Source: Combretum micranthum
Taxonomy: Eukaryota > Streptophyta > Magnoliopsida > Myrtales > Combretaceae
Reading direction: 5' to 3'
NCBI GenBank assembly: GCA_024138025.1
Contig: JAMXBD010001574.1
Span: 275,559-339,558, forward strand
DNA length: 64,000 bases
Positions 1-64,000 of this stretch are shown here, in pieces. Within the stretch, counting starts at the first letter, position 1; each line of letters starts with the position of its first letter. Under the pieces are notes generated by a model, which saw only the letters and a program-made list of their open reading frames with translations, was not told where the DNA came from and searched no databases. Position numbers and translations under genes: made by a program.

Positions 1-1174
1 TAGAAAGCTAAACTTAAAATAATGTTGAGATTAGCATATCCACCATAAAATCCATCTCATCCTTATATTTGTAACATATTATAAAGATAGTGTTACAATA
101 TATACACACACAATAACAATATATATATGTGTGTATCATATGATAAATATGTCTATAATTCTATATGTTATATATATGTATATGTATATATAGTATTACA
201 TTATATTCGTATTGTAGCTTGCAATAAGTGTAAATTTGTTTATACGTGTTAAAATTTTTAATTCTATTATGATTTAATTATATATATATGAGCATAGACT
301 TTAAAGATAAGGCTTTATATTCAAAACAAGATAAGATTAATAATAAATTGCATAGAAAGGTACTCTAGTATATTTATTAGCTATTTGGACCTCATTCCTA
401 AAAATTATTCAGTCAACCACAAGAGATAAATAACAAGTACATTATGCTAACCAAACAAAAAACAACAATTTGAGCCTAAATTTTGTTACTATGGATATAT
501 CATTCAATTCCACATTATTCTTCCAAGTAACAAAAGGTATATTAGTGTTTTACTGTTTGCAACTTTAGGGCTCGTATTAGTAAAAAGCTTAAAAAGTTCA
601 CTTGAGGAGATGTTTTACAACCATAGAGAATGGAAGTAATTTGAATTTCACTTTTAAGTCTAGGTCTAATTTCTTTATCCCTTCTTTATTTATTTTCCAT
701 TGTAATTTATATGTATATTACTTGTTCTTGTTTATGTATATCAAGTTGGTTGTTGATTAAACCTAACTTATTTGAGTATCTCAATTAGTAGCTTTCGTGC
801 TTACTCAATAGCAAAGAGTAAAATGATCTAGACTTTATATATGATACGATTTGAAGTAGGTTATGCAACCAAATAACCCTTTATTGATAAGCTTTAATTA
901 TAATTTTTTGAAATGCAAAATGAAAGTATTTACTAAAGCTCAAAATTGAAAATCACTGAGAATTACTAGAATAGACCCATCATTATTGAGCATAAAAATT
1001 TAAAAATAAATACATATAATAAAAATAAAGCATTAGATTCAAATGAAGATGTATTGAACATTTTGCATTGTAGCTTATTGAATGATTTAGATGAAATTTG
1101 TACATATGCAAGTGTCAAAAAGGCTTATGATAATTTAGAACTATGTGAATGAGGAAACAAAGTAAAGGATACTA
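1..1174. other. AT-rich intergenic DNA
   Basis: No coding region can be supported. The stretch is AT-rich with short TA and CA microsatellite-like runs around positions 100-200. Confidence 0.7.
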
Positions 1175-1188
1175 AGAGTAGTATTTAT
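1175..1188. repeat. probable 5' target-site duplication of the LINE
   Basis: AGAGTAGTATTTAT here matches AGATTAGTATTTAT at 12695-12708, directly after the LINE poly(A) tail (13 of 14 bases). Placement just before ORF1 and just after the tail is what target-primed reverse transcription produces. Confidence 0.55.
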
Positions 1189-1439
1189 ACTTTAAGTTAG
1201 AAACATGTCTCTTCCACAGAACGTCTCCCTCTCTTGCAACCAACTCCTTCCCCTGCTCCTTCTCAATAACGTAAGGAACTCCCTTCCCCGTCTAGGAAAA
1301 AGAAAACACCTTCAAATGAAGATATATCTATACCTGAAGAGGATATGGAAAATCAAAATGATGCACAAGACTTACTTTAAACAGAGGTTCAACAAAAAGA
1401 TCAATCTTCCACAGATGTTGGGTAGCCTCCTCTTGCAAA

Positions 1440-2999
1440 CAACAAATCCTATAAAGACATTACTGCTATGAATATACCCTATAGATATGCGCAAACCTTT
1501 GGACTGGAGGAATCTTCATTTAGAGAAGAAATCGATGTTGATGAAGCTCCAAATGATGATAACCAAATTCTTCTAGCTAAAGAGAAGTGAAAACTAGTAT
1601 CAAAGTTATAAACTTCTCTAATCAAGAGAAAAAAAATGCTTAGATACCCTTGGAAACATGCTCTCATTATTAAAATATATGGTTCCTCTATAGGTTATAA
1701 AATGTTACATGTCAAACTTCAAAAACTCTGGTCTTTTGTAAACAACTTCTCTCTCATTGGATTAGGAAATGGCTACCACAGAGTCTGCCTTAATTCAGAA
1801 GTTGATTACAATGTAAGATAAGGATGGACCATGGTTTATAAATGGCCAATTTTTAACAATTTGAAAATGAGAACCTAACTTCTGAGCATCTACTACCTCT
1901 TTCAATTCTGTGGCTATATGGGTTAGGATTAATGAATTACCAATAGAATACTTTGCCCTAGCGATTACAAAGATCAGTAATAACATAAGACCAATGCTTC
2001 ACATTGATGCTTATGCTACAAATGCAGAAAGAGGCAAATATGCTGGATTATGTGTCTAAGTCAATTTCAGCGAGCCTCTAGTCTACACTATTGTCATAGA
2101 AAACCAAAGTTTTAGATTACAATATGAAGGAATCAAAAGTTTATGTGTTGAATGTGGTTCATAGAGCATTCATCTCTGTTTTGTCCAAAAACAAATCCTA
2201 GCACAGAGATGAACACTATAGTAATCAATGATGCTTCTAGGAACCCAGAAAAAGAGGATGGAATAGAGAACCCCACTTAAGACAATACATCAAGCAAAAA
2301 ATTGGAAAAAAGATCTAGTAGAATACGGAGATCGGATTCTTGTCAAAAAAAAAAAAATCTAATCCTATCAATAGTAAAAATTCAGTGAAAGCAAATGGTA
2401 GGAAATAAGGATCTAACACTTCTAACAACAGATTTTCGGGAAAAAAATCCTCTTCTTTGGAACAAGTACAAAACTGCTCCACATCTAACTCCTCTCCCGT
2501 GAGTCAAAACCACTACTAACTAAAGAATCGGGACCTTACCTCTAATGTCAACTTAGTAAGGCCAAAGACAAATGAAAAAACATATCCAAATTCGAACAAG
2601 ATCTCATCTAATTTTAAACCTGCAGATCAAACTCTACAAAAGGAACATGAGATACAAGACTTTTCCTTCATAAATACAAAACATCTTCTAGTGAAGAAAT
2701 CTCTCTCAAAACAAAAGTTCCCAAATTGAAAAATCTTGTGAGAAACAAAGGGAAAAATGAATAAAAAATGTATAATAGCCTTCGGAATTCAATCTAACCC
2801 CTCTCATCACATTACATGGTGACGAATCAACTTCAAAATCTTCCAAATGGAAACGGACATAACAAAGTTTCAAATAGTGGATGCCTAGAGGAAATCCGAA
2901 TGATGAGGGACAATCACATGTCCCTAGTCCAAGTTCCATGGACTCACCTAGTAATATCAGAACAGAGGGCACCTCCTGCATGAAAGAAAACCTAACCAT
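1440..2999 (+). pseudogene. LINE ORF1 remnant (DUF4283 / zinc-knuckle RNA-binding protein)
   Basis: ORF1 of plant L1 elements encodes the nucleic-acid-binding protein that packages LINE RNA. From 1645 the + frame reads PWKHALIIKIYGSSIGYKM followed by an LxxLW and LGNGY pattern, the typical start of the DUF4283 domain. It continues in broken frames past 2,000. Around 2135-2190 a Cys-x2-Cys-Gly then His/Cys pattern resembles the CCHC knuckle that follows DUF4283. Stops and frame changes occur every few dozen codons. Downstream of about 2,330 only polar, low-complexity coding-like sequence remains. Confidence 0.7.
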
Positions 3000-4496
3000 T
3001 GATAAAGTATATTTTACTCAACTTTTCATGATCAAAAACGATAAACTATTATAGATTTTATAGAAATTGAATGGAAATGATAGTTAAGTATGCTTAAATT
3101 GATATTTCAGGTCTTATAGGATTTATATAACAAAAACAAGCATTTGAGAAGAAGTTTTGAGCAAATTTCGCAAAGGAAACAAAGTAGGCCGGCTCCAAAC
3201 AAAGCAACACCGCTTGCTTACAGGAAATTACATTCAATACCGACTTTTGAAGGAAGCAACACGCCAGCATTCATAACAGCAACAACATCCTACAATTTTT
3301 AAACGTACACTAGCGAAATCATATACTACGCTATCAGCATACATGCCGGTGTAGGCAAAAACCGCTCAAACATAACCAGCTTTTAGATGGAGTAAACATT
3401 CTATACATCTTCTGATTTGAATGAGTGCCAGAAAAAGTAGACTCTATGCCACCTGTGTTGAGCCGGTGTATATGCAAAATTTGCTCTCGGTAATTAATTC
3501 TTCAAATGAATGTCAACTAGATCTACATTTACACCACCGGTGTATGTGTCCTGCGACTTTTCATGTATAAATTCACCTCTTGTTATATCATTTGGAGTAT
3601 GTGTGAAACCCTAGGCATGAATTCTTCTCTATTCGTCCTTGCTCCTAGATCAAGATTAGGGTTAAGAACACTAGTTAGCTTTTTGTTTTTAATTTCATTT
3701 TTAGATTTCACACCGGATTCAAGTGAAAGACATCATTTGGATTTGAATTCAAGAATAGGATTATTTTGACAAGGTGATTTTGTTCTTTTTCTATATTCAC
3801 TTATTGGATGATATTTGAAACTTGTTTCTTTTGATCTTAATTTGGTTTAGAGTTGTTTATTTGAATTATTCAGTTGATGATTTCTATTGTTGATTAAATC
3901 TTTATTCATATTAAGATTGTTGATGCTATTTCATCGTTCGTGTATTTTGGCTTAGATCTGGAATTCATGATAAATTAGGATTAAAATTGGAGAATTCCTT
4001 TCTAGTTGATTTTGTGAATAGCTAATTAAGATTCGAAATTACATATGGATATAGGTTTGAATTCTATTAGGGTTTGATAATTGAAACAAATTTGTCAATT
4101 AATCACTTTCCTAGGAATAGGGAATATTGATTGGTTAATCTAAGATAATAGCTTACTTTGGAAAAAAGGAGTTGTTGTCTTGTGCTTGATTGATTGAAAA
4201 TACTAAACCCATTCACAATTTGGATTAGTAAGTGCAATTCTGATCAGTAGCATACATTCAATTATTATTTAGATATGTTGGCTCTTAACCTAATCAATTT
4301 ACAAGTGTTGGAAACTCAAGATTCTTTGTAGATTAGTCTTAAATCAAAAACCCAAATATATTTTCTCTTGATTTGCCTAGCTATGATTTGGACTAATACA
4401 ATTGATAGCTAGTCCTCACTCTGTGTGGATACAACTCGGTATTCACTAATATATTATTACTGCACACGCAACTGGTACACTAGTCAGTAAAAATTT
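3000..4496. other. unidentified non-coding block inside the LINE
   Basis: This 1.5 kb stretch separates ORF1 from the LINE endonuclease and has no coding resemblance to a LINE. It starts with a relatively GC-richer part (3180-3560) containing three copies of CCGGTGTA (3346-3353, 3463-3470, 3537-3544). It continues as T-rich sequence ending near 4480 in text like TCTGTGTGGATACAACTCGG. That layout recalls non-coding parts of large non-autonomous plant LTR elements, but no LTR ends or target duplication could be located. Nested insertion is inferred from the length of the interruption. Confidence 0.4.
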
Positions 4497-4902
4497 ATGC
4501 ATTTAAAGGAATTTGAAAAGAGATTAAAAAGAGTTTTAAAAAGCATATATAGAAAAAGTGCTATCAACCATCAAATCAATCAAGGAGTTCATGCTTCTAG
4601 TTCCAGTGCCACCAAGCTACGAGCAGATGAATCAGTGCTCGATAATGGAAAAATGGGACAAAACCTTAAAGACAACAGCCCAACAAATTCTCAGAACTAG
4701 GAGCCTCATCATTCCTCCTTTCCTAATCCCAATCTCCCTCAATATGGTGAAAGGAATGAATCAGTTGCACCTCTTCTATAACAGGGAAGAGTTTCTTCGC
4801 ATGATGGATAGTAATTGTTCCCCAGTTTCCTATTGCTTTGAACTAAAAGCTAGACCTTTTCTAGGGATAAAAGTCCGATATTATAGATTCATTTTTCAAT
4901 AA
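4497..4902 (+). other. possible LINE ORF1 tail and ORF1-ORF2 spacer
   Basis: A short open frame (4497-4700, 67 codons) rich in Lys, Ser and Asn lies just upstream of the endonuclease. Its position and polar composition fit the variable C-terminal end of a LINE ORF1, but there is no diagnostic motif. Confidence 0.3.
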
Positions 4903-5792
4903 ATGGAACAATCCATGATGCCCAATTCAGTTAAACCCACTCGTGTCCTAGCTTGGAATATTAGAGGCTTAAATGGCAAGAGAAAGAGAGACCCTGTTCT
5001 TGAAGCTCTCATCGAATATATGCTTGATGTCATTATCCTCATGGAAACAAAGTTGGATAGACAAGGAGTGGAGATCTTTTACTATCACTCCCAAATGGAC
5101 AACTACACACGCATTGAGTCAAATGGACAGAGTGGGGGTATGATGATTCTCTGGAACAATGCAGTGGTAGCTGTGAACTTTATCAAGCAAACATCTTCTA
5201 AAATTCATGCTAAAGTTCAAGTACAAATTTCTAACTCTCCCTCTTCTTGGTTTCTTCCGAATGTATATGGTCCTCCTAGTCCATCTCACAAACCAGCTTT
5301 CTAGCAAAACTAAAGAGACCATGCAAATTTTGTTGGGGGCAAACCTTGGATCATTCTAGGAGACTTCAATGATATAACTTAGAAATTCGAAAAGTGAGGT
5401 GGTACCGGTTTAAAAAAAAAAAATAGAGCCTCGCATTACCATTCTTGTTTGAATGATTGTCACCTTAAAGACATAAGTTACATTGGTCCGAGATTCACCT
5501 GGTCAAACAAAAGAGATTTGACCCATCTCATCTAATTCAAACTTGATAGAGCTTGGGCCAATAATGAATGGGTAAACCTTTACCCTGAAGCCAAGCTCTT
5601 TCACTTAAAAAACTGGGCCTCTAACCATTGTCCCATTCTTCTAAATACTCTGCCTACACCCTTAGCTAATGTCAGAAATCCCATTTTTAGATTTCAACCC
5701 ATGTAGTTTGATCATCCCACCTGTATTTGCCTAAATTCATGATATCTTGAGAGAAAGCCAATTCGATTGTGTCAAAGCCATTGAAGCCTTAC
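4903..5792 (+). pseudogene. LINE ORF2, endonuclease domain (5' part)
   Basis: This is the exonuclease-endonuclease-phosphatase (APE-type) domain that nicks the target DNA for LINE integration. The first 133 codons are open: LAWNIRGLNGKRKRD gives the N-terminal Asn motif and METKLD supplies the catalytic Glu. The frame then breaks, but GDFNDI (near 5360), IGPRFTWSN (near 5490), KLDRAWAN (near 5545) and an ASNHCPI-type motif (near 5620) mark the rest of the domain in order. The SDHxP histidine is conserved, although the usual SDH appears as SNH. Several in-frame stops occur after 5300. The coding stretch stops at 5792, where a solo LTR begins, and resumes at 9273. Confidence 0.85.
5788..5792. 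repeat. 5' target-site duplication (CTTAC) of the solo LTR
   Basis: CTTAC directly precedes the TG of the LTR and is repeated exactly at 9268-9272 after the terminal CA. Confidence 0.85.
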
Positions 5793-8700
5793 TGTAAGCC
5801 CCTAGATTTTTCGATAATATTAGCAAACCCTAAGAACTGGAAGTTGAAACGAAACCCTAAAATTAACCTAGTTCTATGATTAGTCTAGTGAATCTAGATC
5901 CGGCAATCCCGTGTTCTTAAACCCTAGAAAACGAAATTGAGATAATTGTGGAAAACGGTTCGTAATAACATAGGGAAGCCTAAAAATATCAGATTTGAAT
6001 TTTTCTAGAGTCCTTCGGATCCGATCGGGATTAGTTTTCAAAAACCGTGCCTGAAGCACCGGATAGCAAAAATATTCGACAACACCAATAGATTCGTAAA
6101 AAATATAAGGTTTTCAAAAATATCAGTTTTAGAATTTTTCGGCAACTAAAATAACAGATATGGCTTTTACGCGTATTTTTTTACTACCAGTATTTTAATT
6201 GTCTAGTCTACTATTCATAGTACTTTTCTACTATTTATTACTATTCACCTATCTCTACTTTTTCTTACACTCTATTCTTACATACTACTATACCTATACC
6301 TTCCAATTTACCTTCCCCATACAACTTTAATCACATCACACTTTACACATTACTTCTTTTAATTCAAAACAAACAAAAATAATTATTTCCTCCCCCCTTT
6401 TACACTCAAAATCGGCGCCCCCTTGTCCCTCTTTCATCCCATTTTGTTTTCTTTTCCAATTTATTTTATTACATCTAATTTCCACTCCAAAAATCTATAA
6501 ATACCCCCTTCCTCTTCCATTCTTTCACACAACAAAAATTCATTCTAAAACTTCCCAAAATCACTCCACAAAATTCCTCTCCCAAAACCTCTCTCAAGTC
6601 TCTTCTTTTCTTTAGAAAACCAAGTCTTACATAATACAAAACCCATTCTTTTCTTCTTCAACAACCCATAAGCTTTAGGTAAAAGTTCTCATATTCTCTC
6701 ATCATGTTCATATAACTCAACATGAGTTAGTGTATGTTTCTTAGACTCATAGAGTTAAAGAAGCAACAATTTATTCATGTTTTGTTTTTGTTCATGTTCT
6801 TATTTTCTTTATGTATTATGTTGATATTGTTATTATTGTTTCTAACCTAACTTATATAAGTATTATGTATATTATGTCTATATTTATTTAGAGCATTAAG
6901 CTTACTTGTTATTTATTTATTTTCAGTCTTGCAATTTATTTATTTGTTTTATGCAATATTAAGACTAGTCTTTCTAGTCTTAGACTTGTCCATATCAAGT
7001 CAAAACAATTTTATTTCTTTTCTTTTGAGGATAGTCCATTCTTAGTCCCGGGATACCTTGATGAAGCTAAGGTTCCCAATACTTGACTTTACTTTTATGC
7101 TCTTATTTATTTTATTTATGTTGTTTTTATATTTTTGGTTACATATTCTCATTCATGCATGAATATGTTGTTATTGTCTCAATCATAATAGAAATGAGTT
7201 TTCTTAAAGTAAGAATAAGAACTCTTTTTAAAATATAAACTTTGTCACATAAGAAGTTATTTTCCTTAAAGGTTTGAAATTTATCTTAAGCAAATATTCT
7301 TCTAAGTTAGATAAGCTAGCTCAAGTTTTAGTAATAATATGTGGTTTTCACCAAGAAATCATAAAGTAAAGTTATTATAAAACCTCTTTTCAAAGCAATA
7401 AGAAAGATTCTTTATACCTAAACAAAGGATTTCTTAAATTCAATTTTCAAAGTTTTCCACCAACACTAAAGTCTAAGATAAGTTTTTCTAAAATTTACTT
7501 ATAAGATGATATAACTATGAAATATTTAGAAAAACTATATGAAAATCTTGAAAGATTAAATTACTTTGAAGATTAATAACTAAGAAATGGAGTTAAAAGG
7601 AAGAAATACTCATTTATAATAATTTGGAAAATTTTCAAAGTAAAACTAACTTCTTTTCAAGTCTTAAGCTTATCTCACTTCCAAGACATGTGTCTTACAA
7701 AACCATTGTTGAGACAACACCAAATTCATGCATATAGTTTGAGTTTATACATATATATACATAAATTCAAGGGATTTTTCAATCATACTATATTTTTATA
7801 CAAAAGCCCTTGGGTAAAGTAAAGTTTGAAAACTCTAGTTTTGAAGTTTGGAAAAATTCGTATCAAATCTGTACGCTTCTATCCGAGACCTAAATGACTT
7901 CTTTGTGATGAAAAAACCTTAGAAATAGATATATCTTTTTGAGTAGGTAAAATCGGTATATAATATGCGAAATTCCGAGTTAAAATGAGCAAGTTATGGC
8001 CATTTTAAATTGGGATTTCCATTCCATACGATTTTATGAATTCTTTAAGATAGAAGTATAGAACTTGAATAGATCTTGATGAAATACTCATGTTGGGTAT
8101 TTCTTTTGTTTAGGTGTCGAGGATCACGATCTTGTCTTCCCCGAGGATTACTTCGACTCCTAGAGCACTATGGACGAGTGAGTTTCCTAGCTTATGTATT
8201 CGCCATGTGCTTGTAGAATAGAGCACTAGATGTTAGGAAAAGATAAAATTGATATGCATGTGGGATATTATGGGAATTATGTATGTGATTCGTTGTGTGC
8301 GATCAATTAAAAATAAGTATATCGGAACCCGATTTGTGATAAATGTTTCCATGTATGTATTGTTATGTATGCAATTATTGTTTGATCGCTTTAAATGATT
8401 TAAGGTCATATTGAAATCACCATACAATAAATTGCTCATGCATATCACTTAGAATATCATTTCGAAGTTTTGCTACTACTCCTCAGCGTGGGACCGAAAG
8501 GTAAGCTGCCTAGCTACATCTTGAGGGTTAGGACGTACGGGGAATACGGCCTCAAGGTGTAGCCGAGCCGGATCGATCGCTTTGGGCATGGAAGGCCCGG
8601 GACTATAGTACGGTTCGTTGGAACCCCAAGACGCGCGCAAACTTGAGGAGGTTGTTCGGGACCCAGTTCAAAGCATTCCCTAACCACCGATGGAGAGGTA

Positions 8701-9267
8701 AATCCATCAAACATACGAAACCGGATAGTCGTTATAATGTTTGATCATATGATTGTTGCATTCATATGCTTGATTAATAAACTTGTTTGATTGTTGTTAT
8801 GAGTACTATTGCGAAAGAATATCTCACTAAGCTAGTCATGCTATACTCCTATAGACTTTTGATATTGCAGGATTACCTTTTGCACCCGAGACCATCTTGA
8901 TTTCCCCGGGTAGAATCCTCATTTTGAGAAGCTTTTGGAGGCAATCTATTTTGAAGTTATAGAGTAGATTTCTTCTAAAATCTTCAGCTTAGTTATGTTA
9001 TTTTTTTTTAACCATGTTATTAAGAATTATCGGGGGAATGCCCCTTAGAAGCTGTAAGACTTTTATTTCAATGATATTATATTAAGTGTTATTTTGCATG
9101 TTCCGCTGCCAATGTCTTAAAATGCATTACTCCACCGGTCTCCCTTTGTTGTGAATGTACGCCTTGTACCGATATGGAAGCTTTCGAGTGACTGAGGTAG
9201 TCATTCTTAAGTTTTAATATTGCGTACGGCGGGCTGTCACGTTTAGGGTACCCTCTGGGGCGTGACA
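5793..9267 (+). mobile_element. solo LTR (3,475 bp), probably of a Ty3/gypsy element
   Basis: The segment begins TGTAAGCCCC and ends GGGGCGTGACA, giving canonical TG...CA termini with an imperfect short inverted repeat. It is bounded by an exact 5 bp duplication (CTTAC). It contains no open reading frame of note and no second copy of either end, so it is a solo LTR left by recombination, not a complete element. A TATA box lies about 700 bp in. The long LTR and GCCCC/GGGGC ends resemble chromovirus (Tekay/Del-like) LTRs, which is family-level inference. The host LINE coding frame resumes in phase immediately after the second CTTAC, confirming the boundaries. Strand is assigned from the TATA box direction. 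Confidence 0.88.
6495..6503 (+). promoter_or_regulatory. TATA box of the LTR promoter
   Basis: CTATAAATA followed by CCCCCTTCCTCTTCC and a CA-rich start region is a textbook plant core promoter. It fits the U3/R boundary expected inside an LTR of this length. Confidence 0.65.
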
Positions 9268-9272
9268 CTTAC
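9268..9272. repeat. 3' target-site duplication (CTTAC) of the solo LTR
   Basis: Exact copy of 5788-5792, immediately after the LTR end GTGACA. Confidence 0.85.
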
Positions 9273-11120
9273 CTAGAAGGATGCAAGTTTGGATTAAGAA
9301 AACTCTTGGGAACCTAAAAATGGAAAAAGGTAATCTCATTGAAAATCTAGAAAAGCTCCAATTAGAAATCAAATCTAATCCCAATCAAAGGAATGTCAAT
9401 GAGGAGAAACTCTTGATAGAAAAACTTAACCAATGCCTTGATAGAGAAGAAGTCATTTGGAAAATGAAATCAAGATCTAAATGGATAACCAAGGGAGAAA
9501 GAAATACAAGATATTATCATTCGATCACCATCAATAGAAGAGCAAAAAACAGAATCCTTGCTCTAAAAATGAGACGGAGAATGGTATTATTACCAAAAAG
9601 ATATCACTATATTACCCTCTCCTATTTCACTTTCCTTTACCAAACTACTAGGGTAGCTGTGAATCGTGAAAACCCTTGTCATGACTTCTCTGTGGCTAGC
9701 CTCACTCCTGAACAAAAATCCTTTCTTGAGAAGCCTCTTAAGGATTGGGAAATTCTAAATGCATTAAAATAGATCAGTCCTTGGAAATCACCAGCTAAAG
9801 ATGATCTTCATGCTGCTTTCTTTCTTAAATGTTGGTCTTATGTTGGTGATTTTGTAAATTATCTAATTCAGAGCATTTTCAGCACTGCTACCTTACCCCT
9901 TTTTTTAAATCAAATACAAATCACCCTGATCCGTAAAGTCAAAGATGATAACATCCTAAAAAATTTTAGACCCATCAGTTTATGCACTATCCTTTATAGA
10001 ACTGTGACAAAGATCATTTCTCTCAGACTTAGACCCTACCTAGATGGTCTCATTCATCCAGCTCAATCCAATTTCATTCATGGGAGAAAAGGCACTAATA
10101 AAATCATTCTCTTAAATGAAATTCTCCATTCTCTTAATAAAAAAGAATAGGAAAAGTGAGTGGATGATAACAAAGGTTGATCTTGAAAAATCTTTTGACA
10201 AGATTGAATGGAATTTCATTTTTTGGGTCTCGGCTCCCTCAATTTCCTAACATAGATGATCAAACTTATTATTAGTTGTATCTCCACTACTTCCACAAAA
10301 GTTATTATTGATGGAATGCCGTCTCCTTCATTTCACCCATCTAGAGGCCTTAGACAAGGTGATCCCCTATCACCCTACCTCTTCATCCTAACCATGGATT
10401 TCCTTAGTCGTATGATACAACAAGAAATTGAGAGGGGTAAATGGAAATCTTTCAAGGTTAGAGGCTCTGATTTTAGTCTCTCACATATCATGTTTGCTGA
10501 CAATCTCATTCTTATTGCCAAAGCTGACAAAGAGAATGCTCTTTCCATACAAAATACTTTGGAGAACTTTGAACTCCTCTTTGATCTTTCAATCAACAAC
10601 CTCAAATCAAGCATCCTGTTCTCTCGATGTACTAATTCCCAAACCAAGCTAGATTAAAAGGTATTCTCAATTTCAAGGAAACAAAAGAATTGGGTAAATA
10701 CCTAGGTTTTCCTCTTGCTAATGGCAATAAAGTCACTAACCAGCAGCTCCAGAGTATTGTTGACAAAACACAATAAAGTTAAGTGGCTGGAAGGTCAAAA
10801 ACCTTAGTATGGCTGGTAGAATCCTTCTAGCAAAGTCTATGTTACAAGCTCTTCCTACCTATTATCTACAAGTCACCTCATTGCCTAATCTTTTCATCAA
10901 ACATTTGGATAAAATCAAAAGATCTTTTATCTAGAATGAACAAGAAGAACATTGCTATTCTCACTGGTTTTCCTAGGAATCCATCATTACACCCAAAGAA
11001 GAAGGTGGTTTGGGCCTTCTTAACCTAAAAACTAAAAGAAGGCTTGTGCTTTAAAAAATGGCATGAATGGAGAGTAGTAAAGTCAAATGGGCTCATCTAA
11101 TATAGTTAAATACAAAAAGC
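9273..11120 (+). pseudogene. LINE ORF2, linker and reverse transcriptase
   Basis: This part copies LINE RNA into DNA at the nicked target. The linker is open from 9281 for 163 codons and shows the conserved W-x3-SRxxWIxxGExNTRYYH segment (near 9460-9520). The RT follows in broken frames: RPISLC (near 9970), FIHGRKGTN (near 10075), KVDLEKSFDKIEW (near 10180), LRQGDPLSPYLF (near 10350), a catalytic box reading FADN (10493-10504) and a thumb region ending in GGLGLLNLK (near 11010). The FADD box of active enzymes is changed at its second Asp, which removes a metal-binding catalytic residue. Stops near 9772 and 10657 and several frame changes also disable it. Confidence 0.88.
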
Positions 11121-12560
11121 TTACAAATAATTCCCTTGACACAATTCCCCATCTTGCCTCCCCTCTTTGTAAATAGATCTTCTTTAGTCAGGACTCGATA
11201 AAAAACAAAGGATTCTACCTCTCAGGTGATGGGAAAACTACAAAATTTTGGAGGGATCCATGGGGAGGTCGCGAACCCTTAAACAACATCTTTCATGGTC
11301 CTCACACAGAAAATGCTGCAAAATTAACAGTCCACAATGGTTGGATCAATGAATTACAGTGTAATGAAGATCTTATGGGCTATGCTATCTCAAATTATGT
11401 CTGCAAGCTTATTGGTCCTATCCATCTCAACCACCTAACGCTTATTCAAAAATCATCAACCCCAATATCAAATGGGAGCTCTCTATCAACAATATTAATT
11501 TTAGTTTTACTAGAAATCAATTTTCAGACCATCCTTGGGACTGGATTTGGAAATCTCTCTTTCCTCCAAAAATAAAACTCTTCCTTTGGAGAGCATGTCA
11601 TAACAATTTGTCCACGAAAGATATTCTCAAGAGAAGAAACATTACATCGGATGCTTCTTGTCAAGACGTTCTTATTCAAATGAATCTATCTCCCATATCC
11701 TGAAAGAATGCCACAACATTACACATATTATTAACCTTTGGGAAACGATGCATGAACCAAACACACAAGTTAGAGCTTCTTGGATAACTTAGATAAAAGC
11801 AAATTGTAACATACCCAGTGCAACCCATTCCTAAACAAGAACACTCAATCAATTCCTTTTTGGAATTGCGCTTTGGAAAATCTGGCTATCCAGAAACTTT
11901 CTTGTCTTCAACCCCACAAGTACATCACATGATCTACACGAAGACATCAAGACATCAGCAAATGAGCTTTGGGCTCACATCAAACGAAAAAAAAAAAGGA
12001 TTTTTAATATTGAAATAATTAACCTTTGTTGGTGGCCGCCAAACCCAAACTGGTTCAAGATTAACACATATGCATCTATACATCCAACCACAGAAATGGA
12101 AACAATTGCAACAATTATAAGGGATGCCCAAGGCCGATGGATCACTGGAATTGCAAAAAGAATTAGGAAAGTGGACATCCTCATGGCCGACCTATGGGCA
12201 ATAGCATGGGGAATCCAACTGAGCCTACAAATGAACATTACAGCTTTAGAAATCAATTCCCATTCAAAAATAGCTATGCAATTAGTAAACGAACAACTGG
12301 AATCTATATGCTAATGTTATCTCCTTTTGCAGGGAAAGCCTATCGAAGCTGCCACTAAATAAAGTGCTTAACTACCCTAGAGAAACAAATAGAGTAGCAA
12401 ACGCCCTTACAAACGAAGCTCACTTGATCCTACTTGACACCATAATATATGACATGCCTCCATATGGCTTTTTGAACCTTTTAGATTCCAATGTATCCTC
12501 TTATGGTCTGTATAAAGACATAAGACACGATAGGAGATCTCTCGAAGATAGTCTCTAATG
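11121..12560 (+). pseudogene. LINE ORF2, zf-RVT and RNase H-like C-terminus
   Basis: The C-terminal part of plant L1 ORF2 has a Cys-containing zf-RVT region and an RNase H domain that removes the RNA template. Near 11530-11640 the frame reads WDWIWKSLFPPKIKLFLWRA, typical of zf-RVT. Near 12030-12300 an RNase H fold is visible: WWPPNPNWFKIN, then IIRDAQGRWITG, an A-D-L-W-A-I-A-W-G helix and LEINSHSKIA, where the usual LE-x-DS aspartate is replaced by Asn. The tail has NYPRETNRVANALT (near 12370), matching the IxRxxNxxADxLA end motif. Frame changes occur between these blocks. Confidence 0.8.
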
Positions 12561-12682
12561 ATCCTTTTAGGGTTGAGCTTTTGTTTGAAGCATGACCTCT
12601 CAACCTTAGTTGTTTTCTTTTGTTTCTGTTCCTTTGGATGTTCTGCTCCTCTTTGCTTTTAATATAAGTATCTCTTTCAACC

Positions 12683-12708
12683 AAAAAAAAAAAAAGATTA
12701 GTATTTAT
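12683..12708 (+). other. LINE poly(A) tail and 3' target duplication
   Basis: A run of 13 A at 12683-12695 follows TATCTCTTTCAACC, typical of a LINE 3' end. The next bases, AGATTAGTATTTAT (12695-12708, sharing the last A), match the 5' duplication at 1175-1188 with one mismatch. Confidence 0.65.
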
Positions 12709-15194
12709 TATGGTTTAAAAGCTTTAATGTAGAACATTTTCTATATGTGTTCTCTTAGTAAAATTCTTACTTTAGGGCTCATCAACTTATGCACATTTTA
12801 GCTTAGATTTGGCTAAGTTTTAGTGTAGATAACAGATTCCAACCTAAAATTATATGGGGAACATCATTTGAGCACGAACTAGAGTTAGAACTCTCTATCT
12901 TAATGTCATTTCTCTTCTATTTCAAATTTCTTCAACCTAGACATTTTCCTCATTATTTCTCTTATACTTACTAAGATTATGAATTAAACTCTTCTAATAG
13001 TGTATCGACTGAAGGGTTGTACTGTTTGCTTAGGTTGTTGATTCTTATTCATTGAGCCTATGTTTTGGCTGTTCAGAAGTGCATGTTGATTTGGGTTATG
13101 TTTGGGAATATTAATTCCAATTGAATGTATAATTATCTAACTCAAATTAAGAATTAGCCCTTCTATCTTGGTTAAGGTTTATTAATAATTATTTAACAAT
13201 TCAATAGATGCAAAATGGGCTTAACATAACTAGATTGCCACTTGATAATTCAAATTTTTTGTTCTTAATAATATCAATCTAGGTGTTGGAAATTCAAGTA
13301 ATATAATTAGTCTAGTTTATACTTCTTAGAAAATCAAAGACCATATCATTCATTAATTCACTTAACCATAAATAAAACTATTATATTGCGGAAAGCTAAT
13401 ACACCACTTCCATGTTAAATATCACTTTAGACCATCAACTATACTACTTGCACAATTCAATTTACTTTCGATTTATACAAGCTTTAAAACCAATTTTCAT
13501 AAAGGCGTGCAACTATAGTCATTTTTAAGTGTAAGGAAACTAGGTTAATAGATAAAACTCATGACTTTTATGGAGGATCTGGATATATTTAACATACTTG
13601 TAGACTAAAAAGAAATAGTCCTAAGTTTAATAAAATAAGATTAATTTGGGTTTTAAAAGGGAAATAATATACTTGGATTCAAAGCCCCAAGAACTAAACA
13701 AAAAATAAATACCTTTAAGAAGTTTTATTGAATAGAATGATTATTTTACCTTAATGGACATGATTAGTTTATATTCATTTGTTGTCTAATCTTGTGTTTT
13801 CATCCTAATAATGAGCCTTTATGACATGTTGAGATGCTTTCTTGAGTGCACCAGTGCGTTGAAACTAAGGTTGATGCTTGAACTTGTAATCTTTTTGACT
13901 TTTAAATTGCAATTTAAGTGAAATGATGCTTAGTACTTGTTTTATGATTTTTAGATTTCTTCATTATCGTGGCTCATTATTGGATTATTTTTACTCCTTT
14001 TACTTATTTAAAACTTTTAAGAGTGCTTAAATTGGTTTGAAGTTATCGTGTTAAGTTTATGATAATTGGATTGTGTTGAGGCTGGCATTACTAAGTTTGA
14101 TTGATTTGGTGTGTTAGAATTGCTTGATTAACATTGGACAGCTAGCTTGATTTAGCGTATTTGATTAAGGGTGAGACCTCAGCAGTTGCTACAATCATAA
14201 GAGGAAAGTGAAAAGTTAATGCATTTGAAGTTAAGTAAATTTATTTAGGAAGAAGATGGTGATTGACATATTTTAGAAGCACATGGCTAGAGAGGTGCAA
14301 ATACTGCACATAAACAAAAGCCTTAAGGATTTGCTTCAAAGCTTGAGTAGCATACTCGAGCAATTTGTCACTACCAGCATATTACTAGTAACAATCTACG
14401 TGATTAGAAGTTGCACTCAAAAGGATTAAACAAAAACAAGATGAGAGAAAGAGGGCGGAAGCAATCTATAAGGGAGTGTGTTTGGTGGTTTATACCATCA
14501 AGAATACACCAATTAAATGAGCAAAATTAAGGAGCGAGCAACGAGTCACAAGAAGGACGCAATTACTAAGAATGTATCAAGAAAAAGAAGAAATGAGAAA
14601 CCAAATTTATATTAAAAAAAATTTAAAAAAAAAAAAAAGAAGGAAGGGAAGATGCATGGGAAGGAGCAAGATGGAGTCAATGAGCATTAATTCAAGTTGG
14701 ATCTTAACAACTCTTGCTTGTCTTGGTCAATAGCACATCTTGGATGAATGTGAACTAATAATTAAACAATGTTTCATGATGATTTTCTTCAATATGGCAA
14801 GTTAAAATAAGGTTAACTTCTAAGCATTTTCTCTTTCTCACACATTGATTAAAACTTGCTTAAGGCTTAACATTACGACTTAGAGTTGCACCCTCGACAC
14901 CAACACCTATCAACTAAGCTCAATGTAAGTAAGAAAAGAAAACTTTTAAGGAAATGAATGAGAATCGAGACAACGGATTCGACATATTGTGTGATCTTTA
15001 GCTTTGGGATAGTGATTAAGGGAAAATATTGGAAGAACTTAGAACAAACCAATTAATGGTCATTGAAGTAGGTGTTAAATTGTATTTATTAAGGTCAATT
15101 GAATAATAATAGAGATGAAACAAGTTAAGGCAAGAATGTTGACCCACTATTATGTAGAGAAGAGCTTGGCCACAGGGACTTGTATGGGAAAGGA
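12709..15194. other. intergenic, old non-coding repeat sequence
   Basis: No gene is visible. 12.9-13.4 kb is T-rich text of the same style as 3.8-4.5 kb, including GTGTTGGAAATTCAAG near 13270 against GTGTTGGAAACTCAAG near 4305. It may be a distant relative of the same non-coding repeat. 14.3-14.6 kb is purine-rich, ending in A-tracts at 14614-14640. Confidence 0.4.
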
Positions 15195-15901
15195 TCAAAT
15201 ATTAGATAGGAAGCTGTTTTTCTCTAATTTTTGGTAAATTAGACTCTCTAGTTTAGAGGGATAATCCTACAAAGTGTCTCTCCATTAAGGAAGCCTATGT
15301 TCGGATGCATGGACAAGGAATCAACCTATCTTGGTGTGATTATGGTTTAAGAAATTAGTCCCTCAATACTCCTTCTTTCTTTAGTTAACGGCACATGAAA
15401 GACTAGTAACCCAAGATAAGTTAATGCAATGAGCAGTCACGTCTCACAACTCCTTCTACCTTTGTAATAGTAAGGAAGAGACACATTCATATTTGTTTCT
15501 CGAGTGCCCCTTTGTAGTAGATATTTGGAAGAAAGCTTAAAGAGACAGTCCACACTGGGTTTTGTTCCCTTTGAAGCTAGCAACATCCAACAATTGTTCA
15601 ACATCATGGGCCTTCACTTCTCTTCCTGGAAGATAGTCAATAGTCTAGTTTTTTTATTTTGTATGCAAAGAGAGGAATGAAAAAGACTAGGAATTAGTTC
15701 TAGGTCTTCTCTTGAAGCATCTCAAATCATTTTGTCTTATTTTTCTCTACTAGGATAGTTCTCCTTTTACGTTTTGGTGAGTCCTATCTCCTAGCCTTGT
15801 TGTTTCCTTTGTTTTTGGCTTTTACCTCTTTCCCTGTTCTCTTTCTTTTTGTAATTTTCTATACATAAGTGAAATATCTGACAGTACACCCAAAAAAAAA
15901 A
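15195..15901 (+). mobile_element. 3' fragment of a second LINE (zf-RVT region and poly(A))
   Basis: Near 15270-15540 the + strand reads, with stops, SIKEAYVRMHG, then VPQYSFF, an ERLVTQDKLM-like segment, a Cys-x2-Cys-like pair and SYLFLECPFVVDIWKKA. This is the zf-RVT layout with its H/YLFxEC...VW ending. About 300 bp of 3' sequence and a poly(A) run at 15892-15901 follow. It is 5'-truncated, as most LINE copies are, and cannot code. Confidence 0.65.
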
Positions 15902-17872
15902 GGATGTCGCACATTTTGAAGCATGCTACACGAACACGAGCCTCAAAGCTCATGTATATCCCATTTACACCTCTACTCAAGACTTCATTGAGAGTTTCCT
16001 TAGCTTGCTCCAAACTATGCCGTCCTTCAAGACTACACCTGATTCCTTTTCTCTTATTCATTCACCCTCTTGTGCCTCGACCTTTTTCTCATTGCTCATA
16101 AGTGCAGAATCACAAGCAAAACAAAATTTAACACCACGACAAGGCACAACTCTTAATTAATGACTTCCAGAGTTGATGTCGCAGGGTACAGAAGGAAGTA
16201 CATCACAATACAAAATATTAAACAAACAAACATCCAATTAACTCTACACTTTAGAGTCATAGACATACTAAGTTTCGACAAAGCACCATACAATACGCCT
16301 GTAAATAGCTATTTCAATGCCGACAGCATTACTCAAGACTTCCAAGATCCTATTACATCGGCCAAAGGATTTCAATCGAGTAAAAAGTGTGGTGGTGGGA
16401 TGATCTTATATTTGAATTGTTTAAGGGCCCAATAACCGGCTAGCTATTCGAGTAGATGACGGGGCCCATGTAATCAAACCCAGATCTTACAATGAGTTGA
16501 AATTTAGCCATCCAAAGATGGATTTGCCAGTTGTGCTTCGACTCCACTAAATAAGTGCCGACTCTATGGCTAAATTCTTCAAAGCAGCATCTACTCAGCG
16601 TTACAAAATGGAAAATAAGCTTTTACGGGGTGGATGGTTACACATTTAACAAGAGAGGATCCGACCTTCAAATCAATAACTTAAACTTAATCACTGTTTC
16701 ACTATTTTTATCTGTATTTATATCTTTTTTTAAATATCTATAAATATATCCTTTACATTTATATTTTATATATATCTAATCTATTTGAATCTTTTAATAA
16801 AAATTATCATTTTTTTTTATTTATCTGATTTTTATAAATAATTTATTAAAAAAATTTTAAAAAAATCAGTATCCAATCTATTAACAACCAAACAATACGA
16901 ATCTCAACCCTACTGTTGTTATTTATTAACTGCAATATTCTCCCAAACTTTATCTTTTTTTTTTTTCTTTAATTAAATCCTCAGCAACATCCATATTACC
17001 TTGACTGCTTTGTCATCACTGGCTGGGGCAACCATCCGTGTTATAGGCAACTGTCAGAGCAGATATCAAGTCTCGCACTAGTATTGTCGCATACCTTGTT
17101 CTCTATCCTTCGACAACTCGAACTGTATGGATTTAATACCAGGATTGTCAGGAATAGCTGGCTCAACAAATGACTTGGAATTTTCATCGAAACAAAACAT
17201 TTCTCCCATGAATCAATTTCATAGGCTTACAAAATCAAGAAAGAATTAGAGCTGGTGGCATTGTAACTTCAGGTAAATAAATTAATAGGGTTAATACAAC
17301 ATTTCATATCTTAACTTTCTCGGAATGTACAATTAACTATAAAAACTTTAAAGTGGTCAATCTCATACTCAATCAAATTTTTCATGTTCATTAATACTAC
17401 TTTCCTAACTTTGTCAAGTAAATGTGGATGTTTGGTGAGGGACATATCAAGTAACCAATAAAATAACTTAAAAAATTAGGCAATTAAGTGGATTAGCACA
17501 CATATTGTCTAATTAAACAATTGTCTAAACAAATTAACTTTTAGCAATTTTAATATGTGTGTTACTCAATCTACTTTATTGTTAAATTTTCTATTTTCTA
17601 CTGACTATATGACACACGTCATTTCCCCATTCATTGGAAATGCTAGCCTAACAAACAGAGTTAATATAGTATTAATTAACAAAAAAATTTAAAATATTAA
17701 ATTAACTACTTCAAAATTCAAGTACTTAATTGTACATTTGAGGAAGTTCCAAATATCAAATGTCACGTTAATCCTTTATTAATATGCAGCAGAGAAAAAA
17801 CTCACATGCATGATGTACAAATATCATGTAATAATTTAGAACTGCAATGAGTCAATACATATTGCACACAAG
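15902..17872. other. intergenic
   Basis: No coding region can be supported. The stretch is AT-rich from 16700 to 16960. It is the 3' flank of the LUH-like pseudogene. Confidence 0.6.
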
Positions 17873-17875
17873 AAT

Positions 17876-19324
17876 TTAGAAATCCATGGAAAATGCAAGA
17901 ATGAGAACTATTCCAGCTGGAATGGAGCCTGCACAAGCACCCTCAGATGCCAATGACCAGAATCTCACAGATTTTTCACTTACAGATGTTAAATATCCAA
18001 CATTAGTGCCCCAACACATTGAATTAATCTCTGTTGTGTACTCCTGAAAACAGTTTGTGGCCATTATAATAGGTCAAAAGTCACAAATTGTCACATTTCA
18101 GAAAATGAACAAACCTTTAACAAGTTCGTCTGCCGCCAGCCTCAACATAAAAAATGGAGACTACATTATTTACAGCTGCAGCTAGCATTTGCCCTACTAT
18201 GGGTTGAAATCTACCTTGCGCAGAACCTCCCTGCTCTGCCAAACAGATAAATTAACAAATTGGATGAGAAAATGCCCCCTTTTCCCCCCCTGTTTTGCTC
18301 AATAATTTAGAAAAGCCAAATGTTAATGATCAATTTTACCAACCTTAGTACACGGATACAAGAATGGTAGTCCTCCAGAAGCAGATTTCATTGTCATCAC
18401 AACAACAGAGGTGGTCATTCTCCGTAAGGTGGAAATCAAGGGATATCTTAGGTGAAGTATGCTCATAATGTGTCTGCAAGCAATAGTTAAGCTGCCCAAA
18501 TAAATAAATATACTCAGTTGCAAACTAGAATATTAACTTAGATCAAAACAAAGTATTCCAAGGACATGGGATCAGAGTATATACCCGTGAAGCATCCCAC
18601 AAATGAATGAGTTGCCAGTTCAGTTGAATTTGATTTGAAACAAGCATCAGTTCCTGTGTGTGATCTTCCAACGCTCTCTGTCTCAAGGTTTCCGAAGAAC
18701 AACCTACTGATGTCGAGATATATAGGTCATAACATCATTTGCTAAATCTGGTGCTTCATTAGTTTGTTTGCATATACTGAAATGTTCTCAGTTGAATATG
18801 TACAGGAATGAGGAATCTTAGGTCCCCAAGGCCAACATCATACATAACAATCAAAGTTATAACCAGATTACAAAAATTAGCAAGACAGTGTGTAGGTTAT
18901 ATCACTAATAGAAGCATCCAAAGACGATTACAAGGAACAAACTGTTCCAAGAACTCTGGTAAACTGGACTGGATCTTAATATAGCCTCCAAATTATCAAA
19001 AAACATCATAGCAAATGATTTCAGTTGACAATCCCAAAAGATTACAAACTCAATTGACTATGGATTTCAGAAATAATTCCAATTAACAATCTTGAATTAC
19101 AGCAAGATACAAATATAACATTTGAAGTATTTGCTACAGCCGTATGCTTCAATCATTCCTCGATGTAACTATTTTTCAAAGATATTAAGCTTTTCCCTTG
19201 CTTTATAGGTGCCTTCTTGTCTTGCCCAGCACTAGCCAGATAGTTCCCATCTGTGGAAAAATGAGAGCAGACAACTTTGCTATTGTTTTTGCATATTGAA
19301 CTAACTTTGCTGAAGGAAAAGCCC
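17876..19324 (-). pseudogene. degenerate WD40 region of the LUH-like copy
   Basis: Four or five WD exons are recognisable but damaged. 19324 to about 19190 has SKVVCSHFSTDGNYLASAGQDKK in a frame shifted by one extra G after the acceptor, and it lacks the closing Leu-Trp. About 18700-18580 has NSTELATHSF and LWDASR in different frames. About 18450-18350 has SLDFHL...DHLCCCDDNEICFW. About 18233-18120 has RFQPIVGQMLAAAVNNVVSI. 18045-17876 has INSMCWGTNVGYLTSVSEKS followed by a new tail and stop. The last WD repeats of the family are missing. A working propeller could not form. Confidence 0.75.
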
Positions 19325-21939
19325 TAAGTGGGGATGCTGCAAGTTCTGCAGTCAATTTTTAATACTTACCAATAACAGAACCACAGTGTCATATATTACC
19401 CTTGGTAGTTTCTGCAACATGGTCGGTGGGGTTCTGTTTCAAATTTGCAAAAACATCTCTTCCATCTCCATCATCAGGAGAGAGAAGGGATTCTACGTTA
19501 TCATCTAAGGAACCAACATCTCCAAAATGATCTATCTCATCCTGCAACAGGATCAAGCTACAATCAGGATCTCTGAAGATGATCACTGCAGCAAAACTTT
19601 TAGTGGAATTAAGGGCAAAAGACATCATCGAATCCTCTAGATAAGTTTAATATGTTAACCAGGTATAATGAACTCAAAGTTTCATAATAAATTCAACTAG
19701 TGCGGTCCACTAGAACAGATTGATGTGTTATCAATGAAGTTAATACCCAAAAACACATCATTACCATTCCATTATGTCGATATTTCAACTGGGTAAACTT
19801 CAGAGCAAAGTTGCAATATTAGATAAAAAAATTTAACAAAAATTATGGCAGCAATACTCATTAACTATTTTACTCAATTGCAAGTAGCAGTTCTGCTTGG
19901 ACAGGAAAAATGTTATGCAATGAAAATGTATCATGTTGCAAGCACAGCATTCAGTTACAAATTACACTAGTTTTAAAGCATCTACCAGCTGGTTTGCAGA
20001 AGACGTAAGACCTCCCAGTCCATTTGATCCATACATCATCAAACCTTTTGACATGCTACTTGCTTGTTGTACATTACTGGCCATCGCCCCATCACCAGGA
20101 GTATGAGTTGAAGGAGTAGATGGCTGAGAGTTCGGAGAAGGTCCAATTGTATTTCCTGTACCAGTGCTGTTCGCAGGTCCAGAAGATGACAGCCCTTTCC
20201 TTTTCCGGTTATTCTGTTACATGAAACAGGTACGGGCATCATTTTACATGTTTGGAATTATCTGAAATGTGTCTGTTTGTGTGTTTTTTTGGTTAAGTTC
20301 AAACTACAAAATCAGACAGGATATAAATAATCAAAAGAATTGCTCATAGAGCAAATAAATTTGATGTATATATGCAGGCTGCAGCCACCCTACCTGATGC
20401 ATCTGTTGTGGTTGCAAAGGATCTTGCTGTTGCTGAGATGAAGACTGCTGCATCTGTGGCACGTTCATCTGCTAAAATATGTCTCAGAAAATTAAAATCA
20501 AGAAAGATCCTGATGTAGATACAAAGTAGAGATTGAACGCTAGCATCACCTTTGATGAAGATGACTGCATTGGAGAACCTACAGATCCATCATTCGTAAC
20601 CATTTGACCTTCTTTGGTGTTCAAAGATCCCCTAAGTAGTCCCCTAAAAACACGAGGATCCGTATCTCCAAAGATAGGTGAAGTGCTTAGATTGCCCTGT
20701 GTCTGAACCTGGGCTAGAAGTTGTTGCTGCTGCTGATGTTGCTGCATAAGCTGAAATTGATTGGCACTTTGCAAGAAAGGTTTTTGCCCTTGTGCACCTA
20801 GACTTGGACGAATCTGGTCAATCGGCTATGATGTGGGAAATCCAATGAGATTTATTACAAATACTATCTTCTACATTAAGAGAGATTTACTGAACTCACT
20901 GTTAAAGGCCATCCTTTCAACGGTAGATCACCCGCCCCATGGCTCAATCCTATCAAAAGTTTAGGGGAATATTTACCAACGGAATAGTATTATCGCTTTT
21001 CTCTTAGGCTTAGCTAAACATACAATATCATACAAAACTGAAAGTAATGATTCAAGTACAGATTCCCAAAGACAAACAATACGTCTCATAGAAAGTCAAT
21101 GCCAATGCAGAACAACAAAAGTATGAATTAACTTTCATTTAAACGGCATATTGGAACTGATTAAATTTGTACAGAAATGTTCATCTCTTAGAAAAATTGC
21201 CGGTAAAAACAGAGAATTCTATTGTTGATTACTATTTGAAAATTACCCACTCACCTTTTGTTTATAAATCATATAATATATATTATTTAACTTCTCATTT
21301 TGTCCAACATTCCAGCTAATGCAAGGATGATGCAGATCTAGTAAATCTTCTCCCTTTACTATATTCCTATTATCAAATAAAATCCAAGCATGCCACCATT
21401 ATTGTTCAATGTCATTTGCCAATAGTAGGGTTTTCAGATTCTGTTCGTTGGTTTCACATCATGAAGTTGAGACATCCTCGGTTGCACTTCCTAATAAAGA
21501 AAATAACTATTCTTATTAATAAATGTCTTCCGCAGATCTTATCAATAGCATACAATGAGACAAACATGTAAGAAGGGAAACACAGCTAAATTATATAAAC
21601 TGGTCTCCTGCAAGTATATCATCTTACTAACACTAAATTTGGAAGTAACAAATTGCCCAAAAAAACAAATTCTGGGCTTGATTTTACTATGGAAAATACA
21701 TTCAATTTTTTGCATTCAGTTACCTTTTTTTTTTTTTTTTTGGTGGTTGGGTTTGGGGCCGGGGGGAAGTAATTTCATTCAGTAACTCTTCTATCTGGTG
21801 AAAGTTTAAAAAAAAAAAAAAGAAAGAGTTTTAATTCTAGACATACAACTGAGTGACATGAACAATGATCCATGGTGCATGCCAATATGTCATTAGATGT
21901 TATTTTGAGAGGGGGTGTCATTAGATGTTATTAGGGTAT

Positions 21940-22690
21940 GTGTTAATAAATTAGATGGTGTATCCGATATGTTACACACTAGCAAGCAAGTATTTTGTTT
22001 TGTCTGTCCGTTTGGCAAAGTGAGCCTACATGGCCTAGCTGGCTTAAAAGCCTTTCCTTTGTAACGTCTAGAGGAATATTTAGAAACACACACACACACG
22101 GGGAAAAAAAAAAAGAGTATGGAGAGAAGGAGTCATCACAAGGGAAAGTTTTCTATAAGTATTATACAGAGAGAGAGAGCACTAATGTCACCTTCACTCT
22201 AAGATCCATGTACACACACTTACCTCCACCACCATACATTCCCCCACATACAAACACACACACACACAACCCATGCACTTGTCATCATTCCCACTCACCA
22301 TACCATTCCCTTTCCCTTACTATCACCTAAACGCTTACTCATATCCATTCTTTCATTACCCCACATACATTCAATAGAATATACCTGAAGTCATAGTTAC
22401 ATTTATACTCAAATTCATTCCTTCCTACATGCACTTCGATATCTACCCATATACATGAACCCAAACACAAACCTACCTTCATACACATGTTTTCCCATAC
22501 ATATACAACAATACATACCCACAGACACCCCACACACAGATACCCATAATTAAACACTTCCCAACACACACCCACCACCCATCATCCCCCCCCCCCAAAA
22601 AAAAAAAAAAAAAAAAAATTCTCTTACACACAAAGTACCTATACATCCTTCACATGCAGGCTCATGGTCACTAGTATATTGGCCATGGTG
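21940..22690. repeat. unit A of an intronic direct duplication
   Basis: The stretch begins GTGTTAATAAATTAGATGGTG, has GGCAAAGTGAGCCTACATGG, GTATTATACAGAGAGAGAG and a CA-rich block, and ends near TCATGGTCACTAGTAT. The same landmarks recur in the same order about 1,008 bp downstream (unit B). It lies in the large intron between LUH-like exons at 24511 and 20949. Confidence 0.7.
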
Positions 22691-22947
22691 ATGACATCAC
22701 TTTGAGGTCTTGCTAAGGACAAAAAACAAATTCCAGATTGCATACTAGAGCTTGCTAATAGCTGTGTGCTATCGATGATGAGCAGTCATCACTGGCAACA
22801 GACTCGACAATTCAAGAAGCATCCAAGACTGACGTGACGGTGGAAGGACACACAACAGATTATGCAGAGGCTGCAACTCCTGGGAGAATGAAGGAAACAT
22901 CTAAGCTTGCGATAAACAAGATAGAAGATTGATGAGATCTTATCAAG

Positions 22948-23690
22948 GTGTTAATATATTAGATGATGCAACCAAAAAGTTATACTGCTGAGTATTTTTC
23001 TTTTGTCTTTCCATTTGTATTTGGCAAATTGGGCCGACATGACCCGGTTGACTTAGAAATGCTTTCCTATGTGCCCTTTAGGGAGATATCTAGAAAATAT
23101 ATATATTCATCACCAGAGAAAGGTTTTCCGAAGTATTGTACAGAGAGAGAAAATGAGAATAGCGCACTGACGTTGCCTCCACTCTAAGATCTGTTTACAC
23201 ACTTACCTCCATCACGTACATACCCTCATATACCCATTTACACCTTCTTATCCATTTTCAAGCAATAAAGACCCTAAACCCACTCACATTTCCACACACA
23301 ACCCATATGCTGCTCATCATTCTCACTCACCATCACATTCCCCTGCCATCGCCAAAACCTTAACCCAAACCTTCACCCACATCCATTCCTTCATTTGCCC
23401 ACATACATTCAGTCGAAACATACCCAAAATCATACTTACATAAATTCATTCCTTCATACATATCCATACATAAATATCAAGACCTACTCATATACACGAT
23501 ACTAAACACAAACCCACCTTCATAAACCCATATAAATTCTCATAAATGTACTACAGAATATACCCACACACATACCAATAAATGAACACTTCCCCCCGTA
23601 CGCCATATACATAGTAATACCAATACATCCTTCACATCAGGCTCATGTTCACTTTAGTATGCTCATTATAAAAATCACTACACAATTAAT
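22948..23690. repeat. unit B of the intronic direct duplication
   Basis: The landmarks match unit A: GGTGTTAATATATTAGATGATG, GGCAAATTGGGCCGACATGA, GTATTGTACAGAGAGAGA, a CA/CCA-rich block and TCATGTTCACTTTAGTAT. Divergence is considerable, so the duplication is old. Confidence 0.7.
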
Positions 23691-25726
23691 AAAACTGTCT
23701 CATTTCAGCTGTACAGCTCGAGATCTTATTTGGCCTGGATTTTTTTGCTTGCTATTGAGTTGAGAACCATATCAAAGAGCAAAGGAACTTTATGACTAGA
23801 TAAAACCTAGAGCTTGAAAACTAGATGTGCACCTACAAGCAAAGGTACTTTATGACTAATGACAGCTCCAGTGGAAATTTTTATCCTGCCCTTCTTGAAT
23901 TTTGACTTTTGGGAACATGGCATTAGAGCCACAAAAATGGATTCCTAAAGCATATTGATAATACAAAACTTTTCTTGGTAACATCAAAAGATATTTACAA
24001 CCAAACATGTTGACCAACAGTCAAATCATGGGCATCAATTTGTAAGATGAAGTTTAAAGAATGATGTCAACATAGATATCCCTTATTAAACCAGATTATA
24101 TTTATTAAAAGAAAGCAAGGGCGTGGTGCTTTTTTTTTTTTTTGGGTTGGGGGGGGGAGGGAGGAGGGAGAGAGAACAAAAAAAGGACCTCCACTGACTA
24201 GATAGTTCTAAAAATTTGGCAATGAGTAATTTATTTGCTGCTGAGGCTTCATGATAAGACTCTTTATCAATCAAAGACATTCAATTTGTAGTTACTTGAA
24301 ACAAAAAGGAATCTTTTCAGTGAAATATTGAATAATTTTTTAAAGAAACTACTTCATTCCACAATGAACAACTTATTCACTATGACTGCGCAAAATAGAT
24401 GTCACCTAGACGATTTTAGAGAAGACTTCAAATGGTTTTGCATCGCAAAACATGCAAAAATATCTAACAACAGAAACTATATTAATCAACTGCGAGTGCT
24501 ACTCATGTACCTGCATTTCCAACTCCTGGCCTTGGTTGCATAATGTTCTGCCCATAGATAGAAGAAGGATTCATGGGTAAAGATCTTGGATTTCCTCCAA
24601 TGTTGACATCCCCTTTAATATCCTGTAAATTCAGAGGTTAAATTTCACAGGCAGTGAACGATAAAGATTCTCAAATAACTATAACGTGGTGCATATCATG
24701 CCTGCATTTGATGCAATGCTGCAGTCACACTCCCAGAATTTCCTTGCACCAATTGACTGCAGAAGAAACATAGGACATCAGAGTTTAACAGTGCACAGAA
24801 TCATTTGTCTGAGAGACATAAATAGATGTAATTTTATCAGAGTCTACCCAGGATGTCCTGATGCAGATTTTAGAAGGGCCATTCTAGCATCAAGAAGTGG
24901 TTGAGGCCCAGGAGAATCCACTGGATTCGACAGTTTGAGTCGCTCCTCATAAAGTTTAGCTGCTATTGCACTAGCAGTAGATTGCCCAAGCATTCCTTCA
25001 GAATTGGAGGCATTTGTAGGACCTACAAGTGAAGGCTGAGCAGGATCCCTTCTTTGTAGCTGGGCTTGACGCATTAACTGCAACTGCTGTATTTGCAGCT
25101 GCTGCTGCTGCTGCTGCTCTCTTGCTTTAGTTTGTTGTGCCTATTAATCAGCACATCCAAACAAAGGAAATATCAACGTGCAAATAGGAGACAATTAACA
25201 AACCACAGACCTCTAAATCTACCTCAATGTATGCAGCCGCAGCTTCAGAATGTTTCTCATTTGTCCTTGCGATAAAAATATCCCAAAAGACAGACCACCA
25301 TTCAAAAAGAAATCCACCAGGAGCATCAATAGCTGCATACATGTAACCAACATTATCAAAGGAAACATAAAAATGTCTAATAGGTTAGATGTGGCATGAT
25401 TAAAATTTTAATAAGCAAAATATACACTTCATGTATAGTATTTGTTTTACAAAGACCCTAGTCCTTCTCTCTCACAAAACCAATCTTTGGAAAGAGGAAT
25501 CACAAACTAGTCTGCATATTGCTCAACATATTGGGTTTGAGGTCTCTTGTGGTAATTCCCATCAGCCCCTACAGGCAGCTTTGCAATTTGTGGCTAAAGA
25601 CTCTTGCATGTTTGCTTTACTCTTTTTTCTCTTGCCTTTTTTGTGTCCTAAGTAATGCTGGGATTTGTTGTTTCTTTGTAGAGTTCAAATACTAATATTT
25701 ATTCACTTCACCTTTTTCCTCTTTCT

Positions 25727-25736
<10 letters not shown>

Positions 25737-25807
<71 letters not shown>
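25737..25807. repeat. 71-base run of G preceded by T11
   Basis: Positions 25737-25807 are uninterrupted G, preceded by 11 T and followed by ATGGTGGGGGTGAGGGTGG. It lies in the intron between the LisH exon and the next exon of the LUH-like copy. It could form stacked G-quadruplexes if real. Its length makes an assembly or base-calling artefact a serious possibility. Confidence 0.95.
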
Positions 25808-25808
<1 letters not shown>

Positions 25809-26645
25809 TGGTGGGGGTGAGGGTGGCCGGGCTAGCATGGACAATATCAAAAGAAAAAACAGGAAGAAGCATAGAAGTTCTGGGCCTAGGTCTTGAATCT
25901 AGAGACAGGTGATATTTGTATGGAATGGCTTGAGTTGAAGCTCACTAGATGAGAGTGGGGGGAGGGACCAAACTCAAATTGACAAACTACCCTAAACTGC
26001 TCTAGACTAATTCTGTAGATAACTTTTCTTGCTTGTTTATTAAAGTTGTAGAGATATAAAAGAATTTCTTTCCTACTTTCCTTGAATAGAAGATAGCTAT
26101 CACTGAATAAAAGATCATTTGAATTTAACATCTCTTAAATACATAAAAAAGAAAACATCAAGTATAAGACATTTATTATCCTACTCCCAAGATATTCCTT
26201 TCCAGTTATGAAAATTTTCCCAGAGACACCTGATGATAGAAACAAATGAAATAAAAAAGGACCATTATCATTGAGCACTTGTAAATAGCCCAAAAAAATG
26301 AAACTTTTCACTATTTCAACATTGAATACATTTCTTAAAAAAAGCTAAATGCATAGAAAGTAAAAGGTTTCTTTATTTGTTGGCTACCTGTCAACATTTT
26401 CCATATAGTAACTATTCACATAGAAATGATTTTCCCTTTTAAGTAATGACTCCAAAATTCCTCAGTGACTCAAATAAAAGCACTAGAGCACGTAGGCTCT
26501 AGAAGACAATCACATGAATTTGCTGTACCAAGCTCAGTTAATGCATAATGATAATGGTAATGGTAATGGTAATAGAAATACCATTTCAAGAAAATTCATT
26601 CAAGAGAATCAATCAAAAGACCCAATTTTTGAGCCAAAACATTAC

Positions 26646-26926
26646 CAACTGGGTCTGGGGACACCTTCCTTCAGTCATGAATGACTTTGCAGTGTTGTGC
26701 AATTTCTCTTCATCAGATAATCATGTATATACACATCAAGCCTGAAGAAACAAAATACCCAAAAAGTAAAAAGAACAAAATTAAAAAAAAAAAAACATTT
26801 CATGGTAAGTATAAAAATTAAGACAAAAACAAAAATCCCCAATTTGAAAAAGCAAAAAGCTTCTGTTTTTGTTAATTAACACACACATCTTTCTGCTTCC
26901 CAGTTGCTCTGATTCTGTTGTGCCAT
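26646..26926 (-). pseudogene. start exon and LisH exon with single-base deletions
   Basis: The start codon lies at 26926-26924 and reads MAQQNQSNWEAE, the family N-terminus. The donor GT at 26886-26885 follows a codon that lacks one base relative to the expected Ala-Asp-Lys-Met end. The LisH exon (96 nt) begins LDVYIHDYLMKR, then loses one base in an A run before the expected Leu-His-Asn-Thr, and loses another in the Gly-Lys-Val codons just before SPDPV. The three losses sum to one codon, but a stop appears within about ten codons of the exon 1-2 junction in the shifted frame. The LisH dimerisation motif is therefore not translatable as it stands. Confidence 0.75.
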
Positions 26927-27229
26927 TGTTCCTCAAGAGATAACAAATCTGCAATCGAAAAATATCTCAAGAAACAGTTCGAAATCGGCACCCTTTATTA
27001 TAACCAAAACCCGACAGATCAAAAAGAACAAAAAACCTTCTTGAAATTACCAATCGCGGGTGTCTCGATTCTTGAATGCGAGATTTCAAAAAGTAGCAAC
27101 TGTTGAGGAATTTAAGGACTGTAAATATGGACAACTGAATTAAAATTTAAGTACCGCAACAATTCTACTGAGAAAGAAAGAAAGAAAGAGAAAGAGGGGG
27201 ATGTTGATTTTAAGTAAACATGATGATGA

Positions 27230-27262
<33 letters not shown>

Positions 27263-27450
27263 TGAGTGGAGACTGAAAGTGAAGATAATGCGTAAGTCGA
27301 CTGTGAGTTTCGAAGCTGGGGGTGGTTTGGAAGCGTATCGTCTCTCTCTCTCTCCTCTCTCTCTCTCGCAGAGGCTCGATGAAGTATAGATCCTGGGACT
27401 TTGTACGGTTTTGCTTCTGGTTTGTCGGGAAGAGGATGCTTTCGATTGAG
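26927..27450 (-). promoter_or_regulatory. 5' leader of the LUH-like copy with a leader intron
   Basis: Upstream of the start codon on the - strand, an acceptor (TTGCAG, ending at 26949) and a donor (GATTG/GTAATTT, near 27053) delimit a short leader intron. Beyond it is a CT-rich leader with a GAC/ATG triplet repeat (27220-27263) and a TC tract (about 27343-27367), common in plant leaders. The transcription start is not resolved. Confidence 0.5.
27220..27263. repeat. GAT/GAC triplet microsatellite
   Basis: ATG/GAT units pass into a run of GAC units within the presumed leader of the LUH-like copy. Confidence 0.9.
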
Positions 27451-27479
27451 AACCGTCCGATCACCAGGCATGTTTTATA

Positions 27480-28031
27480 AACAAAACGGGCCATCCGTTC
27501 ATTTATTTATTATTATTATTTGTTTTAGAATGAAATAGTTGTAATGTTAGGAATTAATTTCTTGTATAGATATTAAATTAATTATTTTAAATAAAGTCAA
27601 AATGAAAATACTTATCAATTTATCACATCAAAATCATATTTTTATCATAAGATACGCATGAACAGTAAATGCATGTATATCGCATTTGTAAATCGCGTAT
27701 ACACGTGCATATCGTGATTATAAGACGCGATAAATATTTAAATGTATGAAGCAATATCGCGATATTAACCACGATATATGTAGAAATACTTATATCGCGA
27801 TATTGTGACAGTACTCAAACATTAAATCACGATTATTTCACGCGATTTTTATATAAATTGGATATCATGTTTGTTAAACGCGATATTGCAACTAGAAATT
27901 GATAATTAATTTCATCAAGGTAGTATTTTAGTAATTTTTTATAAAAACCTTAGACATGTATTGGACTCTAATGTTATTGCACATTATAAGAAACGGTTGA
28001 GATTAAAAAAAATTATTATGCCAACTATTTT
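27480..28031. other. intergenic, with TATCGCGATA palindromes
   Basis: No gene. Between 27655 and 27905 there are repeated CGCGAT/ATCGCG words, including perfect palindromes at 27753-27766 (AATATCGCGATATT) and 27792-27803 (ATATCGCGATAT). The segment from about 27505 also resembles 34545-34680 (see the tandem duplication). Confidence 0.7.
28023..28031. repeat. left target-site duplication of the MULE
   Basis: AACTATTTT, matching AAGTATTTT at 33725-33733 in 8 of 9 bases. Nine bases is the standard Mutator duplication length. Confidence 0.75.
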
Positions 28032-28328
28032 GGAAAAAGGTATAATATTATTATTTTAAAAAATAATTACGAAAATGTCACTAGGATAAAATAATCCTAA
28101 GTTTAGGCACTTGACCTCGTCTTTTAAGAGACGGGCGTTAGTGCTGACCTCGTCTCCTAAAGAGACGAAGTCAAAAACACGGAGCTACCTCCTCTCTTGA
28201 AGAGACAAGGTCTGTACTTAGCCTAACATCGTCTCTTGAAGAGACCAGATCTGTGCTTAGCCTAACCCCGTCTCTTCAAGAGATGGGATTAGGCTAAAGT
28301 TTAACGCATCTCTTAAAGAGACAAGGTC
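28032..28328. repeat. left inverted terminal repeat with six palindromic units
   Basis: After about 80 bp of AT-rich terminal sequence come six imperfect palindromes near the consensus CGTCTCTTGAAGAGACG, at 28113-28134, 28146-28172, 28189-28212, 28226-28251, 28266-28290 and 28304-28328. They are spaced 33-40 bp apart. The first two and their spacers match the right end in inverted orientation. Confidence 0.85.
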
Positions 28329-28581
28329 AAGCTATTTCTCCACACACCCAACTTTTTTGAAAAAAAAATTACCCTTTTTTTTACATTAGTAATAAAACCT
28401 GTGAAAATCACGTGTAAATAACTATCAAACAATATAAAAATTAGCCCTCATCTACCTTGGCTAAACCAATTGCAAATTACAACCCAATCCATCCAAATAC
28501 AGTTCTAACCCAATTCATTCAAACACAGTTCCAAACCCAATCATCACAGAAGCTGTACAAAGTAATCAAAAAGGAAAAAAT

Positions 28582-30325
28582 CTAGGCGTAACTACTACTG
28601 CTGCTGCTGCTGCCTGCCCCACCTCCTCGTCCCCGTCTAACAAACGTGCAGGGTAATGGTGTGCGTTGATGGGGATGCTGCGTGGATGGGTCAATCTGTG
28701 TGAAAGTGTCCTCATCATCTCCACCAACACGACTATAACGATGAAATGGGACAAGGTCTGGCTCCACCTGCGTGATTCCCTCCCCCATATCATGTGAAGG
28801 CGATGGTCGCCTCTTTTGTGGAGCTAAGGGGGTATGGAACTCACTGTATAATTGGTCTAGCATAGGGGTATCCCCCAGATAAGTATATGAAGAAGACGGG
28901 CCAGGCCCATCATGAATGAGCTGTGGAGGAGCGGGCTCATTAAATACAGGTACATCGGACGGCTCAGGCTCATCTGTGACGTGAACATGTCGTGGCCGGC
29001 CACCCTGTCCCCGTACATGCCTCTTTCTATGTGGACGCCGCCTCTATATTAGCTAAGGATGTGGATCATCAGGTACTGGTGCTGGTGGTGCTGGATCATT
29101 TAAGTTTATTCCCATAAACTCATCCACTACACGAATGACCTCTAGTGCAGTAGATGGAGTGTTCTCTACCAACATGTATGGGACGCGACAAATGAAATAT
29201 GCCTATAAGTAAAAGAAAATAGGTGTATCAGGGAATGGAAAAAACACAGTATATGTCCATGTACATCTTATATAGTCAATGAGCTTACCATATAGCATAT
29301 GACAGCCCCTATGCGATCGATCCAGCACCAGGTGATCGAATGGAACCAATCAAAGTAATCATCAAAGGTGTTGGTGTCCATATGGATCACTTCCACAATC
29401 CGATCACGTCGACCATCCCACTCAGCTATCCATTTAGCGTGCTCTGCTTGCCAATTCCACTCAGAATGCCCTCGCATGTCAATCTCATGCAGGGCTCTCA
29501 TGCTGGCAAGCAGGTGGGGGATCCCCTGGAATCCCTCGAACTGTTTGATCACTTTATCTGGATAGTAGTGCTCTACAAGATAGAAGCAGACTAGGAGGAC
29601 CCGTGCATGCTAAATATCGCTGCCCGCATAGCAGTATGGAGGCGGGGAGTCCACGATAGCCCTATATGGTTCCCACACAACCTGTTCAAGACAAAAAGTA
29701 CAGTATTAATTGTGTAAAAGCTGCAACTAGTAGAGAAGAAGATAGTGGAAATCGTACCCGTTGATCAATCTGCCTGTCAAAACAGCCTCGATACTCAATG
29801 AGTAAGTGGGTGGCTATCCGGGTCACGTCAAAACGCAACCCTATGACTGAGGAGTGGGCGACCCTCTATGACTGGAGTAACCTGCCACCGCATCGGGACA
29901 ATGTGGGGGAAATGCTCCCAGACCCATATATGGAGGACAGCTAATGGTCCACCAATGTCTCATGTGTCAACGTGTGAAGCCAAGCAAAGCTGCATGTATA
30001 ACCATGCCAAAGAGGCCGTTCCACACGTGTACTGCTTGGCTCTCTCAAAATCCCGGAGTAACTGTAAGTACATCAAGTGGACATAATTGGACGACTTGTC
30101 CACAACAATGAATCCTCCAAGCAACAGCAAGATGTATGCCCTGGCATGGTGTTTGATCATCTGATCATCAGCATAGTCGGGTAGCACTCTGAAGTAGGTA
30201 TCTAAGCACGACATCCTCAGACAACCACCATCCATATGAGTCCCCGTCATAGGTCGAAGGCCAAGGAGCTCCTCACATAAATCATCCCAATCCAGCTGGG
30301 TCATGCCCGTAACTGCATATCCATC
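28582..30325 (-). pseudogene. plant mobile domain (PMD) coding region inside the MULE
   Basis: PMD proteins (MAIN/MAIL1-like) are found both as host genes and inside Mutator and gypsy elements; the molecular role of the domain in transposons is not established. Visible motifs in order: LDWDDLCEELLGLRP (near 30290), a YILLLLGG segment (near 30130), YLQLLRDFERAKQYTCGTAS (near 30050), SIxVWEHFPHIVP-like sequence (near 29910), a PYRAIV stretch (near 29670), VIKQFEGFQGIPHL (near 29530) and a basic, Gly/Ser-rich tail ending in RRGRGG (28600). Frames change between blocks and at least one probable intron (around 29690-29755) is present. The N-terminal third of a typical PMD is missing: the homology starts abruptly at the transposase C-terminus. 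Confidence 0.75.
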
Positions 30326-32835
30326 TTGTTTTGATAGCGCTTCTCCTTAGGTCTACCCTTTTTCCTTATAAGACTCGGGTGGGGGTACCATTTCGCAATA
30401 TCCAAAGGAGTCTAATTACACTTATCAGTTGTCGGTATGAATGAATGGCCATACACCTTAAGCTAGGTATCCCACCTCTACTATTGTCCCTCCTAGGCAA
30501 CACAATCCATTTGCAGTGTTCCTATGACAGCCATTGCATGTAAGCATGGAATTCTATATGTCTGCCACTTGTTACAGGTACATTTGCCTACCCTCAACTG
30601 TACTTTTTGTATGTGGCCCCCCTTCTGACCATACATCGTAGGGTGCGGAGCGATTATAACTTCAAATATCTGTTCATGATAGTCAAAACAGGTTACTCTA
30701 TGGGCACTTGAGATGTTGTTCCATCTCTCAAACTTATTCGCAGCAAATCCTATGCGCAACTTCCCCATAACCATTGCCTTGGTTGCCTCCATCATTTGCT
30801 TATTGAAGATTGAGTTGAAATTATAGAATGTTTTTTTAACTAACGCTGTCACGGGTAACTTTTTATGACTGAATTGTAACTTTCAGCCATGTCTTTTGTA
30901 CCTATCTTAAACATCACCGCTTCATCGTAACATAAATTCCACATGAATTGAGGCAACTGACGAAAATATCGCGATGTCCAAGGACTATTTTGTAGTGCTG
31001 CATTGAAGTAGCCATGGAACTTTCTTCTCTAGGTTTGGTATACAGCTCTTTTAATTATTTCCTTACATTCCTTACTTTTAGCTTTGGAATTGAAATTGCT
31101 AGCAATGTGCTGGATACACCAACGCCAAGGCTATCCTCTAGGCCACAGAGCATTCTCACCCTCAACCGCACTCTTAATCCCGACATGCCGATCCGATATC
31201 AAGCATATATTTGATCGGTCCTTGATAACATGTTCTAACGCTTTCACAAGGAACCAACTCCAAGTGTCCGCGATTTCCTTGTCAACAATAGCATACACTA
31301 GTGGAACAATATGATTTACCCCATCAACTGCTACTGCAATAAGTAATTTGTGGTTATACTTGCCATACAAGAAGGTTCCATCCACTATGATTACAAGTCT
31401 GCAAAGAATTAAAAGATTAAACTTAGTTCATAGATGTTATTGTTTTAACTAAATTTGATCATATATGGAGAACATACCTGCAGTACTAGAATGCTTCAAT
31501 GCAAGGCCCAAAAGCCAAAAATAGCTTGTCTAAAAAGACGTGCCTGGCGATATCTGAATCAATGGTTCTCCACTCATATTTTTTTCCAGATTAGCCTCAG
31601 TTATTGCATTCAGTAAATGTGTGAGCTCCACATATGAATCTTCCCAACTTTCATAGACCTACTCAATAGCTTTTCTCTTCGCCTCACGAATTCTCTTTAT
31701 GTGAACGTTGTATCCAAACTCCTTTAAGATGGTCAATTGCAAGTCCTTCGCCCCCACATCTGGTGAGTTACGGATCTCCAATATGATGCACCTAGACATG
31801 CTAGTGGAGTCCAGTTGAGAGTGATCCTGTCCAGTTATCTCATCCAAGCAGGTGTGGGGTCCTTCATATTTAGTGATGTGAAACCACTCACCATGTTTCT
31901 TGTAATTGCCTTTGAGTCTCCACTTACAATCTCTCTTATGAGTATCAGTACATTTAACTGCCCATGATCTTGGGTCCAAGTCCACCACCTTGAAATTGTA
32001 ATGATTCGATATGTGCCACATTTTAACTACCAGTATCAGATGATCTTTAGTCTCAAACCGCATCCCAACGTTGAATTCATCACCGAAACTCCAATTCTCA
32101 GTGCTCATTTCCTGCTCATCATCATATGCAACATAACCACTACCAACTTCAATAATAAAAAATGGTATTGGCACCGAGCTCCCTACTACATCAACATCAA
32201 TGGGAGAACAAACAGGTGCCAGTCATTTCTCCTTGGTTGCACTTCTAGAAAAGTATCTTCTTCGGGGCAAGCTTCTACATTATCATTTCCACCACCATCG
32301 TAGTCATCACTTGATTCACTTGTCGTGGAGCCCATAATGGCATTTGTATCACGACCGCCTGTCAATTTCGGTGTACACATTTGAAAGTTACCCATGTTCA
32401 GCTGTTCACTCCCTATTGTTTGAGCTGGAGTAGAGTTCGAGTCTACCAAGCCTTGACTCCCAACATTCCCATGAATGCCCATTTCACCTGCAGTGCCTGT
32501 GACAACTCATTTTCGAATATATGAACATAAACAGCTACTGACCCTTCAGTGTACACCAACATCTCCTGTGCATCATTATCATCAGTCACTAGAATTATAT
32601 CATAACGTAATGTCCTATCTCCAATAGCTACCCCATGGTATAAATCCACCTGATGTGCACACTTGTTTATCTTGAGTCTATTGTAAATGATGTCCACTAT
32701 TTGCTCATATGATGAGTTTCTACTAATACTGACCACAACAACTGGCCACTTATCATAACCAAAACCATCGTCGCCTTGTATAATATTCCTATGAGCGTAC
32801 GTATAAACTTCATCGACCTTAACTATATTTAACAT
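30326..32835 (-). pseudogene. MULE transposase remnant (MuDR family)
   Basis: The protein excises and inserts the element. The N-terminal 130 codons (32835-32443) are an N-terminal region of the MULE type. After a frame change, 32482-32186 is a Ser/Asp-rich linker. After another, 32174-31659 carries the MuDR DNA-binding domain (FxxKDHLILVVKMWHISNHYNFKV, then the C-x4-C...H pattern around DTHKRDCKWRL and GPHTC). The DDE core starts at 31385 (MDGTFLYGKYNHKLLIAVAV, first Asp; ISDRH, second Asp) and reaches a WCIQHIASNF CxxH motif near 31110. 30852-30493 is the C-terminal SWIM zinc finger, CTCNKWQTYRIPCLHAMA. A GRPKEKR basic end lies near 30345. Stops (for example at 31659 and 31131) and several frameshifts rule out activity. 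Confidence 0.88.
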
Positions 32836-32937
32836 TATGTGTTATATGGACCCATTTTATTAATTTAGCCCATATGAACTTATTTATCCTGTTTTAATTT
32901 AACAAATAATCTAATTAAGCTAAATTGGGATTTTATT

Positions 32938-33257
32938 AATCAAACGTAATAGCACTTAACAATTTAACGATATATAACAATGCAACACCAAATGCGCTTA
33001 ACAATTTCAACAAAATAACACCAACAAAACCCAATATATAGCAATGCAACATAAAAAACGATAAAAATTTGGACAAAATTGGATTATGAAAAACAAAAAT
33101 CAAACGTAATAGTACTTAACAATTTAACGATATACAACAAAGTAACATCAAATGCACTTAACAATTTCAACAAAACAACACCTAGTATATATAATGCAAC
33201 ATCAAACGACAAATAATTTGGACAAAAGCACAACACTAAAAAAAAATTTCTACCTTC
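32938..33257. repeat. 160 bp tandem duplication inside the MULE
   Basis: AATCAAACGTAATAGCACTT from 32938 and AATCAAACGTAATAGTACTT from 33098 begin two copies with the same order of landmarks (AACAATTTAACGATAT, CTTAACAATTTCAACAAAA). They lie upstream of the transposase start, where its promoter would be. Confidence 0.8.
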
Positions 33258-33459
33258 TCATGAGAATCGCTTCTCCTCTCCACCAAATTAACACTTCCAC
33301 AATGCCTATTGATCTAAATAATGTAAATAAGGCAATTGCTTGGAAATTGAGTTGGAAATAAAAAATTAGGGGTTAGGGTTTTGGATTTTTCAATTTGGGG
33401 CTTTTCTCCTCCAAAGCATACTGAGAAAAAGGAAGGCTGGTGCGAGTTATGACTTCGAC

Positions 33460-33724
33460 GATCTCGTCTCTTCAAGAGACGAGGTCAGTAACTTAATGCC
33501 TCGTCTCTTGAAGAGACGAGGTCTGTAGAGGAGGAACCTTATCTCTTCAAGGGACAAGGTAGCTCCATGTTTTTGATCTCGTCTCTTGAAGAGACAAGGT
33601 TAGGCACTAACGACCTCGTCTCTTGAAGATAAGAGGTCAAGTTGTCCAAACTTGGGATTAATGTCATCATAGTGGCATTTTCGTAATTATTTTCAAAAAA
33701 TAATAATATTATATTCCTTTTCCC
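33460..33724. repeat. right inverted terminal repeat with five palindromic units
   Basis: Palindromes at 33460-33486, 33498-33523, 33536-33560, 33575-33600 and 33612-33638 share the GTCTCTTSAAGAGAC core. They are followed by about 85 bp of AT-rich end sequence that is the inverted copy of the left end. Confidence 0.85.
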
Positions 33725-33733
33725 AAGTATTTT
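33725..33733. repeat. right target-site duplication of the MULE
   Basis: AAGTATTTT, one mismatch to 28023-28031. Confidence 0.75.
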
Positions 33734-34525
33734 GTAAATTTTGATAATTTTAATCATTAGTTCGATAAATTATGCCAAGTCAAGAGAATAAATCTTTAAA
33801 GATCTAAATTCCATTTAACAAAGTTACAAAAATATTTTCTAAGCTTCTTGTTCGTTTGCCAAATGAATAGGGTTATGATGGAATTACTATTCTAGATTGA
33901 TAAAATAAAGTTAGTAATAGAATTTTTATTTAGTAATTTTTTATTTAAAAGAAGATATTTTATAATAGGATTTTTTACAGAATCGTTATTACAATAAACT
34001 AAATAATCTCGTAGCTTTTCATAAAAAATAAGACTATAATGAAATTGTTATTGTAGCAAAATGAATGAGCACTTTTACTTTATTATAAGCATTTCAATAT
34101 GGTTTTTCTAAACAATAAAGAACGAAGTAGTATAGTCCAGTGATATATCATGTTTTTTGTATGTTGGGAACAACATAAGAATATTTATTTATTTATTTCA
34201 TATTGATGTTTTTATTATGTATAAGTATTACATTAAAATAGTGAATTAAAAAAAATATTTTACATCACATAACTTGCAAAAGGGGAAAGTGAAATATAGT
34301 GAAGTCAATTACTAGAAAGAACAATGTTCATATTATTAAGCTACAACACCATGCACTACCAAACAAATATCACTCGTGCTATTGACTCTCTATCACCTAG
34401 GTGGTAACATCATGCTGATAGTGGTATACATTGTCTTAGCAATATTGGCAATTAAAGTCAACTAAGTGTAACCCACTTTAATAGAAGGACATGTATGTAT
34501 GTATGTACGTATGTATGTATGTATG

Positions 34526-34569
<44 letters not shown>

Positions 34570-35090
34570 TGTTTAGAATGAAATAGTTGTCTCATTTTTT
34601 TATTTATTTCTTAAGATGTTATTCCATATTATAATAAAAGGTTTAAGATTAAAAAGAAATCATTATCTGGATAAATTTAATCACTAATTTCATAAATTAA
34701 GTGAAATTAAGAGAAGATTTATTAAAAGATCTATATCTAAAAGTTATAAATACATTTTCCAAACTTATGACCTAAGATAATATTATGAAGCATTTTATCA
34801 CTACTATAACATTTTGGTATGGTTTTTCAATATAGAAAAGAATGAGAATAGTATAGCTTGGTAATATATCATATTTCCTATGTTAGGAATAGCAAAAGAT
34901 TTTTTTATTTTTTACTTTTTATATTGTATATTGTTATTATGAATAAGTACTACATAAAAAATAATGGATTTTTTTTCAACAATTTGACACGGCATAACTT
35001 GCAAAAAGGGGAAAGTGAAACATGGTCAAATCTACTAAGACAATACTAATATAATATCATCAACATTGTTGACTCTAATTACTTATGTAG
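33734..35090. repeat. diverged tandem duplication flanking the MULE
   Basis: 33740-34330 and 34665-35050 share ordered landmarks: TTTAATCAYTARTT...ATAAATTA, TATGGTTTTTC, GTGATATATCAT versus GTAATATATCAT, and CATAACTTGCAAAA with GGGGAAAGTGAAA. The left flank of the MULE (about 27505-28022, TTATTTGTTTTAGAATGAAAT) matches the start of the second unit (about 34560, TTATTTGTTTAGAATGAAAT). The MULE therefore split the first unit. Confidence 0.7.
34490..34570. repeat. GTAT and ATT microsatellites
   Basis: Tandem GTAT/TATG units pass into about a dozen ATT units. Confidence 0.9.
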
Positions 35091-35097
35091 CAATATT

Positions 35098-35674
35098 TAG
35101 GGGTGTGAAAAAAAAAAAAAAAAGAAATCTATAAAACCAGAAAATTGAACTAAAACTAGAAAACTAATATGAAAAATATGGTTAGCAAGTCCATTAATTT
35201 CAGTTTATGATTATGGTTTTTTTTTTCAGTTTCAGTTTTGATTTCTAGCAATAAAAAACCGATGGTTAACAATTAACCGTTAAAAACCAACAATTCGAAC
35301 ATTTATGTTCGAATTCTTATATTATTGTTGTGTTTTACTTTGAAAAAATGAGAACATTTTGTGCTAGAGTTATATTCTTAATTTGTTATTGATTTTATAG
35401 TTATTTAACTTATTAATTTGCAATTTGTTAACGTAACTATAGTGTTTTTATTTGTTAATTTGTAATTTTTGAATATAATTATGAAATAAAAAAGGTTTAA
35501 CTTTTTATGGACCAACTGAAAAATATGGCTAATTGTTGTTTTTTATTATCCATTATGTTAAATAGTTAACAATCAAAAACTGAAAAATATTAAAAAAATT
35601 AACGTTTAAAAAACCGATTATTTTGTTTCGATTTTTAGGATCATGGATTGGTTAGCCAAATCACATCCCACCTA
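35098..35674. mobile_element. possible hAT-type non-autonomous element
   Basis: It starts TAGGGGTGTGAAA and ends CAAATCACATCCCACCTA, whose complement starts TAGGTGGGATGTG. Such TAGGGGTG termini are common in hAT-derived MITEs. The interior is AT-rich with AACCG/CGGTT words and no coding capacity. Flanking TAGCAATA and TAGCCATT could be a worn 8 bp duplication (6 of 8). Confidence 0.4.
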
Positions 35675-35679
35675 TAGCC

Positions 35680-36480
35680 ATTATGTTAATAGTGGTATTA
35701 GCAATTAAATTTAATGAGCAAGTTAAATAAGTTAACCAGGTTTAGCCCACTTTATCCCACGGTTAAACAAGTCAATTCATTTTACTCATTCGTAGAATTC
35801 ATTAACTAAGTTCAAAACACAAGCTAAAGGGTCAAATGGGTCCCCACCAACTTAACCATTTAACCTATCTATGCATTTGATTGATTAAATGAACCAACCC
35901 ATAACTTGTTTAACCCATTTACACATTCCAATAAATTATGGGTGCGTTTCGTTCGTTAGTTTAGAGTTTGTTTCATGTTAATTTCAATCTAACAATTTGT
36001 AAATATATATATATGAATAAAAAAATGTTTATGAATAAATAGACCATATAAATCAGACACAGATGTAGATCAAATACAAATAAGATACGAATGAAAAACA
36101 AACCTCTAAACAAACCCTGTTATATGGGTTAGCTCACCAACCTACTAACAAGATTTTTTTTTCAGTTAGAATCATACAAAATGAAAATGCAATAATATTT
36201 CTTGTTAACAAAAAATATATACATACTTTCTCCACTAAGTAAAAGAATCATGAACACACATAATATATGTATATATATTATGTTGAACTGCATAGGTTCA
36301 AGTTGTTTTGATGGGAACAAAACTAATTTGATTGAATGGATTACAAATTTGCGCAAGTTGCTTTTGATGAGAACAAAAACTAATTCGATTAAATGGTTTA
36401 TTAATGTGAGCATAACTTGATATGCTATAAATCTTGAATGAAATGGTTAAATGTTTGAACTTAAGAGATTGTTGAAAATG
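35680..36480. other. intergenic, nothing identified
   Basis: AT-rich sequence with no supported coding region. Short open frames near 36160-36420 show no family resemblance. Confidence 0.6.
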
Positions 36481-36960
36481 TAGCTAGCGTCTAAAACCTA
36501 ACCATGATACAGGGCATATTGTCCAGACGCTAGCTATGATCAGCGGATATGATCATGCTCTTTCGAGATGACGTCCGAACACTAGGGCACACCAGGGCAT
36601 ATCGCCTAAACGCCATATGGTTTTAAACATGATTGGAATGTTCTGATCATGTGCAAACTGATGTAGCGTCTATATGACATCTAGACAAACTGGTTTTAAA
36701 GATGAATAAAATGTTCTGATCATGTGCAAATTGAAGCCTTTGATCATGGTGAATCTATAGTAGCATTCGAATGCTAAGGTGTAACATTCAGATGCCATGC
36801 TTGGTTAAAAATTTCTGGTGTTTATACTTTTTTATCGCGTAGATGTTGAAGTGAATGAAGCGAGGATGCCTCAGATCTCCAGATGGCATCCGAAAACTTC
36901 GGGAAACTAGTCGTCAGATGCATTAAATGCAGCAACAAAATTGTCCAATTTTTGCGTAAC
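36481..36960. other. non-coding segment with hairpin and short direct repeats
   Basis: TAGCTAGCGTCT (36481-36492) is followed by its exact inverse AGACGCTAGCTA (36525-36536). Two ~43 bp direct repeats lie at about 36619-36661 and 36692-36734 and share TGTTCTGATCATGTGCAAA. The GC content exceeds that of the flanks. It may be part of a worn non-coding retroelement. Confidence 0.6.
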
Positions 36961-37216
36961 TATTTTCTCCCCATCGGTTTTATATTATGTTTGAAAATTT
37001 TAAATGGTTAGCTTAATTATTGTAGTAAAACATATTTGTCTCTTTGTAATCAAAATCCATGTCCCTTGTTGTTTATTTTGCAAATTCTAAAGAGATAGAC
37101 TTAAGTAGTACCCATGTCAGCCTTCATTGCCATTTGTGATAAATAAAGTTGTGTGAAGTATCTATTTGAGGCAAGTTGAGTTCGTAAAGAGTAAAGGGCA
37201 CTTTGAGCTCCATGTT

Positions 37217-37455
37217 ACATAAGGGAGCAAACTTCTTTAACCCTATCTCTCTTATTTCCAACATATTTTTATTTTTCTTATTATTTTACTAACTTGTCCA
37301 TTTGCTATTGAATTTTCAAAAATGGTTAAATTAGTCAATAAACTCAATTTACTCTCTACAAGCTCCGACCCCCCGGGACGACGTTAAGGAGCAAACTTCT
37401 TTAACCCCATCTCTTTTATTTTCCAGCTTATTTTTATTTTTTCTTATTATTATTT
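37217..37455. repeat. direct repeat pair (about 70 bp, 167 bp apart)
   Basis: GGAGCAAACTTCTTTAACCC followed by ATCTCTYTTATTT and a TTTTTATTTT tract occurs at about 37217-37285 and again at about 37387-37455. Confidence 0.8.
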
Positions 37456-39176
37456 CATTGTTGTTTATGTAATATACGACTTCTGTCTATACACAACATA
37501 CTGGGTCCACAACAAATTCAAAAAGATGCCCTACAAACAAAACTAAGATTTAGTAACATGAATAGGTTATTATCATACTAGAGATAAAGTTGACTTTTTG
37601 GAATACATGCATATCTGCTGAAGATAAAATTTTCAGACAAAACAAGAAGCCATGAAACTTATACGAGATTTAGTCAATTATAAATCATCTTATAGTCATT
37701 TTCTTCCGTCTACCATGAATTGTCTAATCAAAGAATGTATTCTCACCGTCCATTTCCATTTTTTAATTTGTATATAATAAGAAAGGAAATATTCCATTAA
37801 GACTCTCAATATAACTTATTGACACAATAAGTAGGCATGCCAACTCATAACACATATAGGTATAGACATGATTGAGATAAAGTAGACTTGATATTAAGAA
37901 AAAAAATATGTAATGGCAAAATGCATGTCTTTCCTTTAATATAATTGAAAATTACTTTCAAGAATACATATTGTTTAATATTTATTTTCATAATATGATA
38001 TAAACAAGTTGGATACGAAAAATGATGGCAAGGATGTATTGCTAACAAAAGATCTTTTCCATCGGAAGCTAATTAGTATGAAGAAACTGAGTCTAAATGA
38101 GTGAGTCAACACCATTAAGAGCCTTGGAATATATGCTTTTGCACAAAAGTATTCAGTGGGTGTTCCATTCGAGTGGAAAGTCATCTAACCAGATAAATTG
38201 GATCATGTTCTTCTTATCCATAGGAGTCATTTATGCTTATGTTAGAAATGCATGGATTTTTTTGTTACAATTGCCTTTCTCAGAGTTCGAGAGAGATCGT
38301 ATGAATTCTTTTCGCATTTGCTTGGTACATCTCATACCAAACTCCTGCAAATATTGGTGTAATTGGTGACTTTGTGTGAGAGTTTAGTTCAAAAACCTTC
38401 TCCTCGGCTATTCAATATTATCTCCTACTTAAGGTTTCTCCAAAGGGATAGCTTTATCTATTTAGTTGACCAAGGAAAAAGCTACTTGCAAGTAAAAGTC
38501 CTTGGTAAAGAATTTAAAGAAGAAAACCATTATCATTGAGGCAAAAACTGATTTTAGTTTTAAAACAAGGTAGATTGCACCCTTCTGCATCTCAATTATT
38601 TCATGGCTAGGAGATGATGACCAAGGAATGGTTAAGGATATCTCTCATGTTATGAAGTAAAGGAAGGGTAAGCCTGTTGTGCTGTGGTGGTGGTGAAACA
38701 ATACTGAGACTAAAGCTGGTGGATGTACAATGAGAAAATTTTTATGAAAGAGAGAGGAGTTATCAGTCAACATTCCTATCTTGTGCTAAGACAAGTCGAT
38801 AGAGGGAAAGCTGCAATCTTATACACTTATAGAGTGGGGATTAGGGATGGGTATAAGGCACTTCAATCTAATTCGCCCCTCAACTGAAATTGAATCGTAT
38901 ATTATGATCTGGTTTTTCCTTTAGATTCAAATTTAATCATATAGTTTGGTTTGTAATTTTTTCGATCTTAAAAAAATGGTTTATTATTGTTTGATTTGCG
39001 ATTCATACTATTTTTTTTATTCTTAAAATAAGAACACATTCTATTGAGAGGGTTTAATTACATAGTTCCTATCACTTATGCAAATTCAAGCAATAGAATT
39101 TAAAATTAATTATTTTACCCAAATAAATATGCAAATCTTATGATGGAGAGAGATTTCATTTGCTATAAAACTACAA
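37456..39176. other. intergenic, nothing identified
   Basis: No supported gene. Short open frames around 37.9-38.4 kb have no recognisable domain. TAGGGATGGGTAT near 38840 resembles a hAT-type end, but no partner end was found. Confidence 0.55.
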
Positions 39177-39560
39177 TCATATACCTGCTTCATTATCTGA
39201 GATTATTTTAAATTATAATGGTATACTAGACTCGATAAAAAAATTAGAACATACTATCCCTATACAAGGTGTAAATTTCATTTTGTTATGCTTCTAATCA
39301 ACAAATTGTCAAAGGCATAAACCAATAATTAATTTTGTAATAAAAGTAGACTAATCAATAAGATAAAGAAAAGAAAAAAGAATGCTTAGAATACTAGAGG
39401 CTATAATATGAAAAATTAATTTGTTTGTTCATTTATCACAATGATTATAATATGATATGACCAATCTAATTTCGTTTTTATAAAGAATACATATCCAAAT
39501 AAAAATTAGAGCAATAATTAAACTTTTTTAATAAAATAATTAAAGGAAAAGACAATATGT
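39177..39560. repeat. dispersed repeat copy 1 (same as 50505-50890)
   Basis: Shared ordered landmarks with 50.5-50.9 kb: TATACTAGACT, a region of TTTCA-TTTGTT, CATAAACCAATAA, AATAAAAG followed by AGACTAA with CAATAAGA, AGAATG-TAGAATACTAGA and a run ending near ATATGTTTG. Confidence 0.65.
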
Positions 39561-39960
39561 TTGAGGTTTTTTTTTAATGGTAGATTACGCCAGAAAGCAT
39601 CAACGTTTGGAGTTAAGTTCATTTAAAGTATCAACATTTCAAATAGTTAATAAAAGGAATTAACGTTTAGCAAAGTGTATAAAATGGGGTATCAATATTT
39701 TGTAAATTCACTTAAGGCATCAACGTTTGGATTAACTTTCAATTTAGTTTCCTTAGTTTTTGTTAATGGTTAAATATTAATACCTTATTTGACTCACTTT
39801 GCAAGACGTTGATACCTCTTTTTAACCACTTGAAACATAAACACTTTAAATGAATTAATCTCCAAATTGATTTTTTCTTTTTAAAACTTAAAACGTTAAT
39901 ATCTTAAATGAATTTATCTCAAAACATTGATACTTTTTATATAATTTATCTTTTTTATAT
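39561..39960. repeat. inverted-repeat element with ATCAACGTTT sub-repeats
   Basis: Words such as GCATCAACGTTTGGA and their inverses (ACGTTGATACC) recur at roughly 35-40 bp spacing and fold around a centre near 39,760. No coding capacity. A related structure lies at 47.4-47.7 kb. Confidence 0.6.
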
Positions 39961-41000
39961 GTAAAATGATCCTATTTGGGGTCATGAATCAACTTACAAA
40001 TAGTTTACAATTTATTAACCCAACCACAAATATAGTTTGGTTCATGGTTCAATTGGTTTTTGTGCATAGCCATCACGAGGGCACCCTTTTGGTGTATGCT
40101 CAGCATAGAGAGTCTTGTTATCACTTGAACTCTACATTGACTTTTGCTTTGTGTTTTTACATGAAAGAAAGATCATCCCTCCATTGATGATCTACCAATA
40201 AAGAAGGTTAGATAGCGAAAACTCGATCTAAAGAAGAAGATAGTTGGACCTCCTCATCTCAAAGAGGTGTCGTCGGCGTCAGGGACGAGCCTGTATTATG
40301 TCCTCCTGTAGTCGATGAGGCCACCAAAATGGATAGAGGAAGGCTATAACCTGTGTCATGGAGCAGCCTAAAGTGGGGTTTGTCACATGTTGCAACAAGT
40401 CCAACAGATGAACTCTACATTAGACTTATATGAGTGGAGCCATATATTAGCAGAGGATAAAGATGGAAACGATCCTAAGAGCAATGATCTATCTAAGAAA
40501 GAAAAGTTGACCATCCTTCTCCTCTTTAAATAAAGGTGATCATAACTTCTGTTGAAGCAAGTATTGGTATTTGAATGACTTGATCTCTGCTCCCAACAAT
40601 GATAAACCAAATTAACCTTGTGCAGCTCCTATATTTCCTAAATTTGATAGTGTTTCTCCAACAACTCCTTCTCCTACCTACGCCAATACTGGAAAAAAGA
40701 AAGAAGCTTAGGACATGGTTTCAAAGTTAAGTTATCATTCGGAGACTACGAAATGATCTTTAGTAGCACCATCGTTTCACCCACCTTCTTGTTGTTCTTT
40801 TTGTATTGTTTTTAATTTATCAAATGCAACATGGTCGGAATATCGTCTTAACACGTGTAATTACTTAAATGAAATCAAATGGTTATGTTTTCTTCTCTCA
40901 CTATTTTCTACATCCCATTGAACCTTCTGTTATATTTAATTCTTTTAGTGAGTCATAATTTAATTATAGAGAACTAAGTATTAAGACGCCTCTAGGGGCA
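39961..41000. other. intergenic, nothing identified
   Basis: No coding region can be supported. 40.2-40.4 kb is slightly GC-richer. It may be the 3' part of the adjacent decayed gypsy element, but no LTR was recognised. Confidence 0.5.
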
Positions 41001-41879
41001 TAAAGCTTTATCACTTTTATAAGTGGCTCTTAGAGCTTGAAGGTGAGTCAAATGTTTGGACCATTTGTCGATTGATGGAAGTACCTAATCAAATTGAAGA
41101 GTTCAACTCACAAAAGCTTGAGAAGGCAACAAGCTTTGAAATCTAAAAAGTTCCTTTAGAGCTCGATTTCTCATAAGCCAAGAGACAATAACTAGCATCT
41201 AAATACCTTGTTGAGTGGAGTTAAGTCATCGTTATATGATAAATAAATGTAGACAAACGAAGGTGATAGGTTAACTGAACAAGCCTTTCATTAACATAAG
41301 TTTCATTGTATAATCTGACAGTGCATAAACTATTTTACTCAAATTATTTTCTAAGTTTATTAGAATTCCATATTCTCAAAATGGGCTAACTACCTAGCCT
41401 TTTTTGAATCAGTATGTTACATTAATAAGTTGTCCTTAATTCTGATGAGGTCTTCTAAATTTGGAGTGACTTTTCTCTAGCCTTCACAGATCCTATGGCT
41501 TCAAGCTTCCTATGCACCAAGTCTCCAAGTTAGAAAATCTTATGCTTGATTTTTTTTGTTATAATACCTAAAGGACTTCTTATCATAATACCGAGATGCC
41601 TTAAGTAGATAGGCAACCAACCTTGTACCACCCACATCTTAAACTTCATTAATTACATCTAGATAGGCCTTGAGTCCAATTTAATTGACTATGACACCAA
41701 GGTATTAAGTCAGAGGTTGAGGAGTTATAGTTCAACAGTATTGCCTTAAAACCAAAGACAAGGCATTAAGGTTTCTCCTATTGAAGTGCAATGGCTAAAT
41801 CGATAGTCTTTCTCCCTAGCCCACACAATTATGTTAAGGAGCCAGCTGCCTAATCACCCACTATTGTATTAACCTATTG

Positions 41880-42260
41880 CTTCAAGCTATTTAGGATGAT
41901 ATTGTTGATAGTCTCAACCTATCTATTTGCTTGAGGGTATGCTACTAAAGTATATCAGATGTTAATAAAATGCTTGGCATAGAAAACCCTTAACCTTTGG
42001 CTACCGAGTGTCCCATTATTTGTAATGTGGATGCACAACCCTCTAAACCCGGTGATGATATGATTAACACAAAGGACTCTGCATTCTTCTAGGTTATTTT
42101 GGACATTGCCTCTATCTTTGTACATGCCTACTTAGTAAAATAATCTACAGCCACGATAAAATATTGTCACTAGCTAGTCATTTTGGGAAATGGATCAAGT
42201 ATATTGAATAGACGATAAGGTCCATCAAGCACAGCTACACCGATGCAATTGTACTTCTAA
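41880..42260 (-). pseudogene. gypsy integrase core remnant
   Basis: FIVAVDYFTK (near 42160) is the first strand of the integrase core with its catalytic Asp. It is followed by IEAM and, after stops, an IMGHSVA segment where the usual DNGTxF motif would be. Confidence 0.65.
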
Positions 42261-42399
42261 GAATTCTGAATCTTATTTGTCAATGCTTTATTCTAGAAGG
42301 TACTTGATGAACATCTTGCTCTTTATATGGTCGAGATTGGAGATATGGACAGATTTAGAAAGTTTGTTTACTCACTGATCCGACCCTTACAATTTTGTG

Positions 42400-42690
42400 A
42401 ATACTCCAAGAGGGAAACTCTAAGGTTAAGGCTTTAACAATTCCAAGGTATTTAGTCATGGAATTTTCTTTCATCTCATATTTGTCGTTGAGTTGTTAGA
42501 AAACAAGTTGAGAATTTAAATAAACCTTCAATTGTTTTGCGTCAATATCTTCGATTAGCTTGAGGTCAGCGATTAGATCTTCATACTTGGCGTCATTATT
42601 ATTAGCATTAAAGACAAACTTCAGAGCTTAGCAAACTTTGACTCTAAAGGGTCTTTCTAGCATAAATTATGCACCACTTTTTCTTTATTG
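42400..42690 (-). pseudogene. gypsy RNase H remnant
   Basis: This is the clearest domain of the element. NNNDAKYEDLIADLKLIEDI (42607-42548) matches the NNEAEYEALIAGL helix, followed by LKVYLNSQLVF, KYEMKENSM and a KYLGIVKALTLEF end. The usual DSQLV aspartate is Asn. One stop interrupts the frame. Confidence 0.75.
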
Positions 42691-43049
42691 AAGGATCTGT
42701 CAATTTGGACAATCTATTATGATCTGTTGCTTGTTTAACATAGTTCTCTCTTTAGCATACTTGAAAATGGAATTCCGCAACTTGTGCTTTGATGGCATAT
42801 CGTAGTTTACATTAGACCTTATGTGTACTGAGTTTTATCATGCAATTCATCATTTGCCTAATGTGGCTGACTCCTAAAGAATACCTTAAAACGGCTGATC
42901 AACCAATATAGTAACTTGATACGCTTTAAAATAAGGTCTAAGCACCATGTTGAGATGACCTTAACCAAAGCAAATTTCTTGACCTTGGTGTATCTTATTT
43001 CAAGTCCTTAAAGTATGTAACTGACATATTATATAGACCAACATTCCTT

Positions 43050-44780
43050 TTTCTCATCTCACACTAGGATTAATGAGACAGCTCAGTTATTGATTGTTGT
43101 CTATGAGTACAACTCTTTACTAAGGATTGGTTTGGATAGGATGGACAAATTTACATTGGTCAGTCCATTGGAAGTTTGCTAGATTCTTTAGAATCTTCAA
43201 TAACTTGGCACACCTATTAGCACGTCCAACATGAACCTGCTCAGCATGGCAATCCTCCAGTATGCCTTTGGATGTCCTTAATAAATTTAGGTAATTTCAC
43301 GTCTAGGACAACTTGGATTTTGTCAAGATTAGCTTCAATGTTGCATAAGGTGATTGGATATTCAAAGTTATCCTAAAGAAACATTTATAGGGGTCAAGTT
43401 TCATCCCGTAATACTTCAACCAATCAAATGTCTCTTATGAGTCTCAATGGTGGTCATTAGGCACTCTACTCTTTATGTTCATATCATCTACGTAAACTTT
43501 ACGTTATGTCTGATCTGTGGTTCGAAAATTTCAGTTGCCAATCATTAGTAGGATAAAGCAACATTTTTCAATACGAAGGGTATGACCTTCTAGTAATAAG
43601 TCCTAAAAGTGGTGACAAAGGAGATGGACTCCATTATCTAGCCCTACCTTTATTTGGTTATAGCTTGAAAAGGCATCCATGAAACTTTAGAGTATATAGC
43701 CAAATGTTGAGTTGACTAGTTAGTTGATTATAAGGAAGGAAAAGTAGTCCTTAAGTAAGCTTTATTAAGGTTAGTATGGTTGACTTATATATGCCACTTC
43801 CCATTAGACTTTTGACTAGCACAATATTGATTAGCCAGGTTAAATATCATTTCTTCCTAATGAACCGGACCCTCAACAACTTCTATATCTCCTCTTCAAT
43901 AGCTATATGTCACTTACATGCAAAATGTCTCATTTTTTTCATTTAACAGGCTTAGTAGTGAGGTTGATGTTGGGTTTATGCATAATGACATCCTGGGAGA
44001 ACATGTCCATGTTAGCCAAAGGAAAGTAATAATTTGCTGATCAAGATCGGCAAGTCGTAGGTTCTTACCTACATAGTCTTATTGGAGCTGTTACTCCTTT
44101 GATCGGTTCTCCCATCTACTTCATTACTCCTTTAGCTTGGTATGTATCAAGATGACCTCTTCCCATGTTAGGGAATTTAGCTTTCAAGTGCATGGGCGAG
44201 TAGGTCATTCCAAATGTCGATTGATTGGGCTACCTTAAGACCATGTTGTAAGATGATTAGTAGTTTACCATCAAGATTTCCACTTCACGAGTGGAAATAT
44301 TGTCATTTCTCCAAACTTCATGAGAGGGACAATAATATTCCTAATCGATACTAGCTAGTCATTGAAGTCATATAGGCTTTAATGTCTTCTAAAGCTTTAG
44401 GACCTTTACATTACTACTTATATCAACCATCACCTTCTTCACCTGAAATTTGGTCATAAGTGCTAAGATGATAAGGGCCTCTTGATGATGTGTGTGTGTG
44501 TGTGTCTGCTGGGGGGAGGCACACTTTATTTTCTAAAGGTCTTCTTCCAACAAGGATATAGAATTATCTACTCTCGGTTTTTTGGTATACAGGTATAGAA
44601 CCTGCTTACCTTTGGACATTGTTGCCGAATTGGAGCTGCTTAACATACTTGTTATGTGAAGACCACCTACAACAGTGTTAATGACTCCATTTTGGGCGCT
44701 AATTTTATCGACAATCAATTTTTTTATCCTCCTCTTCCTAACCTTGCTCAGCTTGTTGGCACTAAATGAGTCTCTCAATG
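43050..44780 (-). pseudogene. gypsy protease and reverse transcriptase remnants
   Basis: An INTVVGG motif (44690-44670) precedes the protease region, as in Tat elements. The RT is traceable by a PFxLKN-like stretch near 43560, a short H-K-R-H helix region and an LDPYKCxF-like segment near 43400. It is too broken for a clear catalytic box. Confidence 0.55.
44488..44506. repeat. TG dinucleotide repeat
   Basis: GATG followed by uninterrupted TG units, then CTGCTGGGGGG. Confidence 0.85.
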
Positions 44781-45299
44781 ATATTAGTCAAGTCTGCAAT
44801 GTATTCTCTTAAGTTGCCACGCTTTTATGACATTTTGAATAACATTCTTGAGTTGGAAACATTCATAAGTGTTATGGCTATGATCCCGATGATGATTAAA
44901 ATATATTTCACTGTTGTGTTGATTGGAATTACTCCTCGTCTTTTGAGGAGGAGGGAGAATGTCTCTGTTGTGGACTATAAAAGAACTTCCCCTTATGGCT
45001 TACTAAGAGGAATGAACTCATAATACATTAGGAAGTACCACTTGTGTCTATAATCCTTCCCCTTACAGGAATAGGAGGTGCCTGTATCTCTATCGGGTTG
45101 AAGTGATCCTTTATTGAGCCATCGTCCTTCTTGGTATCAAATTCTTTCTATTGCCCAACCTATAATGATCTAATTCTTTTCTTCCAAGCATATTATCCTC
45201 TTATACAACATACTTGGTCGCTCTTGCCTAGAACTGCTCAAGGTCAGTAAGCTTACTTTTAGCAAGGGACTTAAAGAAATCTCCCGATGGATCTACTCC

Positions 45300-45984
45300 T
45301 TATGTTATAGTGTTATAGCGTGACGGGCATCTCCTTAATCGAGGTAGGGAATCTCTAAGACTGCTTCATCGAAAAGTGACACAGATACATGTAAAAGCTT
45401 ATGTAGTCTCTATTTAATTAGATAGGGGTACAAGGTATCCTTCTCTGATAGCTTGCTAACCATGCAGTGGGACTTAAAAGCCTTAGATAGCTCTTTAAAA
45501 GTGGAGATGGAATAGTTTGACAATTGGTTGTACTAATGGTGAGCAACATTTTGTAAAGTGCCTGAAAAGGCTTTGTAGAAGATGGTGCCATTAAAACCTT
45601 GTAATTGCATGATGTTTCTGTAATGTGCCAAGTGATCCTCAAGGTCAGTGGTATCATCATACACCTCTAATTGTGGCAATATAGCACCTGGTGGGAAAAA
45701 CTCATCTTAAACCATTAGGATAAGGGGGTATTGATGGTTAAAGACTAGGAAGCAAAACATTCTTCTTGCCCTCTTTTAGGTAGAGATCTTCTAATTACCC
45801 CATCAATCTCTTTGACATCCATGTTTTCAGCCAATGCTGCCCCTAAATATGGAAGGCTCAACTTAGGTTTACTTAAGCACTGATAACATAATGTGTCTGA
45901 GATATGACTAGGATCTCTTAGAGCCACGATTGCAACCTTTAAATCAGGGTCTAATGGAGGCATATTGGCTAACAGCTTGAGCAC
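45300..45984 (-). pseudogene. gypsy gag remnant
   Basis: Near 45660-45440 the - strand shows the retrotransposon-gag layout: a HLAHYRN start, MQLQGFNG, a FxGTLQNVAH segment and NYSISTFKELSKAF. Upstream is a Pro/Asp-rich part from 45984. Frames shift repeatedly. Confidence 0.65.
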
Positions 45985-46549
45985 TTAACTTCAGAACAAT
46001 ATTTTTGCTTTTAGATTCTTCTATCATTGGAGATAATGGTAGAGAAACAAAATGAGAAACTTTTATAGTTATAAGAGATTTTTGAGAAACAAGCTTCCAA
46101 TAAACAACACCAAATGTTCTTAATGCTTTCCATCGATGGAGATTTCAGATGAATGAAGAACTCTAGACGAACCTACACAATAATCACATGTTAATGGGAA
46201 CCAAGTGTTTTTTTCGATATGGTCAGTTAGATAGTCAAGCTAGTAATGTAGTTGAGGAGATTAAGAATAAGAGACAAGTTATGGCCATAAGTACTTGTTA
46301 CTAGATGATCTATTTGAAGGCTCCTTGGGTAGTATTTATAGAGGAAGTACTTGAGATGGTTGAGGTGAGTGGGGTTATGCCATAGGAACATGTAATTACC
46401 CATTCGGTTACATCATGAGTTTCTTAAGAATGGATTGGTACAGATGAGCAAGTTGACCAATTGTCCGAATCTAAAGAGAAGTCAACATGCGTAATCAAGC
46501 TATTGTAGCGGTTTGACAACATGACTTGTCACTCTTAAAGTTAAACAAG

Positions 46550-47033
46550 CTGGCCCGTAGGCCAAATGAAAATTTTTTTTTGTTAGTTTATGTAAAAATT
46601 AGAATATTTATATATTTTAAGGTATTATATATATTAAAAATTAATTTTGTTACCATTTTGATTATTTATAAATGAAAACAAGTTTTTAAAATAATTTATT
46701 ATATATCATATTACATTTAGATCAAGAAATATATACTTAAAAAATGTTATAATGCTTATGATTCATGTATTAATCTATTTTTTTCTATAATATATCATAA
46801 ATAATCACAAATATGTTATTGTATTATTCTTATTCTTCATTTTTCCTTTCTATTTTTCTATTTTTTTTTTTAACTTTTGGCTTGCGGGCCAGTTCGGCCC
46901 GTCATGGGCCCCGAGCTAAATGGGCCGAGCCAATTTGGCTTGCATTTAAATGGGAAAAAAATTAGTCGTGGCCCGCTTTTTTAAGTAAGTAAACGGGCCA
47001 ACCCGGGGCCATAGCACTTATGCCCAGCTCTAG
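46550..47033. mobile_element. possible hAT-related fragment rich in GGGCC words
   Basis: 46,875-47,033 is full of GGGCC/GGCCC words and ends GCCCAGCTCTA, the complement of a TAGAGCTGGGC terminus typical of hAT-type MITEs with GGGCCGGGCC interiors. The opposite end is not intact; only GCTGGCCCGTAGGCC near 46,551 is left. Confidence 0.4.
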
Positions 47034-47404
47034 TTTCAACCAAGAGACAAAACTAAAGAGATCTACAAATAGTCGAAACAAGTTTTCCTACATCTAAACA
47101 AATTAGGATGGTCGTAGGGGGCCTATGCCCATAATAACCTATCATCAAGTTGGTAGTTGTGTGGGGGTGAAAATAATAAAGATGATGTAGTGTGGCTGAC
47201 ATAAGTGGTAAGGTAATGAATATGGTAATGGAGATAAGGTCATAGCAATAATGGTGGTAACGTAGAGGAACAATAGTGGTGATGAAAGTGATATACGAGG
47301 TCCGAATAGGAAATAATGGTGGCAATTGTAGTGTGATGATGGTCATTTAGTAATAGTGATGCAAGCATTGGTGATGATACAGTAATAATATAGGGCAAAG
47401 GTGA

Positions 47405-47725
47405 ATGATGACATTTTTTTAATATTATATGGATAAATTACATAAAAAGTATTAATATATAAAAGTAGATTTATTTAAGATATTAACATTTTGATAGGTT
47501 AAAAGGAATCAATATTTGAGATAAATCCATTTATGGTATGAACATTTTGAGTAGTTTAAAACATGAATCAACGTTTCACAAAATAAATCATATTAGGTAT
47601 CTATGATTGATCGTTAAGGATAGTTAAGTCAATTATGGCATCAAGATCATGACATATTGATACCTCATTTAGTCATTTTGCGACTGCATGAAACATTAAT
47701 ACCTTAGTTAAACCTATCCCTAAAC
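47405..47725. repeat. inverted-repeat element related to 39.6-39.9 kb
   Basis: Words like ATGAATCAACGTTT and TGATACCTCATTT are arranged in opposite orientations around about 47,600. The stretch is non-coding. Flanking sequence is intergenic. Confidence 0.5.
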
Positions 47726-48434
47726 TTTTAGTATAATTAACTCAATGTTTCATCAATAGTAACAGCGGTATTAGTGATAAAAGTAGTGGTGCTAGCAAGT
47801 ACGGTGGTAATGGTAGCAATAGTGATGAGGTGGTGGTTGAAAATAACTTGTCTGGCATAAACAATTTTAATGCACTAACAATGCCATATTGGTGGTAGTG
47901 GGGTAGTAGTAAAATGGATGGTTGAAAAGAAATAGTTGGCAAAAATAATTTTAATCCATTGACAATACAATATCTTTTCAATTGCAAACTAATTTGCCTA
48001 GTTGATTTGTTTCAATAAAGGACCACTTATAGATTTGCAATACAGTAACCTCCCTTGACCAATCTATCAAGTGATGAAACATACCAAAGCTAAAAGCGAT
48101 TGTTACACAAAAATTATCCTTTTATTGCTTCTTGTACCAAAGTTAATTTCGATTGTACTAAATCACAAGCATGCTCCATGTCTTACCAAAATCACTAAAT
48201 GCTTCAAATTGCCTAAGGTATCTATGTATTCAACTATACAGTATTGTTGGTAAACCTAAATAAATTTTGAATAAGAAAAAAGAAAAGAATTAATGGATTC
48301 CCACTACCAAGGTAAAACACACACGCACACTATTCCAAACCATCATTTTAGCAACAAATTAAGGTATATATAGAGAAAATGCAAAACCTCCTAGTGATAT
48401 AAGCCACAAATGGTAGCTATGATACTTCCTAGGG
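47726..48434. other. intergenic, nothing identified
   Basis: No supported coding region. 47.75-47.95 kb is rich in GGTGGT/GGTAGT words. Confidence 0.6.
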
Positions 48435-48488
48435 TGGAAGCACATAGTGAAGGCAGTACTGTGGAAGCACATAGTGAAGGTAGTGCTG
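48435..48488. repeat. two 27 bp tandem units
   Basis: GTGGAAGCACATAGTGAAGG is repeated twice with one difference per unit (GCAGTACT versus GTAGTGCT). Confidence 0.9.
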
Positions 48489-50504
48489 TAATTCAAATTC
48501 ATAGAGAACTAAGTGAATTGATGGAGGATGATAATGATGATTTTCATGACGAAGGGATAGTGATCTAGGTTGAGTAGGTCCATCAAAATGTAAAAAATCA
48601 TCATTTGGTGATATCATCAAACTATTACATATATTAGGTGCATAATATACAAATGGTATTTTGGTGATATGAGTAAAATGAAGTGTGGTTGGCGGCATTG
48701 AAATTCACTTGATATACAATTTTGCAGCAATAAAATCAAAGTAGTGGGAGATGGTGAAAGTGAAGTTATTACTTGACTGGAGATAAAGAGATTACTGTTG
48801 CACAAAGATATGTGCCCTACTATTATCATCAAGAGATTTTTTTAAGCTACATATATTGAGGCAAAAGGCATGTATCAACAATTATGTGAGTGATTTTGAA
48901 ATGTTGACAATTCAATTTGCAGTTGATGAACTAAAGAATAAACCAAAGTGAGTCTTATTTTCAAATTGAAGTTTAGGATTGTAGGTGTTGTTGAGTTGCA
49001 ACCCTTTGATACAAAGGAAAAAAAAAATATATATATATATATATATATGTAGGGAATCCGTTACTATTTCTAAGTGGGTTAGTCCAACTACTTTGTTGGA
49101 GGAAACAAGAGAATGTAAAGGTCTGAACGAAAGGAACAGGAACATAGTAAGCCTCCCTTCACATTCAATGTATAGGGAGTTGAAGCCCTCATACTTGTAT
49201 GTTCCTCATGAGCATACTCTTATTATGTATTTTTCCTAAAATTAATCTTTTACATTTAATTTTTTATAATTTTTGTAAATTTAGCCCATTTAGTGCCAAG
49301 ACGTGGACTTCTAGAAAATAATAGTGAAAGTAAGATCCAATGGTTTTTAAAAATTCCCCAAAAATTCATACTGGCTTTACATAACATTTAAAATATTACT
49401 AAGCCAAAATCTTTTAATCTTAGATATAATTCATAATCATCCATTATAAGGCTATTTTCACATGAAATTAGACAACAATGTATTGATAATGAATTTTTTT
49501 AGAAATTTTCCAATATAATATATTATTATTTATATCTAATATAAGGTGGATTAAGCTTATAATAAGATATCTTTTATATCTCTATATTGATTCAACCTTA
49601 AGCAAACCCATGAACTACTATTTTATAACTGTCGATCTATCTTAAAATAACTTAAGTTAAATCTCCCATTTTACTTGATTAACCAAAATATGACATCAAA
49701 TATTACCTTTACTTATTATATTTTACTTGATAAAAGAGACCTTCCATATAAAAGTCTAAAAATATCGTCTTTAGCTTTAACACTATATATTAAGTTCTAC
49801 TCAAAAGCCATCACTACATATAAAATTATGTTATACTAATTTAAGATTATCTTTCTACACATATATGGTTTTGTGGAACTTCTTAAATTTCCTTGTTTCA
49901 AGTAAGTTAACCCTACTTTACAACAGTATATTTTGTTTATTATGTTATAGTTATTTGCTGTGAAGTGTTATGCTTATCATAGATTGATGTTGTTTGATAT
50001 AATGTTTTGACTACTACTATACTTCCATCAGATACTAGCCGCAAAGTGAGAAATGTAGATGTTTTCAAGGAATTGTCCAAAATAGATTTAGGAGGAACCA
50101 TGTCCATAGTGCAATCTAAATTTAGTGAAAATCATTTTTATGTGAAACTCCACAAATCTCAAATTGAAGCTTTTCTTTATTTGTTTTTTTTTCCCCTTTA
50201 ATTTTACGACAAGCTAGATAACATCATATGGATGAAACTTCTTTTGCTACATTGCACTTTAGTTATAATTTATTGTTTGCTAGCTTACTAAACATGTAAA
50301 ATTTCACTCTTACCCTTATAAATCACACACAAGTCATGGATGCTAATTGTCATCATACTTGAAATGTACCAATAAGTGAAAGTTAAGCTACATTATGATT
50401 CTATGTAAAGGCTTTTGTTGCGTTATAGCATTGAAAGTGAGGCATAACTAAAGCCTTTATTGTTTTGTAAACTCTAATATTTTGAGAAATAAAATGTATT
50501 ATCT
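48489..50504. other. intergenic, with an AT microsatellite at 49027-49048
   Basis: No recognisable gene. A short open frame at 50007-50201 shows no family resemblance. An AT repeat lies at 49027-49048. Confidence 0.55.
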
Positions 50505-50890
50505 TGAACAACAACGATATTGGACTTAATAAAACTATAATTATATACCAATCTCATTCTCTTGAATAATCTTGAACCATAGTGATATACTAGACTAAAT
50601 AAAATTAGAATAGGCTAAATCAATATGAGACGAAAATTTCAATTTGTTGTATTTTTAATCAATAATTATCAATTACATAAACCAATAAATAACTAAACAA
50701 TAAAAGCAGACTAACCAATAAGACAAAAAAAAAAAAAGAATGTTCAGAACACTAGAAGTTAAAATCTAAAAATTAACTTATTCGTAAACACACTATAATA
50801 ATCGAAATATGACATGATCAATATTATTTCATTCTCATAAGGACACATATATAAAGAAGAAAATAATTAAATAATTAAAATATATGTTTG
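50505..50890. repeat. dispersed repeat copy 2 (same as 39177-39560)
   Basis: Landmarks match copy 1 in order and orientation, for example ATATACTAGACTAAATAAAA, ACATAAACCAATAAATAA and AGAACACTAGAAG. Confidence 0.65.
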
Positions 50891-50897
50891 GTTTTTT

Positions 50898-51530
50898 TTA
50901 GGGAATTTACAAATTATCTTCCTGAACTTTTCTTTTCTTTTCTTTTTTATTATTTTTTTTTGCCGTTACCTTCTTGAACTTTTACTAAAGTGTAGATTCA
51001 ACTCCTTAACTTTCAAATTAAGCTTTTTGACTCTTTAAACTTTCAAAAAAGTAGCATAGTTAAGGATATTTAATAATTTTTGTCAAAACAAAAGAAGGGA
51101 AGTTGTGAAATACCTCATTATACTTTCGTCTATGTGTGGATTCACTCCTTAAACTTTCATCTTTGTGCTGATTTATCCCCTATATTCATTAAGAAATGTT
51201 AACTATCACTAACCATTCTAATTTTTGAAAGTTTAAGGGGTCAAAGAGCTCACTTTGAAAGTTAACGAGAGCGAATTCGTACCTTAGTAAAAGTTTAGGG
51301 GTTAATTTGTAAATTCCACTAACTTTTCCCATGAATTTACAGTAGACGGGTGGGTGAGTGGGTGGGGTGGGGGGCGTGAATCTACACATAGGTGAAAGTT
51401 CAAGGCATTATTTTGTATCTCAAAATATTAAACATTTTTAACTATACTAATTTTATGAAAGTTTAAGGGGTAAATAAAACTCACTTTGAAAGTTCAGGAG
51501 ATAAATCTTCACCTCCAATATTTTTGTTCA
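50898..51530. mobile_element. fold-back element built from TTTGAAAGTT sub-repeats
   Basis: The left arm (50898-51070) contains AATTTACAAATTA, CTCCTTAACTTTCAAATTAA and GACTCTTTAAACTTTCAAA. The right arm (about 51190-51335) carries the inverted order: TTTTTGAAAGTTTAAGGGGT, CTTTGAAAGTTAACGAG, GGTTAATTTGTAAATT. A further partial copy follows to 51530. Such fold-back non-coding elements are frequent in plant genomes. Confidence 0.6.
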
Positions 51531-54240
51531 ATTCGATTTGAGAAAAGATTTTTCTTTTACAGCCTTATTTGTGTTTAGCCAAAAAAAAAAAAAAAACACA
51601 AACTTGGGTTTCTTTCTCTTATATTGCCCACTAAATCTATTAAATTTTAGTTTGACTCATTTTGATTTTAAATTCCAACTCAAATACAATAGTATCATAG
51701 TTAAATGTAATATATTTTTTATTTTACATAAATATATAATAAATATAATTCCATATGCTAATATTTATATAGATATGTAACCATTAGTTATATAATAAAT
51801 GCAATTATGTTATAATTATATATACTTGATCAATTTGTTACATTTATACTAGCAACACAATTATTTATTTAACTAAAATTGCATAGCATTCAACACACTA
51901 GGTAGTTGAATGAGTATTCTATAACTGTTCATTCCAACCAAGCAACTCATTCAGCATTCTACAGCTATTTTATTTTATTGGATCAAACAATCCGTAGCAA
52001 TTTTTATGAATTATAGTCTAAGCTGCAGTGTTTAAAATGATTAGTCATTCTATTTTAGCATGTTCTATTCTCAAACTAAGTAGCTAATAGCCTTAAAACC
52101 TAATGACATCATCCATTGTCACTCAAATAAGAGATACCGGGTTCCAATCTCCTCTCTGTTGTAATGGCAATATACACACCAAATATGTTGTACAAATATT
52201 TTTTCCTCCCTTCTTGAAATCCTAAGTATCATGGTTCATCTCTATTAGCAAATGGTAAGACTTTTTAACTAGTTTATAATGAGGACGTCTTTTGTGCCAT
52301 TCAATTTGCTCATAATGCATCATCCTAATTCTTTGTTTCAAAATCTTTCTTGAATCACTTAGTCTTTGTTTTAGGCTTAACTTGTTTGGATTATAACTAA
52401 ATTTGCATCGATTCATTTGATCCAATTGATTAAACAAAGTATTCTTTGTTCAGAAAATTCAACTATATGAAGTTTCTTAGAGATTGTCCTGTAACCATTG
52501 TTGAAGTTCATCCAAATGACTTCCTCCTCCACTTGAACGAATACTAATACCATTCAAATGCCTCATTAAAGCATTTAAACAAAGCTCATTCAGTTTTATA
52601 GCTTTTCGTGTATTATTTTGATTATTATAAATTTAACAAAAACTTTCATTAAACTATTGCTCTTTAAATTCTTATTTAATCAATTCTTGATCATAATATT
52701 GGCTTTTTACATATTACCGAATAGAAGGTACTTTTAGTTTAATTCTCACAATAATTCATATCCTTGAGTGCTTTTATATTTGCTTTAATATTAAAAGACA
52801 ATAGGATGGTTTACTATGTGATTGTTTTTGTCCTTAGATATTGTTTTTTGTACATCAACTTGCCTACTTGTTTGTAGATAATAGGGGCTGGTAATTTATG
52901 CTTCACACCATATTTATAAAAAGAACATATTACAACCCAGAGGACTAGACTACCACTAAATATTATGTGTCATGCGAGGATTGGAAAGAGTTGCAAAATT
53001 AGATTCCAAAAAATATCTAGGATTTATGTACTTTAACCTCTTAATGTCCTCATAGTTGGGCCACAACTTTGGAAGGATATTGGTAGTGTTCTATAGTACA
53101 AGAAGATCGATTGAAAAAAAAGAGCATGAAGAACAAGAAGTGATAGAATAAGCTCATATAGAAGAATGTATAGAAGATAGTGATGTAAAAATTGTTAGAT
53201 TGAAGAAATTTGTTGAATCAATCCGGTGAGATACCCAGGGTTGATGAGTATGCAAGGGTGGAATGGAGATATGAGTGGACACATAGCTTGTAATTCAATG
53301 TGGATTAGCAATTCATGAAATCCCCAAAGAGAAGTCCATAGATAATTTGAGCACAAATCCTAGACAACACTAAAATGAGTCCATCAGAATTTGACAAAAT
53401 TAAAAAAATTGTGACCATTGGAATTTATTCAATATTCTTGACAATATTCAAACTAATTTGTTATTGGATGAAATTAAATAAATCTTCACTGGGGAAACTT
53501 TCAAGAAGACGGACAATATGATTGATGGCTTGAAAGTAGTTTAGAAATATCCTTGTGATATTCTAGGATTATGGCGCCAACATGGAGGAAATTAATTGTC
53601 AAAATTGTATGAGATCAGATTTGAAGCCATCAACACTTAAAAGTGGTGCAATATCTGTTAAAGGGAGATAGTTGCCCAATTCAGGCGACTTTGTGGCAAC
53701 TAGGAGAAGGGATCTCAAGAGTTGCAGACCCCAATATCTTATTATTACTTTCCAAGATTGTACGATATCCCGCTGTTATTTTATTTCAGTAGCCTTTCCT
53801 AGTATTTCTCTTTTCACTTGGTTTTATTTAATATAATTTCTGATTTATTAACATGGAAAAATTTTTCTCTGTTGTTTTGTGGGTACATTTCGCATCTGGT
53901 ATCCGACAGTGACACTTTTTTCAAACTTTCTCTAGCAAGTTATCTGCCTAGAAATACATATAGATAAAAAACATATAATAATTCTCATGAAAACATCAAA
54001 TAAACCAAATACAGATAAAATCTATTTATGTCTCCTAGTCTATTCTTACACCAATTCTTATCTTTGTTTCTTCATTTTTCGAGGGCCATATTCAATCATT
54101 ATTGTGCAAAAATATTCACACGACCCTATAAACCTACACGCTACAACATGTGAATGCTATAGTAGAAAAATGAAAATAGGAGCTTGATATATACCATACT
54201 ATACTAGTATTGACTGATTAAAATGGACAGCAGAATGAGA
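51531..54240. other. intergenic, possible worn retroelement pieces
   Basis: No gene supported. At 53,885-53,900 CATCTGGTATCCGACAG resembles a tRNA-Met primer-binding site (TGGTATC). The preceding 250 bp could be an LTR end, but no second LTR or TG start was found. Confidence 0.4.
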
Positions 54241-54405
54241 AAACTCTTGAAAATTCCATAAACTTCAAACTTCAGCCTCTTTCCATAATCTTGCTTAGCC
54301 ACGACAAAATTGAAAGCCATATGTTGATAAAACAAGCAGTACAAACAGAAAGTTTAAGACTCAAAAGCACCTCATGTCCCTCACTTTCAGGAAATAAAAA
54401 GTAAA

Positions 54406-56456
54406 CTAGCTTGAGTCCCCACCAAGCAGTTGCAAGAGATCACCCTTTTTCATCTTCGAGAATCCCTTTATCCCACGAGATTTAGCCATGGCCCTTAAAT
54501 CTTGCAACTTTAATGCACTTAAATCTCTATCTCCAATGGTCCCTGGCTTGTCATTACTTTCACCATTATCGACAGCATCATTATCTGATGATTCTCCAGT
54601 CAACATTTCTTCATAAACACCATCCTCAAGAAGTTGGGAATTTACTTGTGAATCTTCTTCCAGCTCAGACTCAGATTCAGGCTCCACTTTCAAATCATAT
54701 TCAGGCTGTGACTGTGGCTGAGCCTCAGCTATCCCCCCTCTACTATTCAAATCAGTTGGTGAAACAGAATTGGCAGTGACATCACTGATTTTAACTTGCT
54801 GGTATTTCACTCGAGGGACAGGTGATTTGCGACGGAAATTTGAGGCTGGCCTGCCCAACGACGGGGTCACTGGAAGTTCTGGTTCATCTCCAAGTATGTT
54901 ATTTGAATCAAAGAGACTTTGGCCTTTTTGTTCAAAAGAAAGAACACTCTGTTCTGACTGTTCCAAATTACTCTCCTTGCTGCTCCACACCGTATTTTTC
55001 CTCTTACCTTGTTCAACAGAATGCTTCCTCAATAACTTAAGAAGGGAATCCACTGTCTCACTCTCCTTTTCCTTAACTTTTCCTCTTGTGGATTCAGCTT
55101 TACTTTCTTCTCTCAATGCAGCTCTTTCCCGAAGCTGAGCCTGGACCTTTCTGAATAGTTCAACAATCTCTTTCTCTCTAGGGCCAGGTGCTGCAGTTGC
55201 TTGAGATTTGGAAGAACTGGAAAGAGAAAGTAATGGACCATTCTTTGAAGACAACATATCTGTTTCATCTTGGTTTTCAAAACTGTCTCTGTCCTCCATT
55301 TTCTTATTGTTCCTATTGCGCGAAAAGCCATACTTACTGTGCCTTGAGAAGTCAGGGTTTCTTCGATGGCCACTGGAACTTGCTGCACAGGAAAATGACG
55401 GCCTGTTAAGTGCAAACCTCAAAGATGTAAAACTGACCCGTGGGCAGTTTCTGTAATCACTGAAAGTAGAGGACGGAGTTCTATCGCCTGCTCTTCCAGG
55501 AACACCAGAACAAGGGATATATTTTCCACTGGGTGGTCCATAACCTGCAAAATGACATAAAGCATATTGTAGTGAGAGCTGCTATGCACTGGGCTAAGTT
55601 GATGAGTACTTATGAAACAGATACCCCCAATGATTATTCAAGAATGGTAACTTGACACAAAATGAACAGATGCCTGCCCTGCCCCAATTGGCAGCTGATT
55701 AGGGGAGGTCATATGGAAGGCTAAACTGCACGCTTCCATCCCAAAGAAAGAAACTCGAACAACATGGCTACCTATCCTGCCCCACTGCCATTCCTAACTA
55801 ACATCTTAAGCGGATTTAAAACAGCCATAGCTAATACAAACCCACGACTCTTATTGTTTTCCATCTAAGTAAATAATCCATTTCACCTTGATAAACCGGT
55901 ATTTCCCCGGGACAAGGGGTGTGGTACATGTGTCTTGTGGAAGTGGGTTCGACTAAGGCTATTCATTGGAGAAAGTTGTCTCATACCCTAGATACTCCAA
56001 ACGGACTCCATGCACCGGGTTAAGCTGACCCCAAGATAATTTTCATAGGATTTATAGCTACAAGCAAATCGAAGTTGCTGTGAGAGTTCCTAGGGTTTAT
56101 ATTTAAACCAGCCCCTAGGGTTTATACCAACACTGATCAATCAACATGTTCAAAATCATATTTTCAATAGCAGGAAAACATCACTCATCATCCGTCCCGA
56201 CATAGACTCTCAAGGTGCAGGCTTTCTTCCAATTTACCAACAACTAAAGCTGGGAAGTAAACAAATTTGAATTAAAAACTATCGAATAGAACCCAGAAAA
56301 AACAAAGAATTTTATCATACGACGGCGAAGTCCATAATACTATGCAGCAATCTTCAGCAACAATACAACATTAACATGGGTACCCACAAACCACAAATAG
56401 AGAAAGAGAGAAAGAGAGATACCCGATGCGAGATTCCTTAATGCAGCTATTTCCAT
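54406..56456 (-). CDS. RHON1: RHON1-like Rho-N domain protein, chloroplast RNA binding
   Basis: RHON1 binds chloroplast RNA through a C-terminal Rho-N domain and supports RNase E-dependent processing and plastid transcription termination. Two exons: 56456-56423 (MEIAALRNLAS plus one base) and 55544-54406, joined by a GT-AG intron, giving 390 residues. The N-terminus is Ser/Arg-rich, as expected for a plastid transit peptide. SSGHRRNPDFSRHSKYGFSR (near residue 70), MLSSKNGPLLSLSSS and PGPREKEIVELFRKVQAQLR then ETVDSLLKLLRKHS are family signatures. An acidic middle follows, and the last ~40 residues (LSALKLQDLRAMAKSRGIKG, then FSKMKKGDLLQLLG) form the Rho-N fold. The frame is intact throughout. 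The start is supported by an in-phase splice and a CT-rich leader just upstream. A rice relative is known as BP-73. Confidence 0.93.
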
Positions 56457-57089
56457 GGAGACGGATGGTGTAGAAGGAGATTGGAAAACTAACAGTGAGA
56501 GCACAAGAAAAGAGAGAATAGAAGAGCGCAAGAGAGAGAAGCACTACATACAACTGCCCAGCACCAGCTCCTGCTTCACCTTTTCCTCTTCCCCTAAAAC
56601 CCTGATGCAACGCCGTCGTTTCAATTATCTTGGCTTGATAACTCACGATTATCTTCTTATTTTTAACTATTATAATGTTTTATTTATCTTAAGCTTAAAG
56701 TCCACTCTAGCTATAGAAATTCATCCCAATAGGATCGATTATGTCTATTTTGTATAAAATTTAAATATGTCGACATAATAAAATTAAAATATAATATAAT
56801 TTTTAAATCAATCTATATAATGAAATTATAATTTAAGATAAGTTTGAAAAAAAAAATTATAATCAGTATGAAAAACACGCAAAAGGAAAAGAGAAAATAT
56901 ACACTATATTATAATCATTACTATTAGATTAATTTTAAATTGCTTACTATGTTCCTAATAATATATATATATATATATATACACATGCGCATGCATAAAT
57001 TATTAAAACAATTAATTCTACTTTATATATGTTCATTGATATCATGCCAGTAGAGAATTATTGAGAGAATAAGCTAAGATTGTATTGAC
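56457..57089 (-). promoter_or_regulatory. leader and upstream region of the RHON1-like gene
   Basis: On the - strand a CT-rich leader lies directly upstream of the start codon (to about 56,540). Beyond about 56,640 the sequence is AT-rich with a TA repeat near 56,960-56,980. The Harbinger element starts only 634 bp upstream of the start codon, so the promoter is short or includes element sequence. Confidence 0.45.
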
Positions 57090-57285
57090 GGGCCGTTCAC
57101 TTCATTGAATGGAATAGCAATGTAATGAATAGCCATTCCTAATGAATTGCATAAGGATGTAATATGTTGTGAATATGTATGATGTTGTTCACTTGGATGT
57201 AATGAATTGCTAATACATTGTTCACTTGATTGAATTAAAACAATGAATAGCTCATGAATTGGTAAGACAAATACCAAAAATGCCC
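57090..57285. repeat. left terminal region with three GTTCACTT sub-repeats
   Basis: GTTCACTT occurs at about 57095, 57187 and 57221, each followed by a GATTGAAT/GGATGTAATGAA-like word. The outermost copy forms the terminal inverted repeat. Confidence 0.7.
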
Positions 57286-57783
57286 TTATTTAATACATGT
57301 ATTAATTTATATTTTACAAGATATATAATTAAACATATATTTATATATTTAATATATATTAATATTAATATATTTATAAATATAAAATATATTATTATAT
57401 GTAAAATAGATTCTATATATATTAATAGAATATTATATATGGTATAGATATTACATAAAACAAAGGAAAGTACAAAGTTAAAAATGATGTTGTCAATATA
57501 AAGACTCGAGAATATTAAAAAAAAACCTAAATTTTAATTCCAACAAACTAAAAATTTAATCTCATCAATAATATGATGAAAAATGATTTATACAATAGTG
57601 CAACTTCATTCGCTATAGCATATTATAAAATGTATCCAAAAGCATCAACATATCACAAAAGGATCTATAAAAGTAAGTATCCAAAAGCAACCCAACATAA
57701 TCCAATTCATGAGCTCTCACACTATGTGGACTCTAAAATGTGACTAAGGTGATCAAAAGCAACCTAATGTAATCCAATTGACA

Positions 57784-58778
57784 TTATGCGGACTCCAAAA
57801 TGTCCCTAACATAATCCAAACGATCTTTTGATTCAAGTTCATAAAGCACAGCTAAATTGTCCTTCTGCTTAGGCAACTTGATCAAAGCAGCTTTCAACTC
57901 TTGTTGTGTTAGACCCTCAATTGTTCGAAGAAATTTGTTTAATCTTTTCACTTCCCTTCTTCCTTCATCAACTGACAAACGCTTCACAGCACGATCAATA
58001 CTCTTCTTCATATCCCTCATGCCAGTCTCAAAGCTTTTAATAACAGATGATAGCTCAGATATTGCTCCATCTCTAAACAAGCTTCGCTTCCTTTTTGTAC
58101 TAGAATGAGTAACACTATGATGAGATGAGTGATCGTCTTCTTCATCTCTCATTGGCAACTCATCTGCAACATCTTGTATTGTTGCTTCTTCTCTATTCAG
58201 CTCTTCAATGACATCCTCAGCAGTTTGTGCATCTTGACCCGTGGCCCGATCTTTTCCATATATCATAGAGAGCTCTTCTAGGTAAGGGAAGCTCCTATTC
58301 ATAAAAACAGCAGCATCTCTATGGCTCTGCAAATTAAAAAAAAATATATTAAAAACATTAAGAAGATCATTACAAGACAGCATCAAATCCTCACCATCTC
58401 TACATAATATAATATTAGAGAAATGAGTTTACATACCAATAAGTATGCATCCCATACTTGCTTCTCAGCAGTCACCATCTTCCGGACCGGATCCCAACCA
58501 AACCCACTAGTTGTTTTCCCATAGACCATGTCATAAACTATACTCCAATCTTTCTTCAAGGTTCTAATGCGTGATTCAATATGTGGTTTTGCTTTCAAAC
58601 CACAATTGGGTAACTTGATGAGAAGCGTCCTCTCTAATTCATTGAGATATCCACTCCTAAAGCCAGTGTCAGCATTATGTGTTCCATTGTTGTACAATTC
58701 CACCATACACTCAACCAGTGCATTGTCTTCAATAACTGTCCACTTTCTTTTTATACCCTTTGTTACTTTAGCTTCCAT
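57784..58778 (-). CDS. MYB/SANT-like protein of the Harbinger element (ORF1)
   Basis: Harbinger elements encode a MYB/SANT-like partner that binds the element ends and brings the transposase into the nucleus. Two exons, 58778-58437 and 58326-57784, with a clean GT-AG intron in phase 0, give 294 residues with no break. Residues 1-110 hold the MYB/SANT-like domain: KRKWTVIEDNALVECMVELY, an LLIKLPNCGLKAKPHIESRI stretch, and LKKDWSIVYDMV with a GFGWD motif. The middle is acidic with a KRKR basic patch. The C-terminus is a helical, Leu/Lys-rich region ending in YVRDILESA. It is intact, in contrast to the neighbouring transposase, and may still supply binding function in trans. The GFGWD-type motif and final Leu-rich domain are typical of plant transposon-derived proteins. 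Confidence 0.88.
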
Positions 58779-58987
58779 TGTCTTCAATATAAATTAGATA
58801 TCGCAAAAAAACATGATAATATAAGAATAACAATATAATAAATTGCAATAAAAGAAAACAATATAATACGAAGATTTGAATTTCATACTTTCAATTGACA
58901 AACCATAAAAGTCATATAGAACAAAAATACATCAAAAAGAATGTACAATGAAATTAAACATAGCTTAGAATTTCACTTATATCTATT

Positions 58988-60378
58988 CTAATTATGATTC
59001 CCTCCACTCCAATCATTGAACATTTGAGTTGCCAGTTGTTGTCTCCAAGTTGTCCAGGCATCATTACTCCCTAAGGTTGCAATAAGTTCATCTTCATTAT
59101 CTATATTATTTTCTTCTATGGAATTCATGCCATCCTCAAGAGGGTCAAAGGCCATCTCTGTCCTAATGAAGTTGTGGAGTAAACAACAGGCAAGTATCAC
59201 ACGATTATGAATTTTTGCTGGATAAAATGACGGACTTCTTAGAATGCTCCATCTCATTTTAAGCAAGCCGAAGCACCTCTCAATCACATTTCGGGCAGAT
59301 GCATGCCTCAAATTAAACAATTCCTCAGGAGATCTTGGTTGATGACCTTGGCGCCATTCATTTAAATGATACCTTTGACCCCTAAATGGTGCCAAGAATC
59401 CCTCACAATTGGGATAGCCTCCATCAACCAGATAATAACATCCTATATGAGTAAAGAAGAAGTGAATAATGTTTTAACAACGACACTACTTAAAGAAAAC
59501 TAAATTCAAAATTTTGTGAGTTACAGCAAATCATACCCTGTGGTACTTTAAGGCCATTTCTCCTAGTGATTGCATCCCGAAGTATTCTACTATCAGCAGC
59601 AGAGCCCTCCACCCAGGCAACACATAAACAAAAAGCATATTTGGTGTACAAACACCCAACACATTAGTTGCAATCTCATTTTTTCTAGTTCTATATCGAG
59701 GCTTATCTTTCATTGGCACTTTAATTGGGATATGTGTTCCATCCAAAGCACCTAAGCATTTCTAGATAAGACAAAAATATGGGTAAAGTTTAGAATGATT
59801 TTTCATTAAATTTGTATGAATTTAATGATCAATATGGGATTTTTTTACCTTGAAATATTTCCATCGCTCATCGATACAGTTCTCAGGAATGGGTTCAGGC
59901 CTCTTCAATAGGTGATTGCTCAATCGGAGAGTGGCATTCAATACACTGTGAAAATATTTACTTACAGTTGCTCCAGACCTCCTAAAATTATACTTAATCA
60001 CCCTATTCTTCACATGGTGAGCAAGTATATGCAAGAACATTGCAACTTGTTCATCCACATGCATATTCCTTGTTGATTTTAGCCCTCCTATGCCTTTAAC
60101 ATCTCACAAAGTTTGAAAAAAGCATGCCTATCTAATCTCAATTGTTCAATACATGTCACATTATCACTATGAACAAGTCTCCTAATATATTCACGCTGTT
60201 GATAGGAATTCAAACTATAAGACCGTATACGAGGTCGGTAGGAATGCAAGACCAAAGCATATAAAAAGGAAATTATGTGGCAAGCAACGTTACAATATTC
60301 CACACCTAAAGCTAAAAGAAAACAAGCGATTTTCTTTTTCCTCCGTCGATCATCAACATGTAAACAAACTTGATCCAT
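58988..60378 (-). pseudogene. PIF/Harbinger DDE transposase with two frameshifts
   Basis: The nuclease cuts and joins the element. Exons: 60378-59849, 59761-59537 and 59442-58988, with GT-AG introns. The N-terminal helical region includes FFKLCEMLKA and HVDEQVAMFLHILAHHVKNR with RRSGATVSKYF. The catalytic residues are all present: Asp in LGALDGTHI (near 59735), Asp in YYLVDGGYPN (near 59420) and Glu in NVIERCFGLLKMRW (near 59285). A LLHNF motif (near 59170) follows. One base is missing near 60088 (after KLCEMLKA) and one near 59608 (after YVLPGW), each shifting the frame; the matching sequence continues in the other frame. The start at 60378 is the first ATG. Without those two changes the gene would be complete, so very recent decay or consensus error is possible. 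Confidence 0.88.
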
Positions 60379-60671
60379 CACTACGAAAATGACAAATATT
60401 ATTCAAATAGGGCAAGCAAGCAAAGATATATTTTTAGAATGCAATTCCATCTTATGGACATATCAAGAAGGGATAATTATTCATGTAACTGCAGTCTCTG
60501 AAATCATAATGTAAAAATTATGGCACATTTGGTCATGCAGAGATTCTAGAGTGAACTGAGACTTGGTATTCCTTCTTGAATTTCTACTTTTTCCTTTAAA
60601 GAAGATTCAGCAAAAGATAGACTGGAAGCATTTGCAAAAATGAAGATAAAGAAATAGTAGCAATCACATAC
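60379..60671. other. non-coding stretch between transposase and CAMTA exon
   Basis: Nothing identifiable. It may be intron sequence carried along with the captured CAMTA exon. Confidence 0.4.
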
Positions 60672-60770
60672 TTGGTGGCCTGTTTGGAGGCTCGGGAGTT
60701 ATCTGAAACTTCAGATAATTGCGCAGAATTTCACAGATTTCAGCAGGTCGCAACCATCGATGTTGGGCTT
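60672..60770 (-). pseudogene. captured CAMTA CG-1 domain exon
   Basis: CAMTA proteins are calmodulin-binding transcription activators with an N-terminal CG-1 DNA-binding domain. This 99 nt segment reads AQHRWLRPAEICEILRNYLK then FQITPEPPNRPP on the - strand, the highly conserved start of CG-1. It is bounded by an acceptor (TTTATGTAG) and a donor (CCACCAA/GTATGTG), with phases (2 nt, 32 codons, 1 nt) that fit one internal exon. No other CAMTA exon is in the window, so this is a lone exon inside the Harbinger element. The frame is open, suggesting a recent capture or a relaxed but unbroken copy. Confidence 0.85.
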
Positions 60771-61238
60771 CTACATAAACATCATGACAAAAAATATAAG
60801 GAACATGTTGCAAATGAATGAGCACAACGAGATCTGAAGGGACAAGAGGCTGGGTCTTCTATTAGCATTGGGAGATTTAATAGGACAAGATGCTTGGAAC
60901 TATATTAGAAAATATTTAAGACTCAAGGGCACATTCATGTACTACGATATTATGGAGACCAGACCAGAGCAACTTTAGGAAAAAAAAAAAAGTGCAACAA
61001 AACAAAAGATGATATAAACTAATAGAGAATGACAATTATAACCCATATGAAAGTGCAAGGAAAGTATGTCCTATTAAAATATTCACCGCATTAGCCGCGT
61101 AGGGCCAACAATGTAAAAATGAGAAGAAGAGCAGAGCAGATTTTTCACTCTAAATACGTTTATCTATATATATATATTCTAAATAAACGTAATAATCCTA
61201 CAAAATAAACATACACCTCCATAATCGTACTCACGTAT
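60771..61238. other. non-coding stretch between CAMTA and LRR segments
   Basis: No coding resemblance. The first part is probably intron sequence upstream of the CAMTA exon. A TA-rich run lies near 61,160-61,180. Confidence 0.4.
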
Positions 61239-61646
61239 TTATTTCTTAACACATTGATATAGGGATGGGCAACTATGTATGCTAACTATGTTTAGACATT
61301 CTAATTCCTCTAGTCCTCGAAGCTCTATGAGTTTCTCACAACCGTCCAGGATCAATTCCCTGAGTTTCCTTAGCTTTGACAAATTTGGTAAATTGTCAAT
61401 TTCTCTACAGCCAGTGAAGTTCAGATATTCCAATGTAACTACTTCTCCAAGACCCTCCAGAAAACGCAACTTCTTACAGTCGGAGAGACTCAAATATATC
61501 AACCCTTCTAAGGGAGATAGATCTGGCAGTAATTGCAAGGATGTGCAAAGATGCATCTTGAACTTCTCCAACTGTTTTAGTCTTGGTAACTCTGGTATCC
61601 TTTCAAGAGATCCACATCCTTCTATGTTCAACTCGGTTAGATTCAA
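61239..61646 (-). pseudogene. captured leucine-rich repeat fragment (disease-resistance type)
   Basis: A 135-codon open stretch on the - strand consists almost only of LRRs of about 23 residues: LTELNIEGCGSLERIPELP, LIYLSLSDCKKLRFLEGL, LEYLNFTGCREIDNLPNLS and LRELILDGCEKLIELRGL. The LxLxGCxxLxxLP pattern is typical of the C-terminal LRR part of TIR-NBS-LRR immune receptors. There is no NB-ARC, TIR or other receptor part anywhere in the window. Its first codon is an internal position, not a real start. It ends at a stop after SCPSLYQCVKK. It is a fragment and cannot be a receptor by itself. Capture by the Harbinger element is inferred from its position. Confidence 0.8.
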
Positions 61647-62132
61647 AAGTCACCGTCTTCGGTGTAGCAGTTAAGCTCTCCGTTGATCTGAACTCACCTA
61701 TGCCATCACTAATCGATCAGTCAACTAAACTGATTAGGATTCCTCTGTCCATTCGGCTTAGCTAATTATAGAGAAATCACAATATTTTCGGTTCTTACTG
61801 AATTATGTCTTCTCAAGCTTTGATGGTCATCCAAAAACATGGAACTAGAGCATCACCTGAATTGAAATTCCTGGGGACATATACCATCCCAAAACCTTTT
61901 TGGGGTGTGTGTGTGTTTCTCTCTTAGTTCTGAGCAGGGTAAAACGAAGGACGAGAAGTTTGGTATGAGTCATGGGATATTTCATCGAATATCTATTTTG
62001 AAACACCTACTTCATCATGAATTCCAACAATTTTGGGTTTAATGAATAAGCACCGTGTGATTGGAAAAACATAGAGATGGAGCAAAAAAAGTGCCAGTGA
62101 AAATGAAAAATGTAGAAATCTCTCTTTCTTCA
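61647..62132. other. non-coding stretch between LRR and OVATE segments
   Basis: No coding resemblance seen. GTGTGTGTGTTTCTCTCTTAG near 61,905-61,926 on the + strand is a chance splice-like site with no exon attached. Confidence 0.4.
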
Positions 62133-62380
62133 TTATTTAGAACTACAAAACAAAGCATTCCAAATATCTGTAAAAACTTCAACAATTACTCCATGATGAT
62201 GGTCCGAGTTCAAGCTCAGAAAACAATGAAGCAAACCCTCCAATTCTTCTTCACTAAACAACTCTTTCTCCACAATCATCTCCGCCATTGAAGTCCTGAA
62301 ATCACTGTACGGATCACTAGACTTCTTAACCACAGCAAAACTATCATCTAAATTCAAACTCCCATTACTATTTTCTGACA
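62133..62380 (-). pseudogene. captured OVATE-domain C-terminus (OFP family)
   Basis: OVATE family proteins are plant transcriptional repressors defined by a ~60-residue C-terminal OVATE domain. The - strand frame reads FAVVKKSSDPYSDFRTSMAE, MIVEKELFSEEELEGLLHCF, LSLNSDHHHGVIVEVFTDIW and ends NALFCSSK-stop, covering the domain from start to finish. The N-terminal part of an OFP (Arg-rich region and variable linker) is absent: upstream of about 62,380 the frame enters non-OFP sequence and a CA/TA microsatellite. OFP genes normally have no introns, so this is a 5'-truncated piece. A TGTGCTAG just upstream could act as an acceptor. Confidence 0.88.
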
Positions 62381-62445
62381 CTAGCACACAGACAGAATCA
62401 TAAATATGAAGGATAAATGAATAATAAATCCTCTCTAGACACACA

Positions 62446-62476
62446 CACACACACGCATATATATATATATATATTT
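62446..62476. repeat. CA and TA dinucleotide repeats
   Basis: A run of CA units followed by TA units marks the upstream edge of the OVATE fragment. Confidence 0.9.
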
Positions 62477-62771
62477 GTGAATTATAACTACTCAGTACTG
62501 GTTAGACTCCGTCATTTACAAAGGCATTGCCTAATCCCCAAAGGAAAAACCTAAAAATTAATTAAAAGAAATGATGATGATGATCATCATCATAATCATC
62601 ACACATTATTTAGCCCTGAAGCAGCAACAATTCGTATTGGTAGAGGATCCATTTTGAGGATGAAAATGAAGCTGACACACCGTCTCACCCATTAACACAA
62701 TTGTTACAAGCATCAAAGCCAATAGACACAGAGATGAAAACAATGAAGAGAGAGAGAGAGAGATTTCTTAC

Positions 62772-62815
62772 CTCCATCAAAGCCAGTAGAGAGCAATGGA
62801 GCTAGGGTTTGAAAA
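62772..62815 (-). other. leader-like exon near the right end of the Harbinger element
   Basis: On the - strand, CAAACCCTAGCTCCATTGC through CTTTGATGGAG is followed by a strong donor, GTAAGAAATCTC. AAACCCTAG is a common plant leader word. It lies about 290 bp inside the right end, upstream of the captured segments and the transposase, where the promoter-proximal exon of the element would be expected. The transcript has not been seen. Confidence 0.4.
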
Positions 62816-62889
62816 AAAACTGGACAAGTAGTTTGGAAGAAAGAGTAGGTTGGATAAAAGTGTGGTTGATGGATGTGATTATTTAATTA

Positions 62890-63101
62890 TAGCAGGGGTA
62901 TTTTTGGAATTGGATAATATTAGTAGTTGTTGAATTGTGATTCTTAAGTCCATGAAATGAATCCCAATTACGTAAAATAAAGAATACGGATTCAAGGCTG
63001 AATACCTATTACGGGCCTAAAAGCAAACTAAACAATGTAATAGAGGTCCAGTAAGTAATAAGCATGTAATGGAATCAGAATTCCACTCAAGTGAACAACC
63101 C
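62890..63101. repeat. right terminal region of the Harbinger element
   Basis: The complement reads GGGTTGTTCACTTGAGTGGA, then CATTACATG and, about 200 bp in, TTCCAAAAATACCCCTGC. This parallels the left arm (ACCAAAAATGCCCTT near 57275). Confidence 0.7.
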
Positions 63102-64000
63102 ATGAGTGTTTTGTGGAAGGTCTACAAACGAATGGTAGATTTTAGATAATCGGGATGTTACCCAGTATGATTATTTTGATATTTAAATTACTAATAGAAG
63201 TAGAAATAAATAAAGACAAATCGAGTACAAAGAGAGTTCATATGGTTTTTACCGGAGGCTCTCTAGGGTTTTTTATGGTGGATAAAATGAGTTTTTAGGC
63301 AATTGTTTTTAGCCTCAATAGTTATTATGAGTAGTTGTCCTTAATAAGATAACCATTGTTAAGAATTTAATAGAATATAATTTCTTATTAAAACACATTC
63401 GGAGACCTTCGAGATTAAATTAAGAATGGTGAGCAACTTGGGATAGGTAGAAAGAATGTTTTGTCTTTCCAAAACTCTTTTGACTCTTTTAAGAGGTCGA
63501 ACATGGGTCTTAATAGGTTAGTCCATGGCCTTATGAAGTTGGACAACACTTGAAAAGGCTATTCCAAACTTACTTATCATTAGAATATAACATATTCGTT
63601 TGGTATTTTACCTTAATTATATAATATGAGAATGAAAGTGGTAGTATGATGTACATTATTGATTATATTGCTATTACTATGTAAATTTTTTCATATCTAG
63701 GTTTATTCCATTCCAGTAAATCAAATGTAATATAAAAAATTAAGATCCAAAATTTTCATTATTATCCTTTTCTTCTTTCTTTCGATCTTACTTTTTATGT
63801 TGAAAGTACCAAGAACTTTTATATTCCCATTAATGGGACAATATAATCAATTATCTGATTATTAAAATAAATATAATCAATATATTAAGTATTTCAATGG
63901 GGTGATTATAGCTATGTATAAATTTGAGCCATTAAATAACCGATGTGACTAGTCCAGTTAAAAAACACAACGAGACATAAATATTTTCTCAAAGTACCTA
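63102..64000. other. intergenic flank
   Basis: No supported gene or repeat boundary; AT-rich. Confidence 0.6.

Follow-up and report, generated by a model that had tools for sequence, protein, structure and literature searches.

The grapevine PIF element Pifvine-3 (Harbinger-3_VV) is 5.8-6.7 kb long, codes for a PIF transposase and ORF1, and very often possesses a 5' region of up to 3.5 kb that contains neither ORF and, in the majority of elements, matches host sequence with exons and introns (PMC2528002). In that study, some of the captured DNA is common to several copies, and sources have been found at high identity. Host coding DNA also lies between PIF-type ends in the Pack-PIF elements of maize and rice, and DNA from several loci has been described in maize Pack-TYPE elements, a class that is non-autonomous by definition, with transposase-matching elements classed separately (PMC8903248). 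Turmoil-1, a Harbinger element of C. elegans, has acquired two protein-coding sequences (PMC2572040).

In the window analysed here, by which we mean the whole 64-kb stretch of DNA, there is a PIF/Harbinger-type element of 6.0 kb (approximately 57089-63102) that has short inverted ends and carries its coding genes on the minus strand (Table 1). The stretch from the transposase to the right end holds three unrelated host fragments, likewise all on the minus strand, in the transcript order OFP8-like, LRR, CG-1. The region 5' of the transposase measures 2.7 kb, and the three fragments fall within 1.8 kb. A preliminary description of this DNA had proposed one Harbinger-type element with fragments of a CAMTA CG-1 domain, an LRR gene and an OVATE C-terminus on the transposase strand, and this is borne out by Pfam matches to all three, as well as to the DDE and Myb/SANT domains, every one of them on the minus strand. 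The same description regarded such an arrangement as unusual, a view that finds no support in what has already been published on capture by grapevine Pifvine-3 and on multi-locus capture by maize Pack-TYPE elements. Since gene pick-up by PIF/Harbinger elements has been described before, the element is a further example of it and not a new phenomenon. What it adds is a three-gene case, outside grapevine, to the record of host DNA taken up by PIF elements whose own coding genes are still present.

The likeness to Pifvine-3 extends to the combination of transposase and ORF1, to size (6.0 kb here) and to a long 5' region (2.7 kb here) with host exon and intron sequence. Grapevine PIF elements differ in having mostly TAA or TTA target-site duplications and terminal inverted repeats (TIRs) of 20-35 bp (PMC2528002), whereas the present element has a candidate TGA repeat, is known from one copy, and has TIRs of 13-14 bp, which is also below the 25-50 bp given for PIF/Harbinger elements elsewhere (PMC2572040). 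With the Pack-PIF elements of maize and rice, as reported in PMC8903248, it has in common host coding DNA between PIF-type ends, but the entire coding module (transposase and ORF1) persists here, though broken. The presence of several host fragments inside one DNA transposon is shared with Pack-MULEs, in contrast to which this element has a Harbinger-type transposase and no long TIRs. Turmoil-1 is similarly a Harbinger-type element with acquired coding sequences, but in the published account these lie within 760-bp terminal repeats, and the host is an animal.

Table 1. Coordinates of the features of the element and its immediate flanks within the 64-kb window.
Feature	Position	Strand	Basis or remark
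Left copy, possible 3-bp target-site repeat TGA	57086..57088	.	offset scan
Left terminal inverted repeat (C)GGGCCGTTCACTT	57089..57102	+	sequence scan
Two additional GTTCACTT words, left subterminal (57187, 57220)	57187..57227	+	sequence scan
Left subterminal box CCAAAAATGCCC	57274..57285	+	184 bp inward from end
Open ORF1 for a Myb/SANT-like protein (exons 58778-58437 and 58326-57784)	57784..58778	-	Pfam, frame check
DDE transposase, three exons 60378-59849, 59761-59537, 59442-58988	58988..60378	-	Pfam, alignment; full length, two frameshifts
First base past putative acceptor site TTTTCGTAG/T, 2 nt ahead of transposase ATG	60380	-	rank 29/350 AG sites
Captured CAMTA CG-1 exon, 99 nt, candidate acceptor and donor	60672..60770	-	Pfam, splice scoring
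Captured LRR segment, plant resistance-type gene, 136-codon open frame	61239..61649	-	Pfam; homology 5' edge ~61645 by eye
Captured C-terminus of OFP8-like gene with its own stop codon	62133..62399	-	Pfam, protein search; homology certain from 62342
Leader-like exon ending GAG/GTAAGA	62772..62860	-	splice scoring; 5' limit guessed from TATA-like stretch 62879-62891
Right subterminal box CCAAAAATACCC	62896..62907	-	194 bp inward from end
Right terminal inverted repeat (T)GGGTTGTTCACTT	63089..63102	-	sequence scan
Right copy, possible 3-bp target-site repeat TGA	63103..63105	.	offset scan

Two stretches of the transposase match Pfam DDE_Tnp_4 (PF13359), with E 6.9e-15 at 58988-59473 and 1.3e-5 at 59531-59761, both on the minus strand, and the joined exons align over their full length with five plant relatives at 56-63% identity. 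The best match among the 120 relatives listed shows 63% identity over 99%. D185, D236 and E309, which we take to be the catalytic residues, are invariant in the alignment with the five plant relatives. As sequenced, however, the frame is broken twice, once in exon 1 and once in exon 2, so the transposase of this copy is not coding-competent; the earlier characterisation of the element as coding-competent-looking is therefore not supported for the transposase, though ORF1 is open. The two frameshifts could be assembly errors. Taken as it stands, the sequence predicts that this copy cannot make its own transposase, but it retains both ends and so might be mobilised by a sister copy.

The ORF1 product matches the Pfam Myb/SANT family PF12776 (E 3.4e-13; ORF 58383-58793, minus strand). 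Both DDE and Myb/SANT domains occur in 33 proteins among the 120 transposase relatives listed. DDE precedes Myb/SANT in all six of these 33 that were scanned with Pfam, and a crude motif check on the full set of 33 returned the DDE-first order in 26, one motif missing in seven and the reversed order in none. The coding module at this locus is thus complete and in the usual order, which indicates that the host fragments have been added on its 5' side. A seventh Pfam-scanned protein (P0124), which falls outside the 33, has a zinc knuckle and no Myb/SANT domain at the cut-off.

At the ends of the element, exact matches to GGGNNGTTCACTT are found in the 64-kb window only at 57090 (plus strand) and 63101 (minus strand). 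These are the two ends that had been proposed, although the true termini are perhaps one base further out, at 57089 and 63102, where the terminal bases differ (C and T). When up to two mismatches are allowed, the same word has 13 matches in the window against 11.5 expected by chance. The two TIRs are identical at 11 of 13 bases, and GTGAACNNCCC, with at most one mismatch, occurs within the element at the two ends only (three matches in the whole window, 5.4 expected). Past the first 13 bases the similarity between the ends is weak: the alignment of bases 14-240 is equalled by 219 of 1000 shuffles, that of the whole 240-bp ends is equalled or bettered by 13 of 1000, and random window pairs match or exceed the element ends in 14, 23, 10 and 19 of 500 cases at 60, 120, 220 and 300 bp, respectively. 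Further inward, the box CCAAAAATRCCC has two occurrences in the 64 kb (both strands), in mirror orientation and one near each end of the element. Dinucleotide shuffles contain it at a mean of 0.015 per window and none of 200 reached two, a statistic to be read in the light of the motif having been picked post hoc, after it had been sighted.

Target-site repeats of PIF elements are mostly TTA or TAA in the sources consulted (PMC2528002, PMC8903248), a consensus from which the TGA repeat here departs. TGA flanks the element only if each end is shifted one base outward, and the bases adjoining GGG and CCC differ. Because a scan of 182 offset pairs produced two 3-bp matches, TGA and TGT (the latter 6 and 5 bases out), which is about the number expected by chance, we treat TGA as a weak, suggestive candidate for the target-site duplication of the element. 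Within symmetric offsets of -2 to +2, a range chosen after the fact, a TNA repeat appears in 1.3% and any repeated 3-mer in 9.8% of 100,000 random pairs. The preliminary description had allowed that the right end might belong to a different element; the mirrored boxes, 184 and 194 bp inward, together with the TGA repeat weaken that proposal.

The captured CG-1 segment matches Pfam PF03859 with E 7.6e-7 (ORF 60664-60858, minus strand). This match begins where a candidate acceptor ranked 27th among 350 is located and stops, a further 80 of the 116 profile positions being left, where a candidate donor ranked 8th among 322 lies; all splice-site ranks in this work come from scoring with a plant splice matrix. 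As the acceptor coincides with the start of the Pfam profile, the 5' edge of the exon is without independent support. Intron-like sequence flanks the exon on either side and, with homology stopping at the donor, gives the pattern of captured genomic DNA; the 99-nt segment is presumably one whole exon of CAMTA genes. The CG-1 ORF has no match in the PDB up to E 0.1. LRR families reach a best E of 7e-9 at 61239-61649 (minus strand). The Ovate domain (PF04844; E 1.9e-26, ORF 62133-62501, minus strand) is complete at 58 of 58 profile positions, and the best match of the OFP fragment is a pomegranate protein with 70% identity over 67% of the query, among candidates of about 67-213 residues. Together with the relatives of a neighbouring Rho-N gene (below), this match points to a dicot host, most likely one of the Myrtales. 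From the start of the transposase to the right end there are 15 stop-to-stop ORFs of at least 50 codons, three of which are the fragments; the other 12 contain no Pfam domain above the cut-off, DMAP1 and Cep57_CLD_2 lying below it at E near 0.05.

On this evidence we consider it probable that one PIF/Harbinger element has transduplicated the three host-gene pieces, as genomic DNA, into the stretch that separates its transposase gene from its right end. Counting against this reading are the off-consensus TGA, the shortness of the TIRs beside those of grapevine PIF families and the divergence of the ends past about 13 bases; for the leader intron proposed below, the modest rank of the acceptor at 60380 is a further such point. 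The dissimilarity of the ends also favours a composite of neighbouring insertions, in which one Harbinger insertion would have supplied the left end and the coding genes and another of the same family the right end, while the intervening DNA, fragments included, would have been enclosed in place and perhaps never mobile as a unit. Fusion of neighbouring insertions is, moreover, a published model of Pack-TYPE growth, illustrated by a maize Pack-PIF (PMC8903248). We nevertheless regard such a composite as unlikely: the TGA repeat suits both ends, if weakly, and three unrelated fragments in 1.8 kb are not what host sequence ordinarily looks like, and capture would be required even here.

A second alternative involves another kind of element altogether, namely a gene-capturing Helitron or Pack-MULE that already held the three fragments when it landed in the Harbinger, in the interval from the transposase to the right end. 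Precedent exists in rice Pack-MULEs containing genic DNA of several loci (PMC8903248), and maize Helitrons are described as having taken up fragments of many genes. The insertion of such an element here is nonetheless improbable, given that neither strand of 60390-63101 has a hairpin with a CTRRT end (the scan was strict, as it found none anywhere in the window) and that no inverted pair of at least 40 nt lies inside the element, against six such pairs in the window. Shorter pairs number 83 in 56900-63400; of the longest 25, one lies wholly within the cargo, a 27-nt hairpin at 70%. Lastly, the fragments would be host pseudogenes beside a Harbinger if the true right end were at about 60.5 kb and the end at 63101 a chance or unrelated match. 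In its favour, the minus strand from the transposase to the right end has GTTCACTC at 60556, with one mismatch, as its nearest word to the TIR core, but this word lacks the GGGNN start. Together with the confinement of GTGAACNNCCC to both ends of the element and the mirrored subterminal box at the expected place near 63101, this makes the pseudogene alternative very improbable.

How might a single element that has transduplicated host DNA tolerate it? The right end would carry a promoter, followed by a leader exon that is short and non-coding. A leader-like exon had been noted previously and is present as sequence, ending in the donor at 62772, the highest-scoring of 322 GT sites in the element on the matrix used. 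This donor lies about 330 bp inward from the right end; ahead of it come a TATA-like stretch and then a leader rich in pyrimidines. From the position of the fragments between this strong donor and the acceptor at 60380, we infer a 2.4-kb leader intron in which they would reside. Normal splicing would then remove the cargo and leave the transposase message intact, which would account for the tolerance of the cargo. The capture itself may have proceeded by template switching during repair, or through fusion of neighbouring insertions.

When the leader, cut from the guessed position 62860, is spliced to the transposase, its sole ATG gives a two-codon ORF. Two other joins, leader to CG-1 exon to transposase and leader to OFP exon, share a single open frame, a coincidence that has a chance of 1 in 9 and that we do not claim as design. 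Inclusion of the 99-nt CG-1 exon would preserve the frame into the transposase. A chimeric RNA might arise from the element. A fusion protein is not expected, as the common open frame has no start codon and neither the CG-1 nor the OFP frame is opened by any AUG of the leader as cut from 62860.

The anatomy suggests a simple and testable reason for cargo tolerance, namely location in a leader intron. Extended to PIF/Harbinger transposase genes at large, the proposal would be that their leader intron serves as a tolerated cargo bay, and that exons which keep their splice sites can be trapped into transposon transcripts. We put forward this generalisation tentatively, and consider it doubtful at present. 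If true, capture would be compatible with transposition, and the cargo of Pifvine-3, located in a long 5' region and in some cases common to several copies, would also fit. A full-text literature search on leader introns and Harbinger elements gave nothing on the subject, judging by titles and the openings of abstracts, which for the literature searched is a weak sign that the leader-intron idea is absent from print. The words 'Harbinger' and 'intron' do not appear in one review (PMC13317346).

Viral contigs searched with the exon-3 ORF gave two pattern matches, and bacterial and archaeal genomes searched against the transposase alignment gave 167, with no confirmed relative in either case; these are not plant collections, so both results are uninformative. 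The window has zero Rfam matches at gathering scores. Adjoining the element is a gene for a Rho-N protein (54406-55581, minus strand), whose best-scoring relatives, at 54-55% identity, are from Syzygium and Eucalyptus.

Elsewhere in the window, Pfam matches to a plant mobile domain (PF10536) and a SWIM zinc finger lie on one strand, the same strand as a sub-cut-off match to the MuDR DNA-binding domain, and this MULE-like region is perhaps a MULE carrying a plant mobile domain. In the cargo between the transposase and right end of the Harbinger element, one stretch was of unrecognised origin, a domain search of the twelve ORFs outside the three gene fragments returning none above cut-off, and may contain additional captured pieces. 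The candidate splice donor of the leader-like exon falls within a short direct repeat, its two units matching at 81% across 26 nt with a spacing of 64 bp.

A 64-nt repeat (two copies, 83% alike) is made of palindromic words resembling GTCTCTTCAAGAGAC. Two inverted arms of 93 nt each (74% complementary, spacing 7.4 kb) are possibly the termini of another element. Pfam matches mark a decayed LINE-type element with pieces of an endonuclease and a reverse transcriptase, together with RNase H-like (RVT_3) pieces.

Positions and strands of the features in the window
Feature	Position	Strand
LINE-type element	4903-12314	+
MULE-like region	29960-32222	-
64-nt repeat	33460-33638	
Inverted arms	39874-39966 / 47416-47508	
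Unrecognised cargo	61650-62130	
Direct repeat	62701-62726 / 62765-62790	
Candidate leader donor	62772	-
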